Source: Streptosporangium brasiliense (GTDB lineage Bacteria; Actinomycetota; Actinomycetes; Streptosporangiales; Streptosporangiaceae). Taken from it: DNA of 64,000 nt. Location: the NCBI RefSeq assembly GCF_030811595.1, contig NZ_JAUSRB010000002.1, positions 5,952,001 through 6,016,000 of the forward strand, read 5' to 3'. The notes below the pieces were generated by a model. It had not been told where the DNA came from, made no database searches, and saw nothing but the letters and a program-made list of their open reading frames with translations. Of this stretch, positions 1 through 64,000 are shown piece after piece. The number at the start of each line of letters is the position of its first letter. Positions within the stretch are counted from its first letter, which is position 1. The translations under genes were made by a program, and so were the position numbers.

Positions 1-1
1 G

Positions 2-805
2 CTGGTCGCGGTGGTGGTGAGCTTCACCGCGGCCTTCGTCTTCCCGCTCTACTGGATGGTCACCGGCGCGCTGAGGTCGCCCGAGGAGCTGGCCCAGATG
101 CCGCCCGGCTTCTTCCCCGAGTCGCTCGACTTCGAGGTCTACGCCGAGGCGTGGGACCAGCTCAACCTGGCCCAGTTCTTAGGCAACACGCTCCTGTACG
201 CCAGTGGCGCCCTGCTGTTCACGCTGGCCGTCGACGTCACGGCCGCCTACGCCCTGTCCAAGCTGCGGCCCGTGCTGGGCAAGCTGGTCCTGGGCATGAT
301 GCTGGCCACGCTGATGATCCCGCCGATGGTGATCCTGCTGCCCGCCTACCTGACGGTCAAGGATCTGCCGATCTTCGGCTGGGACCTGCTGAACACACCG
401 TGGGCGATCTGGCTGCCCGCGGCGGCCAACGGGTTCAACGTCTTCCTGCTCAAGCGCTTCTTCGACTCGATCCCCAGGGAACTGCTGGAGGCGGCCCAGA
501 TCGACGGCGCCTCCCCGGTGCGGATCCTGTGGTCGATCGTGCTGCCGGTGTCCCGGCCGATCATCGGCGTGGTGTCCATCCTCTCGGTGGTCACCTGCTG
601 GAAGGACTTCGTCTGGCCGCTGCTCGTGCTGCCGGACAGCGAGAACATGTCCATCAGCGTGGGCATCGCCTCACTGTCGGCCCAGATGCCGCAGAACGTT
701 CTCATCGCCGCACTGGTGATCGCCAGTCTGCCCGCCATCATCGTCTTCTTCGTCTTCCAGCGCAGCATCATGGCCGGCCTGACCGCCGGCAGCCTCAAGG
801 GCTGA
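2..805 (+). CDS. Carbohydrate ABC transporter permease, MalG type (5' end outside window)
   Basis: Inner-membrane subunit of a binding-protein-dependent sugar importer. The reading frame is open to the window edge, so the N-terminus is missing. Visible are several hydrophobic membrane segments and the cytoplasmic EAA loop (LLEAAQIDGASPVRILWSIV followed by LPVSRP), the surface that docks on the ATPase. The C-terminus (GLTAGSLKG) is typical of the MalG branch of CUT1 permeases. It is followed after 39 bp by a GH13 alpha-glucosidase on the same strand, which suggests uptake and cleavage of an alpha-glucoside such as maltose, trehalose or isomaltose. The sugar itself cannot be read from the sequence. 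Confidence 0.93.
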   Translation: MVAVVVSFTAAFVFPLYWMVTGALRSPEELAQMPPGFFPESLDFEVYAEAWDQLNLAQFLGNTLLYASGALLFTLAVDVTAAYALSKLRPVLGKLVLGMMLATLMIPPMVILLPAYLTVKDLPIFGWDLLNTPWAIWLPAAANGFNVFLLKRFFDSIPRELLEAAQIDGASPVRILWSIVLPVSRPIIGVVSILSVVTCWKDFVWPLLVLPDSENMSISVGIASLSAQMPQNVLIAALVIASLPAIIVFFVFQRSIMAGLTAGSLKG

Positions 806-844
806 CCTCGTCACCCACCTTCAATCGCAAGGAGTTGTCCCAGC

Positions 845-2386
845 ATGTCTGAAACGTGGTGGCGGGGAGCCGCGATCTACCAGGTCTACCTGCGGAGCTT
901 CGCCGACGGCAACGGCGACGGGATCGGCGACCTCGCGGGCCTGCGGGCCCGCCTGCCGTACCTCTCCGACCTGGGAGTCGACGCGATCTGGCTCAACCCC
1001 TGGTATCCCTCGCCGATGGCCGACGGCGGCTACGACGTCGCCGACTACCGTGACATCGAACCGTCCTTCGGCACGCTCGCCGAGGCGGAGGAGTTCATCG
1101 AGGAGGCCCACGAGCTGAGCATCCGCGTCATCATCGACGTGGTGCCCAACCACAGCTCCGACCAGAGCGCGTGGTTCCAGGAGGCGCTGGCCGCCGGACC
1201 GGGGTCGGCGGCCAGGGAACGGTTCTGGTTCAGGGACGAGCCGGGCGACTGGAAGTCCATCTTCGGCGGCCCGGCCTGGACGCAGGTCCCCGACGGGCAG
1301 TGGTACCTGCACCTGTTCGCGCCCGAGCAGCCCGACTTCAACTGGACCAACCCGGAGGTCCACCGGGAGTTCCACGACGTGCTGCGGTTCTGGTTCGACC
1401 GCGGCGTCGACGGCATCCGGATCGACTCGGCCGCCGTGCTGGTCAAGGACTTCGACGGCGGCGACCCCGACGGCTACACCGATCTCCCCGAGGTGCACGA
1501 GGTGTACCGGAGCTGGCGGCGCCTGTCCGACGAGTACGACGAGCGGCTCCTGGTCGGCGAGGTCTGGTTCCCCGACCAGGAGCGCTTCGCCCGCTACCTG
1601 CGCCCCGACGAGCTGCACACCGCCTTCAACTTCGACTTCCTGGGCTGCCCGTGGGACCCGGCCGCGCTGCGTGAGTCGATCCGGCAGACCCTGGCCACGC
1701 ACCGGCCGCTCGGCGCCCCGGCGACCTGGGTGCTGTCCAACCACGACGTCGCCCGGGTGGTCACGCGGTACGGCAGGGCCGACACCTCCTGGGACCACGG
1801 CGACCGCCGGGACGGGGCGCCCTCCGACCTCGAACTCGGCCACCGCCGGGCCAGGGCGGCGGCGCTGCTGGCCATGGCCCTGCCCGGCAGCGTCTACGTC
1901 TACCAGGGCGAGGAGCTCGGCCTCACCGAGGTCGACGACATCCCCGACGAGCTCCGCCAGGACCCGATGTGGCACCGTTCCGGACACACCGTCCCGGGCC
2001 GCGACGGCTGCCGCGTGCCGCTGCCCTGGTCGGGAGACGAGGCGCCGTTCGGCTTCGGCGCCGGGTCGTCGTGGCTGCCGCAGCCGGAGGCGTGGAAGAA
2101 GGTCACCGTCGAGGCCCAGGGAGCGGACCTGGGCTCGATGCTCAACCTCTACCGCGCCGCCCTGCGCATCCGCCGCGAGGAGCTCGGCGACGGCACCATG
2201 AGCTGGATCGACGTCGGCGACGACGTGCTGGCCTTCACCCGCGAGTCCGGCCTCACCTGCGTGGTCAACCTCGGCGCCGGGCCGGTGGGACTGCCGCCCC
2301 ACGAAGCCGTGCTGCTGGCCAGCGGCCCGCTCGGCGACGCCGGGGAGCTGCCGTCCGACACCGCCGTCTGGCTCCGCACGGCCTGA
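845..2386 (+). CDS. GH13 family alpha-glucosidase
   Basis: Intracellular alpha-glucoside hydrolase of 513 residues with no signal peptide. The four GH13 regions are present in order: DVVPNHSS (region I), GIRIDSA with the nucleophile Asp194, GEVW with the acid/base Glu239, and SNHDVARV with the transition-state Asp301. The start MSETWWRGAAIYQVYLRSF matches the alpha-glucosidase/oligo-1,6-glucosidase branch, and the length is usual. The ATG is preceded by AAGGAG. It lies 39 bp after a sugar ABC permease, so it probably hydrolyses the imported disaccharide. Trehalose hydrolase or sucrose hydrolase specificity cannot be excluded. Confidence 0.94.
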   Translation: MSETWWRGAAIYQVYLRSFADGNGDGIGDLAGLRARLPYLSDLGVDAIWLNPWYPSPMADGGYDVADYRDIEPSFGTLAEAEEFIEEAHELSIRVIIDVVPNHSSDQSAWFQEALAAGPGSAARERFWFRDEPGDWKSIFGGPAWTQVPDGQWYLHLFAPEQPDFNWTNPEVHREFHDVLRFWFDRGVDGIRIDSAAVLVKDFDGGDPDGYTDLPEVHEVYRSWRRLSDEYDERLLVGEVWFPDQERFARYLRPDELHTAFNFDFLGCPWDPAALRESIRQTLATHRPLGAPATWVLSNHDVARVVTRYGRADTSWDHGDRRDGAPSDLELGHRRARAAALLAMALPGSVYVYQGEELGLTEVDDIPDELRQDPMWHRSGHTVPGRDGCRVPLPWSGDEAPFGFGAGSSWLPQPEAWKKVTVEAQGADLGSMLNLYRAALRIRREELGDGTMSWIDVGDDVLAFTRESGLTCVVNLGAGPVGLPPHEAVLLASGPLGDAGELPSDTAVWLRTA

Positions 2387-2477
2387 CCGGAGCCCGCCGC
2401 GGGGCCGGGGCGCTCCGCCGTACCCGGCCTCCGCCGCCCGCCCGAGGATTGTCGGAGGTCTCTGGAATCTTGGCGGC

Positions 2478-3476
2478 ATGACCCTCTTCGTCTACCGCAG
2501 CCACTACGAGGGCCCGCTCAGCAAGCGGGTCCGCCGTCTGCCCGACGCCACGATGCTCGACTGGTTCCGCCGCGGCTGGGCGGCGGTGGTGCAGGAGGGG
2601 CATGACACCGAGGCGTGGATCGCGGCCGAGCTGGGCGGGCCGGTCTACGGGTTCGGCACGATCTTCGAGGCCGCCCGCCGGGACGGGATCGCGGCCCCCG
2701 GCACCTGGCAGGAGCTCCGTGACCTCCTGCAACGGCACCTCTACGTCGAGGGCGAGGTGCGGGCCGACGAGCGGAGCGTGCGGGTGCTGACCGACGACGA
2801 CGAGGTCGAGCTCGCCTACTTCTTCCTCGACGACTCCCTCGTGCGGGCCCGCGCCGACCGCCTGGCCTATCTGGCGCACGACGGCTGGCCGCTGCCCGAG
2901 ACCGTCGGCGGGGCGGAGCCCGCCCCGTTCACCTCGCCGGTCCCGGTCGAGGAGCTCGCGCCGGCCCGGCCCGGGGGAGTGGGCACCACCTACGCGGTCC
3001 TGCTGACCTTCTGCGACAGCGAGAGCATCAGCTGGCTGACCCCGTGGTCCTTCCCCGGCATCCGGCTGCCGGAGCTCGCGGCCCACCTGCGGGCGCTCGA
3101 CCCCGGCAGCGGCTGGCCGCGGGAGCTGACGGTGCTCCGCGCGCTGACGGCCCCCGGCGACGGCGGAATCGGCCCCGCGCTGAGCCGCTGCAACCGGTGG
3201 CCGGACATGGAGCAGTTCCTCGCCGGGGAGCACCGCCCCCTCCACAAGGACTCCATGCGGCTGCTGGAGACCGCCGAGCTGGAGCGGGGCCGCGACCCCG
3301 ACCGGACCCTCGTCCGGCACTCCCGCCACCTGGCCCAGATGTCGATCCACATGAACGACTTCTTCGGTCACCAGCAGTGGTTCCTGTTCGACGACGTGTG
3401 GGCGGCGGGCAACGCGGACCTCGCCCGGTCCCTGCTGCGCTACGCCCACGGCTGGGATCCGCTGGAGGCCGGGTGA
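2478..3476 (+). CDS. Conserved-looking protein of unknown function
   Basis: A 332-residue soluble protein that I do not recognise. Codon use is strongly actinobacterial, so it is a real gene. It has no signal peptide, no membrane segment and no familiar nucleotide-binding motif. It is rich in acidic residues and Trp. Its C-terminal third contains a His-rich stretch (RHSRHLAQMSIHMNDFFGHQ) that could bind metal; this is only a residue observation. The ATG has no clear Shine-Dalgarno sequence; a short leader or leaderless transcript is possible. Transcription ends in a perfect hairpin overlapping the stop codon, so it seems to be the last gene of its unit. It may be monocistronic, since a 91-bp gap separates it from the alpha-glucosidase. 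Confidence 0.8.
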   Translation: MTLFVYRSHYEGPLSKRVRRLPDATMLDWFRRGWAAVVQEGHDTEAWIAAELGGPVYGFGTIFEAARRDGIAAPGTWQELRDLLQRHLYVEGEVRADERSVRVLTDDDEVELAYFFLDDSLVRARADRLAYLAHDGWPLPETVGGAEPAPFTSPVPVEELAPARPGGVGTTYAVLLTFCDSESISWLTPWSFPGIRLPELAAHLRALDPGSGWPRELTVLRALTAPGDGGIGPALSRCNRWPDMEQFLAGEHRPLHKDSMRLLETAELERGRDPDRTLVRHSRHLAQMSIHMNDFFGHQQWFLFDDVWAAGNADLARSLLRYAHGWDPLEAG

Positions 3477-3492
3477 GAGCCGGCCTCCAGCG
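3460..3492 (+). terminator. Perfect 13-bp stem-loop overlapping the stop codon
   Basis: CGCTGGAGGCCGG (3460-3472) pairs perfectly with CCGGCCTCCAGCG (3480-3492) around a 7-nt loop, GTGAGAG, that contains the TGA stop of the preceding gene. No U-tract follows, which is normal for actinobacterial terminators. Confidence 0.7.
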
Positions 3493-3553
3493 ACGCCCGG
3501 GGCATTGCCGTACGTAACGCGTCCGCCACCCTTCTGCGACACGTACGTCGGTC

Positions 3554-4771
3554 ATGGTCGCTCTTCGCCCATCAGCCATGATCACTCAAAGTAAGATCAC
3601 GAAAGTGAAGAGTGGTCAAAGGGTGGGTCCGTCGACGGAGACGGCGTCCGGCGGACCGTGCCGTGTCGTGCTGCTCATCGGGCAGTTGATGGTCGGTGGC
3701 ACCGAGAAACAGGTGTTCCTCCTGGCGACGGGGCTGCTCCGCAGCGGTGTGGCGGTCGCCGTGGTGACGTTGCACTCGGGCGGCCCCTACCGGGACGCGC
3801 TCGAACTGGCGGGTGTTCCGGTGCACAACGCCGGGTTCACCGGAGTGTCGTCAGGCCCCATGGCCGTTCCTCGTAACCTGCTCGCGGTGGTGCGTCTCAT
3901 CAGGCTGATACGGCGGTTCAGGCCGGAGGTGCTGCACGCCTTCCTGTACCACGGCTATGTGATCGGCGCGCCTCTCGCCTGGCTCGCCCGGGTGCCCGTC
4001 GTGGTGGCGGGGCGGCGCAGTCTGAGCGACTTCAAGCAGGCCCGGCGCTGGATCTACGCGCTGGAGCGCGTCGCCACCCGGCTGACGCGGCATGTGGTGG
4101 CCAACGCGGTGGCCGTGGCCGAGGACGCCAGGACCGTGGAGGGCGTCGCCCCCGGAAAACTCAGTGTGATCTACAACGGTCTGCCCGAGTCGGCCTTCTC
4201 TCCCAGCCCACCGGCGCAGATCGTCACCGACCTGCCGATCGTGTGCTGTGTGGCCAATCTGAAGGCACACAAGGGGCACCGGTTTCTCATCGATGCCGTC
4301 GCACTGCTGACCGCGCGGGGCACGCTGTGCACGCTGGTGCTCGCGGGCGAGGGACCCGAACGCGAGGCCCTGCTGCGGCAGGCGGCGGACTCCGGCGTGG
4401 ACCTGCGGCTCCTGGGCCTGCGCAGGGATGTCGAGGCCCTGTTGAACCGGGCATCGGTGGTGGTCCTCGCCTCCCTGTACGAGGGGATGAGCAACGCGGT
4501 CATGGAGGCGATGGCGGCGGGCAAGCCGATCGTGGCCACCGCGGTGGGCGGGACCCGCGAGCTGCTGAGCGGACGTGGCCTGCTGGTCCCTCCCGCCGAT
4601 CCCCCTGCGCTGGCCGACGCCCTGGAGCGCGTGTTGCGCGATCCCCATCTGAGCGCCTCCCTCGGCCTGGCCGCGCGCGACTGGGCGCTGGACAACCTCG
4701 GCGCGCACTCCATGATCAACCGGCATCTGGTTCTGTACCGGCGCCTTCTGGAAGAGCGATGTGCGGGATAG
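3554..4771 (+). CDS. Glycosyltransferase family 4
   Basis: GT-B fold glycosyltransferase of up to 405 residues. The N-terminal Rossmann half has the acceptor-side glycine loop (LIGQLMVGGTEKQVF). The C-terminal half has the GT4 donor-binding E-x7-E motif in YEGMSNAVMEAMAAGKPIVA, followed by VGGTRELL. It probably adds a hexose from a nucleotide sugar to a lipid-linked glycan at the membrane. The first ATG at 3554 may be too early: ATG 3578 and GTG 3605 are in frame, and the conserved domain begins only near residue 35. Its stop overlaps the start of the downstream amidotransferase by 13 bp, so the two are translationally coupled. Confidence 0.9.
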   Translation: MVALRPSAMITQSKITKVKSGQRVGPSTETASGGPCRVVLLIGQLMVGGTEKQVFLLATGLLRSGVAVAVVTLHSGGPYRDALELAGVPVHNAGFTGVSSGPMAVPRNLLAVVRLIRLIRRFRPEVLHAFLYHGYVIGAPLAWLARVPVVVAGRRSLSDFKQARRWIYALERVATRLTRHVVANAVAVAEDARTVEGVAPGKLSVIYNGLPESAFSPSPPAQIVTDLPIVCCVANLKAHKGHRFLIDAVALLTARGTLCTLVLAGEGPEREALLRQAADSGVDLRLLGLRRDVEALLNRASVVVLASLYEGMSNAVMEAMAAGKPIVATAVGGTRELLSGRGLLVPPADPPALADALERVLRDPHLSASLGLAARDWALDNLGAHSMINRHLVLYRRLLEERCAG

Positions 4772-6666
4772 CCGGCGCCGTCTGCCCGGGAGGGGTGGAT
4801 CCGGAGACGGTCCGCGCCATGTGCGAAACGATCGCGCACCGCGGCCCTGACGGCAGTGGCCTGCACGTCGAGCCTTCGGCCGTGCTGGGGACGCGCCGCC
4901 TGGCCGTCGTCGACGTGGCCGACGGCGACCAGCCCGTTTACGGCGAGGACGGCATGGTCGTCGCGGTGTTCAACGGGGAGATCTACAACTTCGCCGAACT
5001 GCGCGCCGAACTGCTGGCCAAGGGGCACCGGCTGGTCGCGAACGGCGATTCCGAATGTCTGGTCCACCTGTATGAAGAGCACGGGGACGCCCTCGTGCAC
5101 CGGCTGCGCGGCATGTTCGCCTTCGCGCTGTGGGACGGGAACAGGCGCAGGCTGCTGCTGGCCCGCGACCGGGTGGGCAAGAAGCCGCTCTACTGGGGGA
5201 TGCGTTCCGGTACGCTGCGCTTCGCCTCCGAGCTGAAGGCGATGATCCACGACCCCCGGTGGCGCGGTGAGATCGACCCGGTCGCCCTCCACCACTACCT
5301 GACGTTCCAGTACGTCCCGGCCCCCTGGTCGATTCTCGAGGGCATCAGCAAGCTCCCGCCGGGCTCGACTCTGGTGTGGCAGGACGGCCACGTACGTGTC
5401 GACCGCTACTGGCGGCTGGACGCCACTCCCCGGCCGGCCGCCGCCGTGGAGGAGGAGGCTGAGCGGCTGCGTGGGCTGCTGCTGGAGGCGACCCGGCTGC
5501 GGATGGTCGGGGAGCGCCCGATCGGCGCCTTCCTGTCGGGGGGGATCGACTCCTCGGCGGTCGTCGCGGCGATGGCGCGGCAATCGTCCAGTCCGGTCCG
5601 CACTTTCTGCATCGGTTTCGACGAGACCGGTTTCGACGAGCGGGAGCATGCCGGAGAGGTGGCCGCTCTCTACGGCACCGATCACTCGGAGCTGGTGCTC
5701 TCCGCTCCTCCTCTGGACCTGCTCCCCACCTTGGCCTGGCACTTCGACGAGCCGTTCGCCGACTCCTCGGCGATCCCCAGCTTCCTGGTGGCCGAAATGA
5801 GCAGCCGGGAAGTGACGGTGGTGCTCAACGGGGACGGCGGGGACGAGTCCTTCGGCGGCTACCGCCGCTACGTGATGCTGCGGCAGGCCTCTCGGCTGTG
5901 GGTTCCGCCGATCGCCTCTCCACTGCTGGGCGTGGCGGGCGGGCGCCTGCGGGCCGCGTCGCGCCAGGGCTCGCTGGCCCGCAGAGTGGGGTGGGGCATG
6001 GAACTGGCGGGGCTGCCGGTGGCCGACAAGTACACGCGTCTGATGTCCTACTTCACCGAGAAACAGAAGCGGGAGCTCTACACGCCGGGGCAGCGCAGCC
6101 GGGTGGCGGGCGTCCGCAGCGGCGCCATCGTCGAGCGGGCCTTCGAGGAGTCGTCGGCCGGCTGCGACCTCACCCGGGTCATGGATGTCGACGTCAACAC
6201 CTACCTGCCGGGGGACCTGCTGGTGAAGGCCGACATCAGCACGATGGCATCCTCGCTGGAGGCGCGCTCGCCCTTCCTGGACCACGTCCTGATGGAGTGG
6301 GCCGCCGGTCTGCCCGGCGAGCTGAAGATCCGCGGCAGGACGACGAAATACCTCCTCAAGCATGCCCTGGCGGACTGGCTGCCCGCACACCTGCTGGAGC
6401 GCCCGAAAATGGGGTTCGGGGTGCCGCTGGCCTCCTGGCTCAGAGCGGGGCTGCGCCCTCTGGCCCATGACGTGCTCACCGACGCCACCGCCCGCGGGCG
6501 GGGAGTCTTCGATCAGCGAGCTGTCGCCCGCCTGCTCACCGAACACGCCGCCGGCCGAGATCACTCCAACCGCATCTGGGTCCTGATGCAGTTCGAGCTC
6601 TGGCACCGGACCCACCTGCCCGTCCGGCCGGCTGCGGCCGGCTGCGGACGGCCGCGATCTACGTGA
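4759..6666 (+). CDS. asnB: Asparagine synthase (glutamine-hydrolysing)-type amidotransferase
   Basis: 635-residue class B asparagine synthetase. The start MCGIAGAV places the catalytic Cys at position 2, which fixes ATG 4759 rather than any upstream start. The N-terminal Ntn glutaminase domain is followed by the synthetase domain with the SGGIDSS pyrophosphate loop. In surface-glycan clusters this family often amidates a sugar acid or peptide instead of making free asparagine. The coupling to a GT4 upstream and a flippase downstream favours that role here, but the substrate is inferred. The GTGA overlap with the flippase gene (6663-6666) indicates an operon. Confidence 0.93.
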   Translation: MCGIAGAVCPGGVDPETVRAMCETIAHRGPDGSGLHVEPSAVLGTRRLAVVDVADGDQPVYGEDGMVVAVFNGEIYNFAELRAELLAKGHRLVANGDSECLVHLYEEHGDALVHRLRGMFAFALWDGNRRRLLLARDRVGKKPLYWGMRSGTLRFASELKAMIHDPRWRGEIDPVALHHYLTFQYVPAPWSILEGISKLPPGSTLVWQDGHVRVDRYWRLDATPRPAAAVEEEAERLRGLLLEATRLRMVGERPIGAFLSGGIDSSAVVAAMARQSSSPVRTFCIGFDETGFDEREHAGEVAALYGTDHSELVLSAPPLDLLPTLAWHFDEPFADSSAIPSFLVAEMSSREVTVVLNGDGGDESFGGYRRYVMLRQASRLWVPPIASPLLGVAGGRLRAASRQGSLARRVGWGMELAGLPVADKYTRLMSYFTEKQKRELYTPGQRSRVAGVRSGAIVERAFEESSAGCDLTRVMDVDVNTYLPGDLLVKADISTMASSLEARSPFLDHVLMEWAAGLPGELKIRGRTTKYLLKHALADWLPAHLLERPKMGFGVPLASWLRAGLRPLAHDVLTDATARGRGVFDQRAVARLLTEHAAGRDHSNRIWVLMQFELWHRTHLPVRPAAAGCGRPRST

Positions 6667-7988
6667 GCGCCCCGCCGCTGTCTCCCCCCACGCCCGGACG
6701 CGGACGGGACACGGTCCTCACACGCCTGGCCCAGTTGCTGCTGACCCGTCTGACCCTCGTCGTGGCCGGAGGCGTCACCAGTGTCATCGTGGCTCGCGCC
6801 CTGGGGCCGGGCGACCGCGGCGCCTACTGGGTGATCGTCACGATCGCGGCCACGGCGACGGCCGTCGGGAACCTGTCGGTGGAGAAGTCGCAGACGACCC
6901 TGTGGGCACAGGAGGACAACCGGCCGGCCATCACGGCCAACGCCCTGTGGATGGGATTCGCCGTGGGCACGGTGGCTGCCGGGGCCACGTTCGCCGTGCT
7001 CCTGTCCAACGCCGCCATGATGCCCGTCGCGGACCGGTCCACGCTGGTCTGGGCCCTGGCCGCGGTGCCTGTCATGATGGCGATCGTCTACGTCAACAAC
7101 GTGCACATCCTGCGCGCCCGCACCGGGGTCGTCAACCGGGGCTCACTGACCGGGGCGGCCCTTCAGTGCTCGGCACTGACGGCTCTGGGCCTCCTCGGCC
7201 ACCTCACCGTCGAGTGGGTAGTGATCATCTGGACCGTCTCGGCCGCGCTGAACCTGCTGTTGCTGCTGCCGCCCCTGCCCGCCTACCGCCCGCGTGACCG
7301 GCGACTGGCCGGCCGCACGCTGTCATGCGGGCTCCGTTACCATCTGGGCTCGGTCTGCCACTTCCTGCTGCTGCGGCTCGACGTCCTGCTCCTGAACGGC
7401 ATGAGCACGCCGACGGCGGTGGGGGTCTACTCCATGGCGGTGACACCGGCCGAGCTCCTGCGGGCCATGACCGACGCGGTGGTCCAGATCACGCTGCCCC
7501 GGCAGATGGAGTCGAGCCAGGAGACGGCCGCGGCCTACACGGCGCGGACGATCCGGATCACCGCTGTCCTGGCCGCTCCGTCGATCGTCGCGTTCTGCTC
7601 CGCGGGGCCGTTCCTGGTGGTCACCGCCGTCGGTCCGGCCTTCACCGGGTGCGTCATCCCGATGCTGGTGCTCGCGCCGGGCGTGGCGGCGGCCGCGGCG
7701 GCCCGCCCGGCCGCCGCCTATCTGCTCCGTCTCAACCGGCCGGTGCCCACCTCGCTGATGTACGGCGCGGCACTGCTGGTGAACCTCACCCTGAACATCC
7801 TGCTGATTCCCCGGCTGGGCGCCACGGGGTGCGCTCTGGCGTCCACAGCCGCCTACACGGCGCTCGCGGCGGCTCAGGTGGGCTGGTTCGCGCGCTCAGC
7901 GGGGGTGCCCCTGCGACAGCTGGGCCCGGGTGCCGCCGAGGTGCGCGAGATCGTCCGCCGGCTCCGCGCGTTCCTGGCCGCCCGCTGA
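6663..7988 (+). CDS. Polysaccharide/oligosaccharide flippase (Wzx/MurJ-like, MOP superfamily)
   Basis: 441-residue integral membrane protein with about 12 hydrophobic segments. The N-terminal pattern LLTRLTLVVAGGVTSVIVAR followed by ALGPGDRGAYW is typical of polysaccharide-biosynthesis (Wzx-like) flippases. It probably moves the lipid-linked product of the upstream genes across the membrane. It starts at the GTG of a GTGA overlap with asnB. Its last 93 bp overlap the C-terminal end of the convergent methyltransferase gene, an unusually long antisense overlap. Confidence 0.88.
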   Translation: MSAPPLSPPTPGRGRDTVLTRLAQLLLTRLTLVVAGGVTSVIVARALGPGDRGAYWVIVTIAATATAVGNLSVEKSQTTLWAQEDNRPAITANALWMGFAVGTVAAGATFAVLLSNAAMMPVADRSTLVWALAAVPVMMAIVYVNNVHILRARTGVVNRGSLTGAALQCSALTALGLLGHLTVEWVVIIWTVSAALNLLLLLPPLPAYRPRDRRLAGRTLSCGLRYHLGSVCHFLLLRLDVLLLNGMSTPTAVGVYSMAVTPAELLRAMTDAVVQITLPRQMESSQETAAAYTARTIRITAVLAAPSIVAFCSAGPFLVVTAVGPAFTGCVIPMLVLAPGVAAAAAARPAAAYLLRLNRPVPTSLMYGAALLVNLTLNILLIPRLGATGCALASTAAYTALAAAQVGWFARSAGVPLRQLGPGAAEVREIVRRLRAFLAAR

Positions 7989-8813
7989 TCCGCCCGGCCG
8001 CCGGAGCACGTACTCGTTGCAGCCGAGTCCGCCCCCGCATGTCTTGAGGTGCAGGAGGCTGAGGTCGTGGGCGTGGGCGCGGGCGATGACCTGCTCGGGC
8101 CTGGAGACCTCGAAGGGATAGCCGCCCACCCAGTCGAGCATGTCGTGCCGGCGCGACATGCCCCGCGCCCGGGCGGCCGCGGGGCGGGACCCGCCGGTGA
8201 GCAATCGCCTGACCGCGAACAGGGGCCAGGCCCGGTAGACGTAGGCCGAGCTGCCGACGACCAGAGCGCCGCGGACCACCGCTCCCGACCGGTTGTAGCG
8301 CCGCTTCACGGCCGTCCACATCCGGCTCTGCCGGCCTTGATCGTTGTAGAGCGCGACGTACAGCAGCCCGCCGGGGGCGACCAGCTCGACGGCGGCGTCG
8401 AAGGCCCTCCACATGGCTCCGGTATGGTGCAGCACGCCCCACGCGTAGACCAGGTCGTAGGTCCCCAGCCGCGCACGGTAGCCGTCGTCCAGGATCGACC
8501 CCTGCTCGATCGTCCAGGCGGCGTCGGGGGCGAAGGCGCGCCGCAGCCGCAGAGCCGACCGCACCGCCTCGGCGTCGAAGTCGAAAGAGTGAACGCGCGC
8601 TCCCAGACGGTGGGCGGCGAGGGAGAACAGGCCGCTACCGCAGCCCACATCGAGGAAGGTGCGCCCCCCGAGGTCCTCGACGCCCAAGGCCGTCCGCAGC
8701 GAGGCGGCCGCGCTGTGGATACGGCCTTCGTCGACGAGGTCGACGAAGGAGTTCCAGTTGCGGCCGAAGGCGAACCTGTCACCCCGCCGTATCTGCAGAA
8801 GGCTGTCGTCCAT
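7896..8813 (-). CDS. Class I SAM-dependent methyltransferase
   Basis: 305 residues. Motif I (FLDVGCGSGLFSLAAHRLGA) and the acidic end of strand 2 (VHSFDFDAE) give a standard SAM pocket, and YAWGVLHHTG is the motif IV region. It lies convergent to the glycan cluster and may methylate a sugar or glycan terminus; the substrate is not visible. Its final 31 codons run into the 3' end of the flippase gene and read like low-complexity tail (GGSAGGQERAEPADD...), so the ancestral stop may have been lost and the protein extended. Confidence 0.88.
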   Translation of the reverse strand: MDDSLLQIRRGDRFAFGRNWNSFVDLVDEGRIHSAAASLRTALGVEDLGGRTFLDVGCGSGLFSLAAHRLGARVHSFDFDAEAVRSALRLRRAFAPDAAWTIEQGSILDDGYRARLGTYDLVYAWGVLHHTGAMWRAFDAAVELVAPGGLLYVALYNDQGRQSRMWTAVKRRYNRSGAVVRGALVVGSSAYVYRAWPLFAVRRLLTGGSRPAAARARGMSRRHDMLDWVGGYPFEVSRPEQVIARAHAHDLSLLHLKTCGGGLGCNEYVLRRPGGSAGGQERAEPADDLAHLGGTRAQLSQGHPR

Positions 8814-9131
8814 CGCCTCTCCTGTCTCATGCGCCGTGCACCGCGCACGGCGATGTGCGGTGAGCCCTCACCGCCACCGCCGTGCCCGACGGCATGGTCT
8901 CCGTCAGCGATCGCTCCGCAGCGGGTGGCACGGTCCCGCGGGCGGCGACACGCATCGGTCCGGCCACCATCTGCGCCGTGTCGGGCAGGATCTGACGATC
9001 CGACGATGACCCGTAACTTATCGCAGTTCGTCGATCACGCGGCGGAGGCCGTGCCGACATGGCTGGTGCTCCGTTCCGCCACGGGGCTTGAGCAACAACC
9101 GAACGGCCAGTCACGTCAAGGAGCTTCTGGG
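8814..9131. other. Intergenic stretch without recognisable gene
   Basis: Upstream region of the minus-strand methyltransferase. No frame on either strand shows the G/C third-position bias of the neighbours over a useful length, and no repeat or motif was recognised. It should hold the methyltransferase promoter, and one end of the decayed transposon fragment that follows. Confidence 0.4.
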
Positions 9132-9423
9132 GTGAGGAACAGCGGGACAGTCGTCGGCGGTGAGAAAGATCTTGTTTCTCGTTGTGGCGGTGAGCTGGTC
9201 AAGCGTTACCGCACGGTGCAGGGCCTCATCGGGCCGCTGCTGGGCACGATCGCCTTCCGGCCGGTGGAGGCGGGCGTCGCGCTGCTGGCGATGGCGCGCA
9301 CCGCAGCGGAGATGGCCAGGAGTCGCCGACGGCATGCGCCCGCTGACATCGCCGCCCATGACAAGTTGATCACTGGGTCGTGGCGGCCGCTGGTCCACCA
9401 CCATCCGGACCTGCCCGCCGGGC
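9132..9423 (+). pseudogene. Fragment of a Tn3-family transposase
   Basis: The frame starting at GTG 9132 reads GELVKRYRTVQGLIGPLLGT, then the Ala/Arg-rich stretch AARTAAEMARSRRRHAPADI and DKLITGSWRPLVHHHPDLPA. This order and wording match, from memory, the middle of actinobacterial Tn3-type TnpA proteins (the RYRTV...LL segment followed by the TGSWRRLV segment). Only about 95 of roughly 1000 residues remain; the DDE catalytic region is absent and the frame degenerates after 9423. It is a relic of a large transposon. Confidence 0.55.
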
Positions 9424-9546
9424 CAGGCGGCTCACACCGTCGGCCTGCGCTGGCCGGCGCCCCTGTTCTGGCAGCACGTCCAGCTCTACCTTGAGGTGCG
9501 GCTGGAGCCGTCAGGTGCCCTTGGCGGGCAGGCCGTCGGGGGCTGG

Positions 9547-10107
9547 TCAGGCGGCGAAGCTCACGTCGGTCAGCTGCTCGGACACGGTCCACAGGCGCCG
9601 CTGCACGCTCAGGTCATAGGAGGCGTCACTGGAGGCGACCACGTGCGGGTGCCCCTTGCCTTCCCACCAGCCGTCGGGGCCGTAGTGCTGGCCGCCGAGA
9701 GTCGCCGGGTCGGTGGCCGCGCGCAGGGTGGGCAGCGCGCCCATGGCCGGTCCCTGCGCGATCAGCGCCATGACCACCGGCAGGAGGAGCCGGGCCGGTG
9801 CGGGCAGGTTGCGGCCGAGGTCGGTCGCGGCGGCGCCGGGGTGCGCGGCGACGGCGACGGTCGTGCCGTGTGGGGCGAGGCGGCGTTGCAGCTCGTAGGT
9901 GAACAGGAGGTTGGCGAGCTTGGACTGCCCGTAGGCGGCGATGCGGTCGTAGGAGCGTTCCCCGTGCAGGTCGTCGAAGCGGATGCCGGCCCCGATGCGG
10001 TGGCCGGTGCTGCTGACTGTGACGATCCGGGAGCCGGCGACGGGCAGCATCAGGTCGAGCAGGAGCCCGGTGAGGGCGAAGTTCCCCAGGTGGTTGCCGG
10101 GTTCTGG
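9547..10107 (-). pseudogene. 3' half of a short-chain dehydrogenase/reductase gene
   Basis: The C-terminal part of an SDR of the protochlorophyllide-reductase-like oxidoreductase branch is well preserved: NHLGNFALTGLLL, SRIVTVSSTGHR with the catalytic Ser, the YGQSK active-site Tyr-Lys pair, and HPGAAATDLGRN. The N-terminal third with the TGxxxGxG cofactor loop is missing. Upstream of about 10107 the frame turns into unrelated, out-of-bias sequence. Without the Rossmann glycine loop it cannot bind NAD(P), so this is a truncated pseudogene, cut on the side of the adjacent palindrome and transposon remains. Confidence 0.75.
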
Positions 10108-10187
10108 CCGTTGCGGGCGGGACTGTTGCCCGTGATGGTCGATAGGACGTCGGTGACCCCGCGTGGGTCTCAGGAGTCGGCGGTGGC

Positions 10188-10275
10188 TCAGCGTCGTTGA
10201 GCGGTGTTCATCCACTCGGCGTACTGGTCCGCTCTGGCCTGGAGCACGGACAGAGGGTCGGCGCGGCCAACGGCA
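10188..10275 (-). pseudogene. C-terminal tail of an unidentified gene
   Basis: The minus frame ends GRADPLSVLQARADQYAEWM followed by NTAQRR and a stop. Codons here keep a fair G/C third-position bias, unlike the surrounding bases, so it looks like the last 28 or so codons of a lost gene. The family is not recognised. Confidence 0.25.
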
Positions 10276-10290
10276 CTCGTAGTCGTGGCA

Positions 10291-10324
10291 GCCCTCCAGG
10301 CCCGGCGCGCCGGGCCTGGAGGGC
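10291..10324. repeat. 34-bp perfect palindrome
   Basis: GCCCTCCAGGCCCGGCG (10291-10307) is followed immediately by its exact reverse complement up to 10324, with no spacer. It lies between the tail of a lost gene and the WD40 kinase promoter. It could form a cruciform, act as a terminator for either strand, or be a relic of element ends. Confidence 0.85.
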
Positions 10325-10449
10325 ACGGTGTCTTTCTGCCATGTGCCGGTTCTCCACGCACAGACCGGCTCGTTCGTTGTTTCCGGCCAAAGGCGCTCTT
10401 GCCCGTAGTTTGATGTGGATCATAGAGGGGCGGAGGGGGGCGGGGTGTT

Positions 10450-12096
10450 GTGGTGAGGGCGCTGTCAGGGCGGTATGAGCTGCTGGAGCCGTTGGGGCGC
10501 GGCGGTATGGGGGTGGTGTACCGGGCGCGTGACCGGGAGCTGGAGCGGATCGTGGCGGTCAAGGTGCTGCCCGCGCAGATGCTGCGCGATGAGGACTTCC
10601 GGGCCCGGTTCCGCCGGGAGGCGCGGGCGGCGGCGGGCTTGTCGCATCCCCACATCGCGACCGTCTACGACATCGGAGAGAGCACCGATGGCGGGGATCC
10701 GGTTCCGTATCTGGTGATGGAGCTGGTGGAGGGCGGAACACTGGCCGATCTGCTGCGCCAGGCGCCGCCCACCGCCGCGGAGGCCGGGCGGATCGTGGCG
10801 GCCGTCCTGGAGGCGTTGGAGCACAGCCACGGGCGGGAGGTGGTGCACCGCGACATCAAACCCGCCAACATCATGGTCCACCGCGCCGGCGGCCGGGTGC
10901 GGGTGAAGGTGATGGACTTCGGGATCGCCAAGCTCATGTCGGAGACGGCCACCCGGCTGACCGCCACCGGGATGCGGATCGGCACCCCGTCCTACATGTC
11001 GCCTGAACAGGCCGACGGCAGGCCCACCGACGCCCGCTCGGATCTGTACTCCACCGGATGCGTGTTGTACGAGATGCTCACCGGTCGGCCGCCCTTCACC
11101 GGGGACTCACCCGCCGTCGTGCTCTTCGGGCACCTGCACAAGGCCCCGCTGCCGCCCTCACAGCTGAACCCGGTCCTGGCCCCTTTCTGGGACCAGATGC
11201 TGGCGACCGCGCTGGCCAAAGACCCTCACCAGCGCCACCGGGATGCCGCGGCGATGCGCCAGGCCATCGAAACCGGCTTAGCCGCCCCCACCGCCCAGGC
11301 GCCTGCGCCGGCCCCGCCCCCCGCAACCGCACCGGCTACCCGGCTTCACGTCTCCCCACCTGTCGACCCGGCGCCCCCTGCACTGGCGCCCCAGGCGTCG
11401 GCCCTCCACGCACCCGGCTCTCCCGGTCTCGGGGATCGGTCCGCGCCCGCATCCGCACCGCGAGAGCACGTCGCTGCCGCGCCGCACCGGGTCCTGTCCC
11501 GCCGCCGCCTGCTCACCGGGCTGGGTGTCGCAGGCCTGGCCGCCCTGCCGGCCGCCTACTACACCTTCACCCGGGAAGAGACCGCCACCCTCCTCGGCCA
11601 GCCCCTCGCCGGCCACAACGGCCCCGCCCGCTCAGTGGCCTTCAGCCCCGACGGCAAGATCCTGGCCGTCGGCGGCAAGGACAAGACCGTGCGGTTATGG
11701 GATGTGGCCACCCGCGCCCTCCTCGGCACGCCCCTCACCGGCCACACCGACGACGTCGACTCGGTGGCGTTCAGCCCGGACGGCAAGATCCTGGCCGCCG
11801 GCGGCAAGGACAAGACCGTGCGGTTGTGGGACGTGGCCACCCGCACCCCCATCGGCCGCCCCCTCACCGGCCACAACATCTGGGTCTTGTCGGTGGCGTT
11901 CAGCCCGGACGGCAAGATCATGGCCGCCGGCGGCAAGGACAAGACCGTGCGGTTGTGGGACGTAGCCACCCGCACCCCCATCGGCCGCCCCCTCACCGGC
12001 CACACCGACTGGGTCTTGTCGGTGGCGTTCAGCCCGGACGGCAAGATCCTGGCCACCGGCAGCGATGACGGCACCGTGCGGTTGTGGCAACTGTGA
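10450..12096 (+). CDS. Membrane serine/threonine protein kinase with C-terminal WD40 repeats
   Basis: 548 residues. The N-terminal Hanks kinase domain (about 7-275) is complete: LGRGGMGVVYRA, the VAVKV lysine, HRDIKPANIM, DFGIAKLM and the activation-segment SPEQ. A Pro/Ala-rich linker follows to about 345, then one membrane span (LLTGLGVAGLAALPAAYY, about residues 358-375). The outer part has only four WD40 units of 43 residues, each GH-...-SVAFSPDGK-...-TVRLWD. A closed propeller normally has seven blades, so four may oligomerise. It starts at GTG 10450, preceded by GGAGGGGGG. It is not linked to a substrate gene. The repeats may sense an external ligand or partner. Confidence 0.93.
   Translation: MVRALSGRYELLEPLGRGGMGVVYRARDRELERIVAVKVLPAQMLRDEDFRARFRREARAAAGLSHPHIATVYDIGESTDGGDPVPYLVMELVEGGTLADLLRQAPPTAAEAGRIVAAVLEALEHSHGREVVHRDIKPANIMVHRAGGRVRVKVMDFGIAKLMSETATRLTATGMRIGTPSYMSPEQADGRPTDARSDLYSTGCVLYEMLTGRPPFTGDSPAVVLFGHLHKAPLPPSQLNPVLAPFWDQMLATALAKDPHQRHRDAAAMRQAIETGLAAPTAQAPAPAPPPATAPATRLHVSPPVDPAPPALAPQASALHAPGSPGLGDRSAPASAPREHVAAAPHRVLSRRRLLTGLGVAGLAALPAAYYTFTREETATLLGQPLAGHNGPARSVAFSPDGKILAVGGKDKTVRLWDVATRALLGTPLTGHTDDVDSVAFSPDGKILAAGGKDKTVRLWDVATRTPIGRPLTGHNIWVLSVAFSPDGKIMAAGGKDKTVRLWDVATRTPIGRPLTGHTDWVLSVAFSPDGKILATGSDDGTVRLWQL
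11632..12093 (+). repeat. 129-bp tandem repeats encoding WD40 units
   Basis: Units begin at 11632, 11761, 11890 and 12019 (the last is partial). Units 2 and 3 are almost identical over the full 129 bp, and unit 1 is more diverged. The near identity at silent positions shows recent duplication, so the copy number may vary between strains. Confidence 0.9.
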
Positions 12097-12429
12097 AGTG
12101 ATTCCGATCGATGATCAAGCCTGCAGCCCGTTTCTGCCGTATTCCGGTGGCACCCGCTCCTCGCTGTTTGCGAGCCCGGCCGCCGGGATCTTGTCGTCCA
12201 CAGCGTCGATGACGGCCAGGTCGCTGGGTGGCCATTGAGGGGCTCCAGGTGAGTCTCGCAGGCGCCCGCCGGAAGCTTCAGCAAATGCGGAAGCTCCGCG
12301 CAAGCCCGGACCGTGGATCTGCCGACGCCGGCTGCCCCGGCTCGGGCCGGCCGCCACGTTCGACTCGGCGCTGACCGGCTTCCTGATACGCGCCCAACGC
12401 AGACCTGACCGTACGGCAGGATGGGCGCC
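12097..12429. other. Intergenic stretch without recognisable gene
   Basis: About 330 bp between the kinase and the acetyltransferase. Third-position bias is weak in all frames, and no motif or hairpin of note was found. It should contain the promoter of the downstream gene; GGCAGG at 12415-12420 serves as that gene's ribosome site. Confidence 0.4.
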
Positions 12430-12891
12430 ATGATGGAGATCAACTTCCTCGCTGAATCCGACCGCGCCTGCTGGGAATTGCTGGCCCGTGGCAAAGACAC
12501 GTACTTCAAGGTCGAACGGAGCGACGACGACTACGAACGGACCTGGCGACGCCTGCTCGACGACGAGCAGATACGCGGGATCGCCGCTCGACTGGACGGC
12601 AGAATGGTCGGCATCGCGCACTACCTGTTCCACGCCAGTGTCTGGTACGCCGGGAAATGCTATCTGGCGGACTTGTTCGTGGACGCGGAGGTCCGACGGC
12701 GGGGTATCGCGACGGCAGTGATCGAGTGGGTGGCGCGGGACGCCAAGGAGCACGGCTTCCCAGGTCTCTACTGGAACACGTTGGAAGACGCTCCGGCTCG
12801 CGCGCTGTACGACAAGGTGGGCAAGTTCCACAAGGGGCTCATCCACTACGCCTACCGGCGGGACGCGGACCAGACCTCCACCCGGCGCTGA
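12430..12891 (+). CDS. GNAT-family N-acetyltransferase
   Basis: About 153 residues with a complete GNAT fold: the acetyl-CoA motif A is LADLFVDAEVRRRGIATAVI (V-x-x-x-x-R-G-x-G/A form), followed by WNTLEDAPARALYDKVGK (motif B with the Tyr near the thiol). It transfers acetyl to an amine; the acceptor is unknown. ATG 12430 is chosen because GGCAGG lies nine bases upstream; ATG 12421 is possible but has the same site directly against it. The gene stands alone between decayed regions. Confidence 0.88.
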   Translation: MMEINFLAESDRACWELLARGKDTYFKVERSDDDYERTWRRLLDDEQIRGIAARLDGRMVGIAHYLFHASVWYAGKCYLADLFVDAEVRRRGIATAVIEWVARDAKEHGFPGLYWNTLEDAPARALYDKVGKFHKGLIHYAYRRDADQTSTRR

Positions 12892-12959
12892 GGGGCGACC
12901 AGGACAGGGCGATCTCGACGGGACCGACGGCAGCCGGCGGAATGATCCCGTCGACCACT

Positions 12960-13095
12960 CGAGCCGATCAGTGAGCGGGCATCCAGTCCGGAGAATGTGG
13001 TCGCCGCGCAGCCACCCCTGTAGGACGGGCATCCATGGCAGGTTGGGGGCGAGCTCACGCAGGCGTAGGAACCGCTCCACTTCAGCAATCTTGAA
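12960..13095 (-). pseudogene. Possible fragment of a DpdA-like (queuine/TGT-fold) gene
   Basis: The minus strand reads VERFLRLRELAPNLPWMPVL then QGW. This resembles, from memory, the F-L-x-L-R-x-L-A-P-x-L-P-x-x-P-V-L-Q-G-W segment of actinobacterial DpdA-like proteins, TGT-fold enzymes tied to 7-deazaguanine DNA modification. Only about 30-45 residues are left and the frame is then lost. The remaining 12892-13264 sequence holds nothing else that I recognise. The identification is tentative. Confidence 0.35.
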
Positions 13096-13264
13096 AGTGT
13101 CCGCGTCGCTCCTGACCTGCGACGGAACGTCGGTTGCGTGTCCGTGACGTGTTAAGCGTCATGTCGGCCCGTAGGCGGATGATCGTTCTGCCTGCCGGGA
13201 CCGGGGCCGAAGGATGCCTCTTGGCGCTTGAGGGGCAAGGCTGCGGGAGCGTGTATGGCGATGG

Positions 13265-13909
13265 TCAGGCCTGCAGGTAGCGCAGGACGGCGAGTACCCG
13301 GCGGTGGTCGTTGTCCGACGGAGACAGGCTGAGCTTGGTGAAGATCTGCGTCACGTGCTTCTCCACCGAGCCGTACGACAGGAACAGCGCAGCGGCGATG
13401 GCGTTGTTGGAACGCCCCTCCGCCATCATGGCCAGCACCTCGCGTTCCCTCGGGGTGAGCGTGCCCAGGGTCTCCGTGCGGTGGCTGGCGCCCATGATCT
13501 GGGTGACGACCTCGGGGTCGAGGACGGTCTGCCCGGCCGCGATCCGGTCGAGCGCGGCCAGGAAGTCCTTGACGTCGGCGACGCGCTCCTTCAGGAGGTA
13601 GCCCACGCCATGGGCGCCGCCGGCGAGCAACTGGGCCGCGTAACGCGTCTCGATGTACTGGGAGAACACCAGCACGCCCACACTCGGATGATCACGGCGG
13701 ATCTGGATCGCGGCCCGCAGGCCCTCGTCGGTGTGGGAGGGCGGCATGCGTACGTCGACCACGGCGATGTTGGGACCGTGTTCCGCCACGGTCGCCAGGA
13801 GCGCGTCGCCATCTCCCACGGCGGCCACCACCTCGTGGTCGCGGGAGGTGAGCAGCATGCACAGGCCCTCCCGGAGCATCACGGCGTCCTCGGCGATCAC
13901 GATGCGCAT
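13265..13909 (-). CDS. NarL/LuxR-family response regulator
   Basis: 214 residues. The receiver domain has the acidic pair near residues 7-8 (IAEDAVMLREG), phosphoacceptor Asp52 in VVDVRMP, and a Lys in YLLKERV. The C-terminal LuxR-type helix-turn-helix is LTPREREVLAMMAEGRSNNA followed by a typical recognition helix (SYGSVEKHVTQIF). It is encoded directly after its histidine kinase with a 12-bp gap and a good GGAG site before ATG 13909, so the two are an operon and a cognate pair. The most likely target is the divergent peptidase promoter next to the kinase gene, judged only by position. Confidence 0.95.
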   Translation of the reverse strand: MRIVIAEDAVMLREGLCMLLTSRDHEVVAAVGDGDALLATVAEHGPNIAVVDVRMPPSHTDEGLRAAIQIRRDHPSVGVLVFSQYIETRYAAQLLAGGAHGVGYLLKERVADVKDFLAALDRIAAGQTVLDPEVVTQIMGASHRTETLGTLTPREREVLAMMAEGRSNNAIAAALFLSYGSVEKHVTQIFTKLSLSPSDNDHRRVLAVLRYLQA

Positions 13910-13921
13910 GCACTGCTCCGT

Positions 13922-15151
13922 TCAGATGTGCAGGGGGAGTTCGACTGTGATCACCGTAGGTCCTCCGGCCGGGCTGTGAATGTCGATCATGCCGTCCAAC
14001 GCCTGGGCCCGGGCGGCCAGGCCGCGTAATCCGGATCCGGTGCCGATCGCCGCGCCGCCGGTTCCATCGTCGCGCACCCGCAGGGTAAGCAGGCCATCAC
14101 GCACCCGTACCTCGATGGCGGCGTGCTGGCCGCCGCTGTGCTTGACCACGTTGGCGAGCAGTTCCGTCGTGCAGAAGTAGGCGACGGCCTCGATGGCCGG
14201 CGCCGGTCGCTCGGGCAGGTCGGCTTCGAACCGGGCGGGGATCGGGCTCCGTGCGGTGAGCGTGGCCAGGGCGACCTCCAGCCCTTGGTCGAGCGCCGGC
14301 GGGTGGATGCCGCGGATCAGGTCACGCAGCTCGGCCATCGTCTCCTTGGCGCTGCGGTGGGCGCTGTCGACGAGGACGCGGGCGCGCTGGAGCCGTTCGG
14401 GCTGGTCGGCCTGCTCGAGCTCGTCCTGAGCCATGCCCAGGCTCATGGCCAGCGTCACCAGTCGTGCCGCCGTCCCGTCGTGCAGGTCCCGCTCGATCCG
14501 GCGGAGCCTGGCGACCGCTTCCTCTGCGGCCAGCGCCCGTGCCTGCTCCAGCCGGCGGATCCGGGCGTCGCCCGGCCCGGGCCCGAGCAGCGTACGGGCG
14601 AGCATGCGCTCGGGGGCCAGGGCGAGGTGGACGCCCCACGGGGCGAGGAGCAGCAGCGCCAGTCCGGCGGCGCTCACCAGCGCCGCAACCGGCCAGCCGG
14701 GGGGAGACAGGTGCGCCAGGGCGGAGGACTGTCCCCACAGGGGGCAGCCGAGCAGGAGCAGGCCGCCTCCCCACAACCCGGCGGCGGCCGCGCAGGCGAC
14801 CACGGCCGCCGGCAGCCGGAGCAGACTATGGATGACGGCGCGCCATCCCGTCACGTCACCGAGCGTCGAGCCGAGCCGGTTCAGCAGGCCCGGCCCGGCA
14901 CGGAACGGGCCGGGATCGGGCACCCGCACCCCGGCCCACGCTCGTGCCAGCCGTCGATTTGCCGTGCCGAGCCCTCTGGCCGCCATCACGCTCAGGGCCA
15001 GCATCGGCACTCCAACGAGATTCGCCGTCAGGATGACGCTCAGCAGCACGAGAACGAGATGGACCAGGCCGGCTCCCACCATGAACGGCAACATCAGTGC
15101 GTAAGCGAGCTCACGCTGCGACCGCTCCCGCACCGGAGTAGTGATCAGCAC
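13922..15151 (-). CDS. Sensor histidine kinase (HisKA_3 / NarX-DesK type)
   Basis: 409 residues from GTG 15151, which has GAGGTGG six bases upstream. Longer upstream starts would run through the divergent peptidase start and are rejected. The N-terminal half has about four membrane segments with short loops, so it probably senses the envelope or membrane state. The dimerisation domain has the phospho-His in IERDLHDGTAARLV, and the ATPase domain has the N box (ELLANVVKHS) and the G boxes (VRDDGTGG, GSGLRGLAARA). It pairs with the response regulator immediately downstream. Confidence 0.93.
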   Translation of the reverse strand: MLITTPVRERSQRELAYALMLPFMVGAGLVHLVLVLLSVILTANLVGVPMLALSVMAARGLGTANRRLARAWAGVRVPDPGPFRAGPGLLNRLGSTLGDVTGWRAVIHSLLRLPAAVVACAAAAGLWGGGLLLLGCPLWGQSSALAHLSPPGWPVAALVSAAGLALLLLAPWGVHLALAPERMLARTLLGPGPGDARIRRLEQARALAAEEAVARLRRIERDLHDGTAARLVTLAMSLGMAQDELEQADQPERLQRARVLVDSAHRSAKETMAELRDLIRGIHPPALDQGLEVALATLTARSPIPARFEADLPERPAPAIEAVAYFCTTELLANVVKHSGGQHAAIEVRVRDGLLTLRVRDDGTGGAAIGTGSGLRGLAARAQALDGMIDIHSPAGGPTVITVELPLHI

Positions 15152-15326
15152 ACGCCACCTCTCTGCTTGCCTGTCCACGCTGCTCCTCGCCAGACGCCGC
15201 ACGCCGTCCAGCCTGACGGACACGCACGCGCGAGAACAGCCGGCCGGCCCGTGGGGGACATCCCGAAACCAACACGGAGGACGTCCCGGTGGTGGCCATC
15301 CGGTCGGTGTCACCAGAGTGATCACC

Positions 15327-16796
15327 ATGATGACAACCAAGCAGCGGCGCAGGCGCGGCAGGACCAGAGGGCTGGTCATCGGTGTAGCGGTGGCGGCGCT
15401 GGCAGGAATGACCCCGGCAGCATCCGCTGCTCAAGAGGCACAGCCGACCTGGCGGGACTGCGCAGGCCAGGGCACATCCGCCGGGATGCGGTGCGCCGCG
15501 ATCGAGGTGCCCGTGGACTGGGCCGAGCCGGACGGGCCGAAGATCAAACTGGATCTGGCCCGGCTGCCCGCCACCGAGCCTGCGCGCCGGATCGGCAGCG
15601 TGCTGGGTATCCCCGGCGGTCCCGGAGCCAACGGGATTGACGACTTGAAGCGCGCCGCGGCCGACCTCACCGAACCAGGCCGCAGGTTCGACCTCGTCGC
15701 CTACAAGCCGCGCACCACCGTGTGGCGTGATCAGATGCCCCCGTCCTGCATGAAGCCCGGGACGTCACTGTTCGAGCCACAGGGCCAGAAGCAGTACAAG
15801 GCATTGGCCGCGGCGATGACCAAGATCCTCAAAGCCTGCCAGGACGCGGACAAGACCGGCCTGTTCGCCCACATGGACTCCCTGTCGGTGGCCAGAGACA
15901 TGGACGCGATCCGCGAGGCTCTGGGCGAGGAACGGCTGAGCTTCATGGCCAACTCCTACGGAGGGGTGCCCGCCGCCGCCTATGCGCGGCTGTTTCCGCA
16001 GCGCATCCGGGCCATGTACCTCGACGGGACGATCAACCAGGTCGACGGCTGGCCCGACCAGACGCTGCGGACCTTGCCCGTCCTGGAACGGGTATTCACC
16101 AGGTTCACCACCTGGTGCGCGGCCACCCCCGCCTGCGCGTTGCACGGACAGGACGCCGAGGCGGTCTGGCGCAAGCTCACTCGAGACGCCGATCGCAAGC
16201 CGATCCCGGTCACGTCGTCCGAGTTCGGCAAGGGCAAGCTGACCGGATGGCATCTGAGGAGTTTCGGCTTCATCGGCGACCCCGGACCGGACAACTCGCG
16301 GTGGCTGGCCTTCGCCGAGGCGGTCGACAGAGCCCGGGGCGGGGACGGGACCGGTTTCGCCGATGTCGCTCTCGGCAACGCGCGGATCTGGGCCGCGCCC
16401 GGAGCGCTGGCGATGACGTGCGCAGATGAGCGTGGCTACAGCAGCTACGCGCAGCTGCAGAAGTTCCGCCGTCAGGCGCAGAAGATCTCGCCGAACTTCG
16501 GGGGAGCCTCATTCGACGCGCTCGGATGCACCGGTTGGCCGCTGCAGGTCGCCAACCCGTCCCGACCACTGAAGTCTCGCGGCCTGCCGCCGTTCCTGGG
16601 TGCCGGCAGCACGTGGGGCGACTACGCGTGGACCGAGAGCTTCACCGGGATGATCCCGGGATCGGTGACCGTCGCCTACGACGGGCCCGGCCACGCCCTG
16701 TACCTGTCGGGCAAGAAGTGCCCGATCCGATACGCGACCACGTACCTGACCGACCTGAGGCTGCCCAAGCCGGGTACCACCTGCCCTGCCGAATGA
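15327..16796 (+). CDS. Secreted S33-family (tripeptidyl aminopeptidase-like) alpha/beta hydrolase
   Basis: 489 residues. It starts with an Arg-rich N-terminus, a hydrophobic core (GLVIGVAVAALAGM) and an Ala-rich cleavage region (AASAAQEA), so it is exported. The alpha/beta hydrolase core has the nucleophile elbow ANSYGG (Ser210) and a C-terminal GHALY histidine. The usual loop carrying the catalytic Asp (the L-x-x-G-x-x-D-x-x-T-P region of TAP-like C-terminal domains) is replaced by FLGAGSTWGDYAWTESFTG, so the acid residue may be shifted or absent. ATG 15327 and ATG 15330 are adjacent starts. It is divergent from the two-component operon across about 175 bp. Confidence 0.85.
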   Translation: MMTTKQRRRRGRTRGLVIGVAVAALAGMTPAASAAQEAQPTWRDCAGQGTSAGMRCAAIEVPVDWAEPDGPKIKLDLARLPATEPARRIGSVLGIPGGPGANGIDDLKRAAADLTEPGRRFDLVAYKPRTTVWRDQMPPSCMKPGTSLFEPQGQKQYKALAAAMTKILKACQDADKTGLFAHMDSLSVARDMDAIREALGEERLSFMANSYGGVPAAAYARLFPQRIRAMYLDGTINQVDGWPDQTLRTLPVLERVFTRFTTWCAATPACALHGQDAEAVWRKLTRDADRKPIPVTSSEFGKGKLTGWHLRSFGFIGDPGPDNSRWLAFAEAVDRARGGDGTGFADVALGNARIWAAPGALAMTCADERGYSSYAQLQKFRRQAQKISPNFGGASFDALGCTGWPLQVANPSRPLKSRGLPPFLGAGSTWGDYAWTESFTGMIPGSVTVAYDGPGHALYLSGKKCPIRYATTYLTDLRLPKPGTTCPAE

Positions 16797-16845
16797 TCCG
16801 ACGATCGGCACCACAGAACGATCATGATGAGGGTGCGGGTTGATC

Positions 16846-17290
16846 TGGTGACGCGGAACGGCTCTCCATCGCCGATCCACCTCGAACGGGTTTCTGCTGC
16901 GGGGTGGGTTGGCGGTCGACCGGGTGTCCATCCAGTCCCAGAGCAGGTCGCGTAGCCAGCGCTGGGAGATCCGCGTCAGGTCGATGTGACTGCCGCGGCT
17001 GGGGAAGCGGACGCCGTAGTGTTCGGTCTCGATGAATCCGGCGTCCTTGGTGTCTTGCCAGGTGAAATAGACCAGTCACAGATGCTCCAGCATGGCCGTG
17101 GCGATCTGCCGGCGGCGTAGGCTCGTGCGCTCGAGGTCGAGATCGGCCGGCGAGGTGACTGCTTGATCGCGGCAGTCGTCGGCGACGTACTGGATCCACG
17201 GGATGGGCCAATGCGCGCCGCGGTCGGGGGTTTGGCCCACCCTTCGGCGTCCTGGATGTAGCCGGCGACGACGGGGGGCCTTCCTTCCAC
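16846..17290 (-). pseudogene. Degenerate tyrosine integrase / Tn554-like transposase fragment
   Basis: Read on the minus strand across frames: GYIQDAEGWAKPPTAAR, then HWPIPWIQYVADDCRDQAVT and SLRRRQIATAMLEHL, then a TGA stop at about 17076, and in the same frame VYFTWQDTKDAGFIETEHYG, VRFPSRGSHIDLTRISQRWL and RDLLWDWMDTRS. This resembles the N-terminal region of large actinobacterial site-specific integrases of the Tn554 TnpA/B group, as I recall them. A frameshift near 17225 and an in-frame TGA disrupt it, and the catalytic R-H-R-Y domain is missing. It marks a lost mobile element. Confidence 0.6.
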
Positions 17291-17299
17291 CGGCCGTGC

Positions 17300-17605
17300 C
17301 GGGAGATAGGCACGAGCCCCTTGCCGGAGCGCTCCGCGAGATCGCCGCGACCCACACGCCGGCCGCCCGTGCCGCGGTGTACGGCGCCGGCGCGGTCGCC
17401 GCGCGGGAGGCCGCCGAGCGCATCGTCGCCGAGGATGTCACGCGGGCCGCCGACGAGTGCCGCTCGGGTGAGGTCGCGTGAGCCACCGATCCGGCGAGAT
17501 GCGGACCGTCCAGCCCGGCGACCGCGAGGAAGTCCGCCTCACCGTGTCCGGTGACCTCTACCACACGTTCTACAACGACAACGTGCTCACCGCGTCTCGC
17601 GGCTG
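17300..17605 (+). pseudogene. Remains of two translationally coupled small genes
   Basis: One frame runs to a stop at 17481 (ALREIAATHTPAARAAVYGA...TRAADECRSGEVA) with near-perfect G/C third positions. It overlaps by GTGA with a second frame that begins VSHRSGEMRTVQPGDREEVR and keeps the bias to about 17605, then loses it. The coupling and codon bias show real former genes of the kind carried in integrative elements. I do not recognise either family. The first lacks its 5' end at the integrase relic and the second its 3' end. Confidence 0.4.
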
Positions 17606-17661
17606 TCAGATGCAGGGAAACAAGATCATAATGTGCCGGCCGGGCTCTAGCATGGCTGCCC

Positions 17662-18324
17662 ATGACAGAGCCGGATCTTCTCACCGCCACCCGCGCAGCC
17701 TACGACGCCGTCGCCCCTCGCTATGCCGAGGACATCCCTGAGCGTTACCATTCCAACCCACTCAACCACGCAATGATCCCCGTTTTCGTCGAGTTGATCA
17801 AAACCCGCGGCGGCTTGGTGGCAGACGTGGGATGCGGCCCCGGCCACGTCACCGCACATCTGCATTCCCTCGGAGTGACCGCCTTCGGTGTGGACCTGTC
17901 GCCGGAAATGATCGGGCTTGCTCGGAGCCTGCATCCAGAACTGCGCTTCGAGGTCGGAGTGATGGACGCTCTCAAGGTCGAGGACGCTGCTCTGGCCGGT
18001 GTCCTCGCCAACTACTCCATCATCCACACCCCACCCGAACGGCTCTCCGAAACGTTCGCTGAGTTCCACCGCGTGCTCGCGCCCGGGGGCCATCTGCTGC
18101 TCGGCTTCCCGGCCTACGACGACGCCACCAAGCTGGCCGAATCATTCGACCATGTTGTGTCACTCGCCTACAGGTATTCGCCTGGCCGCATTGCCGAGCT
18201 GCTCCTCAGCGCCGGGCTCACAGAGGTAGCCAGGCTAGTCGTTTCCCCCGACGAGGATCCCAAGCGGGGCTTCCCGCAGGCATACCTCCTGGCCCGCCGC
18301 GCGATCGTGGCACACGTGGATTGA
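17662..18324 (+). CDS. Class I SAM-dependent methyltransferase
   Basis: 220 residues of the Methyltransf_11/25 type. The N-terminal ATRAAYDAVAPRYAEDIP is the common lead-in of small-molecule methyltransferases. Motif I is VADVGCGPGHVTAHL, strand 2 ends in FGVDLSPEMI, and the post-motif region has EFHRVLAPGGHLLLGF. It is a stand-alone gene beside mobile-element remains. Substrate unknown; a small metabolite or detoxification target is most likely for this type. Confidence 0.9.
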   Translation: MTEPDLLTATRAAYDAVAPRYAEDIPERYHSNPLNHAMIPVFVELIKTRGGLVADVGCGPGHVTAHLHSLGVTAFGVDLSPEMIGLARSLHPELRFEVGVMDALKVEDAALAGVLANYSIIHTPPERLSETFAEFHRVLAPGGHLLLGFPAYDDATKLAESFDHVVSLAYRYSPGRIAELLLSAGLTEVARLVVSPDEDPKRGFPQAYLLARRAIVAHVD

Positions 18325-18560
18325 TCAACGTGGTGCCGAGCGGCGGGGGCGGCCGGCAAGCAGTCTCCGGCCGGCGTGCAGCCGCTGGTGAGGCGGCGGA
18401 AGCCGCGTCCGGATCCGAGGTGGCCTTCCTCGATTCCACACGCGGGTCGGAGGGTTCACCGCCGAGCTTGATGGCTGCCCCGCAGCTACCGGCAGACCAG
18501 CATCATCGTCCACCCCGCATGCCTTGCGGCCGGGCGCCGGCCTCCAGGCCCGCATCCGTC

Positions 18561-19361
18561 TCATCCCTCCGGCAGCAGCACGTCCACGAAGATCGGCAGG
18601 TGATCGGAGGCGTCGCCGGCCACCACCGTCGCCGATCTCACCTCGACCTCCGGTGAGGCGAACACGTAGTCGATGCGGGAGCCGGTGGCGGGATAGGTGT
18701 GGCCCGCTCCCGCGCCGGCCTGGGACCAGGCGTCCCTCAAGGATGAGGCCAGCACACGGATCTCAGGCGTGCCGGGCAGGGCGTTGAAGTCCCCGGTCAG
18801 GATCACCGGCCCCTGCCGTCCGGCGATCAGCGCCTGAACGGCTCGTGCCTGTTCCAGCCGTTCGGCCGCGTCGTCGTCCTGGAGGTGGGTGGTGCAGATC
18901 CGGACGGGCACGCCGTGGACGACGATCGTGGCCCGCAGCAGCCCGCGCTGCTCGCTGCCGGGGAACCCGGGCAGGAAGGTGTTGCCGGAGTCGCGGATGG
19001 GGAAGCGGGACAGGATCGCGGTGCCGTACTGGCGGCGCGGGTCTCCGGGGGCGGGCGGGTCGAGGTCCAGGTTGGCGCCGTAGGCCACGTCCATGCCCAG
19101 TTCGGCGGCCAGCCAGGTCGCCTGGTCCACGGACCCGCTGCGCTCCGAGTAGTGCCGGTCCACCTCCTGGAGACCGGCGACGTCGGCCTGGCCCCTGCGG
19201 ATCACGTCGGCGACGCGCCGTAGGTCGAGGCGGCCGTCCGGTCCTCGTCCGTGGTGGATGTTGAAGGTGGCCACGCGCAGGTGGCGGGCCGGGGCGTCGT
19301 GTTCGGGCGCGGCCGGACGCGCCGGCGGGACTGAAGGCTCACCAGGCGCCTGTGCGGGCAA
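18561..19361 (-). CDS. Endonuclease/exonuclease/phosphatase-family hydrolase
   Basis: 266 residues from TTG 19361, which follows AAGGA at a 9-base spacing; a longer GTG start at 19415 would sit inside a terminator hairpin. The metal-dependent EEP fold is complete: VATFNIHHG (Asn), LQEVDRHYSE (metal Glu), the THLQDDD region, GDFNALPG (Asp-Asn) and the final SDHLPIF (Asp-His). The N-terminal 25 residues are Pro/Ala-rich without a clear membrane anchor. The family covers phosphodiesterases, nucleases and phospholipases; the substrate is unknown. It is last on the strand after the sugar-utilisation operon but beyond its terminator. Confidence 0.9.
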   Translation of the reverse strand: MPAQAPGEPSVPPARPAAPEHDAPARHLRVATFNIHHGRGPDGRLDLRRVADVIRRGQADVAGLQEVDRHYSERSGSVDQATWLAAELGMDVAYGANLDLDPPAPGDPRRQYGTAILSRFPIRDSGNTFLPGFPGSEQRGLLRATIVVHGVPVRICTTHLQDDDAAERLEQARAVQALIAGRQGPVILTGDFNALPGTPEIRVLASSLRDAWSQAGAGAGHTYPATGSRIDYVFASPEVEVRSATVVAGDASDHLPIFVDVLLPEG

Positions 19362-19385
19362 CGGCTGCCGTCCTTCCGGTCGGGG

Positions 19386-19415
19386 GTGCGGCCCGCGCCG
19401 AGGCGCGGGCCGCAC
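19386..19415 (-). terminator. Perfect 14-bp stem-loop ending the sugar transporter operon
   Basis: GTGCGGCCCGCGCC (19386-19399) pairs exactly with 19402-19415 across a GA spacer, six bases after the stop codon of the beta-helix gene. Confidence 0.7.
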
Positions 19416-19420
19416 GTGGG

Positions 19421-21862
19421 TCAGGAGGCGACGATCTCATAGAGGGCGATGTTGCCCCACTGGAGGTTCGCGTCGTGGACGGTCAGCCGGATCTTGCGTG
19501 TGGTGACCGGGCTCGGCAGGGTGATGGTGCTGGTCTCCACCTTCGCGCTCAGTTCCTGCCAGCCCGTCAGGTGGTGGGCCGCCTGTGTCACCCATCGGGT
19601 TCCGTCCCAGGTGTCGAGCGAGACGTCGGTGACGCCCTGCCCCTTGGCCCAGGCGGTGTGCAGGGTGACGGCGGCGATCTGCCGGTCCTTGCCGTAGTCC
19701 ACCACGAACTCGCCGGGGAAGGTCACGCCGGTGCTCACCGATGCCCACGGGCTGCTCGGATCGCCGTCGACGAGCGCGTCCACGCTGTTCGTCGGCGATG
19801 TCGGGAAGGTGGTGCTCGCCACCGCCGTCGGCCCCGGCCGGTACGGCTCGCTCGCCGCGGGCACGCCGAGGGCGATCTCGTTGATCTGGATCGGACTGCC
19901 CGCCGCCTTGACGACCAGGCGGACCCGCGTGGCGGTGACGGTCTCCGGCAGGGTGATCACCTGCTGCTCGACGGTGTCGTCGTCGGTCTTCCAGACCGGC
20001 TCCGCGCTCGCCCTGCTGACCCACCGGCCGCCGTCGTGGGTCAGCACCTCGACATCGGTGATCGCGCGGGAGGCGGCGTGCGCGGCCGACAGCGTGACCG
20101 TGCGGAAGGCACGCGCGACCGGATAGGTCAGCTCGACCACGCCGGGCAGGCGCGGCTTGGGCACGCTCCGCCAGGCCGTCGCCGGGTCGCGGTCGGCCAG
20201 CCGCTCCAGGTGGCCCTTCGGCACGAGCGTGCCGCTGACCTGACCGGGGGTGACCTTCCGCTGGAAGGCGCCGAGGTCGGGGGCGCCGTCGGGGATCGGG
20301 GTGCCCGCGTAGTCGTGTTCGGCCGGCACGCTCACGCCCGCGTCGAAGGCCGGCGAGCCGTCGAGCGGCCGGTAGCTCGCCGGGTTCTCCTGGCCGGGTG
20401 CGGACAGCTTGGGGTCGGCGACGACGGCCGCGTGGTCGTTGCCGGTCGGCGGCTGCGCGGTGCCCCAGTAGAGGTTGTGGTCGTAGATGATGCCGTTCTT
20501 GTTGTCGAAGCCGGCCCCGGCGAGGTTGACGAAGACGTTGTTGCGCACGACCACGTCCGCCGCGTTGTTGTACAGGCGCACGGCCCGCTCGAAGTGGTAC
20601 GTGCCCGCACCGCTGTAGGGCGGCTTGACCTCGACGGCGCGGTCGGTGATGTAGAGGGTGTTGTTGAGGAAGTGGGTGCCCGTGGTGGAGGTGGAGGCGG
20701 CCAGGCCCTCGTAGCCGTCGTTCCTGCTGACGTTGTAGCGGACGACCGTGTCCTTGGTCGGGGCGGCGGGGAAGGAGACAGCGAGGAAGAAGCCGCCGTC
20801 GTTGTCGTGGCTGTAGTTGTACTGGACGAGGCTGCGGTTGTTGTCGGCGTCGGCGTCGAAACCGTGGCCGTCGCTGCCCGGGCCGTTGAACCCGGTGTGG
20901 GAGACCTCGTTGTGCTGGACCACGATGTCGTCGTTGCCCTGCCACCAGATGCCGACGTTGCCGCCGGTGGTCTTGGTCCTGCCGCGTACGGCGCGCTCCA
21001 CCCGGTTGCGCTCGATCACGGCGCCCGCGGTGTGCATCGGGGTGATGCCGCCGCCGGTCACGTCGTGCACGTGGTTGTCCCGGATGCGGACGCCGGTGCT
21101 GGGCGTCCAGGTGACGACCTCGCTGTCGGGGATGCCGGTCTCCACGGGGTACAGGCTGGTCATGCCGCTACGACGGGACCACGTGGACCACATGATGAGG
21201 CCGTAGGAGCCGATCTTGGAGATCTCGTTCCGCTCCACGACCAGGTTGTGGAAGTACGTCGGCGTCGTGTTCCCCCGGATGGAGATGAGCAGCCCGGCCG
21301 CCGCGACGCTGTGGCCGCCCTGGCCGTTGACGTCATGGATGTTCAGGTTCCGCAGCGTGACGTTCTCCAGCCGGCCCGCGTCCTTGGCGAACAGGTTGAC
21401 GCCGCTGCGGTAGAGGGAGGTGTCGGCGCTGTAGTTGGTGACCTCCAGGCCGTCGACGGTGAAGTCGTGCACGTCGCTGATCCGGACGGCGGCGTCCACC
21501 CGGCCCTGCCCGTCGATGACCGGCTTGGGGCCCGTGCCGTAGGAGCCGACGAACGCCGGGCGGCCCGGCGCGCCCGCGCCCTGCACGGTGAGCCGGCCCG
21601 CCCACCGCTGCCCGGCGCGGAACAGCAGCCGGTCGCCCGGGCCCAGCCGCACCTGACCGGCTCTGTCCAGGCTCCGCCAGGCCGTGTCCGGGCTCTGTCC
21701 CGAGGCCGCGTCGTCACCCGATGCGGCGTCGACGTAGAAGGTCTGCCCGGGGTCGGCCGCCCGCGCCTGGGCGGGTACGGCCGGCGACACCATCATGGCG
21801 AGCAGGGCGAGCCCCACCCACCCGAACCGCGTACGCAAATTCTGTTCCTTTCGGGGGGTCAT
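19421..21862 (-). CDS. Secreted right-handed parallel beta-helix protein with discoidin-type C-terminus
   Basis: 813 residues from ATG 21862, which overlaps the permease stop (ATGA). An in-frame TTG at 21838 has AAAGGAA at ideal spacing and gives a cleaner signal peptide (RTRFGWVGLALLAMMVSPAV...), so it may be the real start. FYVDAASGDDAASGQSPDTA is the usual lead-in of beta-helix (DUF1565/pectate-lyase-like) proteins; helix turns follow with many N-x-V/I-x-x-N patterns (RDNHVHDVTGGGI, IERNRVERAV). From about residue 560 there are two F5/8 type C-like carbohydrate-binding modules. It is probably an extracellular polysaccharide lyase or hydrolase attacking the polymer whose sugars the neighbouring transporter imports; the activity cannot be named. 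Confidence 0.88.
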   Translation of the reverse strand: MTPRKEQNLRTRFGWVGLALLAMMVSPAVPAQARAADPGQTFYVDAASGDDAASGQSPDTAWRSLDRAGQVRLGPGDRLLFRAGQRWAGRLTVQGAGAPGRPAFVGSYGTGPKPVIDGQGRVDAAVRISDVHDFTVDGLEVTNYSADTSLYRSGVNLFAKDAGRLENVTLRNLNIHDVNGQGGHSVAAAGLLISIRGNTTPTYFHNLVVERNEISKIGSYGLIMWSTWSRRSGMTSLYPVETGIPDSEVVTWTPSTGVRIRDNHVHDVTGGGITPMHTAGAVIERNRVERAVRGRTKTTGGNVGIWWQGNDDIVVQHNEVSHTGFNGPGSDGHGFDADADNNRSLVQYNYSHDNDGGFFLAVSFPAAPTKDTVVRYNVSRNDGYEGLAASTSTTGTHFLNNTLYITDRAVEVKPPYSGAGTYHFERAVRLYNNAADVVVRNNVFVNLAGAGFDNKNGIIYDHNLYWGTAQPPTGNDHAAVVADPKLSAPGQENPASYRPLDGSPAFDAGVSVPAEHDYAGTPIPDGAPDLGAFQRKVTPGQVSGTLVPKGHLERLADRDPATAWRSVPKPRLPGVVELTYPVARAFRTVTLSAAHAASRAITDVEVLTHDGGRWVSRASAEPVWKTDDDTVEQQVITLPETVTATRVRLVVKAAGSPIQINEIALGVPAASEPYRPGPTAVASTTFPTSPTNSVDALVDGDPSSPWASVSTGVTFPGEFVVDYGKDRQIAAVTLHTAWAKGQGVTDVSLDTWDGTRWVTQAAHHLTGWQELSAKVETSTITLPSPVTTRKIRLTVHDANLQWGNIALYEIVAS

Positions 21863-22725
21863 TTGCCGATTCCGGCGGTCATGCCTTCGACGATGCGGCG
21901 CCCCAGCCACAGGTAGAGCACGATCATGGGGTAGATCAGGATCACGATCCCGGCGAACAGGCCGCCCCAGTCGGAGCTGTACTGCATGGAGCTGTAGAGG
22001 TTGAGCAGCGCCGCGGGCAGCGTGCGCTCCTCGGGCAGCGGCGAGATCAGCAGCACGAGCAGCGTCTCGTTCCACAGGCCGATGATGTTCAGGACGAGCA
22101 CGGTCATCACGCCGGGCCTGGCGACCGGCAGCACGATGCGGACGAAGGCGCGCAGCGGGCCCGCGCCGTCGATCTCGGCGGCCTCCTCGATCTCGTGCGG
22201 CAGCGAGCGCATGTACCCGGTCAGCACGAACACCGCGAACGGCAGCGACAGGATCACCTGGAAGACCAGCAGCGTGATGCGGTTGTCCCACCAACCGGTG
22301 ACCCAGTCCTCCATGAAGGTGTAGAGCGACAGTTTGATCACGACGATGGGGATGACCAGGGTCTGCAGCGGGATGCTCAGGCCCATCGCGAAGTAGCCGG
22401 TCAGCGGGCCGGCCACCCGCCGGTTGGAGCGGGCCAGCACGTACGCCGCGGGTGCCGACAGCGCCACGATGAGCAGGGAGCCGAGCAGGGTCAGGACCGT
22501 GCTGTTCAGCGCGGCGGCGGAGAACTCGGCCGCCCGCCAGGCGGAGGCGTAGTTGTCCCAGTGCGGGTCGGTGGGCAGCGAGAACGGGTTGAGCCACACC
22601 TCGCCGGAGTCCTTGAGCGACTGCATGCCCACCCAAAGGACCAGCGCGAGGTTGAAGGCCACCCACGCCCACAGGGCGATCGCGGTGGCCCGCGGCAGCA
22701 GGACGTCGCCGATCAGGCGCCTCAT
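21859..22725 (-). CDS. Carbohydrate ABC transporter permease (MalG type)
   Basis: 288 residues with six membrane segments. The EAA loop is IEEAAEIDGAGPLRAFVRIV then LPVARPG. ATG 22725 overlaps the stop of the first permease by ATGA, and its own stop overlaps the next gene in the same way, so translation is coupled through the operon. It forms the importer channel with the MalF-type partner and the lipoprotein upstream. There is no ATPase gene in the locus; such CUT1 importers in actinomycetes commonly share one MsiK-type ATPase encoded elsewhere. Confidence 0.95.
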   Translation of the reverse strand: MRRLIGDVLLPRATAIALWAWVAFNLALVLWVGMQSLKDSGEVWLNPFSLPTDPHWDNYASAWRAAEFSAAALNSTVLTLLGSLLIVALSAPAAYVLARSNRRVAGPLTGYFAMGLSIPLQTLVIPIVVIKLSLYTFMEDWVTGWWDNRITLLVFQVILSLPFAVFVLTGYMRSLPHEIEEAAEIDGAGPLRAFVRIVLPVARPGVMTVLVLNIIGLWNETLLVLLISPLPEERTLPAALLNLYSSMQYSSDWGGLFAGIVILIYPMIVLYLWLGRRIVEGMTAGIGK

Positions 22726-23666
22726 GACAGCTCCACTCGTTCGCGCCTGGTGATGCGCCGGGTCAGGGCGATGAGCACGGCGGTGACGAGCAGCACCACG
22801 ACGCCCATCGCGGCGGCGTTGCCGAGCTGGGGTATGGCGTTCCCGGCCACCAGGGAGTACTGCTGCACCGCCACCGTCCTGGCCTGCAGCGGCGGGCTCC
22901 CCGGCGTACCGCCGGTGGTGAACGCGAGCACGATCTCGAAGATCTTCAGGCTGTTGACCACCCACAGCACGGCCGACACCGCGAAGACGTCCCAGGTCAG
23001 CGGCAGCGTGATGTGCCGGAACTGCTCCCACCTGGTGGCCCCGACGATCTGGGCGTCCTCGTAGATGTGGGCGGGGATGGAGTCGACCGCCGACATCATC
23101 AGCGCCACGTAGAAGCCGGTGCTCGACCAGACCAGGCCGCCCACGATGCAGCGGAAGACCAGGTCGGGCCCGAGCCAGGGCTGCGGGTCCAGGCCGAGCC
23201 AGCCGAGCGCGGTGTTGACCACGCCCTCGGGGTTCAGCAGGAAGCCGATGGCGGCGCCCACCGCGATCATCGAGATGATCATCGGCAGGAACATCACGGA
23301 CCGGATGAAGGCGCGGCCCTTGATGTGCCGCAGCACCATCATCGACAGGAACGTGAAGCCGAAGACCAGTCCGCCGCCGGCCAGCGCCAGCACGAACGTG
23401 TTGACGAACGACGTGCGGAAGGCGTCGTCGCTCAGCAGCGCCAGGTAGTTGTCCAGGCCGCGCCAGGTCATCTCCGAGCCAGGCCCCGCCCAGGCGTTGA
23501 GGCTGACCCAGAACCCGAACAGCGAGGGCGCGACGAACAGCGCGGTGTAGGCGACGAGCGCGGGGAGCAGGAAGGGCCAGAAGGCCCGTTCGCGCCCCGG
23601 ACGCAGAGCCCTGGCCTTGACCGGCGGCGCCACGGGGGGCGCCTGGATGAGGGTTCCCGCTCCCAT
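22722..23666 (-). CDS. Carbohydrate ABC transporter permease (MalF type)
   Basis: 314 residues with an N-terminal cytoplasmic Pro/Ala/Arg stretch, then six membrane segments (FWPFLLPALVAYTALFVAPS is the first). The EAA loop is YEDAQIVGATRWEQFRHITL followed by PLTW. It begins 5 bp after the solute-binding lipoprotein and overlaps the second permease by four bases. It is the usual first permease of a CUT1 sugar importer. Confidence 0.95.
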   Translation of the reverse strand: MGAGTLIQAPPVAPPVKARALRPGRERAFWPFLLPALVAYTALFVAPSLFGFWVSLNAWAGPGSEMTWRGLDNYLALLSDDAFRTSFVNTFVLALAGGGLVFGFTFLSMMVLRHIKGRAFIRSVMFLPMIISMIAVGAAIGFLLNPEGVVNTALGWLGLDPQPWLGPDLVFRCIVGGLVWSSTGFYVALMMSAVDSIPAHIYEDAQIVGATRWEQFRHITLPLTWDVFAVSAVLWVVNSLKIFEIVLAFTTGGTPGSPPLQARTVAVQQYSLVAGNAIPQLGNAAAMGVVVLLVTAVLIALTRRITRRERVELS

Positions 23667-23670
23667 CGGC

Positions 23671-24945
23671 TCAGTTCTTGTTCGCGAGGTAGTCGGCGGT
23701 CGACTTCTTGCCCTCGGCGACGAACGCGGCGGCGTCGATCTTGCCGGAGATGAGCTTGTCGTGCAGCGGCAGGAACCGGTCGTTCCACCAGGTCTTGTCG
23801 GCGGCGGCGTCGTCGTAGGTGCGGTGCGTGGCCGCGGCCTCGGCGACCGCCTTCTGTACGGCCACCAGGTGCTCGGGCGCGGGCACGTCGGCCCGCGAGG
23901 GGATGTTCAGCGCGCTGGTGGAGATCTGCTCGACGTACTTCTTCTGCAGCGCGAAGGCCAGGAACTTCTTGGCGGCCGTCACGTTCGCGCCCTTGGCGTT
24001 GACGCCCCAGCCGAGCGTGCCGACCTCGACGGAGTTCTTGCCACCCGCCGGGAGCTGGAAGGAGGCGATCTTGACGCCCGCGGCCAGCTTGGGCTTGGTC
24101 TCGCTGGCCAGCCAGGTGCCGTTGAGGTTGAGGTCGTAGCGGCCCTGCGCCCAGGCGTCCTGGGCGGCGGGGAACTTGGTGGCCATGAAGTCCTTCTGGA
24201 AGTAGCCGCCCTCGGCGAGCTGGGCGACCTTCTGGGCCGCCGCGAGGACCTCGGGCCTGTCCCAGGCGGCGGCGTCGGTGGCCAGCGCCTTGAGGCTGCC
24301 GGCGCCGCCGGCCCGGACGAGGACGCTGTAGAACCAGTACACGTTGTAGAAGTTGATCGTGCCGTCCTGGCCGATCGGGACGCGGCCGTCCTTCTTCGCC
24401 CGGTCGAGGTAGGCGATGAAGTCCTCCCAGCTCTGCGGCGGGGCGCCGGCCAGGTCGGGGTGCTTGGCGGCGTCGAACCAGACGGCGGTGGAGATCACCG
24501 TGTGCGGGACGAACGCCAGGCCCTTGTCGTTGGAGGAGGCCTGCCGCACCGACTCGGGAAGGACGTCCTTGACCGTCTTGCCCTCGCCCGGCACCTCGGC
24601 GCCCAGCACGTCGTCCAGCGGGGCGACCAGGTTCTGCGCGGCGTAGGTGGCCAGGTTGTCGGTGGAGGTGTCGAACAGGTCGGGGCCCCGGCCCGAGGCC
24701 ATCTCGGTGGACAGGTTCTCGTTGCCCTTGCGGCCGACGAACTTCACGTCGACCTTGGTGCCCGACTGCTTGGCGAAGTCGTCGAAGAGCGCCTTGATGA
24801 TCTTTCCCTGCGGCTCGTCGGCGCCCCACGAGGAGCGGTAGGTCAGCACCTCCTGGACGGTGCCCGGGTCGCTGTTCTTCTTGCCGCACGCGGTCAGGCC
24901 CAGGGCGAGGGCTCCGACGGTGAGGACTGCCGTCAACTTACGCAT
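23671..24945 (-). CDS. Extracellular solute-binding lipoprotein of a sugar ABC transporter
   Basis: 424 residues. The signal peptide ends in the lipobox LTAC, so Cys20 is lipidated and anchors the protein outside the membrane. The rest is a family 1 solute-binding fold (VLTYRSSWGADEPQGKIIKA near the start; GRGPDLFDT in the first lobe). It captures the sugar for the two permeases downstream. Its ATG overlaps the oxidoreductase stop by eight bases. The ligand is not readable; the neighbouring GH35, GH20 and decayed GH2 suggest a galactose-, mannose- or GlcNAc-containing oligosaccharide. Confidence 0.94.
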   Translation of the reverse strand: MRKLTAVLTVGALALGLTACGKKNSDPGTVQEVLTYRSSWGADEPQGKIIKALFDDFAKQSGTKVDVKFVGRKGNENLSTEMASGRGPDLFDTSTDNLATYAAQNLVAPLDDVLGAEVPGEGKTVKDVLPESVRQASSNDKGLAFVPHTVISTAVWFDAAKHPDLAGAPPQSWEDFIAYLDRAKKDGRVPIGQDGTINFYNVYWFYSVLVRAGGAGSLKALATDAAAWDRPEVLAAAQKVAQLAEGGYFQKDFMATKFPAAQDAWAQGRYDLNLNGTWLASETKPKLAAGVKIASFQLPAGGKNSVEVGTLGWGVNAKGANVTAAKKFLAFALQKKYVEQISTSALNIPSRADVPAPEHLVAVQKAVAEAAATHRTYDDAAADKTWWNDRFLPLHDKLISGKIDAAAFVAEGKKSTADYLANKN

Positions 24946-26209
24946 GATGGGGGCCTTTCACGGGAGGGGTGAGGGGGACGACGGCCCCGGTGTGCCTGGC
25001 GCGTTCGGCCGCCCAGACCACCCGGTGCGTCGCGAGGCTTTCGTTACCGCTGGTCAGCACCAGCGAGGGGTCGCCGTGGGCGACCGCGGCGACGAACGCG
25101 TCGAGCAGCGCCTCGTCGCCGCCGCCGTGACCGGTGGCGGCCGAGGCGTCCGCGCCGGCGTGAGTGTCGATCACCGACACCTTGTCGGTGAGGAAGTCGT
25201 GCAGGCGCAAGGTCACGCCGTCGCCCTCGATCGAGCCGTGGGTGCCGAAGACGCGTGTCTTGCGGTGCTCAAGGGCGGCGAAGGCGGTGACCGTGCAGGT
25301 GGCGGAGGTGCCGTCGGCGAACTCCATGGTCACGACCTGCGTGTCGACCACGTCGTTGTCGCTGGCGTAGACGCAGCGGCCGTACGGTCCCTCGCGCAGC
25401 GCGGTCAGCACCCCGGCCTCGGTGTGGTCGTGCGTGACCGCCGACAGCGGCCAGAACTCCTTGAACGGGTCGCCCAGGCAGTCGAGGTAGATGCGCTTGG
25501 CCGAGTACGGGCAGGTGGACTCGACCGGGCAGTCGAGGCAGCGGTCGGCCGCGCCGGCGGGCCGCTGCTCGGCGCGGAAGTGCACCAGGTTGCCGAAGGA
25601 GGAGATCCGTTCGGGCAGCGCGCCCTTCACGTGGATGATCCAGTCCAGGTCGTGGCAGGCCTTGGCCAGCAGCATCGGGGCGGACTCGGCCTCGTTGCGC
25701 CAGTTGCCGCGCACGAAGGAGTGCGCCTGGTGCCACCAGCCGACCTGCTCCAGGTGCTGGATGTTCATCACCTGGCCGATGCGGCCCTCGTCGATGAGCG
25801 CCTTGAGCGTCCTGGTGTAGGGCGTGTAGCGCATGACGTGGCAGACGGCCAGCAGCACGCCGTGCCGCTGCGCGGCCTCGGCGATGGCGGTGGCGTCCGC
25901 CTCGGTCGGCGCCATCGGCTTCTCCAGCAGGATGTGGTAGCCGAGTTCGGCGGCGCGTACGGCGGGCTCGACGTGCATGCGGTCCTGGGTGGCCACGATG
26001 ATCGCGTCGGCCAGTCGGTCGCCGGCCAGCAGGTCGCGCCAGTCCGCGAAGACGTTCGCGGCCGGGATGCCGTGCTCGTCCGCGAGGCTCTGCCGTCGGT
26101 GCGGATCCGGTTCGGCCACCGCGACGACGCGGGCCCGGCCGCTCTCCAGGGCGCGGCGGGCGTAGCCGAGCCCGCGCAGTCCCGCCCCGATGACGGCGAG
26201 TGTGACCAT
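24938..26209 (-). CDS. Gfo/Idh/MocA-family NAD(P)-dependent oxidoreductase
   Basis: 423 residues. The N-terminal Rossmann fold has VIGAGLRGLGYARRAL, AVAEPDP and VATQDRMHVEPA, and the active-site Lys is in LLEKPMAP. A cysteine cluster (CLDCPVESTCPYSAKRIY) in the C-terminal half is typical of one subgroup and may bind metal or stabilise a loop. It probably oxidises or epimerises a sugar or sugar acid released from the imported oligosaccharide. It is the first gene of the transporter operon, with GAGGA ahead of ATG 26209 and a predicted ROK operator just upstream. Confidence 0.92.
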   Translation of the reverse strand: MVTLAVIGAGLRGLGYARRALESGRARVVAVAEPDPHRRQSLADEHGIPAANVFADWRDLLAGDRLADAIIVATQDRMHVEPAVRAAELGYHILLEKPMAPTEADATAIAEAAQRHGVLLAVCHVMRYTPYTRTLKALIDEGRIGQVMNIQHLEQVGWWHQAHSFVRGNWRNEAESAPMLLAKACHDLDWIIHVKGALPERISSFGNLVHFRAEQRPAGAADRCLDCPVESTCPYSAKRIYLDCLGDPFKEFWPLSAVTHDHTEAGVLTALREGPYGRCVYASDNDVVDTQVVTMEFADGTSATCTVTAFAALEHRKTRVFGTHGSIEGDGVTLRLHDFLTDKVSVIDTHAGADASAATGHGGGDEALLDAFVAAVAHGDPSLVLTSGNESLATHRVVWAAERARHTGAVVPLTPPVKGPHHA

Positions 26210-26223
26210 GAGTGTCCTCTCCG

Positions 26224-26254
26224 ACTTATTAATGGTGCTTGGTTTTATTAGTTC
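26224..26254 (-). promoter_or_regulatory. Predicted ROK operator ahead of the transporter operon
   Basis: An A+T-rich island reading CTAAT-N13-ATTAA on the minus strand, followed by TAAGTCGG. It shares half-sites and spacing with two other sites in this locus and lies 15-45 bp before the oxidoreductase start, where it would block transcription. Confidence 0.6.
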
Positions 26255-26318
26255 ACGCCGGAGACTGTCAAGGACGAAATCCGCGGAGGTCCGCGGCCGT
26301 GCCGAGGGTCGCCGAGGG

Positions 26319-26344
26319 CCCCGGCGGGCGTGGGCCCGCCGGGG
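26319..26344 (-). terminator. Perfect 11-bp stem-loop after the second beta-helix gene
   Basis: CCCCGGCGGGC (26319-26329) pairs with GCCCGCCGGGG (26334-26344) around GTGG. It lies 15 bp after the stop codon and separates the GH35/beta-helix unit from the transporter unit. Confidence 0.7.
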
Positions 26345-26358
26345 TCGTCGGGCGGGGG

Positions 26359-28365
26359 TCAGCGGGTCGTGATCTCGTTGACGGACAGGTTGCCCCAGGT
26401 GCGGTTCGCCGCCTTGACGACCAGGCGCAGCTGGGCGGTGGTGACGGCCGCGGGCAGGGTCACGGCCCGGCGCTCGACGGTCGCCGTGTTGCTCGCCCAG
26501 GTGATCGCCGCGTCGGCCGCCTGGGTGGTCCAGGCCGAGCCGTTCCAGGTCTGGACGTCCAGCTTGGTGATGCCCTGGCCCTGGCCGAAGTGGGTGGCCA
26601 GCACCACCTCGGAGATCCGGCGGGCGCTGGGGAAGGTCAGCGTGATGCTGCCGGGCAGGGTGACGCCGGTGCTCGGGCTGGCCCACGTCACGTAGTCGGA
26701 CCCGTCGGCGAGCGCCGCCGGGGTGGTCGACTGCCCGGCGCCGAACGTGGTGGTCGCGGCCGGGGCGGCCTCGTTCGCGCCCGGGCCGGCGGTGCGCTGC
26801 AGTCCGCCGAGGTCGGGCATGCCGGAGGGGAGCGCGGTGCCGACCGCGTCCCTGCCGCCGTCGGAGGCGACCTCCAGACCCTGGGCGAGCGCCGGCGAGG
26901 CGGCGGTCGGCAGGTAGCCGCCGAGAGCGGTGATCGAGGTGGCCGAGCCGGGCGAGGTCAGCAGCGGATCGTCGGTCAGCGCGGCCTTGTCCTTGGCCGG
27001 CACCGGTCCGCCGTGGAACAGGTTGCGGTCGTAGACGACCTTGCCGCTGTCGTTGTAGGGCAGGTTCGCGCCGTTGTGGATGACGTTGTTGCGGAACCTG
27101 ACGCTGCCGACGGTGGAGTTCCACACCTTGACCAGGCTGAACGACGCCCGGTCCGGGTGGTCGCGGATGAAGGGCGTCAGCGGCACCCAGATGGTGTTGT
27201 TGTAGACGTCGATGTCGGTGGCGTTGGTCGACAGCGCGAACACCTGGTTGGCGTCGCCCTGGCTGACGTTGTAGCGGATCGTCGCCTCGGCGGGACCGCT
27301 GCCGGTGGAGACCGCGATGAAGAAGCCGCCCTCGTTGTCGTGGCTGAAGTTGTACTGCACCAGGCTGCGGTGGGCGGAGGCGTCGGCGTCGAAGGCGTTG
27401 CCGTCGCTGGCCAGGCCCCAGTACTTCGTCCCGGACACCTCGTTGAACTGCACCAGCGTGTCGTCGGTCCCGGCCCACCAGATGCCGACGTTGCCGTGGT
27501 TCTGCGCGGTCCTGTCCACCCGGTTGTGCTCGATGAGGGCGCCGGCGGCCTGCATGACCGTGATGCCGCCCGCGGAGATGTCGTGCACGTTGTTGCCGCG
27601 GACGACGACGCCGGTGCTCGGCGTCCACGGCCGGAAGTCGGCCGCGGGGATGCCCATGAGATCCTCCCACAGGGAGTTCCAGCCCTCGCGCTGCATCCAC
27701 TGCGACCAGGTGACGATGCCGTACGAGCGGGAGTCGGCGACCTCGTTGTCCTCGATGCGCAGGCGCTGGTAGTAGGTGGGGACGTCCTTGCCCCGCGCGC
27801 TGACGATGATCCCGCCCGCCGACGGGTTGGACGACTGGTTGCCCGAGGTGGCGCCCTGGATGGCGTGCACGAAGTTGCCGCGGATGGTGATGCCCGGCAC
27901 GGCCCCCACGTCGGCGGCGCTGACGCCGATGCCGATGCGCGGCGTGGTCCCGGAGCCGGTGTTGGTCACCTCCAGGCCGCTGACCTCGACGTCGTGCTGG
28001 TTCTGCAGTTTGACGGCGGCGTCCACCGCGCCCCCGCCCGCGATGAGCGGTTTTGCGCCGGTGCCGTAGGAGGTGAACGTGATCGGGGCGGTGCCCGTGC
28101 CCGACCCCTTGGGGGCCAGCTGGCCGTTCCACTGGCCGCCGGCCTTGAAGCCGACGGTGTCTCCCGGCTGGAAGGTCTGGGCGTTGACCTTGCCGAGGGT
28201 CTTCCAGGCCGTCGCGGGGCTGCGGCCGTCGGCGCTGTCATCACCGTTCGGATCGACGTAGTAGGCGCTGCTCGCCGCGTGCGCGGCGGGGGCGAGGGCC
28301 GGTAAGCCCGCACCGGCCAGGACGACCGCGAGGGCCGTCCCCGCCAGGCGTGAACCACGTGCCAT
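26359..28365 (-). CDS. Secreted right-handed parallel beta-helix protein with discoidin-type domain
   Basis: 668 residues from ATG 28365 with GGAGAAGGAG just upstream. The signal peptide is MARGSRLAGTALAVVLAGAG with an APAAHAA cleavage region. The helix domain opens with YYVDPNGDDSADGRSPATAW and has turns parallel to the larger homologue at 19421-21862 (RGNNVHDISAGGI, IEHNRVDRTAQ, LVQYNFSHDNEGGFF). One F5/8 type C-like module ends the protein. The two are clear paralogues, this one having a single binding module. It is co-transcribed behind the GH35 gene, which supports a role in degrading the same extracellular polymer. Confidence 0.88.
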   Translation of the reverse strand: MARGSRLAGTALAVVLAGAGLPALAPAAHAASSAYYVDPNGDDSADGRSPATAWKTLGKVNAQTFQPGDTVGFKAGGQWNGQLAPKGSGTGTAPITFTSYGTGAKPLIAGGGAVDAAVKLQNQHDVEVSGLEVTNTGSGTTPRIGIGVSAADVGAVPGITIRGNFVHAIQGATSGNQSSNPSAGGIIVSARGKDVPTYYQRLRIEDNEVADSRSYGIVTWSQWMQREGWNSLWEDLMGIPAADFRPWTPSTGVVVRGNNVHDISAGGITVMQAAGALIEHNRVDRTAQNHGNVGIWWAGTDDTLVQFNEVSGTKYWGLASDGNAFDADASAHRSLVQYNFSHDNEGGFFIAVSTGSGPAEATIRYNVSQGDANQVFALSTNATDIDVYNNTIWVPLTPFIRDHPDRASFSLVKVWNSTVGSVRFRNNVIHNGANLPYNDSGKVVYDRNLFHGGPVPAKDKAALTDDPLLTSPGSATSITALGGYLPTAASPALAQGLEVASDGGRDAVGTALPSGMPDLGGLQRTAGPGANEAAPAATTTFGAGQSTTPAALADGSDYVTWASPSTGVTLPGSITLTFPSARRISEVVLATHFGQGQGITKLDVQTWNGSAWTTQAADAAITWASNTATVERRAVTLPAAVTTAQLRLVVKAANRTWGNLSVNEITTR

Positions 28366-28384
28366 GGTGCTCCTTCTCCTGTGC

Positions 28385-28404
28385 CTCAGGCCGGGCGGCC
28401 TGAG
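28385..28404 (-). terminator. 8-bp stem, 4-nt loop hairpin between GH35 and beta-helix genes
   Basis: CTCAGGCC and GGCCTGAG enclose GGGC in the short gap of an otherwise continuous unit. It may partly terminate or stabilise the upstream message and so set gene ratios. Confidence 0.45.
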
Positions 28405-28409
28405 ACCGG

Positions 28410-30179
28410 TCAGCTGCGGCTCTCTCCCAGGTCGGGGGCCGCGCGGATCTCGACCCGCGGCTGCGCGGGCGCCTCGTCGAGTTCCAGCACGACGAGTTCG
28501 TTGGCGCCCCGGCGCAGCAGCGGCCAGGGCAGGTAGAGGGTGACCTGCGGGCCGCGCGACCAGTAGCGGCCGAGGTTGAAGCCGTTGACCCAGACGTAGC
28601 CCTTGCCCCAGCCGGGCAGGGCGATGAAGCCGTCCCTGACCTCCTCGACGTGCAGGGTCGCGCGGTGGAACGACGGCCCCGCGGCGCTCGTGTCGCGCCC
28701 CCACGGCAGGCCCTCGACCGAGTCGAGCGGGACGGGGTCGATCTCCCAGCCGAAGACGGACTGCCGCTCGTGCCGCACGCCGCCGGTGACGCCCTTGCTC
28801 TCGCCCTGGACCGGGCCGTAGTTGACGCGGCCCATCGCCTCGACGATCAGCGTCACGTCCACGCCGCGCTCCGGGGTGGCCAGGGGCAGCGAGGTGACGG
28901 CGTCGCGCTCCAGGGTCGCCCGGTGGACGCCGTCGATCAGTACGCACGCCCGGTCGTGCAGCCCGGTGACCGTCAGCGGCAGCGCCTCCGGCCGGGGTCC
29001 GGGCACGTGGCCCCGGTAGACCGCCAGCCCGTATGCCTGGCCGAGCTCCTCGAACGTGCGCGGAACGGCGCTGCGCACCGTGCCCGTGGACAGCACGTCC
29101 AGGCAGTCCAGCAGGCTCAGGCGGGCCTCGCACGCGATCTCCCGCGCGGGCAGCGTGGCGACCGGCTCGCGGGACGGCTCGGGCGGCAGCGCCGTGTGGC
29201 GGCCGAGGACCTCGCGGTAGGCCCAGAACTTGGCGGTCGGCTCGCCGTGCTCGGAGATCGGCGCGTCGTAGTCGTAGGAGGTGACCGTCGGCTCGTACCG
29301 GCCGTCGGCCTGCTCGCCCCCCGCGTTCGCGCCGGCCATGAAGCCGAAGTTGGTGCCGCCGTGCGCCATGTAGACGTTGACCGACGCGCCCCGGGTGAGC
29401 AGCTCGTCCAGCAGCTTGGCGACCTCCTCGGGGTCGCGCACGTGGTGCTCCTCGCCCCAGTGGTCGAACCAGCCGTTCCAGAACTCCATGCAGAACTCGG
29501 GGTCGTCGCGGTTCCTGGCGAATTCGGCGAAGTGACCGGCCGGGTCGCTGCCGAAGTTGGCGGTCGCGTAGATCTCCGGCACGGTGCCGCCGGTGACCAT
29601 GAGGCCCCAGCTCCCGTCGGAGGTGAACAGCGGCACGTCGATCCCCCTGCGGGTCAGGCCGCTCGCCAGGTGACGCAGGTAGACATGGTCGTCGCCGTAG
29701 GATCCGTACTCGTTCTCGACCTGCACCATCAGGACGTTGCCGCCCCGGCCGACCTGCCGCGCGGCGATGCGCGGGATCAGCTCGTCGAACCAGCGGTCGA
29801 CGGGCTCCAGCCAGCGGGGGTCGTGGCAGCGCTGCCGGAACTCCAGCCAGGCCGGGATGCCGCCGTTCTCCCATTCCGCGCAGATGTAGGGGCCGGGGCG
29901 GACGATCGCGTACAGCCCGGCCTTCTCGGCGGCGGTGAGGAAGCCTTCCACGTCGGCCAGGCCGGTGAAGGTGAACTCGCCCGGACGGGGCTCGTGCAGG
30001 TTCCACGGCACGTACGTCTCGACCGTGTTCAGCCCCATCGCCCGGAGCTTGGCGAGACGGTCGGGCCACTGCTGGGGCAGCGTCCTGAAGTAGTGCATGG
30101 CGCCCGACAGCACCTGGAACGGTTCGCCGTCGAGGGTAAGGCCGTGGCGGGTGACTTGGAAGCGGCGGCTCATAGGCAT
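28410..30179 (-). CDS. GH35 beta-galactosidase
   Basis: 589 residues with no signal peptide, so it acts inside the cell on imported oligosaccharides. The TIM barrel opens with FQVLSGAMHYFRTLPQQWPD. AEWENGGIPAWL, the acid/base Glu157 in VENEYG, and the nucleophile Glu232 in MEFWNGWFDHWGE are all intact. The C-terminal beta domains include the jelly-roll ending GYVWVNGFNLGRYW. An in-frame ATG lies six bases inside the first. A predicted ROK operator sits about 40 bp upstream, so it is probably induced with the transporter. The family is beta-galactosidase in most characterised members; exo-beta-glucosaminidase occurs in a subset. Confidence 0.95.
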   Translation of the reverse strand: MPMSRRFQVTRHGLTLDGEPFQVLSGAMHYFRTLPQQWPDRLAKLRAMGLNTVETYVPWNLHEPRPGEFTFTGLADVEGFLTAAEKAGLYAIVRPGPYICAEWENGGIPAWLEFRQRCHDPRWLEPVDRWFDELIPRIAARQVGRGGNVLMVQVENEYGSYGDDHVYLRHLASGLTRRGIDVPLFTSDGSWGLMVTGGTVPEIYATANFGSDPAGHFAEFARNRDDPEFCMEFWNGWFDHWGEEHHVRDPEEVAKLLDELLTRGASVNVYMAHGGTNFGFMAGANAGGEQADGRYEPTVTSYDYDAPISEHGEPTAKFWAYREVLGRHTALPPEPSREPVATLPAREIACEARLSLLDCLDVLSTGTVRSAVPRTFEELGQAYGLAVYRGHVPGPRPEALPLTVTGLHDRACVLIDGVHRATLERDAVTSLPLATPERGVDVTLIVEAMGRVNYGPVQGESKGVTGGVRHERQSVFGWEIDPVPLDSVEGLPWGRDTSAAGPSFHRATLHVEEVRDGFIALPGWGKGYVWVNGFNLGRYWSRGPQVTLYLPWPLLRRGANELVVLELDEAPAQPRVEIRAAPDLGESRS

Positions 30180-30214
30180 GGAAGCGTTCTTCTCCTGCGC
30201 GTCGAGCGCCTGCT

Positions 30215-30247
30215 CGACTTACTAATGAAGCGAGGCTAAATATGTAG
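30215..30247 (-). promoter_or_regulatory. Predicted ROK operator ahead of the GH35 unit
   Basis: On the minus strand it reads CATAT-N13-ATTAG, continuing TAAGTCGAG. The right half-site and flank (CATTAGTAAGTCG) almost equal the site at 26224; the left half is degenerate. Confidence 0.55.
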
Positions 30248-30299
30248 CGGAAAGCGCCTTCCCGTCAAGAGGCCACGCGTCCCCCCTCGCGCGCCCCCT

Positions 30300-31454
30300 T
30301 CAGCAGGGCTGGGCTTCGGGCAGCGTGGCGTCCACGTCGTAGAGGCGGGCGTCCACGTGGTCGAGCGCGTGCCGTACCGCGCCGAGCACGACCGCCTGGT
30401 CTCCCAGCGTCGAGACGGCCAGCTCCGGCGGCTCCAGGCAGAGCGGGTCGAGATGGCGGCGCAACGGCTCCAGCAGCACATCGCCCGACCGGGAGACGCC
30501 GCCGCCGATCACGACCAGGTCGGGGTCCATCGTCAGCACCAGCGCGGCGATGCCCTCGGCCAGGTCATGGGCATACTGCTCGACCGCCCAGCGCGCGGCG
30601 GGATCCCCCTGCCTGGCGGCCGCGAAGACCAGCCCGGCCACCTCCTCGGCGGCCGTCCCCGCGGGGAGCCCGGAGAATCCGGCCAGGTGCGAGGGGGCGC
30701 GATGCCAGCCGACCAGAGGCAACGCGCCGATCTCCCCGGCCATGCCGCGCCCGCCGCCGTACAGTTCGCCGCGGATCAGCAGGCCGGCGCCGGTACGCAC
30801 GCCCGACAGCACGAAGACCAGGTCCCGCGCGCCCGTCGCGACGCCCATCCACCGCTCGGCCAGAGCCGCGAGGTTGCAGTCGTTCTCGACCAGGACCACG
30901 GGGCCGATGTCGTCGCCCAGCTCGGCCACCAGATCGACACCCGTCCACTCGGGCAGCGCCACGGAGAGCTTGACCACCCCCTCCCGCGTCACCACGCCCG
31001 TAGTGCCGACGCAGGCGGCCGTCAGGCGACCGGCTTCGAGACCGGCGTCCTTCAACGCCCCGCGGGCGGCGCTCCTGACCCCGTCCAGCCTGTCCGCGCG
31101 GCTCGCCTGCGACGTCAGCCGGGTGACGGACCGGCCCATGACCTGGCCTTCCAGGTCGCAGACGAGCGCCCGCACGGAGTAGGAGCCGACGTCCACGCCG
31201 AGCACGTGCCCGGCCTCCGCGCGGAAGCGGAACAGCCTCCTGGGCCTGCCCATCTGGCCGGTCTCCGGCGGCGACTCGGCCAGCCAGCCCGAGGCCAGCA
31301 GGTCCTCGGCCAGCCCTTCGACGGTGGGCCTGGACAGCCCGGCCCGCGAGGCCAGCTCGGTCAGGCCGATCGCACCGTGCCCGCGCAGCGCGCGCAGGGC
31401 AGTGACCATGTTGATCCGTCTCAGCCTGGAGGTGTCACTGCCGCGTACCCGCAT
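30300..31454 (-). CDS. ROK-family transcriptional repressor
   Basis: 384 residues. The N-terminal winged helix (LTELASRAGLSRPTVEGLAE) is followed by an ASKHA sugar-kinase-like fold (VLGVDVGSYSVRALVCD; VENDCNLAALAE; VIGGG near the end). The Cys-rich zinc motif of classic ROK proteins (C-x-C-G-x-x-G-C) is absent; the equivalent segment reads VGWHRAPSHLAGFSGL. It is preceded by AAGGGAG. It probably represses its own gene, the GH35 unit and the transporter unit through the three matching operators, and releases them on binding the imported sugar. Confidence 0.92.
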   Translation of the reverse strand: MRVRGSDTSRLRRINMVTALRALRGHGAIGLTELASRAGLSRPTVEGLAEDLLASGWLAESPPETGQMGRPRRLFRFRAEAGHVLGVDVGSYSVRALVCDLEGQVMGRSVTRLTSQASRADRLDGVRSAARGALKDAGLEAGRLTAACVGTTGVVTREGVVKLSVALPEWTGVDLVAELGDDIGPVVLVENDCNLAALAERWMGVATGARDLVFVLSGVRTGAGLLIRGELYGGGRGMAGEIGALPLVGWHRAPSHLAGFSGLPAGTAAEEVAGLVFAAARQGDPAARWAVEQYAHDLAEGIAALVLTMDPDLVVIGGGVSRSGDVLLEPLRRHLDPLCLEPPELAVSTLGDQAVVLGAVRHALDHVDARLYDVDATLPEAQPC

Positions 31455-31482
31455 GCCGCTCCCTTGATGACAACGTACTCAG

Positions 31483-31509
31483 ACAAATGAAAACAGCCAT
31501 CATTAGTAG
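31483..31509 (-). promoter_or_regulatory. Predicted ROK operator (autoregulation)
   Basis: On the minus strand CTACTAAT, 13 bases, then ATTTG, about 30 bp ahead of the ROK start codon. The left half is the best match among the three sites and the right half is weaker. Confidence 0.5.
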
Positions 31510-31718
31510 GCCGCAAGTCGGAACGGGCCGCGCCGACCGCCGCTCCGCCAGGCCCCACCTGGCGAACGCGTGCCGGTGCTGGAGCGCACCCAGGTGATCA
31601 CCACCAGGGTACGCGGACCGAGCCCGGCCTTGATCGCGATGACCATGCGGTCGGCCGTGGCCTTCCCCGGGGCGTCGTAGAGCCGGACCTTTCGCACCCG
31701 CGCGCCGGTACGGTTCAC
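31503..31718 (-). pseudogene. 3' remnant of an unidentified gene
   Basis: The minus frame from GTG 31718 (NRTGARVRKVRLYDAPGKAT ... RSGGRRGPFRLAAY) has very high G/C at third positions, so it was coding. A stop lies just upstream in frame, where the opposite strand begins to match a beta-mannosidase. I do not recognise the family. Its stop codon lies inside the ROK operator. It is best read as the C-terminal end of a gene cut by a deletion or rearrangement, though a 71-residue protein is possible. Confidence 0.35.
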
Positions 31719-32147
31719 CTCGGCCTACACCGAGACCGAGGCGGTGCGCAAGCAGGTGGGGGACCGGCCCACCACCTGCACCGAGCCGTTCAACTTCGTG
31801 CGCAAGATGGCGTGCTCGTCCGGCTGGGACTGGGGGCCGACGCTGGTCACGGCGGGCATGTGGCGGTCCGCCTGCCCCGACCGCGACTTCGCCTGCCCGC
31901 CGCCCCGCATGGACGTCGAGGTGGTCCCCACCGCCACCGGCTGCCAGGTTATGATCACCGCGCGCACTCTGATCCGCGACCTGTATCTGCACGCCGACCG
32001 GCTGCACCCGGAGGCCGCCGCCGATCAGGGCCTGACCACCTTGCTGCCGGCGAGCGCCACACCATCGCCGTGCACGGCTGGACGGGCGGACCGGACCAGC
32101 TCGGCGGCGCCGTGCGCTGCGCCAACCCCCGTCGATCCGCCTGACCT
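31684..32147 (+). pseudogene. GH2 beta-mannosidase remnant with the catalytic domain deleted
   Basis: The plus frame gives VRFTSAYTETEAVRKQVGDR and EPFNFVRKMACSSGWDWGPT then LVTAGMWR, the hallmark end of the N-terminal sugar-binding domain of beta-mannosidases. It then jumps to a C-terminal Ig-like segment (PPPRMDVEVVPTATG; ITARTLIRDLYLHADRLHPE). A one-base deletion near 32047 moves the ending (ERHTIAVHGWTGGPD) into another frame. The TIM barrel with both catalytic Glu residues is missing. It ends 10 bp before the GH20 gene, so it was once the preceding gene of that unit. Confidence 0.75.
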
Positions 32148-32156
32148 GGAGTCACC

Positions 32157-33665
32157 GTGCACCTCATCCCCCGCCCGGCCCGCCTGACCACGACACCGGG
32201 CACCTGGCAGCTCACCGAGAACACCGGTCTCATCGCCGACCCCGCCGCCGGTGGGGCCGCCGAACTGCTGCGCGAGCTGGTGGGCAGACCCGCGGGCAGC
32301 AAGCTGGCCCCGGCCGCCGAGCCCGGCCCCGACACCATCCGGCTGCGTGTGGACCCGGCGCTCGCCGACGAGGAGTACCGCTTGTCGGTCTCCACCGAGG
32401 GCGTGGTGATCACGGGTGGCCGGCGCGGCCTGCCGCTCGCCGTCCAGACGTTGCGACAGCTCCTTCCCGCGGAGATCTTCGCCACCGGCCCGGCCGGGGG
32501 AGCGGCGTGGACGGTGCCGTACGTGGAGATCGAGGACGCGCCGCGCTTCGGCTGGCGCGGTGTGATGCTGGACGTGGCCCGCCACTGGTACCCGGTGGCC
32601 TTCCTGCACCGGATGGTCGACCTGGCCGCGTTGCACAAGCTCAACGTCGTCCACCTGCACCTGACCGACGACCAGGGCTGGCGGATGGAGATCGACCGCT
32701 ACCCGCGCCTGACCGAGGTGGGGGCCTGGCGCGCGGAGTCGATGCTCGGCCACTACTCCGAGGGCCGCTACGACGGCGTCCCGCACGGCGGCTTCTACAC
32801 CAAAAGCGAACTGCGCGACCTCGTGGCCCACGCGCGGACGCGCGGCATCACGATCGTCCCCGAGATCGACATGCCCGGCCACATGCGCGCCGCCATCGCC
32901 GCCTACCCCGAACTGGGCGACGACCCGGAACGCGCGCTGCCGGTGGCGACCGCCTGGGGCGTGCACGAGCAGGTGCTGAAGATGTCCGAGGAGACCATCG
33001 CGTTCTGCCGGCACGTGCTGGAGGAGGTGCTGGAGGTCTTCCCGAGCGAGTGGATCCACATCGGCGGCGACGAGTGCCCCAAACGCGAGTGGGAGGAGTC
33101 CGCGTGGACGCAGGCGCGCCTGCGCGAACTGGGCCTGTCGGACGCCCACGCGCTGCAGAGCTGGTTCATCGGCCGCATGGCCGACTTCCTGGCCGAGCGC
33201 GGGCGGCGGCTGATCGGCTGGGACGAGATCCTGCAGGGCGGCCTCGCGCCGGGCGCGACCGTGATGTCCTGGCAGGGCGAGCAGGGCGGCATCGACGCCG
33301 CCCGGGCGGGGCACGACGCGGTGATGTGCCCGCACACGCACACCTACTTCGACTTCTACCAGGCGGAACCGGACGGGGAACCGCTGGCCATCGGCGGGCT
33401 GACCACCCTGGAACACGTCTACGCCTACCGGCCGGTCCCCGCCGGGCTGGAGGCCGAGGCGGCCGGGCACGTCCTCGGCACGCAGGGCCAGCTCTGGAGC
33501 GAATACCTGCCCACCTCGGCCCACGTGGAGTACATGGCCTTCCCCCGGCTGTGCGCCCTGGCCGAGGTCGCCTGGGGCACGGCGGGCGAGTACGCCGGGT
33601 TCACCGAACGCCTGCTCGCCCACCGCCGCCGCCTGGACCACCTCGGTGTCGCCTACCGCCGCTGA
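32157..33665 (+). CDS. GH20 beta-N-acetylhexosaminidase
   Basis: 502 residues from GTG 32157, with no signal peptide. The small N-terminal alpha/beta domain is followed by the GH20 barrel: RGVMLDVARHWYPVAFLHRM, HLHLTDDQGWRMEI, EIDMPGHMRAAIAAYPELG and the catalytic pair Asp305-Glu306 in HIGGDECPK. WSEYLPT and the downstream Trp line the pocket. It removes terminal GlcNAc or GalNAc from oligosaccharides using substrate-assisted catalysis. It follows the decayed beta-mannosidase, a pairing typical of N-glycan or mannose/GlcNAc-oligosaccharide breakdown. Confidence 0.95.
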   Translation: MHLIPRPARLTTTPGTWQLTENTGLIADPAAGGAAELLRELVGRPAGSKLAPAAEPGPDTIRLRVDPALADEEYRLSVSTEGVVITGGRRGLPLAVQTLRQLLPAEIFATGPAGGAAWTVPYVEIEDAPRFGWRGVMLDVARHWYPVAFLHRMVDLAALHKLNVVHLHLTDDQGWRMEIDRYPRLTEVGAWRAESMLGHYSEGRYDGVPHGGFYTKSELRDLVAHARTRGITIVPEIDMPGHMRAAIAAYPELGDDPERALPVATAWGVHEQVLKMSEETIAFCRHVLEEVLEVFPSEWIHIGGDECPKREWEESAWTQARLRELGLSDAHALQSWFIGRMADFLAERGRRLIGWDEILQGGLAPGATVMSWQGEQGGIDAARAGHDAVMCPHTHTYFDFYQAEPDGEPLAIGGLTTLEHVYAYRPVPAGLEAEAAGHVLGTQGQLWSEYLPTSAHVEYMAFPRLCALAEVAWGTAGEYAGFTERLLAHRRRLDHLGVAYRR

Positions 33666-33670
33666 CCGCA

Positions 33671-33850
33671 CTACGCGAACAGGCGGATCTCCTTCAGGCG
33701 GAGGGTGCGCGCGACCGGAGCACGCACACCCGGAACCTGCGGGCCTCGACCGGAGCCGGCAGCGTGATGACGCGCTTGGCGCCGACGGTGCCGCTGGTGA
33801 CACGTTTCTTGACGGCACCCCAAGCAAGGCGACGCCCCACCGGCGCAGGC
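33671..33850 (-). pseudogene. C-terminal discoidin (F5/8 type C) remnant
   Basis: The minus strand reads VTSGTVGAKRVITLPAPVEA then RRFRVCV in one frame and ARTLRLKEIRLFA then stop in another. Joined, they give the closing strands of a F5/8 type C module as found at the end of fucosidases and related glycosidases. A frameshift separates the pieces and nothing upstream remains. It faces the GH20 gene tail to tail. Confidence 0.45.
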
Positions 33851-33891
33851 GCCCTGGATGCCCACGAGGTGGGGAAGTCAGAGGCGTGAGG

Positions 33892-34941
33892 TCACGGAGT
33901 CATGGTGCGGAGCGCGTCGTGGAGCTCGGCCGCGCTCTGGTAGCCGATCGCGGGCTTCTCCTGGAGCGCCTTGTCGATGATGGCGGCCAATGCCGCCGGG
34001 ACTTCCGGGTTGCGGCGGCGGATCGGGACGGGCGGCGACTGTAGGACGACCTGCCACGGGTCCCTGCCGGCCGGGAAATCCCTCGGGTACCGCGCGGTCA
34101 GCGCGTGGTAGAGGCAGGCGGCGAGCGTCCAGACGTCGACCGCCGGCGCGGCGTTGCGGAAGTTGATGACCTGCTGGCGGGGCATGTACCAAGGCTTGCC
34201 CGCGGCAGTGCCGGTCCGGGTCAGGCCGCTGAGACCGGCCTGGTCGAAGGCCTTGGCGAGCCCGAAGTCGCCCACCTTCGGCAGCATCACCTTCAGCGCC
34301 ACTTCTTCGCCGGTGCCCTGGTGGCGGGCGAGGAAGACCGCGCCCATCCCGCCGCGGCCGAGTTCGCGCAGGATCGTGTACCCGGCGATGGAGGAGAGAT
34401 CGCGGCGACCGGCGTACGCGAGCTTCAGCAACATCGCGGCCACCGCGGCCGGTCTGGCCTGGCAGGCGGCGCAGACGTACTCACCGGACCGAGCGCCGAC
34501 CTCGCTGCCCACCTCCCGGTCGCAGACCTTGCACCGGGGCAGCTCCAGCGTGCGCTGCACGCCACCCGCGGCGGGCTGGACACCGACTCGGAAAACTGTT
34601 TCGCCGATCCGGATCTCGTCGCCGTCGGACAGGTCGTGCTCCGGGAACGGCAGCGCCGCGGCTTCCTCAGGGGTCTGGTGTGCCGCGCGCTGGCCGATCT
34701 TCTCGCCGTTGACATAGGTCCCGTTGAGGCTGCCGAAGTCGCGGATGCGCGCGTCCGGGGGGTTGATGTCGAGCAGGCAGTGATGCCGGGAGACGGTACG
34801 GTGATCGGCGTCGTCCGGCAGTCGCGGCGCGCAGTCGTCGGCGCGGCCGAGCACACAGGTGGTTCGCTCGTCGAAGACGTACTCGGTGCGGGCGAGCTTG
34901 CCCTTGACGAGTTTCAGCGTGATGGTTGCCGGTCGCGTCAT
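33892..34941 (-). CDS. FHA / zinc-ribbon protein with a gutted protein-kinase domain
   Basis: 349 residues. Residues 1-120 form an FHA phosphothreonine-binding domain (LGRADDCAPR, SRHHCLLDI, GSLNGTYVNG). A CxxC...CxxC ribbon follows (CKVC 137-140, CAAC 157-160). A kinase domain begins with ILRELGRGGMGAVFLA and VALKV (Lys217), but the next residues are VGDFGLAKAF: about 115 residues holding helix C, the hinge and the HRD-x-K-x-x-N catalytic loop are missing without loss of frame. It cannot be an active kinase unless complemented. Its ATG overlaps the stop of the kinase-TPR-WD40 gene upstream by ATGA, so the two were co-translated partners. Confidence 0.85.
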   Translation of the reverse strand: MTRPATITLKLVKGKLARTEYVFDERTTCVLGRADDCAPRLPDDADHRTVSRHHCLLDINPPDARIRDFGSLNGTYVNGEKIGQRAAHQTPEEAAALPFPEHDLSDGDEIRIGETVFRVGVQPAAGGVQRTLELPRCKVCDREVGSEVGARSGEYVCAACQARPAAVAAMLLKLAYAGRRDLSSIAGYTILRELGRGGMGAVFLARHQGTGEEVALKVMLPKVGDFGLAKAFDQAGLSGLTRTGTAAGKPWYMPRQQVINFRNAAPAVDVWTLAACLYHALTARYPRDFPAGRDPWQVVLQSPPVPIRRRNPEVPAALAAIIDKALQEKPAIGYQSAAELHDALRTMTP

Positions 34942-37900
34942 CGTCTCCACATCCTGCTCAACACCGTGCCGAGCCGCGCCCGGTGTCTGTCGCTCCCGCT
35001 GTCGGCCGGGACCGACAGTTCCCAATCGAATTCCCAGCGCTGGACGGTCCCGTCGCTCCCTGCCGACAGAGCGAAGTCGCCATCGGGTGCGAACGCCAGA
35101 CCCACCGGACGTCCCTGATGTGTCTCCAGGGCACGCAGCAGCCGCCCGCTGGGGACATCCCAGACCCGGAGACGAGCGTCGTCGTCCGCCGACAGGACGG
35201 AGCGCCCGTCCGGGCTGAGCCTGGCATGCATGGGATGGCCGGGGTGCTCGAGGACCTGTACGCACTGCCCCGACGCGATCTCCCACAATCGGATGTTCCC
35301 GCGGGCGCAGGCGACCACGGATCGCCCATCGGCGCTCATGGACGCCGACGTCACCCGCTCGTCGGGCCCCTCCAGAACTCGTAGCCGTCGCTTCCCGCGG
35401 AGATTCCACAGCATGATCTTGTTGCTCCGGCCAACGGTGGCGGCGACCCGTTCGTCGGAGCTGACCCAGATCGAGTGCGCCAGGCCGCATTTCTCGATCG
35501 TTCGCAGGAGGCGGCCGTCGGCCAGATCCCAGAACTGCAGCTTCTCGTTGACCGCGGCCAGCGCGCGTCGCCCGCCGTCGTAGAAGCGCGCGGAGGTCGC
35601 GCCGTGAGTGCTCGCGAACATGACATGCAGGCACTCACCGGTGCCGGTGTCCCAGAGCTGAAGCTTGCCGTTGTGCCCGGCGGACAGCACCCGCCGGGCG
35701 TCGGCGCTCAGGGCGATGTCGTTCGTCGCGGTCGGAGGTCCGTCCATGACGCGCCGGCAGGTTCCGCCGGCGACGTCCCAGATCTGGATCCTCCCGTCGT
35801 AGTCCTTGACGGCCGCGATCGTGCCGTCGGCGGACAGCGCGACGTCGTATCCGGTGAAGGTCGTCGTGGGCCAGGCCGCCCGCAGGCCGGTGCGGACCGC
35901 GTGGCGGCTCAGAGCCCGCCAGGCGTCCAGCACCTGAGGCGAACGCTCGTGGCCGGGGATCACCCGTGCCCGGGTGAGCACGTCGAGCGCGCGGGGATGG
36001 CGGGCGGCGGCGATCTCCTGTGCCGCCTCGTTGACCAGAGCCTCGACCTCGCTGCCGAGGCGGCTGAGCTCGGCGTGCCGCCTCGGCTTGCTCGGCTGCG
36101 GAGCGGCGGTTGGCGGTGGCCGTCGAGGTGTCTTCCGCGCGGATCTGCCGGTAACGGCGCGCGCGCAGGTCCCAGTACCGGACCTCCCCGTTGGACTTGC
36201 CGGTGGAGAGCAGGAAATGGCCGTCGGCGGACAGTTCGATCGAACGTACACCACCGGTGTGCCTCTTGAGGGTCCGAGTGATCTGCCCGCTGTCGACATC
36301 CCAGATCTGGATCGGCCCGTCCGCGTTCGAAACGTACACGACGCTCGCGTCGGCGTTCAGCGCGACCGGATGGGTCACGTAGCCGAACTGGGGCGGCTGC
36401 TTGAGGGCGAACCCGCGCAAGCAGCGGCCGGTGCCGAGATCCCACAGCCGTAAGACGTGGTCCTTGCCGGTAGAGGCGGCGAAGCGCCCGTCCGGGGTGA
36501 GGGCGATCGAGCACAGCTCCTTGCGGTACCCGTTCTCGACGTGCGCCTCGATCGACCGGAGGCATTCCCCGCCGTGCAGGTCCCACAACTTCAGCATGCC
36601 GTCGCGGCCCCCGGTCAGCAGCAGCCGGCCGTCGGGGGTGAGGCTGGTCAGGACATAAGGGCCCATCTTGTACGGACCATCCGGATCAGTGAGCTCGTCG
36701 TCCCGATACAACGCCCACGGAATCGCCCTGGCCTCCACGCAGCGCGCGTCGGTGAGCCGCCCGGACCGGATGGTCCGCAGGACCGCCTGGACTTCGGGTT
36801 CCCCGGTGGCCTCGGCTCCTGACTCACCGAGAAGCTCGCCGGCCGAGGTGAGGTCGCCGCGTTCGAGGTGTGCCTGGGCGAGCAGGTGGCGCGCCTGCGA
36901 GGAGTCTCCTGCGTCGGTGCGGACCGCCTCGAGCCCGGTGATGAGTTCTTCGTCGGTGATCTCACCGTGGCGCCACCGATGCAGGCCCGTGTTGTAGGTG
37001 GCCTCCAGGTGCTGCGGGTCGACGGCCAGCGCCGCCGCGAATGCCTGCCGCGCCTCGTCCGTGCGGTCGAGGTCGAGCAGCGACACGCCTCGGTTGTTGA
37101 GCTCATCGGCACGCAGGTCCGCCGCGACCGGAACGGCCCGCGGATACGGGCTACCTGAGACCCGCTGATGGGCCTCGGCCAGGCCGGTGGCGACCTCGGC
37201 CATCGAGCGAGGCCGATCGGCCGGATCGAGGCGCAGGCACCGCTCCAGCAGGTCGGCGAGTTCGCCGGGCATGGCAGGCAGTCCGGCTTCCCCCGGCCCG
37301 TCGGCGCGGTAGGCCGACAGTGCTTCTCCCGCGACCGGCCCGGCCATCCAGGTGATCCCGCCGGTGAACATCTCCAGCACCGAGACCGCGAAGCTGTAGA
37401 TGTCGGTGCGCCGGCCCAGCGCCTCGCCCGAGCTCTGCTCCGGCGAGGCGTACGCACGTGTCAGGCCACCGGTGGGGACCAGCACGCTGACGCCGGGCGC
37501 GCTCTCGTGTGCGGGCGTCGTCATGGCGACCGCACGAGCCCTGGCCAGCCCGAAGTCGGTCACCTTCGCGGTGCCCTCCTCGTCGATCAGGATGTTGGCG
37601 GGCTTCATGTCCTGGTGTACCAGGCCACGGCTGTGCGCGTGCTCGAGGCCCCACGCGATCTGGATCGCCAGGTCCGTGATGCGGGTGAGTGCTTCGCGTT
37701 CGATGCCTCCGTACAACCTGCGGTCGTCGATCCAGTCACGCAGGCTGCCGCCAGGCACGTACTCGGCGAATACCCGGGGAATGCCGCCGATCGTGCGGAC
37801 GTAGTGGCAGGCGCACACGTTCGGGTGCAGCCCCAGTGACACCCACACCTCGGCCTCGGTGATGAACCGCTCGCGGTCGGCCGCGCCGCGGAACAGCTCC

Positions 37901-38067
37901 GGGCGGGGGCATTTCACCGCGAGATCTGTGCCCCACAGCAGGTGCCGGACCCGGTAAACCAGCCCCATCCCGCCGTGCTCGTGCACCCGCGTCACTTCGT
38001 ACCGGCCGTCGATGACGTCACCGACTTGCCACAGCGACAGGGCCTCTGCGGGGTCGCTCATCAGCAA
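34938..38067 (-). pseudogene. Serine/threonine kinase-TPR-WD40 gene split by a frameshift
   Basis: From ATG 38067 the frame gives a Hanks kinase (VHEHGGMGLVYRVRH, LAVKC, HQDMKPANIL, VTDFGLARA), TPR-like repeats (about residues 325-430) and WD40 units (TPDGRLLLTGGRDGMLKLWD, SADGHFLLSTGKSNGEVRYW). Near 36070-36100 the match moves to another frame, which carries on with HAELSRLGSEVEALVNEAAQ and six more WD40-like units to a stop at 34938. Together they would make one cytosolic protein of about 1040 residues. Either this strain carries a one- or two-base indel or the sequence has an error. The catalytic loop has HQD in place of HRD. It precedes the FHA gene with an ATGA overlap. Confidence 0.8.
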
Positions 38068-38239
38068 ACCGTATCGTGATCTTCGAAGGGCCGCACTGTC
38101 GGGTATGCGCCGCCGGCCGTGCGCGGGCGTCCGGTGCCGAGGACGTGCCCGCAGGATGAGCGCCTGACCGTCGTCCGGTGCGTCGCCGAAAGAATCAGCG
38201 CTGGAGGCCGTACTCGAACTCGGCGACTCACGCCCTCAA

Positions 38240-38344
38240 GTGTTCCGTACAGCCCCAGCACCGGAACAGCTATACGGAACACCTTGACCTGGGCGTCCAG
38301 TCTGATCGCTCGGTGTTCCGGTGGGGGATCCCCTTACGGAACAG
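38240..38344. promoter_or_regulatory. Cluster of five GTTCCG/CGGAAC motifs
   Basis: Copies lie at 38240-38250 (GTGTTCCGTAC), 38261-38269 (CCGGAACAG), 38273-38283 (TACGGAACACC), 38311-38321 (CGGTGTTCCGG) and 38335-38344 (TACGGAACAG). The first and third form a perfect inverted pair (GTGTTCCGTA / TACGGAACAC). The cluster is upstream of the kinase-TPR-WD40 gene and ends next to the IS630 insertion, so it is likely a multi-site operator cut off from whatever lay beyond. Confidence 0.55.
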
Positions 38345-38371
38345 TTACTGAGTTCGTGGGCGTGATGTCGT
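38344..38371. repeat. IS630 terminal inverted repeat, left
   Basis: Begins GTTACTGAGTTCGTGGGC and is an exact inverted match, over 28 bases, to 39472-39499. Confidence 0.9.
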
Positions 38372-39495
38372 CAGCGCGAGTCCGGTCGCGGTGAGGCATC
38401 CATCGATGACGTCGCCGCGGGTACTGGATCTCGCGGAGACTGCGGCGTAAGACGCGTATCAGGTGGTCGGGGTCGGTGAAGGCGGTATTGCACTGGCCTG
38501 CGCGCCGTACCAGTGACCAGATGCCCTCGACCGCCTTTGAGGTCGGGTGCGTAGTACGGCAGTTGGTAGGAGGTGATCCAGTCGCGAACATCGATGAAGA
38601 CACGCAGCCGGGCGTCCACGTGCACGTTCACGTTGTCCCACACCAGCACGATCGGGCCGCTGAGCTGCCGATGGGCAACGATCAGCAGGTCGCGGTAGTC
38701 GGTCCAGGTGAAGCTGCGCCGGCCACCGCGCTGGTGATCCGCATGCCGTCTGGGCCGGAAGGTCAGACGTGCGCGTTCACCCTGTTTGTAGCAGGTCAGG
38801 GCAGCGATCGAGAACCGGCGCCGGGAGCGTCCTCGGAATCGGATCACGGGGGTGTGCCCACGCCGGGCCCAGGTACGGCAAGTGGGCGGCGTCATCGAGA
38901 AGCCGGCCTCGTCTTCGACGACGATCCAGGCCCCGAGCGTCGCCGCGGCGCTTCCACCTGCGACCAGGTCTCCTTCACCCAGCCGGTGACCGCGTCCTCG
39001 TCTCGCTCCAGTGCCCGTTTGGCCGGGACCTGATGGCTCCACCCGTTGCGTCGCAGCATCTGAGCGATGGTCGACAGCGTGAGGGTCTTGTGGAAGCGGT
39101 GCCCGATGAGCAACTTGATCCTCGCCAGGGTCCAGGTCTGCTCCAGCCGGCCGTGCGCGACCGGCCCTTGAGTCAACTCCTGTTCCAGCGCGGCAAACAG
39201 GGGCCGGCTCAGCTTGGGCCTGGAGGCCGGCCCCTTCGAGCCCAGGGCCTGTCGGCCGCCGTCCTGCCAGGAGCGGCGCCACCGTTGCACCGAGCGCACG
39301 CCGACTCGTAGCCGTTCCGCCACGACCCCGTCGTCCTGCCCACCGGCGAACATCGTGGCGGCCTCCAGTCGGATGCGCTCGCGAAATGCCCGCCGTTCAG
39401 CGGTCAGGCGCCACCTTGCGGATATCTCATAAGACAGGCGTACCGCGACGGCTACCACCTGTCATCCCTCCACGACATCACGCCCACGAACTCAG
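38348..39495 (-). mobile_element. IS630-family insertion sequence (defective)
   Basis: About 1.15 kb with terminal inverted repeats beginning CTGAGTTCGTGGGCG, flanked on both sides by TA, the target duplicated by IS630 elements. The only gene inside is a frameshifted DDE transposase on the minus strand. The ends are intact, so a transposase supplied in trans could still move it. Confidence 0.88.
38349..39458 (-). pseudogene. IS630-family transposase with several frameshifts
   Basis: Frame 1 (to 38892) has the N-terminal helix-turn-helix region (RLRVGVRSVQRWRRSWQDGG). Frame 2 holds the catalytic core: EDEAGFSMTPP (first Asp), VLVWDNVNVHVDARL (second Asp) and QLPYYAPDL. After a further shift near 38548 the text continues VEGIWSLVRR with the third acidic residue, and the natural end (VIDGCLTATGLALTTSRPRT, then Gln and stop at the terminal repeat) lies in yet another frame. 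The first step is -1, but no slippery A-run is present, so decay is a better explanation than programmed frameshifting. Confidence 0.85.
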
Positions 39496-39499
39496 TAAC
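39472..39499. repeat. IS630 terminal inverted repeat, right
   Basis: Ends in GCCCACGAACTCAGTAAC; an exact inverted match over 28 bases to 38344-38371. Confidence 0.9.
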
Positions 39500-39615
39500 A
39501 GCCGCCGCCGTCAACTGCTACAAATAGAACATTGAGGATGGGAGGGGTCCGGCTGACCGTATTCCGGACGGCCGGTGATCTTCGGAGCGGGCTGTCGGGA
39601 TCGTAGGTGGTAGGG

Positions 39616-42600
39616 GTGGAATTCCGGATTCTCGGCCCGCTGGAGGCCTACGACGACGAAGGAGTCCAGCTCGACCTCGGCGGCCCCCGCCCCCGCACCG
39701 TCCTGGCCAGGCTGCTCCTCGCCGGCGGGGCGCTCGTGTCCGCCGACACGCTGATCGACGACCTGTACGCCGGATCGCCCCCGGCCAGCGCCCTGGCCAG
39801 CCTGCAGTCGTACATGTCGAACCTGCGCCGGGTCATCGAGCCGGGCCGCGACCCCCGCACCCCTCCCCGGCTGCTCGTCGGGCGCCCGCCCGGCTACCTG
39901 CTCGCCACCAGGAACGTGGACGCGATCAGGTTCACCGAGCTCATCGCCGGCGCCGAGTCCGCCCCGCCGGGCAAGGCGCTCGCCTCCGTCAACGAGGCGC
40001 TGCGGCTCTGGCGCGGCGAGCCGTACGGCGCCTCGTCCGACGCGCCGTGGGCCGTCGCCGACGCCAACCGCCTACGGGAGTTACGCCTGGTCGCGATCGA
40101 ACGCCGCGCGCAGGCCCTGCTGGATCTCGACCGCCCGCAGGCGGTCATCCTCGACCTGGAGGTCGAGTCGGCCGCCAACCCCCTGCGCGAACGGTTGTGG
40201 AGCCTGCTGGCCCTGGCCCTGTACCGCACCGGGCGGCAGGGCGACGCGCTCGCCGCGCTCCGCCGCGCCAGGGATCTGCTCGCCGACCAGCTCGGCCTCG
40301 ACCCGGGCCCCGAGCTGCGGGCGCTGGAGCACGACATCCTCCGGCACGCGGAGTCGCTGACCGTCCCGCCCTCGCCCGCCGCCGCGGCGCGGGCGCCCGC
40401 GCCGCGGCGGCTCCTGGTCGGCAGGGAGCGGCAGCTCGCGGAGCTGAAGACGCTCCCCGTGCGCGCGGGCCGGGAGGGCGTGACGCTCGCGGCGGTGACC
40501 GGCGAGCCGGGCATCGGCAAGACCTGCCTGCTGGAGGCGTTCCGTGACCACTGCGCCAACCTCGGCTACGTGGTGTTGTGGGGGAGCTGCCACCACGGGG
40601 AGGGCGCGCCGGCGCTGATGCCGTGGTTGCAGATCCTCCGGGCGCTGGAGGAGGTCTCCGCGCCGCCGGACCGCCGGGCGCTGGCCGGTCTCCTCGACGA
40701 CGACAAGCCCGAAGACGTCACCGCGGCGGCGTTGCTCGACCGCAATCACGCCATCGCCCGCTGGCTCGCCGCGACCGCGCGGACCCAGCCGCTGGCGATC
40801 GTCCTCGACGACCTGCACGCGGCCGACCCCGCGTCGCTCGAACTGCTCAGGGACGTCGCCGTGCCGGCGGCGGGCGAGACGGCGAACGTCCCGCTGACGA
40901 TCGTCATGGCGTTCAGGGAGACGGCGTTCCCCGAGGCGGCGGGGCACCACCTGTCGTTGAACGACGTGCTGGGGCAGCTCGCCCGCCACGACGTGCTGCG
41001 CATCCGGCTGACCGGCCTGGGGGCGGACGACGTACGCGCGATCGCCGCCGCCATGGGCGCCAAGGTGGACGAGCCCGCCGCCGCGCGCCTGTGTGAGCGG
41101 ACCGGCGGCAACCCCTTCTTCGTGCGGGAGAGCGCGCGGCTGCTGGCCCAGGGGCGCGAGATGGAGGCTGTTCCACAGGCGGTGACCGTCCTGATCCGCT
41201 GGTGGCTGGGCAGGCTCGGCGCGCGGGTCAGCGAGGTCCTGGGCGTCGCCGCGCTGCTCGGCAGGCACTTCGACCCCGGCGTCGTCGCCGAGGTGTGCCA
41301 GGCGTCCGAGCCGGGCCCGGCCGAGGTGTACGACGCGCTGGACCGGGCCGCGCAGGCCGGGCTGGTCGTCTCCGGCGGGGCCACCATGGCCTTCGCTCAC
41401 GACCTGGTCAGGGAGACCATCGTCCAGGGCATCCCGCCGCTGCGCAGGGTGACGATCCACCAGGCGGTGATGACCTCCCTGTCCCGCAGGCCGGGCGTGG
41501 ACGTCTCCGTCATCGCGCATCACGCCGTCGAGGCGGGCCCCGCCGCGTACGCCGAGGCCGCGCGCTGGGCGCGCGCCGCCGCCGAGCAGGCGGGCCTGCT
41601 CATGGCCTACGAGGACGCCGCCGCCTGGTGGGGCCGCGCGGTGGCCGCGCACGGCGCCTGCGCGGGTGATCCCGCCGAGTACGTGGAGCTGCTCCTGCGG
41701 CAGGTCTCCGCGCTGCTGGAGGCCGGCGACCCGATCGGCGCGCGCGAGGCCCGCGCCAGGGCGGTGCGTGCCGCCGAGCGCACCGGCGCGAGCCCCGAGC
41801 TGACCGCCCACGCGCTCACCGCGCTGGACGCCCCGGCGATCTGGACGCCACGCGACCCCTACGGCACGGTGGAGCTGCGGCTGGTCGACAGGTTCGAGGC
41901 AGCGCTGCGGGCGCTGCCCGAAGGTGACCGGTCGGAGCGCGCCCTGCTCCTGGGCGCGATGGCGCACGAGCTGCCCGCTGACGACCCGCGCGGCGGCGCC
42001 CTGTCCGCCGAGGCCGTCGCGATGGCGCGCCGGCTGGACGACCCGCACCTGCTGATGCGCGTGCTCAACGCCAGGCACCTGGCGTTGCCGCAACCGCTGC
42101 ACATCCCCGAGCTGCTCGAACTCGCCGAGGAGATGCACGAGCTGGCCCTGCGCACCCGCACGCCGGGCTTCGAGCTGCTCGCTCAGATGATGTCCGCGCA
42201 CCACCGGCTGGAGCTGTCCGACCTGCCCGGCGCGGACGCGGCCGCCGCCCGGTGCGACGCCATGCTCGAACGGTTGTCCCTGCCCTGGCCGCGCTTCCAG
42301 CACACGCTGTGGCGGATCAACCGGCTCACCCTGGCCGGCCGGTTCGGCGCCGCCGAGGCGTTGTACGACGACGTCGAACGCCAGGCGGCCCGCATCGGGG
42401 TGTGGCACGCGGACCGGGCGGTCACCTTCGGTCGCCTGCTGGCGCACTACCACCGGGGCACCCTGGCGGAGGCGGAGCTCCCGGCCGACCTGGCGGACAG
42501 CCCGCATCCGAGCGCCGGCCACGACCTCAGGGTGCTGCACCTGTGCGCACTGGACCGGCGGGAGGAGGCCCGCGCGCTGGCCGCAGACGGCCGGCCGGCG

Positions 42601-45564
42601 CCGCCGCCGGACTTCTCCTGGCTGGCCGCGACCTGCCTCCAGGCCGCGGCGTGGGCCGCCGTCGGCGACGTGGCGGCCTGCCGGGTGAGCTATGCGGCGC
42701 TGCTGCCGTACTCCGGGCGGGTCGCCGCGGTGTGGGCGAGCTTCTGCATGGGGCCCGTCGACTGGTACCTCGCGCTGCTCGCCACCGCCCTGGGCGACCA
42801 TCCTGCGGCCGTCCGGCACCTTGAGGCGCTGGCCGGGTCGGCGGGGCGGAGCGGGCTCGCGTGGTGGCGGGACCGGGCCTTGGCCGCCCTGCGGGACGCG
42901 GCCTCGCCCGGCGAACGGCCCTCCGGCGACCCGCCCCTCGACCTGGGCCCGCGGATCCCGGAGCAGGACATCGAGCGGGGCTTCGGGCAGGACTTCGCGC
43001 AGGATTTCGGGCGAGACTCCGAGCGGGGCTCGGGGCAGGGTTCCGGAAAGGGCTTGGGGCAGGAGCCGGGGCTCGTCGGGCGTGGCGCCGAGTCCGAGCT
43101 GCTCCGGCGGGCCATCGTGGCGGACGGGCACCGCGTGGTGCTGGTGGCGGGCGAGCCCGGCATCGGCAAGACGAGCCTCGCCGAGGACGCGGCGCGGCAC
43201 GCCGCCCGCGTGGTGTCCGGCCGCTGCTGGTACGGCACGGGAGCACCGCCGTTCTGGCCGTGGACCCAGGTCGTCAGGCAGCTCAGCGGGCGGCACGGGG
43301 AGCTGGCGGAGATGGTGGGGGCGACGGGGGAGTTCGCGCTCTACGACGCGTTCGTCCGGCTCGTCGCCCACAGCGGCCCGGTCCTGGTGATCCTCGACGA
43401 CCTCCAGTGGGCCGACGCGTCCTCTCTGCGCCTGCTGGAGCTCCTCGCCACCACCCGGTCGTGCCCCCAGCTCACCGTCATCGCCACCTACCGCGACACC
43501 GAGGTCGGCGACCCGCTCGCCCGCACCCTCGCCACGCTCGTCCGGCTCCCGCACGTCGAACGGATCATGCTGGACGGCCTCGGCACGGAGCCCATCGCCC
43601 AGTACCTGCGCAGGGCGGGCGCGGACGCCGCCCGGGCGGCGGAGGTCGCCAGGCTGACCGGCGGCAACCCCTTCTTCCTCGGCGAGGTCGTCCACCTGGG
43701 GGACGAGGCCCCGGCCGCCGTCGCCGACGTGCTGCGCGGACGCCTGGCCGCGATGCCGCCGGGAGCCGCCGACGTGTTGTCGGCCGCGGCGCTGCTGGGC
43801 CGCGACGCGCAGCTCGACGTGCTGCTGGACGTGGTGGACGGGCCGCGCGACGAGGTGCTCGAGGTGCTCGACGCCGCCGTGCAGGCGCGCCTGTTGACCG
43901 AGCGCGACCTCGTCTACCGCTTCGCCCACGACATCGTCAGGGACGTCCTGCGCGACGGGCTCGCCCCGCTGCGCAGGCGCCGCCTGCACGCACGGATCGC
44001 AGCCGCGCTCGAACGCCGTGGCACGCACGTCGCCGAGCTGGCCTATCACTACCGTGAGGGCCTGGTCATCGCCGGCATGACGGCCAAGGCCATCGAGTAC
44101 GCCAGGCGGGCGGCCGCGCACGCCGTCGCCCAGTTCGCCTACGAGGACGCGGTCGAGCACCTGCGGCAGGCCCTGACGCCGGCCGGACAACTCCCGTCGG
44201 CCGACCGCGAGCTAACCTGCGATCTGCTGATGGAGCTGGCGGAGGCGCAGTCGGCGGCCGGGTTGAGCGCCCAGGTCCACCTGTCCCTGCGGCGGGCAGC
44301 CGAGATCGCGGACGATCTCGGCGACGACGAGCGCCTCGCCCGTGCCGCCCTCGGCTTCTCCGATCCGCTCGCCTGGGGCATGTACGAGGAATGGGCCGGG
44401 GGAGGCGCTCTGACCGGCCGGATCGAACGGGCCCTGCGCGCGCACGAGGGCGCGGACTCGCCGTGGCGCTCCCAGCTCCTCGCGGCCTCCGCCGTCAACG
44501 GCTTCTTCGCCCGCCCCGTCGGGGAGAGCGTCGCCCTCGCGGCCGAGGCCGTGCGGCACGCGCGTCGGCGCGGGGACGACAGGTCGCTGCTGCGCGGGCT
44601 GAGCGCGTACGAGATGGTCTCGCGCGGGGCGGCCACGCACGCCGAACGGCAGGCGGCGATCGACGAGATGCTCGAGGTGGCCCGCAGGACGGGCGACCTG
44701 GTCGCCGAGTGGCTGGCGCGGGAGGCCGAGTACTTCGAGCTGGTCAAGGAGGGCGAGACGGCGCTCGCCGACCCCCTCCTGGCGTGGCTGGCGGAGACGG
44801 CCCGACGGATCAGGCAGCCTGCGCTGCTCAGCATCACCGCGTGGTTGTCGGCCACGCGCGCGTACCTGGGCGGCGATCTCGACCGGGCGCTCGCGGAGGC
44901 GGAGGAGTCCGCGCGGGTCCACCCCGAGGGGGTGCTGGGCCGCGACGACGGTGCGGTGCGGGTGCGGCTGTTCCACTGCCTCGCCGCGCGCCTGCGGGGC
45001 GAGGCGGCGGAGGCGCTGTCCCTCGCCGAGCAGGCCCTGGAGGTCCGGCCCGGCCAGGCCGGATGGCTGGTGCTGCGCTGCGCCGCCCTGCTCGACCTGG
45101 GCAAACGCGACGAGGCCGCGGACGTCTTCGCCGGGCTCGCGCGTGACGGCTTCGCGGGCATCGAGGGCGACCTGGCGTACCGGTTCATCCCGGACCTGCT
45201 GAGCGAGACGTGCCTCCGCCTGGCCACACCGGCGAGCCTGGCGCACTCGGATGGCCCGGGGCGGTCGGAAGGGCCGCCGCAGTCCGGGGAGGGCGCCCCG
45301 GTCGCAGCCCAGGCCATGGCGTTGTACGACCGGCTCCTGCCGCATGCGGGCCGGTTGCTCGGCTGGTCGGTGACCGACCTGTGCCTCGGCCGGCTGGCGC
45401 TCGCCCGCGGCGATCACGCGGCGGCCGGCGCCCACCTCCGGGCGGCGCTCGCCTTCGTCCGCAGGTCGTCGGCCGCCCTCTACGAGCGGCCGATCCTCGA
45501 CCTGCTGGACGGGACCGGCCGCCCGGCCCGCACGGCGTCGCGTCGTCCTGAACCCGCCGGGTGA
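39616..45564 (+). CDS. SARP-type regulator with two tandem ATPase-TPR modules
   Basis: 1982 residues. GTG 39616 gives the standard SARP beginning MEFRILGPLEA and has AGGTGG five bases upstream; GTG 39607 is an alternative. The OmpR-like DNA-binding domain (1-95) and bacterial transcriptional activation domain (about 100-255) are followed by ATPase module 1 (Walker A GEPGIGKTCLL at 296; Walker B VLDDLHAAD at about 396) with helical repeats. A low-complexity Gly/Gln/Asp/Ser linker (about 1115-1155) leads to ATPase module 2 (GEPGIGKTSLA at 1179; VILDDLQWAD) with more TPR-like repeats. Most large SARPs have one ATPase; a second, LAL-like module without a LuxR helix-turn-helix is unusual. As a pathway activator it may control the adjoining P450 and terpenoid genes. 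Confidence 0.92.
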   Translation: MEFRILGPLEAYDDEGVQLDLGGPRPRTVLARLLLAGGALVSADTLIDDLYAGSPPASALASLQSYMSNLRRVIEPGRDPRTPPRLLVGRPPGYLLATRNVDAIRFTELIAGAESAPPGKALASVNEALRLWRGEPYGASSDAPWAVADANRLRELRLVAIERRAQALLDLDRPQAVILDLEVESAANPLRERLWSLLALALYRTGRQGDALAALRRARDLLADQLGLDPGPELRALEHDILRHAESLTVPPSPAAAARAPAPRRLLVGRERQLAELKTLPVRAGREGVTLAAVTGEPGIGKTCLLEAFRDHCANLGYVVLWGSCHHGEGAPALMPWLQILRALEEVSAPPDRRALAGLLDDDKPEDVTAAALLDRNHAIARWLAATARTQPLAIVLDDLHAADPASLELLRDVAVPAAGETANVPLTIVMAFRETAFPEAAGHHLSLNDVLGQLARHDVLRIRLTGLGADDVRAIAAAMGAKVDEPAAARLCERTGGNPFFVRESARLLAQGREMEAVPQAVTVLIRWWLGRLGARVSEVLGVAALLGRHFDPGVVAEVCQASEPGPAEVYDALDRAAQAGLVVSGGATMAFAHDLVRETIVQGIPPLRRVTIHQAVMTSLSRRPGVDVSVIAHHAVEAGPAAYAEAARWARAAAEQAGLLMAYEDAAAWWGRAVAAHGACAGDPAEYVELLLRQVSALLEAGDPIGAREARARAVRAAERTGASPELTAHALTALDAPAIWTPRDPYGTVELRLVDRFEAALRALPEGDRSERALLLGAMAHELPADDPRGGALSAEAVAMARRLDDPHLLMRVLNARHLALPQPLHIPELLELAEEMHELALRTRTPGFELLAQMMSAHHRLELSDLPGADAAAARCDAMLERLSLPWPRFQHTLWRINRLTLAGRFGAAEALYDDVERQAARIGVWHADRAVTFGRLLAHYHRGTLAEAELPADLADSPHPSAGHDLRVLHLCALDRREEARALAADGRPAPPPDFSWLAATCLQAAAWAAVGDVAACRVSYAALLPYSGRVAAVWASFCMGPVDWYLALLATALGDHPAAVRHLEALAGSAGRSGLAWWRDRALAALRDAASPGERPSGDPPLDLGPRIPEQDIERGFGQDFAQDFGRDSERGSGQGSGKGLGQEPGLVGRGAESELLRRAIVADGHRVVLVAGEPGIGKTSLAEDAARHAARVVSGRCWYGTGAPPFWPWTQVVRQLSGRHGELAEMVGATGEFALYDAFVRLVAHSGPVLVILDDLQWADASSLRLLELLATTRSCPQLTVIATYRDTEVGDPLARTLATLVRLPHVERIMLDGLGTEPIAQYLRRAGADAARAAEVARLTGGNPFFLGEVVHLGDEAPAAVADVLRGRLAAMPPGAADVLSAAALLGRDAQLDVLLDVVDGPRDEVLEVLDAAVQARLLTERDLVYRFAHDIVRDVLRDGLAPLRRRRLHARIAAALERRGTHVAELAYHYREGLVIAGMTAKAIEYARRAAAHAVAQFAYEDAVEHLRQALTPAGQLPSADRELTCDLLMELAEAQSAAGLSAQVHLSLRRAAEIADDLGDDERLARAALGFSDPLAWGMYEEWAGGGALTGRIERALRAHEGADSPWRSQLLAASAVNGFFARPVGESVALAAEAVRHARRRGDDRSLLRGLSAYEMVSRGAATHAERQAAIDEMLEVARRTGDLVAEWLAREAEYFELVKEGETALADPLLAWLAETARRIRQPALLSITAWLSATRAYLGGDLDRALAEAEESARVHPEGVLGRDDGAVRVRLFHCLAARLRGEAAEALSLAEQALEVRPGQAGWLVLRCAALLDLGKRDEAADVFAGLARDGFAGIEGDLAYRFIPDLLSETCLRLATPASLAHSDGPGRSEGPPQSGEGAPVAAQAMALYDRLLPHAGRLLGWSVTDLCLGRLALARGDHAAAGAHLRAALAFVRRSSAALYERPILDLLDGTGRPARTASRRPEPAG

Positions 45565-45588
45565 GGCCTAAACCCGCCGGGTGAGGCC
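45551..45588. repeat. 18-bp direct repeat at the convergent gene ends
   Basis: AACCCGCCGGGTGAGGCC occurs at 45551-45568 and again at 45571-45588. The first copy holds the SARP stop codon, and the P450 stop lies at the junction. It looks like a small tandem duplication. Confidence 0.7.
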
Positions 45589-46791
45589 CAGGTTCACCGG
45601 CAGGGTCAGCGGGCCGTAGGTGATGAAGGACGGCGAGCAGGGCACGTCCTCGGGGTCGACCGCCAGGCGCAGATCGGGCAGCCGCCCGTAGAGCGCGGAC
45701 AGGGCGATCGCCCCCTCCAGCCGCGCGAGCGGCGCCCCGACGCAGAAGTGCGGGCCGTGGCCGAACGCCAGGTGGGGCGCCGGCTCGCGGGTGATGTCGA
45801 ACCGGTCTGCCCCTTCACCGTGTTCCGCGGTGTCCGTCGCGGCCTCCCCGTAACACAGCAGGAACGCGTCGCCGGCCCGGACGGGCACCCCGGCGAGGGT
45901 CACGTCCGTCACCGCGTACCGGAACGGGGAGGTGGCGATGGAGGGGCGGCTGCGCAGGGTCTCCTCCACCACCTGCGGCCACAGCCCCTTCTCGATCGCG
46001 AGCGCGCGCTGGCCGGGGTGGGCGCTCAGGGCCATGACGGCGTTCCCGAGCAGGTGCACGGTCGACTCCTGCCCGGCGATGAGCATCAGCCAGAGGATGG
46101 CCAGCAGCTCGGAGCCGGTCAGCCGGTCGCCGCCGTCGTGGACGCGCACCAGCTCGGAGGTGAGGTCGTCACCCGGGTCGGCACGTTTCCGCTCGACGAG
46201 CTCGTTCAGGCACGCACGCAGCCGACGGTCGGCCGCCGCGGTCAGCGCACCGTCTCCGGCCTGGGCGACCAGCACCTGGGTGCACTCCCGGATTAGCGGC
46301 CGCTGTTCCGCGGGAACGCCGAACAGCTCGCTGATGACCGCGATCGGCAGCGGCGCGGTGAAGGCGGACACCAGGTCCACCCCGTCGCCGGCGGCGACCA
46401 CCTCGTCGAGCAGCCCGGCCGCGATCTTCTCGATCCGCGGGGCGAGCGCCTCGACCCGTGCGGGGGTGAACGCCCGCGAGATCAGGCCGCGCAGCCGGCG
46501 GTGGTCCGCGCCGTCCAGGACCTGGAGGTGCTCTCCTTCGACCAGCGGGCGCAACATCCAGCCAGGGGGGATGGTCCCGTCGTGCAGCGCCGCCCAGTGC
46601 CTGGGGGCGCGGCTGAACAGCTTGTTGTCGTTGACGAGGAGTTCGAGGATCGCCGCCTGGCTGGTCACCGCCCAGATGCGGACGCCGCCGGGAAGCTCGA
46701 TGGGCACGACCGGGCCGAGCTCGCGCAGGCGGGCGAGGGTCCGGGGGATGGGCTCACCGGGGACGGGAAACGAAAACGGGTCAGTGGCCAT
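45568..46791 (-). CDS. Cytochrome P450 (bacterial class I type)
   Basis: 407 residues and soluble. Helix C has the HRRLRGLISRAF signature, helix I reads LIAGQESTVHL (oxygen-binding Glu-Ser/Thr in an unusual A-G-Q-E-S-T form), ETLR is the ExxR motif, and the haem ligand is Cys350 in FGHGPHFCVGAPLARLE. It needs ferredoxin and reductase, which are not encoded here. It has its own AGGAG before the ATG and follows the terminator of the giant lipase-like gene. It is not close in sequence to the other P450s in this window. Its substrate is probably a secondary metabolite. Confidence 0.94.
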   Translation of the reverse strand: MATDPFSFPVPGEPIPRTLARLRELGPVVPIELPGGVRIWAVTSQAAILELLVNDNKLFSRAPRHWAALHDGTIPPGWMLRPLVEGEHLQVLDGADHRRLRGLISRAFTPARVEALAPRIEKIAAGLLDEVVAAGDGVDLVSAFTAPLPIAVISELFGVPAEQRPLIRECTQVLVAQAGDGALTAAADRRLRACLNELVERKRADPGDDLTSELVRVHDGGDRLTGSELLAILWLMLIAGQESTVHLLGNAVMALSAHPGQRALAIEKGLWPQVVEETLRSRPSIATSPFRYAVTDVTLAGVPVRAGDAFLLCYGEAATDTAEHGEGADRFDITREPAPHLAFGHGPHFCVGAPLARLEGAIALSALYGRLPDLRLAVDPEDVPCSPSFITYGPLTLPVNLGLTRRV

Positions 46792-46813
46792 GATTCTCCT
46801 GATTCTCGAAGGG

Positions 46814-46850
46814 GGAGATCCCGCCCGTCCGGTGAACGGGCGGGATCTCC
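46814..46850 (-). terminator. 15-bp perfect stem-loop after the giant secreted protein gene
   Basis: GGAGATCCCGCCCGT (46814-46828) pairs exactly with ACGGGCGGGATCTCC (46836-46850) around CCGGTGA, 12 bp after the stop codon. It separates the gene from the downstream P450. Confidence 0.8.
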
Positions 46851-46861
46851 GGACGCCGGTC

Positions 46862-49800
46862 TCAGCCGCTGACGCGGATGGTGCCGCTCACCTGCGCCGG
46901 TTCTACGCCGGTGTCGTAGACGAGCTCTCCGTTCTTCTTCCAGACCTTGACCGTCAGCTTGTCGTGCGTGCCCGAGTCGACCGTGGTGATCTCGAAGACG
47001 ACGTCGACGGTCTTGTTGACCTTTCCTGCGCCGCGCAGGATCGCGGTGTCCCCGTTGACGGCCAGCACCGCGGCGGAGGCGGCGCGGAGGTCGAACCCGG
47101 GGGCGGTGTAACGCAGCCCGCCGGTGGGCGTGGCCGCCTTGCCGCGGTAGCGGGCGGTCACGTCCAGGGTCGCCTCGCCCTTCTGCCCGGCGCACCCGGC
47201 GTCCAGCTTGCACGCCCCGGCGGGGGCGACGGCCTGACCGGCGCCGACCAGCGCCGAGTCCGGGTCGTAGACCAGCACGTACGCCTGCTCGCCCGCCACC
47301 GTGGAGGCCGTGGCCGCGACGCCGCGGTCGCCGGTCACGGTCACCGAGATCGGGTACCGCCCCGCCTTGGTGAACACGTGCGACCCGGTGACGGTGCCCT
47401 TGCCCCGATGTCCGGACACCGCCCCGGCGACCGGCCGGCCGCCGATCGTCCAGACCGCGGTGCGGATGTCGCCCGCGCCGCTGAACGACGCGCCGAACGG
47501 CACCGCCTCGCCCACCCGCACGACCTTCGCCACCGCCGGCGCCTTCAGCGTCACCTGGGGGGCGGCGTCGGTGACGTGGACGGTGAAGCGGGCGCTGCCC
47601 GACGCCCCGCCCTCGTCGGTGACCGTGAGCACGACCGTGTGATCGCCCGCCGCGCCGAACGTGTGCTGGAGCTTCAACTGGCCGGCGGTCAGGGCCAGCG
47701 GCTGCGGCCCCGCCCCGTCGCCGTAGTCGGCCGTGTAGGTCCAGGAGGTGGAGCCGGGATCGCTGAAGGAACCCATCCCGACCCATTCGGCCCCGGCCTC
47801 GACCACGTTGGCAGGCGAGCGCAGCGTCACCGTCGGCGCCGCGTGGTCCGCGGGCACCACGGTGACCTGGAAGGCGGCCGTGGCCGCCAGACCGCCGTCG
47901 TCGGTCACCTTCACGGTGACGGGGTAGGCGCCGGGGGCGGCCCACCCCGGCTGGTCCAGCCAGATCCGCAGGTCCGCGTCGGGGGTCACCGGCCGCGGCC
48001 CCGCCCCGTCGCCGTAGTCGACGGTGGCCGTCCATGAGGTGGAGTCCGGGTCGGTGAAGAAGACGTGCCGCTGCAGCTTCTGGCCGACCCGCACCTGGGC
48101 GTCGTGCCCGGCGTCCAGCACCGGCGCGGTGTTCTGCGCCGCCTCGCCGATCACGTACGGCACCCCGGCCGATCCGGTGTTGCCCGCGCCGTCGGTGACG
48201 ATCACCAGGGCGGTGCCGGTGCGCGGGGCCGTGAACGTCCGCGTCGCCTTCACGGTGCCGCCACCCGGCCCCGCGATCACCTGGGCGTCCACCGGCGGTC
48301 CGTCTCCCCACGCGACCCGGGCGGTGTGGCTGTCGGCCGCGTCGGCGTCGGTGAAGGCCACCTCCAGGGTGAACGGCTTGCCCACCTCGCCCCGCACGGG
48401 CGCGGCCGGCGCCTGGACCATCGGGGAGCTGCTGGGTTTGGCGCCCTGGCCGGTCAGCGGCACCGTGTAGGCCGGCTGCCCGCCGTCGGCGGTGGTGAAC
48501 GTCAGCGCCCCGGTCGCCGGGCCCTCCTGCGTGGGGGCGAACCGCACCTCCACCGTGCAGACCGCGCCGACCGCCAGCTCCACCGGGCAGGCGTTGGCCT
48601 GGGTGAACGGACCGGTGACCGCGATCACCTTCAGCGGGATCGGCTCGTTGAGCCGGTTGGTGAGCTTCACCGCGTACGGCGGGCTGACCTCGCCGACCTT
48701 CACCGGATCCGGCCAGTTGAGCGCGGGACGATCGAGCAGCGGGCGCACCGTCGCGGTCACCTCCGCCGCGTTGTCGCCGGTCTTCGGGTCGGCCACCTCC
48801 GTGCTGTAGCCATGGACGCCGGCCTTCAGCCCGGTCCCGTCCGGGGTGCCCGCCGGGACGGCGGCGGTCACCTCGACCGTGGCCGACCAGCCGGGCTCCA
48901 GCACCTTGACCGTGTTGCGGAACCCATCCTTGATCGGCGCGCAGACGCCCCGCCAGGTGTCACAGGCCGCGCCGGTCACCGTCCGGGGGATCAGCACGTC
49001 CAGCCGGACGTCGGTGGCCGGGTCGTCGCCCTTGTTGGTCACCGTGGCCGTCCAGGTCACCTTCGAGCCCGGCCCGGGCTCGGCGGCCGAGACCTCCGCG
49101 GTGACCTGCAGATCCGCCAGCGCCTCGGCCGGGGTCAGCAGGTACGAGCGGTCCCGCTGGACGAAGCCGTCGCCGTCGGCCGCGCGGTCGCGCACGTAAC
49201 CCCACACCAGGATCTGGCCCGAGGAGTTGACGTCCTGCACCTTCCAAGCGCCGACGCACGGCTGGGTCGTCTTCGCGGCGTCCTCCGGGCACCACGGCCG
49301 CGACAACACACCCGTCAGCGGGTACTTCGTGCCGTCCACCCACATCACAGGACGCTTGTGCCGGCTGAGGTTCGGCCCCTGCTCGAAACCGACGATCAGG
49401 CCGTCGTCGTTGACCGCGGTCGCGTCGCCCTCGCCCAGATCGGCCGGCTCGCCGCCCTGCCACGCATAGGCGCGTTTCGGCGTCTGCTGCTCGTAGCGGC
49501 CGCACCGCAGCGTGCCGACCACGAGGCCGTGCGCGTTGACGTCGGAGGCCCGGCCGGCCGTCTGCGCGCACCCGGCGACCGGTCCGCCTGGCAGCTTGGT
49601 GAGCATGCCGTTGGCGTAGATCGCCGGGCCCGTGTCCGTGGGCAGGCCGTTGGCGTCCTTACCGAGCGCGTGGCCGCCCGCGATCGCGCCGCTGTCGTTG
49701 ATCCGCAGGGGCTGGTTCTGGTGCCAGTCATTGTCATAGCTGACGCCCGGGACGAACTCGGCGGGCAACGCGTCGGCGGCGCCCCGATCCCAGATCGTGT

Positions 49801-52800
49801 ACTCGAGCCTGCCCGCGTCGCCGACCACCTGGCCGTTGTCGTTCAGCCCGGTGGCGGCGGGCCACTTCGTGCCGTCGCCCCGCCGCAAGTCGGTGACGGA
49901 GCCGTCGGCGCGCCAGACGACCGCGTGCTGGGCGTTGGAGCCGTTCGCCGACCCCACGGACCAGCCGGACACCTCGCCGGCCCGGTTGATGTCGAAGGCG
50001 CCCGTCTCGCATTTCACCGCGCCGTCGGCGCAGGTCAGGCCGGTCAGCTCGGTGAGCGCGCCGTCCTGCCAGCGCACCGCGTGCCGCTTGCCGTCCTTGC
50101 CCATGGCCGTGGCCGCGACCTGGCCGCGGTCGTTCAGCCGCTCCGCGTAGGTCTTCGACACGTCGCCGCCCGGCAGCGTGCCGAGCTCGGTCACCTTGAA
50201 GGTACCGAACAGCGCCTTCACCGTGTGCGGGCCGTCCATGGTCACCGTCAGCGGGCCGGGGCCCCGCTTCTGACCGTCGACCACCCACCCGATCGGTACG
50301 CGTCCCGCGTCCGGGGTGGCGGTCACCTTCACCGTCGTCCCCGCCCGGTACGCCTCCCGCGCCGGCGCCGCCGCGACGGAACCGCCCGGCCCCGCCGACA
50401 ACGTCAGCGCGAACTCCCGCAGGTCCGGCTTGGCCACCTCCACGACGTCGCGGTCGGTGCGCACGCCCTTGGCGGTCTCCGCCTTGGCCACGACGTAGTA
50501 CTGGTCGTCGGCGAGGACGTCGGTGCGCGCGCCGTAGACGCCGTCGCCGGCGGCGCCGTCATCGCTGGCGCCGTCGTCCTTCAGCGTCACGGCCAGGAGC
50601 GTCTGACGGTGCTCGACCCCGGCCAGCCACGCCCGCACCGGCGCCCCGGTGACCGGCTGCCCGTCGTCGGTGACCTTGGCCGTCACCATGACCCTGCCGT
50701 CCTCGGCCGCCGCGGCCTTGGCCACCACCTGCACCGGGTTGCCGGTGACCCACGCGGTCAGGTCGGCCCGCACCGCCTGCGCGGCCGTGCTGGTCACCTC
50801 CAGCGTCCACGCGCCCTCCTGCGGATCGGCGACGCTCAGCCCCTGGTACTGCTGCTTGGCCGCGTCACTGCCCGCCGCGTACGAGGCCGCGACCTTCCCC
50901 GACGGATCCCGCAGCGACAACCCCACCGTCTCGGGGAGCACTCCGGTGACGCCGAACGCCGATCCCCGCGGCACCTGCAACGGCACGCTCGCGGTCTTCC
51001 CCGGCTCCACGGACACCGTCGGCGCGCCGAACATCGACAACGAGCCGCCGGTGACGGCCGCCGTCTTCTCGTCCTGCACTGCCTGCTTGTCCGTCAGGCC
51101 CGTGACGGGCGGGGCGCCGACCACCAGCGACACCAGCCGCGGCCTGACGTAACGCACGAAGTCGTCGTCGGAGAACGTCATGTACGAGTGCAGCGTGGAG
51201 GTGATGGGGTGATCGCCCCACCCGGGAAGCAGGTGCAACGCGCTCCACCACGGGACGACGCCGTCGCCCATGAACGGCAGCGGGTAGTTCGCCGTGGTGC
51301 ACGGCACCAGCCACGAGTCGCCGACGAGGTTGGAGGCCCGCACGCCCTTCAGGTTCGTGATCCGGCCGTTGAACCCCTTGTGCTCCCCGTCGCCGTTCAC
51401 CCACTCCGTAGTGTTCTCGATCACGGCGGGGAACCAGGGGGACAGCTCCTCCGTGATCGACCGCTCCACCACCATGTCCGCGCACGGGCTGCCCGCGTTC
51501 GGCGCGCCCATGGCGATCAGACGGGTCACCGCCGGCTTGTTGTCCGGCGTGCTCGGCATCCGCTCCTGGATGTACTGCCGCGAGATCAGCGTGCCCATCG
51601 AATGGGCCACCAGGTTGATGTGGAACGCGCCCGTCTTCTTGCGCACGTCCTCGATGTATGTCGCCAGTTCGTCGACGTTCTGCGCCATGGTGTAGCTCTC
51701 GTGGAGCGGGTTCCACTTCTCGCCGGTGTCCATCCGGCCCTCCGCCTGGCCGTCGCCGACGGCGAACACGTTGCCGTCCGGGTGGCCCAGCTCCTTCATG
51801 ATCTCGTCGAACTCGCCCCAGGTGTCCTGCGCGTCGCTGCGGAAGCCGTGCACCGCCACCACGGGCTTGGGCACGATGGAGATGCGGTTCGCGAGGCCGT
51901 CCACCGGGTTGCCCGCGACGTAGAGGATCGCGCCAGGGCCACGGTCCGACAGCGGGTCCGATTTGTTGTCCCAGGCCCAGCCGGTGGTGTCCCAGATCTC
52001 GCGGATCGTCTTGGTCTGTCCTGGGGCGAGGTCCACCTGGATCTCACCGGTGACGATGGGCTTCTTGGACTTGTTGTCGGCCAGCCGGATGTAGCCGCGC
52101 ACCGGATGGGTGGTGCTGTGGTTCCTCACCGTCATGGATATGCGGACCTTGTTGCCCTCGACCGTGCTGCCCCCGATGTCCGGTACCGGGCGCCAGTCCG
52201 TGGACGGGTACCGCTGCGTCTCGAGCGTGAACGACTCCAGGCGGGGCGCGTCGACGCCCAGGTCGAGCAGGAAGACATGGTCGGCGACCGAGGTGCCGTA
52301 CCGGCCGACGACGGCGATCTGGCCGAGGTCGTTGATGCCTGAGGCGTATTTGAGGTAGACGTCCTTGCCGGCCGCGCGCACCAGGTTGGTCAGGTCGGTG
52401 GCGACGCCGTTCACGTACATGGCGGCCCGGGGCGCGGCGTGGGCGTCGAACATCACTCCCACGCCGACGCCGTCGTTGTTGATCGCGTACACCCGGCCGC
52501 CGTGCGGCACGTCCTGTTCCTGGGCTTCGCCTTCTTCATCCCAGATGACGGGGATGTCTTCGATGTCCGGGCCCGCCCTGTCCACGTAGCCGGCGACCTC
52601 GTCATGGTCGTTGACGTCCATGGCCCGGGTCTCGGCGTTGCCGAAGATCAGCAGGTCCCGGCTCAGGTTGAGCGGTTCGCCCGGCCTGGTGCGGAAGGCG
52701 CGCCAGTCGATGAGGGGGCCGGAGTCGATGTCGGCGAAACCGACGACCGTCCCGCCATTGGTCATCGCGCTGGGCTCCATGTACTGGTGCTTGAACGCCT

Positions 52801-53341
52801 GGAGCTTCAGAATGGAGCCGTCGGGGCTCCACACTCCCATCGAGCCCGCGATCTGCCCGCGGTCGTTGATGGCCGTCCCCGCAGGATCCCAGGGCAGGCG
52901 GGTGGCCGTGCCGTTCTTGACGAGGAAGCTGGCACTCGTATCGCTGGTTCCGACGATCACCGCGCCTTCGTTGTTGATGTCGCGGGGGGAGCTTACGAGG
53001 TAGTCACCGCCGATGATCGCGTGAAGATCCGTGAACGGGTCGGCTTCACGAGAGAACAGGACGGTTTTGGGGTACCTGCCGAGGGGGGAATCGGGGTTCG
53101 GGACCTGCCCGACGATCTGTCCCTTGTTGTTGATCTTGCCGAGCTTGCCGTCGGAAGTGTTCATGTCGGCCAGGTGCATGAGCTCGATCGGGCGCGCCGT
53201 ACTCGCCGTGGTCGCGTCCTGAGACGCGGCCAGCACGGGTAAGGGCGTCGCGAGCGAGCCCAGCACCACGGCGATCAGGGGGTGCGCGATCCGCCGGGCG
53301 GAGGCACGATTGAATAATCGGTGCAAAGGGGGTGACTCCAT
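46862..53341 (-). CDS. Giant secreted lipase-like protein with HAF, DUF11, ASH and PKD domains
   Basis: 2159 residues from ATG 53341. A signal peptide (RRIAHPLIAVVLGSLATPLP, then VLAAS) leads into HAF-type repeats (INNKGQIVGQ, INDRGQIAGS). An alpha/beta hydrolase follows: VAVHGFRSDAQDTW near 497 and the nucleophile Ser581 in VAHSMGTLISRQY, as in lipases and PGAP1-like enzymes. A second HAF block starts near 1047 (LGTLPGGDVSKTYAERLNDR). Then come a DUF11 repeat (about 1410), an ASH-like domain (about 1550), about four PKD domains (1640-2020) and a C-terminal beta domain. No sortase motif was seen, so it is probably released. It may hydrolyse lipids or esters in the surroundings; the substrate is unknown. 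A terminator-like hairpin lies directly before the start codon. Confidence 0.9.
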   Translation of the reverse strand: MESPPLHRLFNRASARRIAHPLIAVVLGSLATPLPVLAASQDATTASTARPIELMHLADMNTSDGKLGKINNKGQIVGQVPNPDSPLGRYPKTVLFSREADPFTDLHAIIGGDYLVSSPRDINNEGAVIVGTSDTSASFLVKNGTATRLPWDPAGTAINDRGQIAGSMGVWSPDGSILKLQAFKHQYMEPSAMTNGGTVVGFADIDSGPLIDWRAFRTRPGEPLNLSRDLLIFGNAETRAMDVNDHDEVAGYVDRAGPDIEDIPVIWDEEGEAQEQDVPHGGRVYAINNDGVGVGVMFDAHAAPRAAMYVNGVATDLTNLVRAAGKDVYLKYASGINDLGQIAVVGRYGTSVADHVFLLDLGVDAPRLESFTLETQRYPSTDWRPVPDIGGSTVEGNKVRISMTVRNHSTTHPVRGYIRLADNKSKKPIVTGEIQVDLAPGQTKTIREIWDTTGWAWDNKSDPLSDRGPGAILYVAGNPVDGLANRISIVPKPVVAVHGFRSDAQDTWGEFDEIMKELGHPDGNVFAVGDGQAEGRMDTGEKWNPLHESYTMAQNVDELATYIEDVRKKTGAFHINLVAHSMGTLISRQYIQERMPSTPDNKPAVTRLIAMGAPNAGSPCADMVVERSITEELSPWFPAVIENTTEWVNGDGEHKGFNGRITNLKGVRASNLVGDSWLVPCTTANYPLPFMGDGVVPWWSALHLLPGWGDHPITSTLHSYMTFSDDDFVRYVRPRLVSLVVGAPPVTGLTDKQAVQDEKTAAVTGGSLSMFGAPTVSVEPGKTASVPLQVPRGSAFGVTGVLPETVGLSLRDPSGKVAASYAAGSDAAKQQYQGLSVADPQEGAWTLEVTSTAAQAVRADLTAWVTGNPVQVVAKAAAAEDGRVMVTAKVTDDGQPVTGAPVRAWLAGVEHRQTLLAVTLKDDGASDDGAAGDGVYGARTDVLADDQYYVVAKAETAKGVRTDRDVVEVAKPDLREFALTLSAGPGGSVAAAPAREAYRAGTTVKVTATPDAGRVPIGWVVDGQKRGPGPLTVTMDGPHTVKALFGTFKVTELGTLPGGDVSKTYAERLNDRGQVAATAMGKDGKRHAVRWQDGALTELTGLTCADGAVKCETGAFDINRAGEVSGWSVGSANGSNAQHAVVWRADGSVTDLRRGDGTKWPAATGLNDNGQVVGDAGRLEYTIWDRGAADALPAEFVPGVSYDNDWHQNQPLRINDSGAIAGGHALGKDANGLPTDTGPAIYANGMLTKLPGGPVAGCAQTAGRASDVNAHGLVVGTLRCGRYEQQTPKRAYAWQGGEPADLGEGDATAVNDDGLIVGFEQGPNLSRHKRPVMWVDGTKYPLTGVLSRPWCPEDAAKTTQPCVGAWKVQDVNSSGQILVWGYVRDRAADGDGFVQRDRSYLLTPAEALADLQVTAEVSAAEPGPGSKVTWTATVTNKGDDPATDVRLDVLIPRTVTGAACDTWRGVCAPIKDGFRNTVKVLEPGWSATVEVTAAVPAGTPDGTGLKAGVHGYSTEVADPKTGDNAAEVTATVRPLLDRPALNWPDPVKVGEVSPPYAVKLTNRLNEPIPLKVIAVTGPFTQANACPVELAVGAVCTVEVRFAPTQEGPATGALTFTTADGGQPAYTVPLTGQGAKPSSSPMVQAPAAPVRGEVGKPFTLEVAFTDADAADSHTARVAWGDGPPVDAQVIAGPGGGTVKATRTFTAPRTGTALVIVTDGAGNTGSAGVPYVIGEAAQNTAPVLDAGHDAQVRVGQKLQRHVFFTDPDSTSWTATVDYGDGAGPRPVTPDADLRIWLDQPGWAAPGAYPVTVKVTDDGGLAATAAFQVTVVPADHAAPTVTLRSPANVVEAGAEWVGMGSFSDPGSTSWTYTADYGDGAGPQPLALTAGQLKLQHTFGAAGDHTVVLTVTDEGGASGSARFTVHVTDAAPQVTLKAPAVAKVVRVGEAVPFGASFSGAGDIRTAVWTIGGRPVAGAVSGHRGKGTVTGSHVFTKAGRYPISVTVTGDRGVAATASTVAGEQAYVLVYDPDSALVGAGQAVAPAGACKLDAGCAGQKGEATLDVTARYRGKAATPTGGLRYTAPGFDLRAASAAVLAVNGDTAILRGAGKVNKTVDVVFEITTVDSGTHDKLTVKVWKKNGELVYDTGVEPAQVSGTIRVSG

Positions 53342-53349
53342 CGCTAAAA

Positions 53350-53372
53350 GCCGTGCCCTCCCCAGGCACGGC
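53350..53372 (-). promoter_or_regulatory. Terminator-like hairpin just upstream of the giant gene
   Basis: GCCGTGCC and GGCACGGC pair around a 7-nt loop. On the minus strand the stem is followed by TTTTAGCG and then the ATG. The only purine-rich Shine-Dalgarno candidate (GGGGAGGG) lies in the loop and 3' arm, so the structure could attenuate transcription or hide the ribosome site. Confidence 0.5.
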
Positions 53373-53524
53373 CGGGGAATGTCCGTCACGGATGGTGCCA
53401 GCCGCGCTTGCAGGTCACCTGGCCCCGCTTGTTCCGCGCATGTGACGTCTCGCGTGCGGCCGCGGCCCTCCCATCGGCCAGGTCCTGGGCCGCAAGCGGT
53501 CCACCGGGCACGACAAGGCTCCTG

Positions 53525-53550
53525 CAAGGACGATCGGTCACCTTGCCGGG
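53525..53550 (+). promoter_or_regulatory. Shared terpenoid-cluster box, copy A
   Basis: CAAGGACGAT, then CGGTCACC, then TTGCCGGG. One of four related boxes; it is 60 bp before the first paralogous P450. A second partial CGACAAGG lies just upstream. Confidence 0.6.
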
Positions 53551-53610
53551 AAGGAGAATTCCCATGTCAAGGGAGCGGCGGCGCGCTGCTCGGGACAGGA
53601 GCCGGCTGGG

Positions 53611-54957
53611 ATGGCCACCATCGTTCCACTCCATCGTTTGCTGCCGATGTTCGCGCGGGGGTTCGTGGACGCGTTCGCGGACGTCGGCAGGCGCTCGCGC
53701 GGGGAGGTCGTACGGCTCGGCCTGGGGCCGTGGCGGCCCTACCTGATCACCCATCCCGACCACGTCCAGCACGTGATGCGGGACCACTGGACGAACTACC
53801 TGCGGGTGGGCCAGGTCTACGAGCCGGTGCAGCGGCTCATCGGCACCACCCTCGCGGGGGAGGGCCCGGACTGGGAGGCCGGTAGGACGGCGCACCAGCC
53901 CATGTTCACGGCGCGGAACGTCACGTCGCTCGCCGGGGAGCTGGCGGAGGTGATCGCCGAACGCGTCGGCCTGCTGGACGAGCCGGCCCGGGCGGGCCGG
54001 CCGATCGAGGCCACCCGGACGATGGCCGGCCTCGTGGTCGCGGCGAACATCAGGGTGTTCTTCGGAAAGAAGAGCACCTTCGCGGACGGAGAGCGGATGG
54101 TCCGGGCGTTCGGCACGGCCATCAAGCTGTCCGGCATCCGCACCATCCTGCCGTTCGTGCCCGACGGCGTCCCGCTGCCCGGCGACCGCGCCATGGCCGG
54201 CGCCGTCAGGACGGTCGACGCGCTGGTGTACCCGCTGATCCGCGAGGCGCGGGCGGGCGACGGCCACGACGTGCTGTCCGCCCTGTGCCGGGCGCGCGGC
54301 ACCGGCCAGGACGCCGACCGGCTGGTCCGCGACGACCTCGTCGCCGCGCTGGTCGCCGCGGACGACACGACGACGCACGCCCTGGCCTGGGTGTGGCCGC
54401 TGCTCCACGCGCATCCCGGGGTGGCCGCCCGGCTCCATGCCGAGGTGGACCGGGTCGTCGGCGCCGGACCGGTCGAGCCGTCACACCTGCCGGAGCTGCG
54501 GTACACGAAGATGGTCATGCAGGAGGTCCTGCGCCTGTACCCGTCGGGCTGGATCCTGCCGAGGGTCGCCGTCGAGCCCGGAGAGGTGGGCGGAGTCCGC
54601 GTCGCGGCCGGCTCGACGGTGCTGGTCTGCCCGTACGCCACGCACCGGCTGGACGCGTTCTGGGACCGCCCGCTCGCCTTCGACCCGGAACGTTTCCTCG
54701 ACCAGCGCAGGCACCGCTACTCCTACTTCCCCTTCGGCGGCGGCCCCCACCAGTGCCTCGGCCGGCACCTGTTCTTCGTCATCGCGTTGCTCACCGTCGC
54801 CACCATCGTGAGCCGCTACCGGCCGCAGGTGGCCAACCCGGGGCGGTTCACCCCTTTTCCCGGCGTGGCGTTGCGCCCCAAGCAGGAGATCAGGCTGCGC
54901 CTCATACCCCCGGAGGGCCGAAGTAAGGCAGGAGACCGGTCTGGTCGTGGCAGTTGA
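53611..54957 (+). CDS. Cytochrome P450, terpenoid-cluster paralogue 1
   Basis: 448 residues of the eukaryote-like class also found as pentalenene-type oxygenases. PDHVQHVMRDHWTNYLR near the start, helix I LVAADDTTTHALAWVW (the usual A-G-T-D-T-T has become A-A-D-D-T-T), EVLRLYP (ExxR), PERF and the haem ligand Cys382 in FPFGGGPHQCLGRHLF. ATG 53611 follows AGGAG by ten bases. A stronger site (AAGGAG) precedes ATG 53564 in another frame, and the close paralogue at 56582-57967 has about 13 more N-terminal residues, so an N-terminal frameshift is possible. It probably oxidises the cluster's terpene. Its 3' end overlaps the aldoxime dehydratase gene by 56 bp. Confidence 0.92.
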   Translation: MATIVPLHRLLPMFARGFVDAFADVGRRSRGEVVRLGLGPWRPYLITHPDHVQHVMRDHWTNYLRVGQVYEPVQRLIGTTLAGEGPDWEAGRTAHQPMFTARNVTSLAGELAEVIAERVGLLDEPARAGRPIEATRTMAGLVVAANIRVFFGKKSTFADGERMVRAFGTAIKLSGIRTILPFVPDGVPLPGDRAMAGAVRTVDALVYPLIREARAGDGHDVLSALCRARGTGQDADRLVRDDLVAALVAADDTTTHALAWVWPLLHAHPGVAARLHAEVDRVVGAGPVEPSHLPELRYTKMVMQEVLRLYPSGWILPRVAVEPGEVGGVRVAAGSTVLVCPYATHRLDAFWDRPLAFDPERFLDQRRHRYSYFPFGGGPHQCLGRHLFFVIALLTVATIVSRYRPQVANPGRFTPFPGVALRPKQEIRLRLIPPEGRSKAGDRSGRGS

Positions 54958-55909
54958 GATACTCCATGAGCCCGCCCTCCGGCGGCACGTAGACCTCATG
55001 GCCGAGCGTCACGTTTATTTCGGGGGCGAACCTGGCGATGAGTTCGCCCGCGCTCTTGTAGATCGCGAGATGGGTGGGGTGGCTGTGCGCCCACTGTTCG
55101 AGATGGGACAGGCTCAGGAACCACGCCAGCGTGGTGGTCTGCACCCGTTCGTCGTTCGACACGGGCAGCTCGGCGAGGCAGGCGGACAGGCAACCGGTCT
55201 CATCGGGATGCTCGGTGAGATATCCGACGCCCTCCCGGTAGACGGGCAGCACGCGCTCCTCGAACCAGGCGCGCTCGTCGTCCGGGCAGTGCCTCCAGCC
55301 CTGGGGGCTGCGGATGAAACAGAGGTTGCGCGGGGTGGCCACGACCAGGTGACGACCGGCCGAGTCCACCGGCCCTGCCTGCACCGACGCGACCTCGCCG
55401 GCGAGCCCGCCGTCCTCGGCGGCGGCGATCCGGTCGCGCATCGACCCCGGGTAGGAATGGCAGACGTTCAGCGCCGCGGGGAACTGCGAGGCCAGGCCCC
55501 ACGACGGGGAATCGTAGGAGTACGACGTCTCGAAGTGGTCAGGCGGCGCCCACAGGACCTCCGTCCACAGGCCGATCGGCCCGCCCGCCGCCGTCAGGCC
55601 TGGGTCGGCCCACGATCCGAGCGGATGCGCGGCCGACCACGCCTTCTCTGCCCCGGCGTCCAGCCAGTAGGCGAGCAGGACGTCGTTGGTGTAGCCACGG
55701 CGGTCGACGTGGGTGGCGTGCTCGTACGTCACCGGGGCGTGCGCGCCGCCGAAGCCGTCGAGCATGCGCGCCAGCACCCGCCGGGCCTCCGCGGACCCCC
55801 GGTGCTGCACGGCCAGCTGCCGCAACGTGACGCCCGCCGCCTGCTCGGGCAGGCGCAGACTGTAGGCCGGGTACGGGTTCTCGAAACCCGCCGGTCGGAT
55901 TTTCGCCAT
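54902..55909 (-). CDS. Haem-dependent aldoxime dehydratase
   Basis: 335 residues of the phenylacetaldoxime dehydratase family (OxdA/OxdRE). The enzyme removes water from an aldoxime to give a nitrile, with the substrate N bound to ferrous haem. By comparison with OxdA from memory, all key residues are kept: Arg158 in GSMRDR, Ser201 in CFIRSPQGW, the proximal haem ligand His277 in SHPTHLAIY and the catalytic His304 in LGHEVYV. The C-terminal EYLNCHDQTGLLPYFG also fits. ATG 55909 has AAAGGG six bases upstream. It follows a gutted P450 by 71 bp in the same direction and has no nitrilase or nitrile hydratase beside it, so the nitrile may be the product rather than an intermediate. Confidence 0.93.
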   Translation of the reverse strand: MAKIRPAGFENPYPAYSLRLPEQAAGVTLRQLAVQHRGSAEARRVLARMLDGFGGAHAPVTYEHATHVDRRGYTNDVLLAYWLDAGAEKAWSAAHPLGSWADPGLTAAGGPIGLWTEVLWAPPDHFETSYSYDSPSWGLASQFPAALNVCHSYPGSMRDRIAAAEDGGLAGEVASVQAGPVDSAGRHLVVATPRNLCFIRSPQGWRHCPDDERAWFEERVLPVYREGVGYLTEHPDETGCLSACLAELPVSNDERVQTTTLAWFLSLSHLEQWAHSHPTHLAIYKSAGELIARFAPEINVTLGHEVYVPPEGGLMEYLNCHDQTGLLPYFGPPGV

Positions 55910-55980
55910 GACAGGCCCTTTCAAGCAATTTCGGGGGAAGAGGAAGTCCCCGGGGGACAGGGCTCACCCGGGCGGTCCGG

Positions 55981-56595
55981 CTACGGCAGGCGCGGCCGCA
56001 CGTGCACCCACACGCCGTCCTTGACGCGGAGATGGCTGGCCACCCGGACCCGGGTCTCGCGTCCGGGAACGGGCGTCAGGACGCGGCGCTGACCCGCTCC
56101 GGCTCGCCCGGCCGCATCTCGGTGCCGGACAGGGCGCGCACCATCACCTGCATGCTCAGCCGGTCGCAGGCCGCCGCGATGTCGAAGGGCTCGCCGGCGC
56201 GCGTCCGCGCGGTCCAGTCGTGGAAGGCCTCGTCGATGACGTCCACCATGGTGTCCGCGAGGCCCGTCAGCCGCCGCCGGTGGAAGGCGGGCTGAATGAG
56301 CCGGCGCTGCCGCTTCCACACCTCGCCCTCGACGAAGGGCAGCGCGTCGCCCATGAGCGTCCGGATGCCGTCCCAGACGGGGCCGCTCTTGACGTAGTTG
56401 CGCGCGTTGTCCACCAGGAGGTGTTGTGCATGCCGGGGGGTGGCACACCACGGTGAGCTTCGTGAAAGCGAGGTCCGGATCGAAGATGTCGCCGTAGGCC
56501 GCCCGGGTTTCCCGGATGAAGGCGAGCCCCTTTCGCAGGAGGGCCAGCGGGTAGCCGGGCACCTTCGGCGGCGTCCGCCTGTCAACCGGTCGCAC
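55981..56595 (-). pseudogene. Cytochrome P450 remnant: N-terminal part joined to C-terminal end
   Basis: From GTG 56595 (VPGYPLALLRKGLAFIRETR, IFDPDLAFTKLTVVCHPP) the match shifts frame near 56430 to HAQHLLVDNARNYVKSGPVW, EGEVWKRQRRLIQPAFHRRR (helix C) and MVRALSGTEMRPGEPE. It then stops in that frame. A last piece, GRETRVRVASHLRVKDGVWV then HVRPRLP, matches the usual P450 C-terminus in the first frame. Helix I, ExxR and the haem Cys region are deleted. Its start overlaps the stop of the intact P450 upstream, so it was once the second gene of that operon. Confidence 0.8.
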
Positions 56596-57967
56596 GGGCG
56601 GACCTCGCTCTGCGGCGCTCCACGGGCACGAGGTGCAGCTCTATCGGCTGCTTGGGGCGCAACGCCGCCGGGAGGGGGCTGATCGGGCCCGGGGTGCGCA
56701 CCTGCGGGTGGTGGCGGCTCACGATGGTGGCGAGGGTGAGCAGCGCGACGACGGAGAACAGGTGCCGGCCGATGCACTGGTGGGGGCCGCCGCCGAAGGG
56801 GAAGTAGGAGTACCGGTGGCGGCGGTGCTCGTGGCCGGGGGAGAACCGTTCCGGGTCGAACTCCAGCGGGCGGTCCCAGAACTCGTCCAGCCGGTGCGTG
56901 GCGTAAGGGGAGATGAACACCGGGGAGCCGGCGTCGATGGGCACACCGCCGATGTCGCCGGGCGCGACGGGGAAACGTTGCATGATCCAGCCCGACGGGT
57001 ACAGGCGCAGGACCTCCTGGACGACCATCTTGGTGTAGCGCAGCTCAGGGAGGTGTTCCTGGCGGACCGGCCCCGTGCCGACGACGTGGTCGATCTCCTC
57101 GTAGAGCCGGGCGGCCACCCGCGGGTGGGCTTGGAGCAGCGGCCAGACCCAGGCCAGGGCGTGGGTCGTCGTGTCGGTGCCGGCGACGAGGGCGGCGACG
57201 AGGTCGTCGCGGACCAGCCGGTCGGCGTCCTGGCCGGTGCCGCGCGCCCGGCACAGGGCGGACAGCACGTCGTGGCCGTCGTCCTGCCGCGCCTTGCGGA
57301 TCAGCGGGTACACCAGCGCGTCGATGGCCTCGACCGCGCCGGCGAAGGCGCGGTCGCCGGGCAGCGGGACGGAGTCGGGCACGAACGGCATGATCTGGCG
57401 GACGTTCATCCACTTGACGGCCGTGCCGAACTCCCGGGCCAGCCGCCTTCCTTCGGCGAAGGAGCTCTTCTCGCCGAAGAAGAACACGGTGTTCACGGCG
57501 ACCACGAGGTCGGCCATCGTCCGGGTGGCCTCGATCGGCCGGCCCGCCCGGGCCGGCTCGTCCAGCAGGCCGACGCGTTCGGCGATCACGTCCGCCAGTG
57601 TCGAGGTGAGCGACGTGACGTGCCGCGCCGTGAACATGGGCTGGTACGCCTTCCTACTGGCCTCCCAGTCCGGGCCCTCACCGGCGAAGGTGGTGCCGAG
57701 GAACCGTTCCACGGGGGCCCAGACCTTGCCCATCCGCAGGTAGTTCTGCCAATGGTCCCGCATGACGTGCCGGACGTGGTCGGGATGGGTGACCAGGTAG
57801 GGGCGCAACGGCCCGAGGTTGAGCCGGACGATTCCGCCGCGGGATCGCCTGGCGATGTCCGCGAACGCGTTCACCGGGCCGCGCGCGAGCAGCGGCAGCA
57901 TACGACGGAGGGGAATGACGGCGGCCTGTCGGCCCGGTTCAGCGGTGGTGCCGGTCGGGACGGACAT
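56582..57967 (-). CDS. Cytochrome P450, terpenoid-cluster paralogue 2
   Basis: 461 residues from ATG 57967 with GAGGAA upstream. It is a close paralogue of the P450 at 53611-54957: long shared stretches include GHDVLSALCRARGTGQDADR and VALVAGTDTTTHALAWVWPL. Helix I is the canonical A-G-T-D-T-T, EVLRLYP is ExxR, and the haem ligand is Cys398 in FPFGGGPHQCIGRHLF. It probably oxidises the same terpene or a later intermediate. It heads an operon with the gutted P450 and probably the aldoxime dehydratase, and carries box B ahead of its start. Confidence 0.94.
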   Translation of the reverse strand: MSVPTGTTAEPGRQAAVIPLRRMLPLLARGPVNAFADIARRSRGGIVRLNLGPLRPYLVTHPDHVRHVMRDHWQNYLRMGKVWAPVERFLGTTFAGEGPDWEASRKAYQPMFTARHVTSLTSTLADVIAERVGLLDEPARAGRPIEATRTMADLVVAVNTVFFFGEKSSFAEGRRLAREFGTAVKWMNVRQIMPFVPDSVPLPGDRAFAGAVEAIDALVYPLIRKARQDDGHDVLSALCRARGTGQDADRLVRDDLVAALVAGTDTTTHALAWVWPLLQAHPRVAARLYEEIDHVVGTGPVRQEHLPELRYTKMVVQEVLRLYPSGWIMQRFPVAPGDIGGVPIDAGSPVFISPYATHRLDEFWDRPLEFDPERFSPGHEHRRHRYSYFPFGGGPHQCIGRHLFSVVALLTLATIVSRHHPQVRTPGPISPLPAALRPKQPIELHLVPVERRRARSARATG

Positions 57968-58006
57968 GTGTGTTCCTCGACAGTTCGGGCTGCTGAAGGA
58001 TACGAG

Positions 58007-58033
58007 CCCGGTCACCGTGGCCAATCGTCCTTG
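58007..58033 (-). promoter_or_regulatory. Shared terpenoid-cluster box, copy B
   Basis: On the minus strand CAAGGACGATTGG, then CCACGGTGACCGGG, 40 bp before P450 paralogue 2. Together with copy A it differs at only a few bases and one single-base gap. Confidence 0.65.
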
Positions 58034-58088
58034 TCGGGCGCTTGTGGTGTCCCGGCGATTCCTTGCGGGCCGCTTGCCGGCGCGGGGC

Positions 58089-59138
58089 TCAGTGGTCGCG
58101 GCGCATCGCCCATCCGGCGATCCCGGCGAGCTCGTCGCGCCCCGCCTCGCGCGGTTCGGCGCGGTCCAGGCAGGCCAGCGCCAGGCCGATCTGGCGGCGG
58201 CCCTCCGCCTCCACCGCCGTCCGGCCGCCCGCCGCCTCGATGAGGTCAGCCATCAGCGCGCATTCCCGCCCGTCGGGCGGCGCCGCCCGGCGGTACAGCG
58301 CCGCCAGCCGGCGGCCCGCCTCGCCCGCGTCCGCCAAGGCGGTGATCACCGGCAGCGTCTTCTTGCGCGCGGCGAGATCTGCGCCGACCGGCTTGCCCGT
58401 GCGGTCCGGCCGGCCCCAGATGCCCAGGATGTCGTCGGCGCACTGGAAGGCCACCCCGAGATGCCGGCCGAAGCGGCCGAGCTCACGGGCCCGCTCCCCG
58501 GACGAGCCGCCCAGGAGCGCTCCGAGCGTGCACGCGCCGCCGAGCAACGCGCCGGTCTTGAGCTCGGCCATCGATCGGTACTCCGCCGCGCCGACGTCGT
58601 CGCGGGACTCGAAGGCCATGTCGTCGCTCTGCCCGCGCATGAGATCCGCCATGGTGCCGACCAGGACGCCGGTCACGTCCGGATGCCCCGTGCCGGCGAG
58701 CACCTGAAGCGCGAGGATCTGCAACGCGTCCCCGGCGAGCACGGCCGCCCCGACGCCGAAGCGCACCCACGCCGCGGGCCGATGCCGCCGCACGCGGTCC
58801 GCGTCCATCACGTCGTCGTGCAACAACGAGAAGTTGTGCACCAGCTCCACCGCCACCGCCCCGGGGATCGCGCGCCGGTCCTCCCTGCCCACCGCGCGCG
58901 CCGCGCCCAGCACCAGGGCCGGGCGCAGGGCCTTGCCCGTCCCCCCGTACGCCGCCCCGTCCGCCCAGCCGAAGTGGTACTCCGCCACGCGGCGCTCCGG
59001 ATCGGGCAGGGCGGCGACCGCCCGGCGCAGCGCCGGCCGCACCAGCGCCTCCGCCTCCGCGAACGCCCGCGGCGGCGGCTCGCCGGCGCGTCCGGCCGAT
59101 CGGTGGGACAACACTCCATCACTCAGCTCGCTCGACAT
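58089..59138 (-). CDS. Polyprenyl diphosphate synthase (GGPP/FPP synthase family)
   Basis: 349 residues from ATG 59138 with GAGGAG seven bases upstream. The first Asp-rich motif is intact (HDDVMD, Asp108-109-112), with the Lys-Arg region GKALRPALVLGAA before it. The second Asp motif reads CADDILGIWG (Asp235-236), lacking the third Asp, as is common in the actinobacterial branch with this wording. It condenses IPP units to a C15-C20 diphosphate. The divergent terpene synthase 230 bp away would use the product, most likely GGPP or FPP; the chain length cannot be set by eye. Confidence 0.94.
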   Translation of the reverse strand: MSSELSDGVLSHRSAGRAGEPPPRAFAEAEALVRPALRRAVAALPDPERRVAEYHFGWADGAAYGGTGKALRPALVLGAARAVGREDRRAIPGAVAVELVHNFSLLHDDVMDADRVRRHRPAAWVRFGVGAAVLAGDALQILALQVLAGTGHPDVTGVLVGTMADLMRGQSDDMAFESRDDVGAAEYRSMAELKTGALLGGACTLGALLGGSSGERARELGRFGRHLGVAFQCADDILGIWGRPDRTGKPVGADLAARKKTLPVITALADAGEAGRRLAALYRRAAPPDGRECALMADLIEAAGGRTAVEAEGRRQIGLALACLDRAEPREAGRDELAGIAGWAMRRDH

Positions 59139-59189
59139 CGGCGATCTCCTCAGGGAGTAGCCCGGGACATGTGAAGCAGGCGACTTGGG

Positions 59190-59216
59190 CCCGGCCAACG
59201 TGGCTTGTCATCCTTG
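59190..59216 (-). promoter_or_regulatory. Shared terpenoid-cluster box, copy D
   Basis: On the minus strand CAAGGATGACAAG, then CCACGTTGGCCGGG, 52 bp before the polyprenyl synthase start. Confidence 0.6.
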
Positions 59217-59319
59217 TGGGCCGCTCAAAAGCTCACATTCCGCCGCTCAGCCCCGTCGCGGCGCCCTTCCTGGCCGGATGCGCCCACAAGCCCGTCCGCG
59301 GCCGGCGACCAGCGAACGA

Positions 59320-59345
59320 CAAGGACGCCAAGCACGCTGGCTCCA
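59320..59345 (+). promoter_or_regulatory. Shared terpenoid-cluster box, copy C
   Basis: CAAGGACGCCAAG, then CACGCTGGCTCCA, 22 bp before the terpene synthase start. It is the weakest copy at its 3' end, but the CGACAAGGACG core is the same as in copy B. Confidence 0.5.
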
Positions 59346-59367
59346 GCAGAAGTCGCAAGGAGCTTCC

Positions 59368-60474
59368 ATGGACACACCGCCCCCCATGCGCATCGACCTC
59401 CCGCCCGCCTATTGCCCGATCCCCCCGGCCATCAATGACAACTTCGAAGAGTGCAGGCGCCGCGGCCTGGCCTGGATGAGCGAGCACGGATTCTGCGCCG
59501 ACGACGCGGCCAGGCTCCGGGTCGCCCAGACCGATTCCGCCGAATGGTGCGCCCAGGCCATGCCCCACGCCAGTCCTGAGCGCCTGCAGGTCGCCACGGA
59601 CTGGACCTACCTGATGTTCGTCTTCGACGACCTGTTCTGCGACACGGGCGAGAGCAGCACGAACACCGACGCCTTCGTCGAGGCCGCCGCCCGCATCATG
59701 CACCTGTTCGAAGCCCCCGACGGCGCGACCATGGACCCGGCCAACCCCTTCACCGCCCCCATCCGCGATCTCGCCCTGCGCGTCCGGCGCTGCGCGACCC
59801 CGGCCCAGGTCCGGCGCTGGATAGAGGCGCACCGCACATGGCTGCTCGGCGTGGCCTGGCAGATCGCCGCCCAGTCGTCCGGGACCCCACTGAGCCTCAA
59901 CGACTACACGGTCATGCGCCTGGGCACCTGCGCCGGCCTCCCCTGCGCCGCGATGGTCGAAGAGGACGAAGTGCCCGCGAACGAACTGAACAGCCCCAAG
60001 GTGCGCGCACTCACCGAGGCCGCCTGCCTCACCGCCGGCTGGGACAACGACCTGGCCTCCTACGGCAAAGAGCTCTGGCACAGACAACAGACCCCCGATG
60101 CCCGGCCGGGCATCGCCACCAACCTCGTCGACGTCCTCATAGATCTGTACGGCCACACCCGCGACCAGGCCCTGGAAGAAGCCACCCGGCTGCGCGACCA
60201 CACCACGCACCTGTTCATCCGGCTGCGCGAGCAGGCGCTGCCCACCGCCGGCGCCCCGCTGCACCACTACCTCAACGCCCTGAGCACCAGCATCCGCGCC
60301 ACCCTCGACATCGGGCTCACCACCGCGCGCTACACCAACCCCGACGGCGCCCACCCCGGCGCGATCCACATCACCTCAAGCCTGACCGACACACCACCGA
60401 TCGCGGCGGCGAACCCCCTCCCCATCCCGGCCATCGCCTGGTGGTGGGACCTGCTCGACCGCCGCGCCGGCTGA
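59368..60474 (+). CDS. Class I terpene synthase (terpene cyclase)
   Basis: 368 residues from ATG 59368 with AAGGAG five bases upstream. The Asp-rich metal motif is FDDLFCDTGE (Asp87, Asp88, Asp92) and the NSE motif is complete: Asn227, Ser231 and Glu235 in WDNDLASYGKE. MRLGTCAG holds a candidate pyrophosphate-sensor Arg, and a C-terminal ARYT gives the RY pair. It ionises a prenyl diphosphate and cyclises it to a hydrocarbon or alcohol. The divergent polyprenyl synthase supplies the substrate, and the clustered P450s would oxidise the product. A diterpene or sesquiterpene is likely; the skeleton cannot be predicted. Confidence 0.95.
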   Translation: MDTPPPMRIDLPPAYCPIPPAINDNFEECRRRGLAWMSEHGFCADDAARLRVAQTDSAEWCAQAMPHASPERLQVATDWTYLMFVFDDLFCDTGESSTNTDAFVEAAARIMHLFEAPDGATMDPANPFTAPIRDLALRVRRCATPAQVRRWIEAHRTWLLGVAWQIAAQSSGTPLSLNDYTVMRLGTCAGLPCAAMVEEDEVPANELNSPKVRALTEAACLTAGWDNDLASYGKELWHRQQTPDARPGIATNLVDVLIDLYGHTRDQALEEATRLRDHTTHLFIRLREQALPTAGAPLHHYLNALSTSIRATLDIGLTTARYTNPDGAHPGAIHITSSLTDTPPIAAANPLPIPAIAWWWDLLDRRAG

Positions 60475-61165
60475 GCCGTAGGGGAGCGGGAAGGCGCGGC
60501 ACAACTCCCGCACCGAGGCGGCCACCCGCCCGCGCACCCCGGCCGCGCCGCCGGGGAGCGCGTGCACGGCGTGGTGGAGTGCGCGGCGTCGATCGGGGTC
60601 GGGTGCAACCCCGCGGCCACCAGCCCGGCGATGTGCGTGATGTCGGCCAGCACGTACGCCCCCACCTCGTCGGCGACGGCCCTGATGCGGCCGAAGTCGA
60701 TCGACCGGGTATAGGACGTGGTGCCGCACACGATCAGCCGCGGCCGGTGGGCGTGGGCGGCCTTCGCGAGCTGCCCGTGGTCGATCAGGCCCCGGTCGTC
60801 GAGCCCGTAGTGTGCACCGTGTACAGCCGGCCGCTCAGGTTGACCGGCGCCCCATGGGTCAGATGGCCACCCTGGTCCAGCGCCATCCCGAGAACGGTCG
60901 CGCCCGGCCGCAGCAGCGACTGCATCACGCTGTGGTTGGCGAAGCTCGCGCAGTGGGGCTGCACGTTGACGTAGCGGGCGCCGAACGCCTCCTTGGCCCG
61001 CTCGATCGCCAGCTCCTCGACCTGGTCGACGTACTCGCAGCCGGCGCGGTAGCGCCCCCCGGGTAGCCCTCGGCGGTGACGTTGACGATGGTCGCGGCCG
61101 AGGCGGCCGGCACCGACGCGTCGGTGCCGCCGTTGGAGGCCACGAGCGACAACGACTCCGACTGG
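60475..61165 (-). pseudogene. Serine hydroxymethyltransferase-like gene, truncated and frameshifted
   Basis: Joined across at least three frames, the minus strand gives [89 protein letters not shown] and DEVGAYVLADITHIAGLVAA, the middle of a SHMT. The first 50 or so residues and everything after the PLP-lysine region are missing; that region itself is altered (HAVHALPGGAAG in place of a T-H-K-x-L-x-G-P-R-G text). It cannot make a working enzyme. It is squeezed between the terpene synthase and the TetR gene. Confidence 0.7.
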
Positions 61166-61170
61166 CGGCC

Positions 61171-61764
61171 TCACAGCGTGGCCGGTCCACCTGGTGTGCC
61201 GGCGATCTGGGTGACGAGGAAGTCGAGTCGCTCCGTTTGGCCGTTCGGGGGGATGCGGCCGCTTTCCGACAGGGCGGCTATGCCGTGCAACGCGCTCCAG
61301 GTGACTTCGGCGAACAGTTCGCGTCGCAGGTCGTCCGGGCGGAAGCAGCTCACGAACTCGTCGAAGGCGGCGCGCAGTGGGGGCGGCGTCTCGGCGTGCG
61401 CGAACTTCACATCGGTCGGCAGGACGAACATGGCCTGGTAGAGGGCGGGCTGTTCGGTCGCGAACTCCAGGTAGGCGCGGCAGACGGCGTGCAGTGCCTG
61501 AGGCGGCTCGGGGGTGGCCAGCCGGGCACGGCGCAGGCGGGCCGCGAGTTCATCGAAGCCTTCGATGGCAACGGCGCGCAGGATGGCCTCCTTCCCGTTG
61601 AAGTGGCTGTAGAGCACGGGCTGGCTGTATTCGACGCGCTCAGCCAGCCTTCGCGTTGTCACCGCCTCCCACCCTTCGGCCTCGGCCAGTTCGCGGGCGG
61701 CCGTGATGATCAGCTGATGGCGTTGGGCGCGTTCACGTTCGCGGCGTTTGGTGATGGCGGACAT
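61171..61764 (-). CDS. TetR/AcrR-family transcriptional regulator
   Basis: 197 residues. The N-terminal helix-turn-helix is typical ([40 protein letters not shown]). The C-terminal ligand-binding half has the TetR_C-like [19 protein letters not shown]. Two short palindromes lie 20-50 bp upstream of its start, which suggests autoregulation. It is downstream of the DHA2 exporter gene on the same strand and probably represses it. Confidence 0.93.
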
Positions 61765-61783
61765 GGCGGCATCATAGCAACGC

Positions 61784-61813
61784 TAGACATCATGTCTACG
61801 ATAGAAATATCGT
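61784..61813. promoter_or_regulatory. Paired palindromes, likely TetR operators
   Basis: TAGACAT-C-ATGTCTA (61784-61798) and ACGATA-GAAA-TATCGT (61798-61813) abut each other in an A+T-rich stretch before the tetR-type gene. Confidence 0.6.
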
Positions 61814-61871
61814 CGCTACCATAACTAGCGCCGTTAGTGGGAGCGCTGCCGTCGAGGGGGACAACTCATGC

Positions 61872-62036
61872 TCAGCGCCATCGCCACGGCAGCCGGGCGG
61901 GCAGCACCCGGTCGAGCTTGGCCGGCGCCCGCAGCGCGGCGTCGCCGGCGCCGGTGACCGCGCCACTCGCACCGGCGAGCAGCGAGACCGCGGTGGCGAT
62001 CGCCTCCTCACTTCCCTTGACGACGATCGCGCGCAT
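61872..62036 (-). CDS. Small coupled ORF, possibly a truncated gene
   Basis: 54 residues (MRAIVVKGSEEAIATAVSLL ... LDRVLPARLPWRWR). The ATG overlaps the MFS stop by one base (TGATG), so translation is coupled. It is rich in Ala, Gly and Leu. The beginning resembles the first strand of medium-chain or quinone oxidoreductases, but no cofactor motif follows, so it may be the broken start of such a gene. A real small protein is also possible. Confidence 0.45.
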   Translation of the reverse strand: MRAIVVKGSEEAIATAVSLLAGASGAVTGAGDAALRAPAKLDRVLPARLPWRWR

Positions 62037-63448
62037 CAGGCACGTTCCTTCGAGGTATTGGGCAGAGCGAGCACGGCCGCCGCCCCGGCGGTTACGACGC
62101 CGGCGCAGACCCAGAACGCCAGGGCGTACCCAGAGGTCGGCGCGCCGGTGTGGGCCGCGGCCAGGGTGGTCAGCGCGGCCAGGCCGAGCGAGCCGCCGAC
62201 CTGGCGGGAGGAGTTGAGGATGCCGGAGACCAGCCCCGCCTCGCCGGGGCCGACGCCGGCCGTGGCGGCCATGGCGATCGGGGCGGAGGTGAGTCCCATT
62301 CCGCCGGTGATGAGCACGCCCGGCAGAACGATGCCGGTGAGCAGGCCACTTTCTGGTGTGATGGTGGCCTGCCAGGCGAAACCCGCAGCCGAGATCAGCG
62401 CGCCTGTGGCCAGCAGCGGACGCAGGCCGATCCGGCCGGCCAGCCACGGCGTGGCCTTGGAGGCGACGATGATGGCGAGGGTGTGCGGCAGGAACGCCAG
62501 GCCCGCCTGGAGCGCGCTGTAGCGCAGGACCTGCTGCATGTAGAGAGACAGGAAGTACCAGACCGCGAAGCCCGCGGCGCCCAGCAGGAACTGCACGAGG
62601 AGCGCGCCGGACACCGAGCGGGCTCGGAAGATCCGCAGCGGCATCAGTGGTGCCCGTGCGAATCTGGCCTGCACCAGGACGAACGTGGCAAGCGCCAGCA
62701 CGCCCACGCCCATCGGGATCAGCGCGCGCGCCGAACCCCAGCCGTACGCGGGGGTCTGCAGCATCCCCAACTCCAGCGCAGACAGTCCCACCGTCACCGT
62801 GATCGCCCCGGTCAGGTCGAGCCCGCGGGTACCGACATCGCGGCTCTCGGCGAGCAGGCGCAGCGCGGCGATGATCGCGACCGCCCCGATCGGCGCGTTG
62901 ATCAGCAGGATCCAGCGCCACGACAGGTAGTCCGTGAGCAGTCCGCCGGCGAGCGATCCCGCCGCCCCGCCGACCGCCCCGACCGCGCCCCAGGTGGCGA
63001 TGGCCCTGGCCCGCGCAGGCCCGGCGGGGATCGTGGTGGTGAGGATCGTCAGCGTGGCCGGGGCGACCACGGCCGCGCCGAAGCCCTGGATCGCCCGTGC
63101 GGCGATCAGCAGCTCCGGCGTGGTGGCGAGCCCGCCCGCCAGGCCGGCGACCGCGAACACGGCCAGGCCCGCGACGAAGGTGCGCCTGCGTCCGAACAGA
63201 TCGGCCGCCCGGCCGCCCAGCAGCAGGAATCCGGCGAAGGTGAGGAGATAGCCGTTGACCACCCATTGCAACCCCTCGGCACCCAGGCGGAGGTCGGATT
63301 CCATGGCGGGCAGCGCGACGTTCACGATCGACACGTCGAGAACCATCATGAACTGCGCCAGGCAGACAAGGCCGACGATCGGCCAGACGGGGGCGGGCGG
63401 CTGGGTGGTGCTCCGCCTGGACGGTGGTGCATCGGCTACGTTTGTCAT
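62036..63448 (-). CDS. DHA2-family (14-TMS) MFS drug exporter
   Basis: 470 residues from ATG 63448. Motif D1/A features are clear: FMMVLDVSIVNVALPAMESD in helix 1, GGRAADLFGRRR between helices 2 and 3, and RAIQGFGAAVVAPA in helix 4. About 14 membrane segments fit the proton-driven DHA2 group. It probably exports a hydrophobic toxin or metabolite; the nearby TetR gene and the terpenoid cluster make either resistance or product export possible. A longer upstream start would add unlikely Arg/Pro-rich text. Confidence 0.93.
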   Translation of the reverse strand: MTNVADAPPSRRSTTQPPAPVWPIVGLVCLAQFMMVLDVSIVNVALPAMESDLRLGAEGLQWVVNGYLLTFAGFLLLGGRAADLFGRRRTFVAGLAVFAVAGLAGGLATTPELLIAARAIQGFGAAVVAPATLTILTTTIPAGPARARAIATWGAVGAVGGAAGSLAGGLLTDYLSWRWILLINAPIGAVAIIAALRLLAESRDVGTRGLDLTGAITVTVGLSALELGMLQTPAYGWGSARALIPMGVGVLALATFVLVQARFARAPLMPLRIFRARSVSGALLVQFLLGAAGFAVWYFLSLYMQQVLRYSALQAGLAFLPHTLAIIVASKATPWLAGRIGLRPLLATGALISAAGFAWQATITPESGLLTGIVLPGVLITGGMGLTSAPIAMAATAGVGPGEAGLVSGILNSSRQVGGSLGLAALTTLAAAHTGAPTSGYALAFWVCAGVVTAGAAAVLALPNTSKERA

Positions 63449-63612
63449 GATCCGAGATCTCGTCAGTGGTCCAGCGGACCATGGCTTCGTGATGTGCAGT
63501 CGTGAGTGGTCTCGAACGCAGCAACGGTGTCGGATCGCTTCACGATCCGACACCATGAGCCGCGGCCCGGCGCGGGGCAGCGCACGAGCTTGCCGGAGCA
63601 ACCGCCCTGGGC

Positions 63613-63664
63613 CACACCAGGCAAATGGGCGCGGGGCCGGGAGCGGGACCATCTGCCTGGTGTG
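63613..63664. repeat. 16-bp inverted repeat, 20-nt loop
   Basis: CACACCAGGCAAATGG (63613-63628) and CCATCTGCCTGGTGTG (63649-63664) match at 15 of 16 positions. It lies between the exporter and the RidA-family gene and could be an operator pair or a hairpin. Confidence 0.6.
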
Positions 63665-63713
63665 ACCCGACCGCCGTTCCGACGATCGGTGGATGGTCCC
63701 GCCCCTGGAAGTA

Positions 63714-63732
63714 GCCCCCGCCCTCAGGGGGC
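63714..63732 (-). terminator. Stem-loop after the RidA-family gene
   Basis: GCCCCC and GGGGGC enclose GCCCTCA one base beyond the stop codon of the minus-strand gene. Confidence 0.5.
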
Positions 63733-63733
63733 G

Positions 63734-64000
63734 TCACACGACGGCGACGGCGTCGACCTCGACGAGGAACCCGGGACCCAAGCCGGCCACGACGTGGACC
63801 GTGATGGCCGGCGGTGGGTCGGCCCGGTTCCACACCTCCTGGAAGGCGGCCACACCCTCGTCGAACGTGTGACCGTCGACCACGGCGATGCGCCAGTGCA
63901 CGATGTTCGCCAGGCTCGCCCCCTCGCTCTCCAAAATGGTCACGAGATTGCGGAATACCTGCCTGGCCTGCTCCCCGACTGTGGGACCGACGACCTTGCC
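63734..64000 (-). CDS. RidA (YjgF/YER057c/UK114)-family protein, partial
   Basis: The frame is open to the window edge, so the N-terminus is outside. The visible 88 residues fit the family: GPTVGEQARQVFRNLVTILE, then SEGASLANIVHWRIAVVD and the C-terminal PPPAITVHVVAGLGPGFLVE. RidA proteins hydrolyse reactive enamine/imine intermediates from PLP enzymes; the key Arg usually found in the P-x-R-x-x-x-x-V text is not present here (PPPAITVHVV), so this belongs to a subgroup without proven deaminase activity. Confidence 0.85.
   Translation of the reverse strand, partial: GKVVGPTVGEQARQVFRNLVTILESEGASLANIVHWRIAVVDGHTFDEGVAAFQEVWNRADPPPAITVHVVAGLGPGFLVEVDAVAVV

Follow-up and report, generated by a model that had tools for sequence, protein, structure and literature searches.

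In the stretch of Streptosporangium brasiliense DNA analyzed here (64 kb; the window), an aldoxime dehydratase (Oxd) gene lies among the genes of a predicted diterpene cluster. The explanation that we favor, with moderate confidence, is that the locus is composite: a rearranged diterpene cluster in which the Oxd was newly placed, and in which the Oxd does not act on the diterpene. This view is based on a transposase remnant and a broken serine hydroxymethyltransferase (SHMT) gene at the edges of the locus, on sister clusters that lack the Oxd, and on the Oxd phylogeny. Because two sister clusters are without Oxd and most of its relatives are found elsewhere, the pairing of Oxd with terpenoid genes is probably a local rearrangement and not a new nitrile-terpenoid pathway.

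The genes that the preliminary description had reported together, namely two paralogous P450s, an Oxd, a polyprenyl synthase and a class I terpene synthase (TPS), are all present at 53611-60474. The TPS (59368-60474, plus strand; ORF from 59185; PF19086) likely starts at the ATG at 59368 (MDTPPP...), with DNA similarity to its sister copies beginning at 59351, and it keeps the metal motifs DDLFCD and NDLASYGKE. Its best PDB matches are 7y87/7y50 (E about 1e-83), described as cattleyene synthase (PMC9543850); being cattleyene-synthase-like in sequence, the enzyme is probably a diterpene synthase. The GGPP-synthase-type polyprenyl synthase (GGPPS; 58089-59198, minus strand; PF00348) carries DDVMD and DDILG motifs; it reaches 382.4 bits with the family-2 encapsulin cargo model and 291.7 bits with IdsB, in each case under the cut-off. 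P450A (53611-54957, plus strand; 448 aa) and P450B (56582-58024, minus strand; likely start near 57967, from reading the translation) both match PF00067, make up an inverted repeat of 1.1 kb (84%) and keep the haem motif FGGGPHQC; their best NCBIfam matches are terpene oxygenases, at scores far under the cut-offs. A class I TPS with metal motifs, a prenyl synthase and P450s are thus combined as in a bacterial diterpene cluster, whose product would be a diterpene.

The earlier gene list had overlooked a broken third P450 (P450C; about 56004-56571, minus strand, in two frames) between P450B and Oxd, which we identified by DNA alignment to an intact P450 in another genome of the genus (G015). The alignment covers 506 bp in the 5' part (79%) and 101 bp at the 3' end (78%), which are preserved; about 0.7 kb of the middle is missing, and the remainder is frameshifted relative to the intact gene, which is 75% identical to the fragment. 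We considered whether insertion of the Oxd had truncated P450C and rejected this, since both ends of P450C survive upstream of Oxd, which points to an internal deletion. GGPPS, P450B, the P450C pseudogene and Oxd (54902-55924, minus strand) form a co-directional run with short gaps, in which Oxd comes last after a gap of about 94 bp and is overlapped at its 3' end by 56 bp of P450A. This arrangement counts against a composite locus, because it suggests that Oxd may be co-transcribed with the run. The terminator-like patterns at 55946-55962 match poorly, and this stretch folds no better than shuffles; a promoter pattern scan found none.

On the far side of P450A lie a large protein in which Pfam matches lipase-like and PKD domains (46862-53527, minus strand), a further P450 (45568-46791, minus strand; PF00067, 62 bits) and a SARP/AfsR-type regulator of 1985 aa (39607-45564, plus strand), whose BTAD and AAA_16 domains were read from its 76% paralogue. 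Beyond the regulator, the transposase remnant (38371-39458, minus strand), which we take to be IS630-like, matches HTH and DDE_3 domains in two frames. The opposite edge of the cluster is marked by the SHMT fragments (60330-61190, minus strand; PF00464), also in two frames.

The Oxd belongs to its family by PF13816 (E 3.7e-59; 201.1 bits against a cut-off of 25; residues 40-331) and is not assigned to OxdA itself by the NCBIfam OxdA equivalog NF050090 (164.6 bits against a cut-off of 600). We chose its likely start, the ATG at 55909 (MAKIRPAGF..., with GAAAGG upstream), by comparison with orthologues, and residue numbers count from this MAK start. The solved Oxds 7f2y, 3a15 and 3w08 align with it. 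OxdRE His299, the haem ligand, aligns with His280. This is the second histidine in HPTH; the preliminary description had named the first, His277, and on this point the alignment disagrees with it. Its catalytic residues Arg158, Ser201 and His304 do stand, as they align with OxdRE Arg178, Ser219 and His320, and the roles of these Arg, Ser and His residues are described in OxdA (PMC5391958). Compared with the Microbispora Oxd, dN is 0.13 and dS 0.58, so the gene looks to be under constraint, a point against the composite explanation; the window branch alone stands at about 0.44, a value obtained by hand. A hypothetical Oxd of Streptomyces griseoruber is reported to have shown no activity on expression (PMC11568032).

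A pathway along the lines of the preliminary description would form an aldoxime from a P450-oxidized diterpene aldehyde or diterpene amine, and the Oxd would convert this aldoxime to a nitrile-bearing diterpenoid. We regard this as unlikely, and evidence against it comes from the two close sister clusters available for comparison. The first is a paralogous cluster in the same genome (G000:C2, about 5852-5874 kb), in which the TPS (91%), regulator (76%), two P450s (73% and 60%) and PKD protein (52%) of the window have counterparts, P450B matches at 82% DNA, and a squalene-hopene-cyclase-like protein lies between the P450s; no Oxd is present. The second is the orthologous cluster of G015 (TPS 88%, GGPPS 76% and a P450 77% identical in aa to P450B), which also has DXS and IspH genes and again no Oxd. 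Oxd is therefore found in one of three homologous terpene clusters (the window, its paralogue and G015) and is not conserved with them, and none of 14 TPS loci that are less closely related within the family (30-40% identity over the aligned part) shows an Oxd match. The broken third P450 also speaks against this pathway. In its favor are the co-directional run, the acceptance by Oxds of an acyclic monoterpenoid substrate, the aldoxime citronellal oxime (PMC11568032), and the existence of terpenes with nitrile groups (PMC13060819).

The paralogous cluster also raises the idea of a single pathway to which both loci of this genome contribute, and the Oxd may act on their joint product. The TPS and GGPPS of the paralogue read in more than one frame and those of the window are open, and the paralogue keeps an open class-II-like cyclase gene with DADS at the expected DxDD position. 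As the paralogue frameshifts may be assembly errors, and direct evidence for a role of the Oxd is lacking, we consider a shared pathway very improbable. The SARP/AfsR regulator is 57% identical to one beside the Microbispora Oxd. We also considered it as a link between Oxd and the cluster and rejected this, as its relatives adjoin the paralogous terpene cluster and a diiron-oxygenase-like gene of G015 away from Oxd.

Of 16 genomes in the genus, two carry a TPS (E 1e-40 or better), and these same two carry an Oxd, which is a further point for a nitrile diterpenoid and against the composite explanation; in G015 the two genes are within 60 kb of each other. By hand calculation, the chance of this coincidence is 1 in 120, or 1 in 15 when conditioned on the window's own genome (G000), and a one-gene tree, with weak support in places, does not place the two genomes as sisters. 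The window's genome has seven TPS matches in 10.5 Mb, at at least four places among the matches listed (six), and we estimate by hand that an Oxd would lie within 7 kb of a TPS by chance in roughly 0.5-1% of cases, this case having been found by scanning. In G015 the Oxd is 53 kb from the orthologous-cluster TPS, and a second TPS-P450 pair lies 11.6 kb from it.

The relatives of the Oxd are mostly found away from terpene genes. The nearest is that of Microbispora (80%), whose locus was the one relative given by a scan of genome contigs, and the window Oxd groups with it and not with the G015 Oxd (0.92 FastTree; 94 ultrafast bootstrap). Six further loci in G057, G1139 and G1280 are 42-56% identical where aligned. 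At the Microbispora locus and these six, no TPS profile match occurs within about 10 kb (for L096, within its 10.3-kb contig), and none within about 49-69 kb at Microbispora and both G057 loci; nor did G129, taken to be the Microbispora genome, match the window TPS at E 1e-40. We compared nine clade loci from six genomes (the window, L013-L016 and L094-L097; the broken L097 Oxd was omitted from trees) with ten other Oxd loci (L012, L078-L084, L098 with two Oxd copies, and L099). A TPS lies within about 10 kb at one of nine clade loci, that of the window (0/8 for the others), and at one of ten other loci (G332, where a TPS 28% identical is 8.8 kb from a nitrilase-flanked Oxd). This comparison omitted Oxd matches below or, for G389 and G874, marginally over the Pfam cut-off (G017, G028, G182, G355, G367, G389, G402, G420, G445, G456, G540, G606, G670, G850, G874, G893, G919, G954, G989, G1015 and G1067). 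At the DNA level, what window positions 52.0-58.1 kb share with the Oxd loci of G015 and Microbispora is the Oxd gene together with pieces of 21-52 bp. We considered plasmid carriage of the Oxd and set it aside, since all 34 plasmid records matching it are below 60% identity.

The preliminary description took the neighborhood to be accidental if relatives carried the dehydratase apart from terpene genes, or terpene genes without it. Both arrangements occur, the former at Microbispora, the six G057, G1139 and G1280 loci and, at 53 kb, G015, and the latter in the own-genome paralogue and G015. The proposed pathway is thereby weakened, and keeps in its support the co-directional run and the shared presence in 2 of 16 genomes.

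Nitrile breakdown is the main setting in which aldoxime dehydratases of bacteria are known. No nitrilase, nitrile hydratase (NHase) or amidase matched in the 64-kb window (profile and queries from other Oxd loci), and no nitrilase or NHase in the next 14 kb beyond it, so the locus does not take the form of a catabolic operon; these searches and those for TPS used profiles or queries from proteins found here, which other kinds could escape. The absence of such genes, claimed earlier for this locus, holds for the clade as well: a nitrilase or NHase is present in the stretch examined at 0/9 clade loci and 10/10 other loci (Fisher value 1.1e-5, descriptive only, as related loci are treated as independent). 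The lack of such a match near the window Oxd fits a nitrile diterpenoid, and the role of the clade may lie in nitrile formation and not in nitrile degradation. An ordinary role in aldoxime detoxification or utilization, in which external aldoximes would be degraded by the Oxd and the nitrile hydrolyzed by an enzyme encoded elsewhere, agrees with the known Oxd operons with nitrilase or NHase (PMC8955678) and with all ten non-clade loci; given the clade loci, we consider it decidedly unlikely here. Counting against the nitrile diterpenoid, no nitrogen-inserting, amine-forming or oxime-forming enzyme was recognized among the subset of window genes scanned, although a P450 could perform this step.

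Under the composite explanation, GGPP would be made by the GGPPS and cyclized by the cattleyene-synthase-like class I enzyme, and the product would be oxidized by P450A and P450B. An Oxd of a clade not found beside nitrile-hydrolyzing genes would, in this lineage, have become the last gene of the GGPPS-P450B-P450C run, at a site adjoining a decayed P450C. In all likelihood the Oxd has kept its haem-based conversion of a small aldoxime into a nitrile, via Ser201, His304 and Arg158, and acts on a substrate made elsewhere and not on the diterpene. Gene content, conserved residues, the two sister clusters without Oxd, the clade with its contexts and the decay of P450C are observed; the enzyme activities, the substrates and the independence of the two pathways are inferred.

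A broader reading, which we find quite unlikely, is that this actinobacterial Oxd clade left nitrile catabolism for biosynthesis, with a diiron oxygenase and a P450 in Microbispora and in a diterpene operon here, yielding a nitrile-bearing diterpenoid. The open-access literature searched gave no account of a terpenoid cluster that contains an Oxd. With its catalytic residues kept and no nitrilase or NHase found at any of nine loci, the clade would be a place to seek bacterial nitrile natural products, and a possible source of new Oxd substrates. The locus also illustrates how a pathway suggested by the neighborhood in one genome may find no support in sister clusters.

Among known systems, the haem-oxygenase-like diiron enzymes (AetD, SznF, BelK/HrmI; PMC10654658), of which AetD is described as making its nitrile alone (PMC11611611), are weakly matched in the Microbispora neighborhood. 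There, genes for a P450, for a GNAT protein and for a protein with a weak match to Haem_oxygenas_2 (27.8 bits, cut-off 28.9) precede the Oxd; no homologue of the last of these was found in the window's genome. The cattleyene synthase CyS of Streptomyces cattleya (7Y50/7Y87/7Y88) resembles, in the form of its Asp-rich and NSE motifs, the window TPS, which, unlike CyS in its setting, is accompanied by two P450 paralogues and an Oxd, and for which the product is a prediction. Finally, the window Oxd is homologous over nearly its whole length to OxdB (7f2y), OxdRE (3a15) and OxdA (3w08), and it retains the Arg, the Ser and both His residues. It belongs to a clade apart from the nitrilase- and NHase-linked Oxds, being 26-34% identical to the eight compared, and has Pro after the catalytic Ser where those eight have Gly or Ala.

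At its end, the window carries the genes for a P450 (P450A, 53611..54957, +), an aldoxime dehydratase (Oxd, 54902..55924, -), a broken third P450 (56004..56571, -), P450B (56582..58024, -), a GGPP-synthase-type enzyme (GGPPS, 58089..59198, -) and a class I terpene synthase (TPS, 59368..60474, +), which bears out the preliminary description's set of a TPS, a polyprenyl diphosphate synthase, two paralogous P450s and an Oxd. The PDB structures nearest to the TPS, which keeps DDLFCD and NDLASYGKE, are 7y87 and 7y50, described in the accessible text of PMC9543850 as cattleyene synthase, a diterpene synthase using GGPP. P450A and P450B form an inverted repeat (84% over 1.1 kb; dN 0.17, dS 0.23) and both keep the haem motif; their top NCBIfam scores, to albaflavenone monooxygenase and pentalenene oxygenase, lie far under the cut-offs. 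The activities given here for the cluster enzymes are predicted from family membership. Serine hydroxymethyltransferase fragments in two frames lie downstream of the TPS (60330-61190), and a two-frame transposase remnant adjoins an AfsR-type regulator (38371-39458).

The Oxd scores 201 bits against PF13816 and can be aligned with three solved Oxds (7f2y, OxdB; 3a15, OxdRE; 3w08, OxdA). His277 had been named as its haem ligand, but within the HPTH motif it is His280 (numbered from the MAK start) that aligns with His299, which we take to be the haem-binding histidine; His277 is the other histidine of the motif. The catalytic residues named with it hold: in the same numbering, Arg158, Ser201 and His304 align with OxdRE Arg178, Ser219 and His320, the OxdA roles of which are given in the accessible part of PMC5391958. 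In line with the preliminary description, no nitrilase or nitrile hydratase, and likewise no amidase, was matched in the 64 kb window or the next 14 kb.

We found some signs that the Oxd is linked to the terpenoid genes. GGPPS, P450B, the P450 pseudogene and Oxd form a co-directional run with short gaps, and among 16 genomes of the genus both the TPS (E 1e-40 or better) and the Oxd are confined to the window's genome and one other, G015, a coincidence with a chance of 1 in 120, or 1 in 15 given the window's genome (hand calculation). On a tree of a single housekeeping gene, which 13 of the 16 genomes yielded and parts of which are weakly supported, these two genomes are not sisters. In G015 the Oxd has, at a distance of 11.6 kb, a TPS-P450 pair separate from the orthologous cluster described below. 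The homologous clusters give a different picture. A paralogous cluster about 150 kb away (L037:8864-18954 and L038:66-10205, about 5852-5874 kb of its contig) shares the AfsR-type regulator (76%), TPS (91%), P450s (73% and 60%) and PKD protein (52%), and lacks an Oxd, the genome having a single Oxd match. Its TPS and GGPPS are read in more than one frame, the frameshifts being real or due to assembly, and between its P450s lies a squalene-hopene-cyclase-like (class-II-like) protein with DADS in place of the expected DxDD. Next to each of the two paralogous clusters is the gene for a very large protein that has lipase-like and PKD domains (window 46862-53527; L038:3675-10205). The orthologous cluster of G015 (TPS 88%, GGPPS 76%, P450 77%) also lacks an Oxd; the distance from that genome's own Oxd gene (72%) to the TPS is 53 kb. 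There the third P450 is intact, and the window fragment (75% identical) matches both its ends, with about 0.7 kb of the middle missing. The G015 cluster includes DXS and IspH genes (L105:16223-19271), unmatched in the window, the paralogous locus and the 14 kb after the window. The Oxd is therefore present in one of three homologous clusters, and was matched at none of 14 TPS loci in the family that are less closely related.

Oxds are rare in the sampled genomes. Matches over the cut-off come from 4 of 341 genomes in the window's family; a sample of the class yielded 5 of 394, the family of a comparison genome, G057, 7 of 394, and its genus 8 of 392. There is one marginal match in each of the latter three counts, and the sampled sets overlap. 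The nearest relative, from Microbispora triticiradicis (80%), lies beside genes for a P450 and a GNAT protein, for a protein that weakly resembles iron-containing redox enzymes (weak Haem_oxygenas_2 match) and for a SARP/AfsR regulator (L014:9457-17259, contig QFZU02000072.1), possibly an aldoxime-to-nitrile biosynthetic operon; no TPS was matched within about 66 kb. Nor was one matched in the stretches examined at six Oxd loci of G057, G1139 and G1280, from another family of the class (49-60 kb at the two G057 loci). An AfsR-like match occurs at three of these (L016, L095, L097), and a GAF-LuxR gene adjoins the Oxd at L016. Orthologues of the window Oxd are thus mostly found elsewhere than beside terpene genes. 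The preliminary description held that terpene genes without the dehydratase, or the dehydratase apart from them, would mark the neighbourhood as accidental, and we observed both. In trees, moreover, the window Oxd is closer to that of Microbispora than to that of G015, and the window TPS finds no match at E 1e-40 in G129, taken as that Microbispora genome, so that TPS and Oxd seem to have no common history.

Most likely, two pathways lie side by side. In one, GGPP would be converted to a cattleyene-like diterpene and oxidised by P450s; in the other, the Oxd would turn an aldoxime into a nitrile, on a substrate supplied from elsewhere. The Microbispora protein with the weak Haem_oxygenas_2 match, which is diiron-oxygenase-like, has a homologue in G015 (52%) and none in a search of the window's genome. 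In G015 its gene (L109:9783-15015) is next to that of an AfsR regulator of 60% identity and is separated by about 1 Mb from the Oxd of that genome. It had been suggested instead that an aldoxime becomes a nitrile that is part of a terpenoid or is released with one. For this, an oxidised diterpene would need to acquire nitrogen through an enzyme, and none of that kind was recognised here. The chemistry itself is possible, since Oxds accept citronellal oxime (accessible text of PMC11568032). In agreement with the preliminary description, we found no report of an Oxd within a terpenoid cluster in the open-access literature searched; the neighbourhood is new to us as a single-genome fact, and a nitrile-terpenoid pathway is not established by it.

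The window Oxd clusters with the Oxds of Microbispora, G015, G057, G1139 and G1280 (support 1.0 with 13 sequences, 100 with 19), and the residue after the catalytic serine is Pro in this clade and Gly or Ala in the other Oxds compared. Tandem Oxd copies occur in another comparison genome, G1153 (L098:7867-12131); in the second copy the two aligned His positions are both occupied by Arg, perhaps via a frameshift. Oxds are often encoded together with nitrilase or nitrile hydratase genes, according to the accessible part of PMC8955678, and one or the other was present at all 10 Oxd loci examined outside the clade; within it, the stretches examined at nine loci gave no match to a nitrilase, nitrile hydratase or amidase. 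Enzymes of this clade may serve to produce nitriles, not to break them down, and an Oxd clade set apart in this way from nitrile-hydrolysis genes is a more general lead than the neighbourhood of a single genome.
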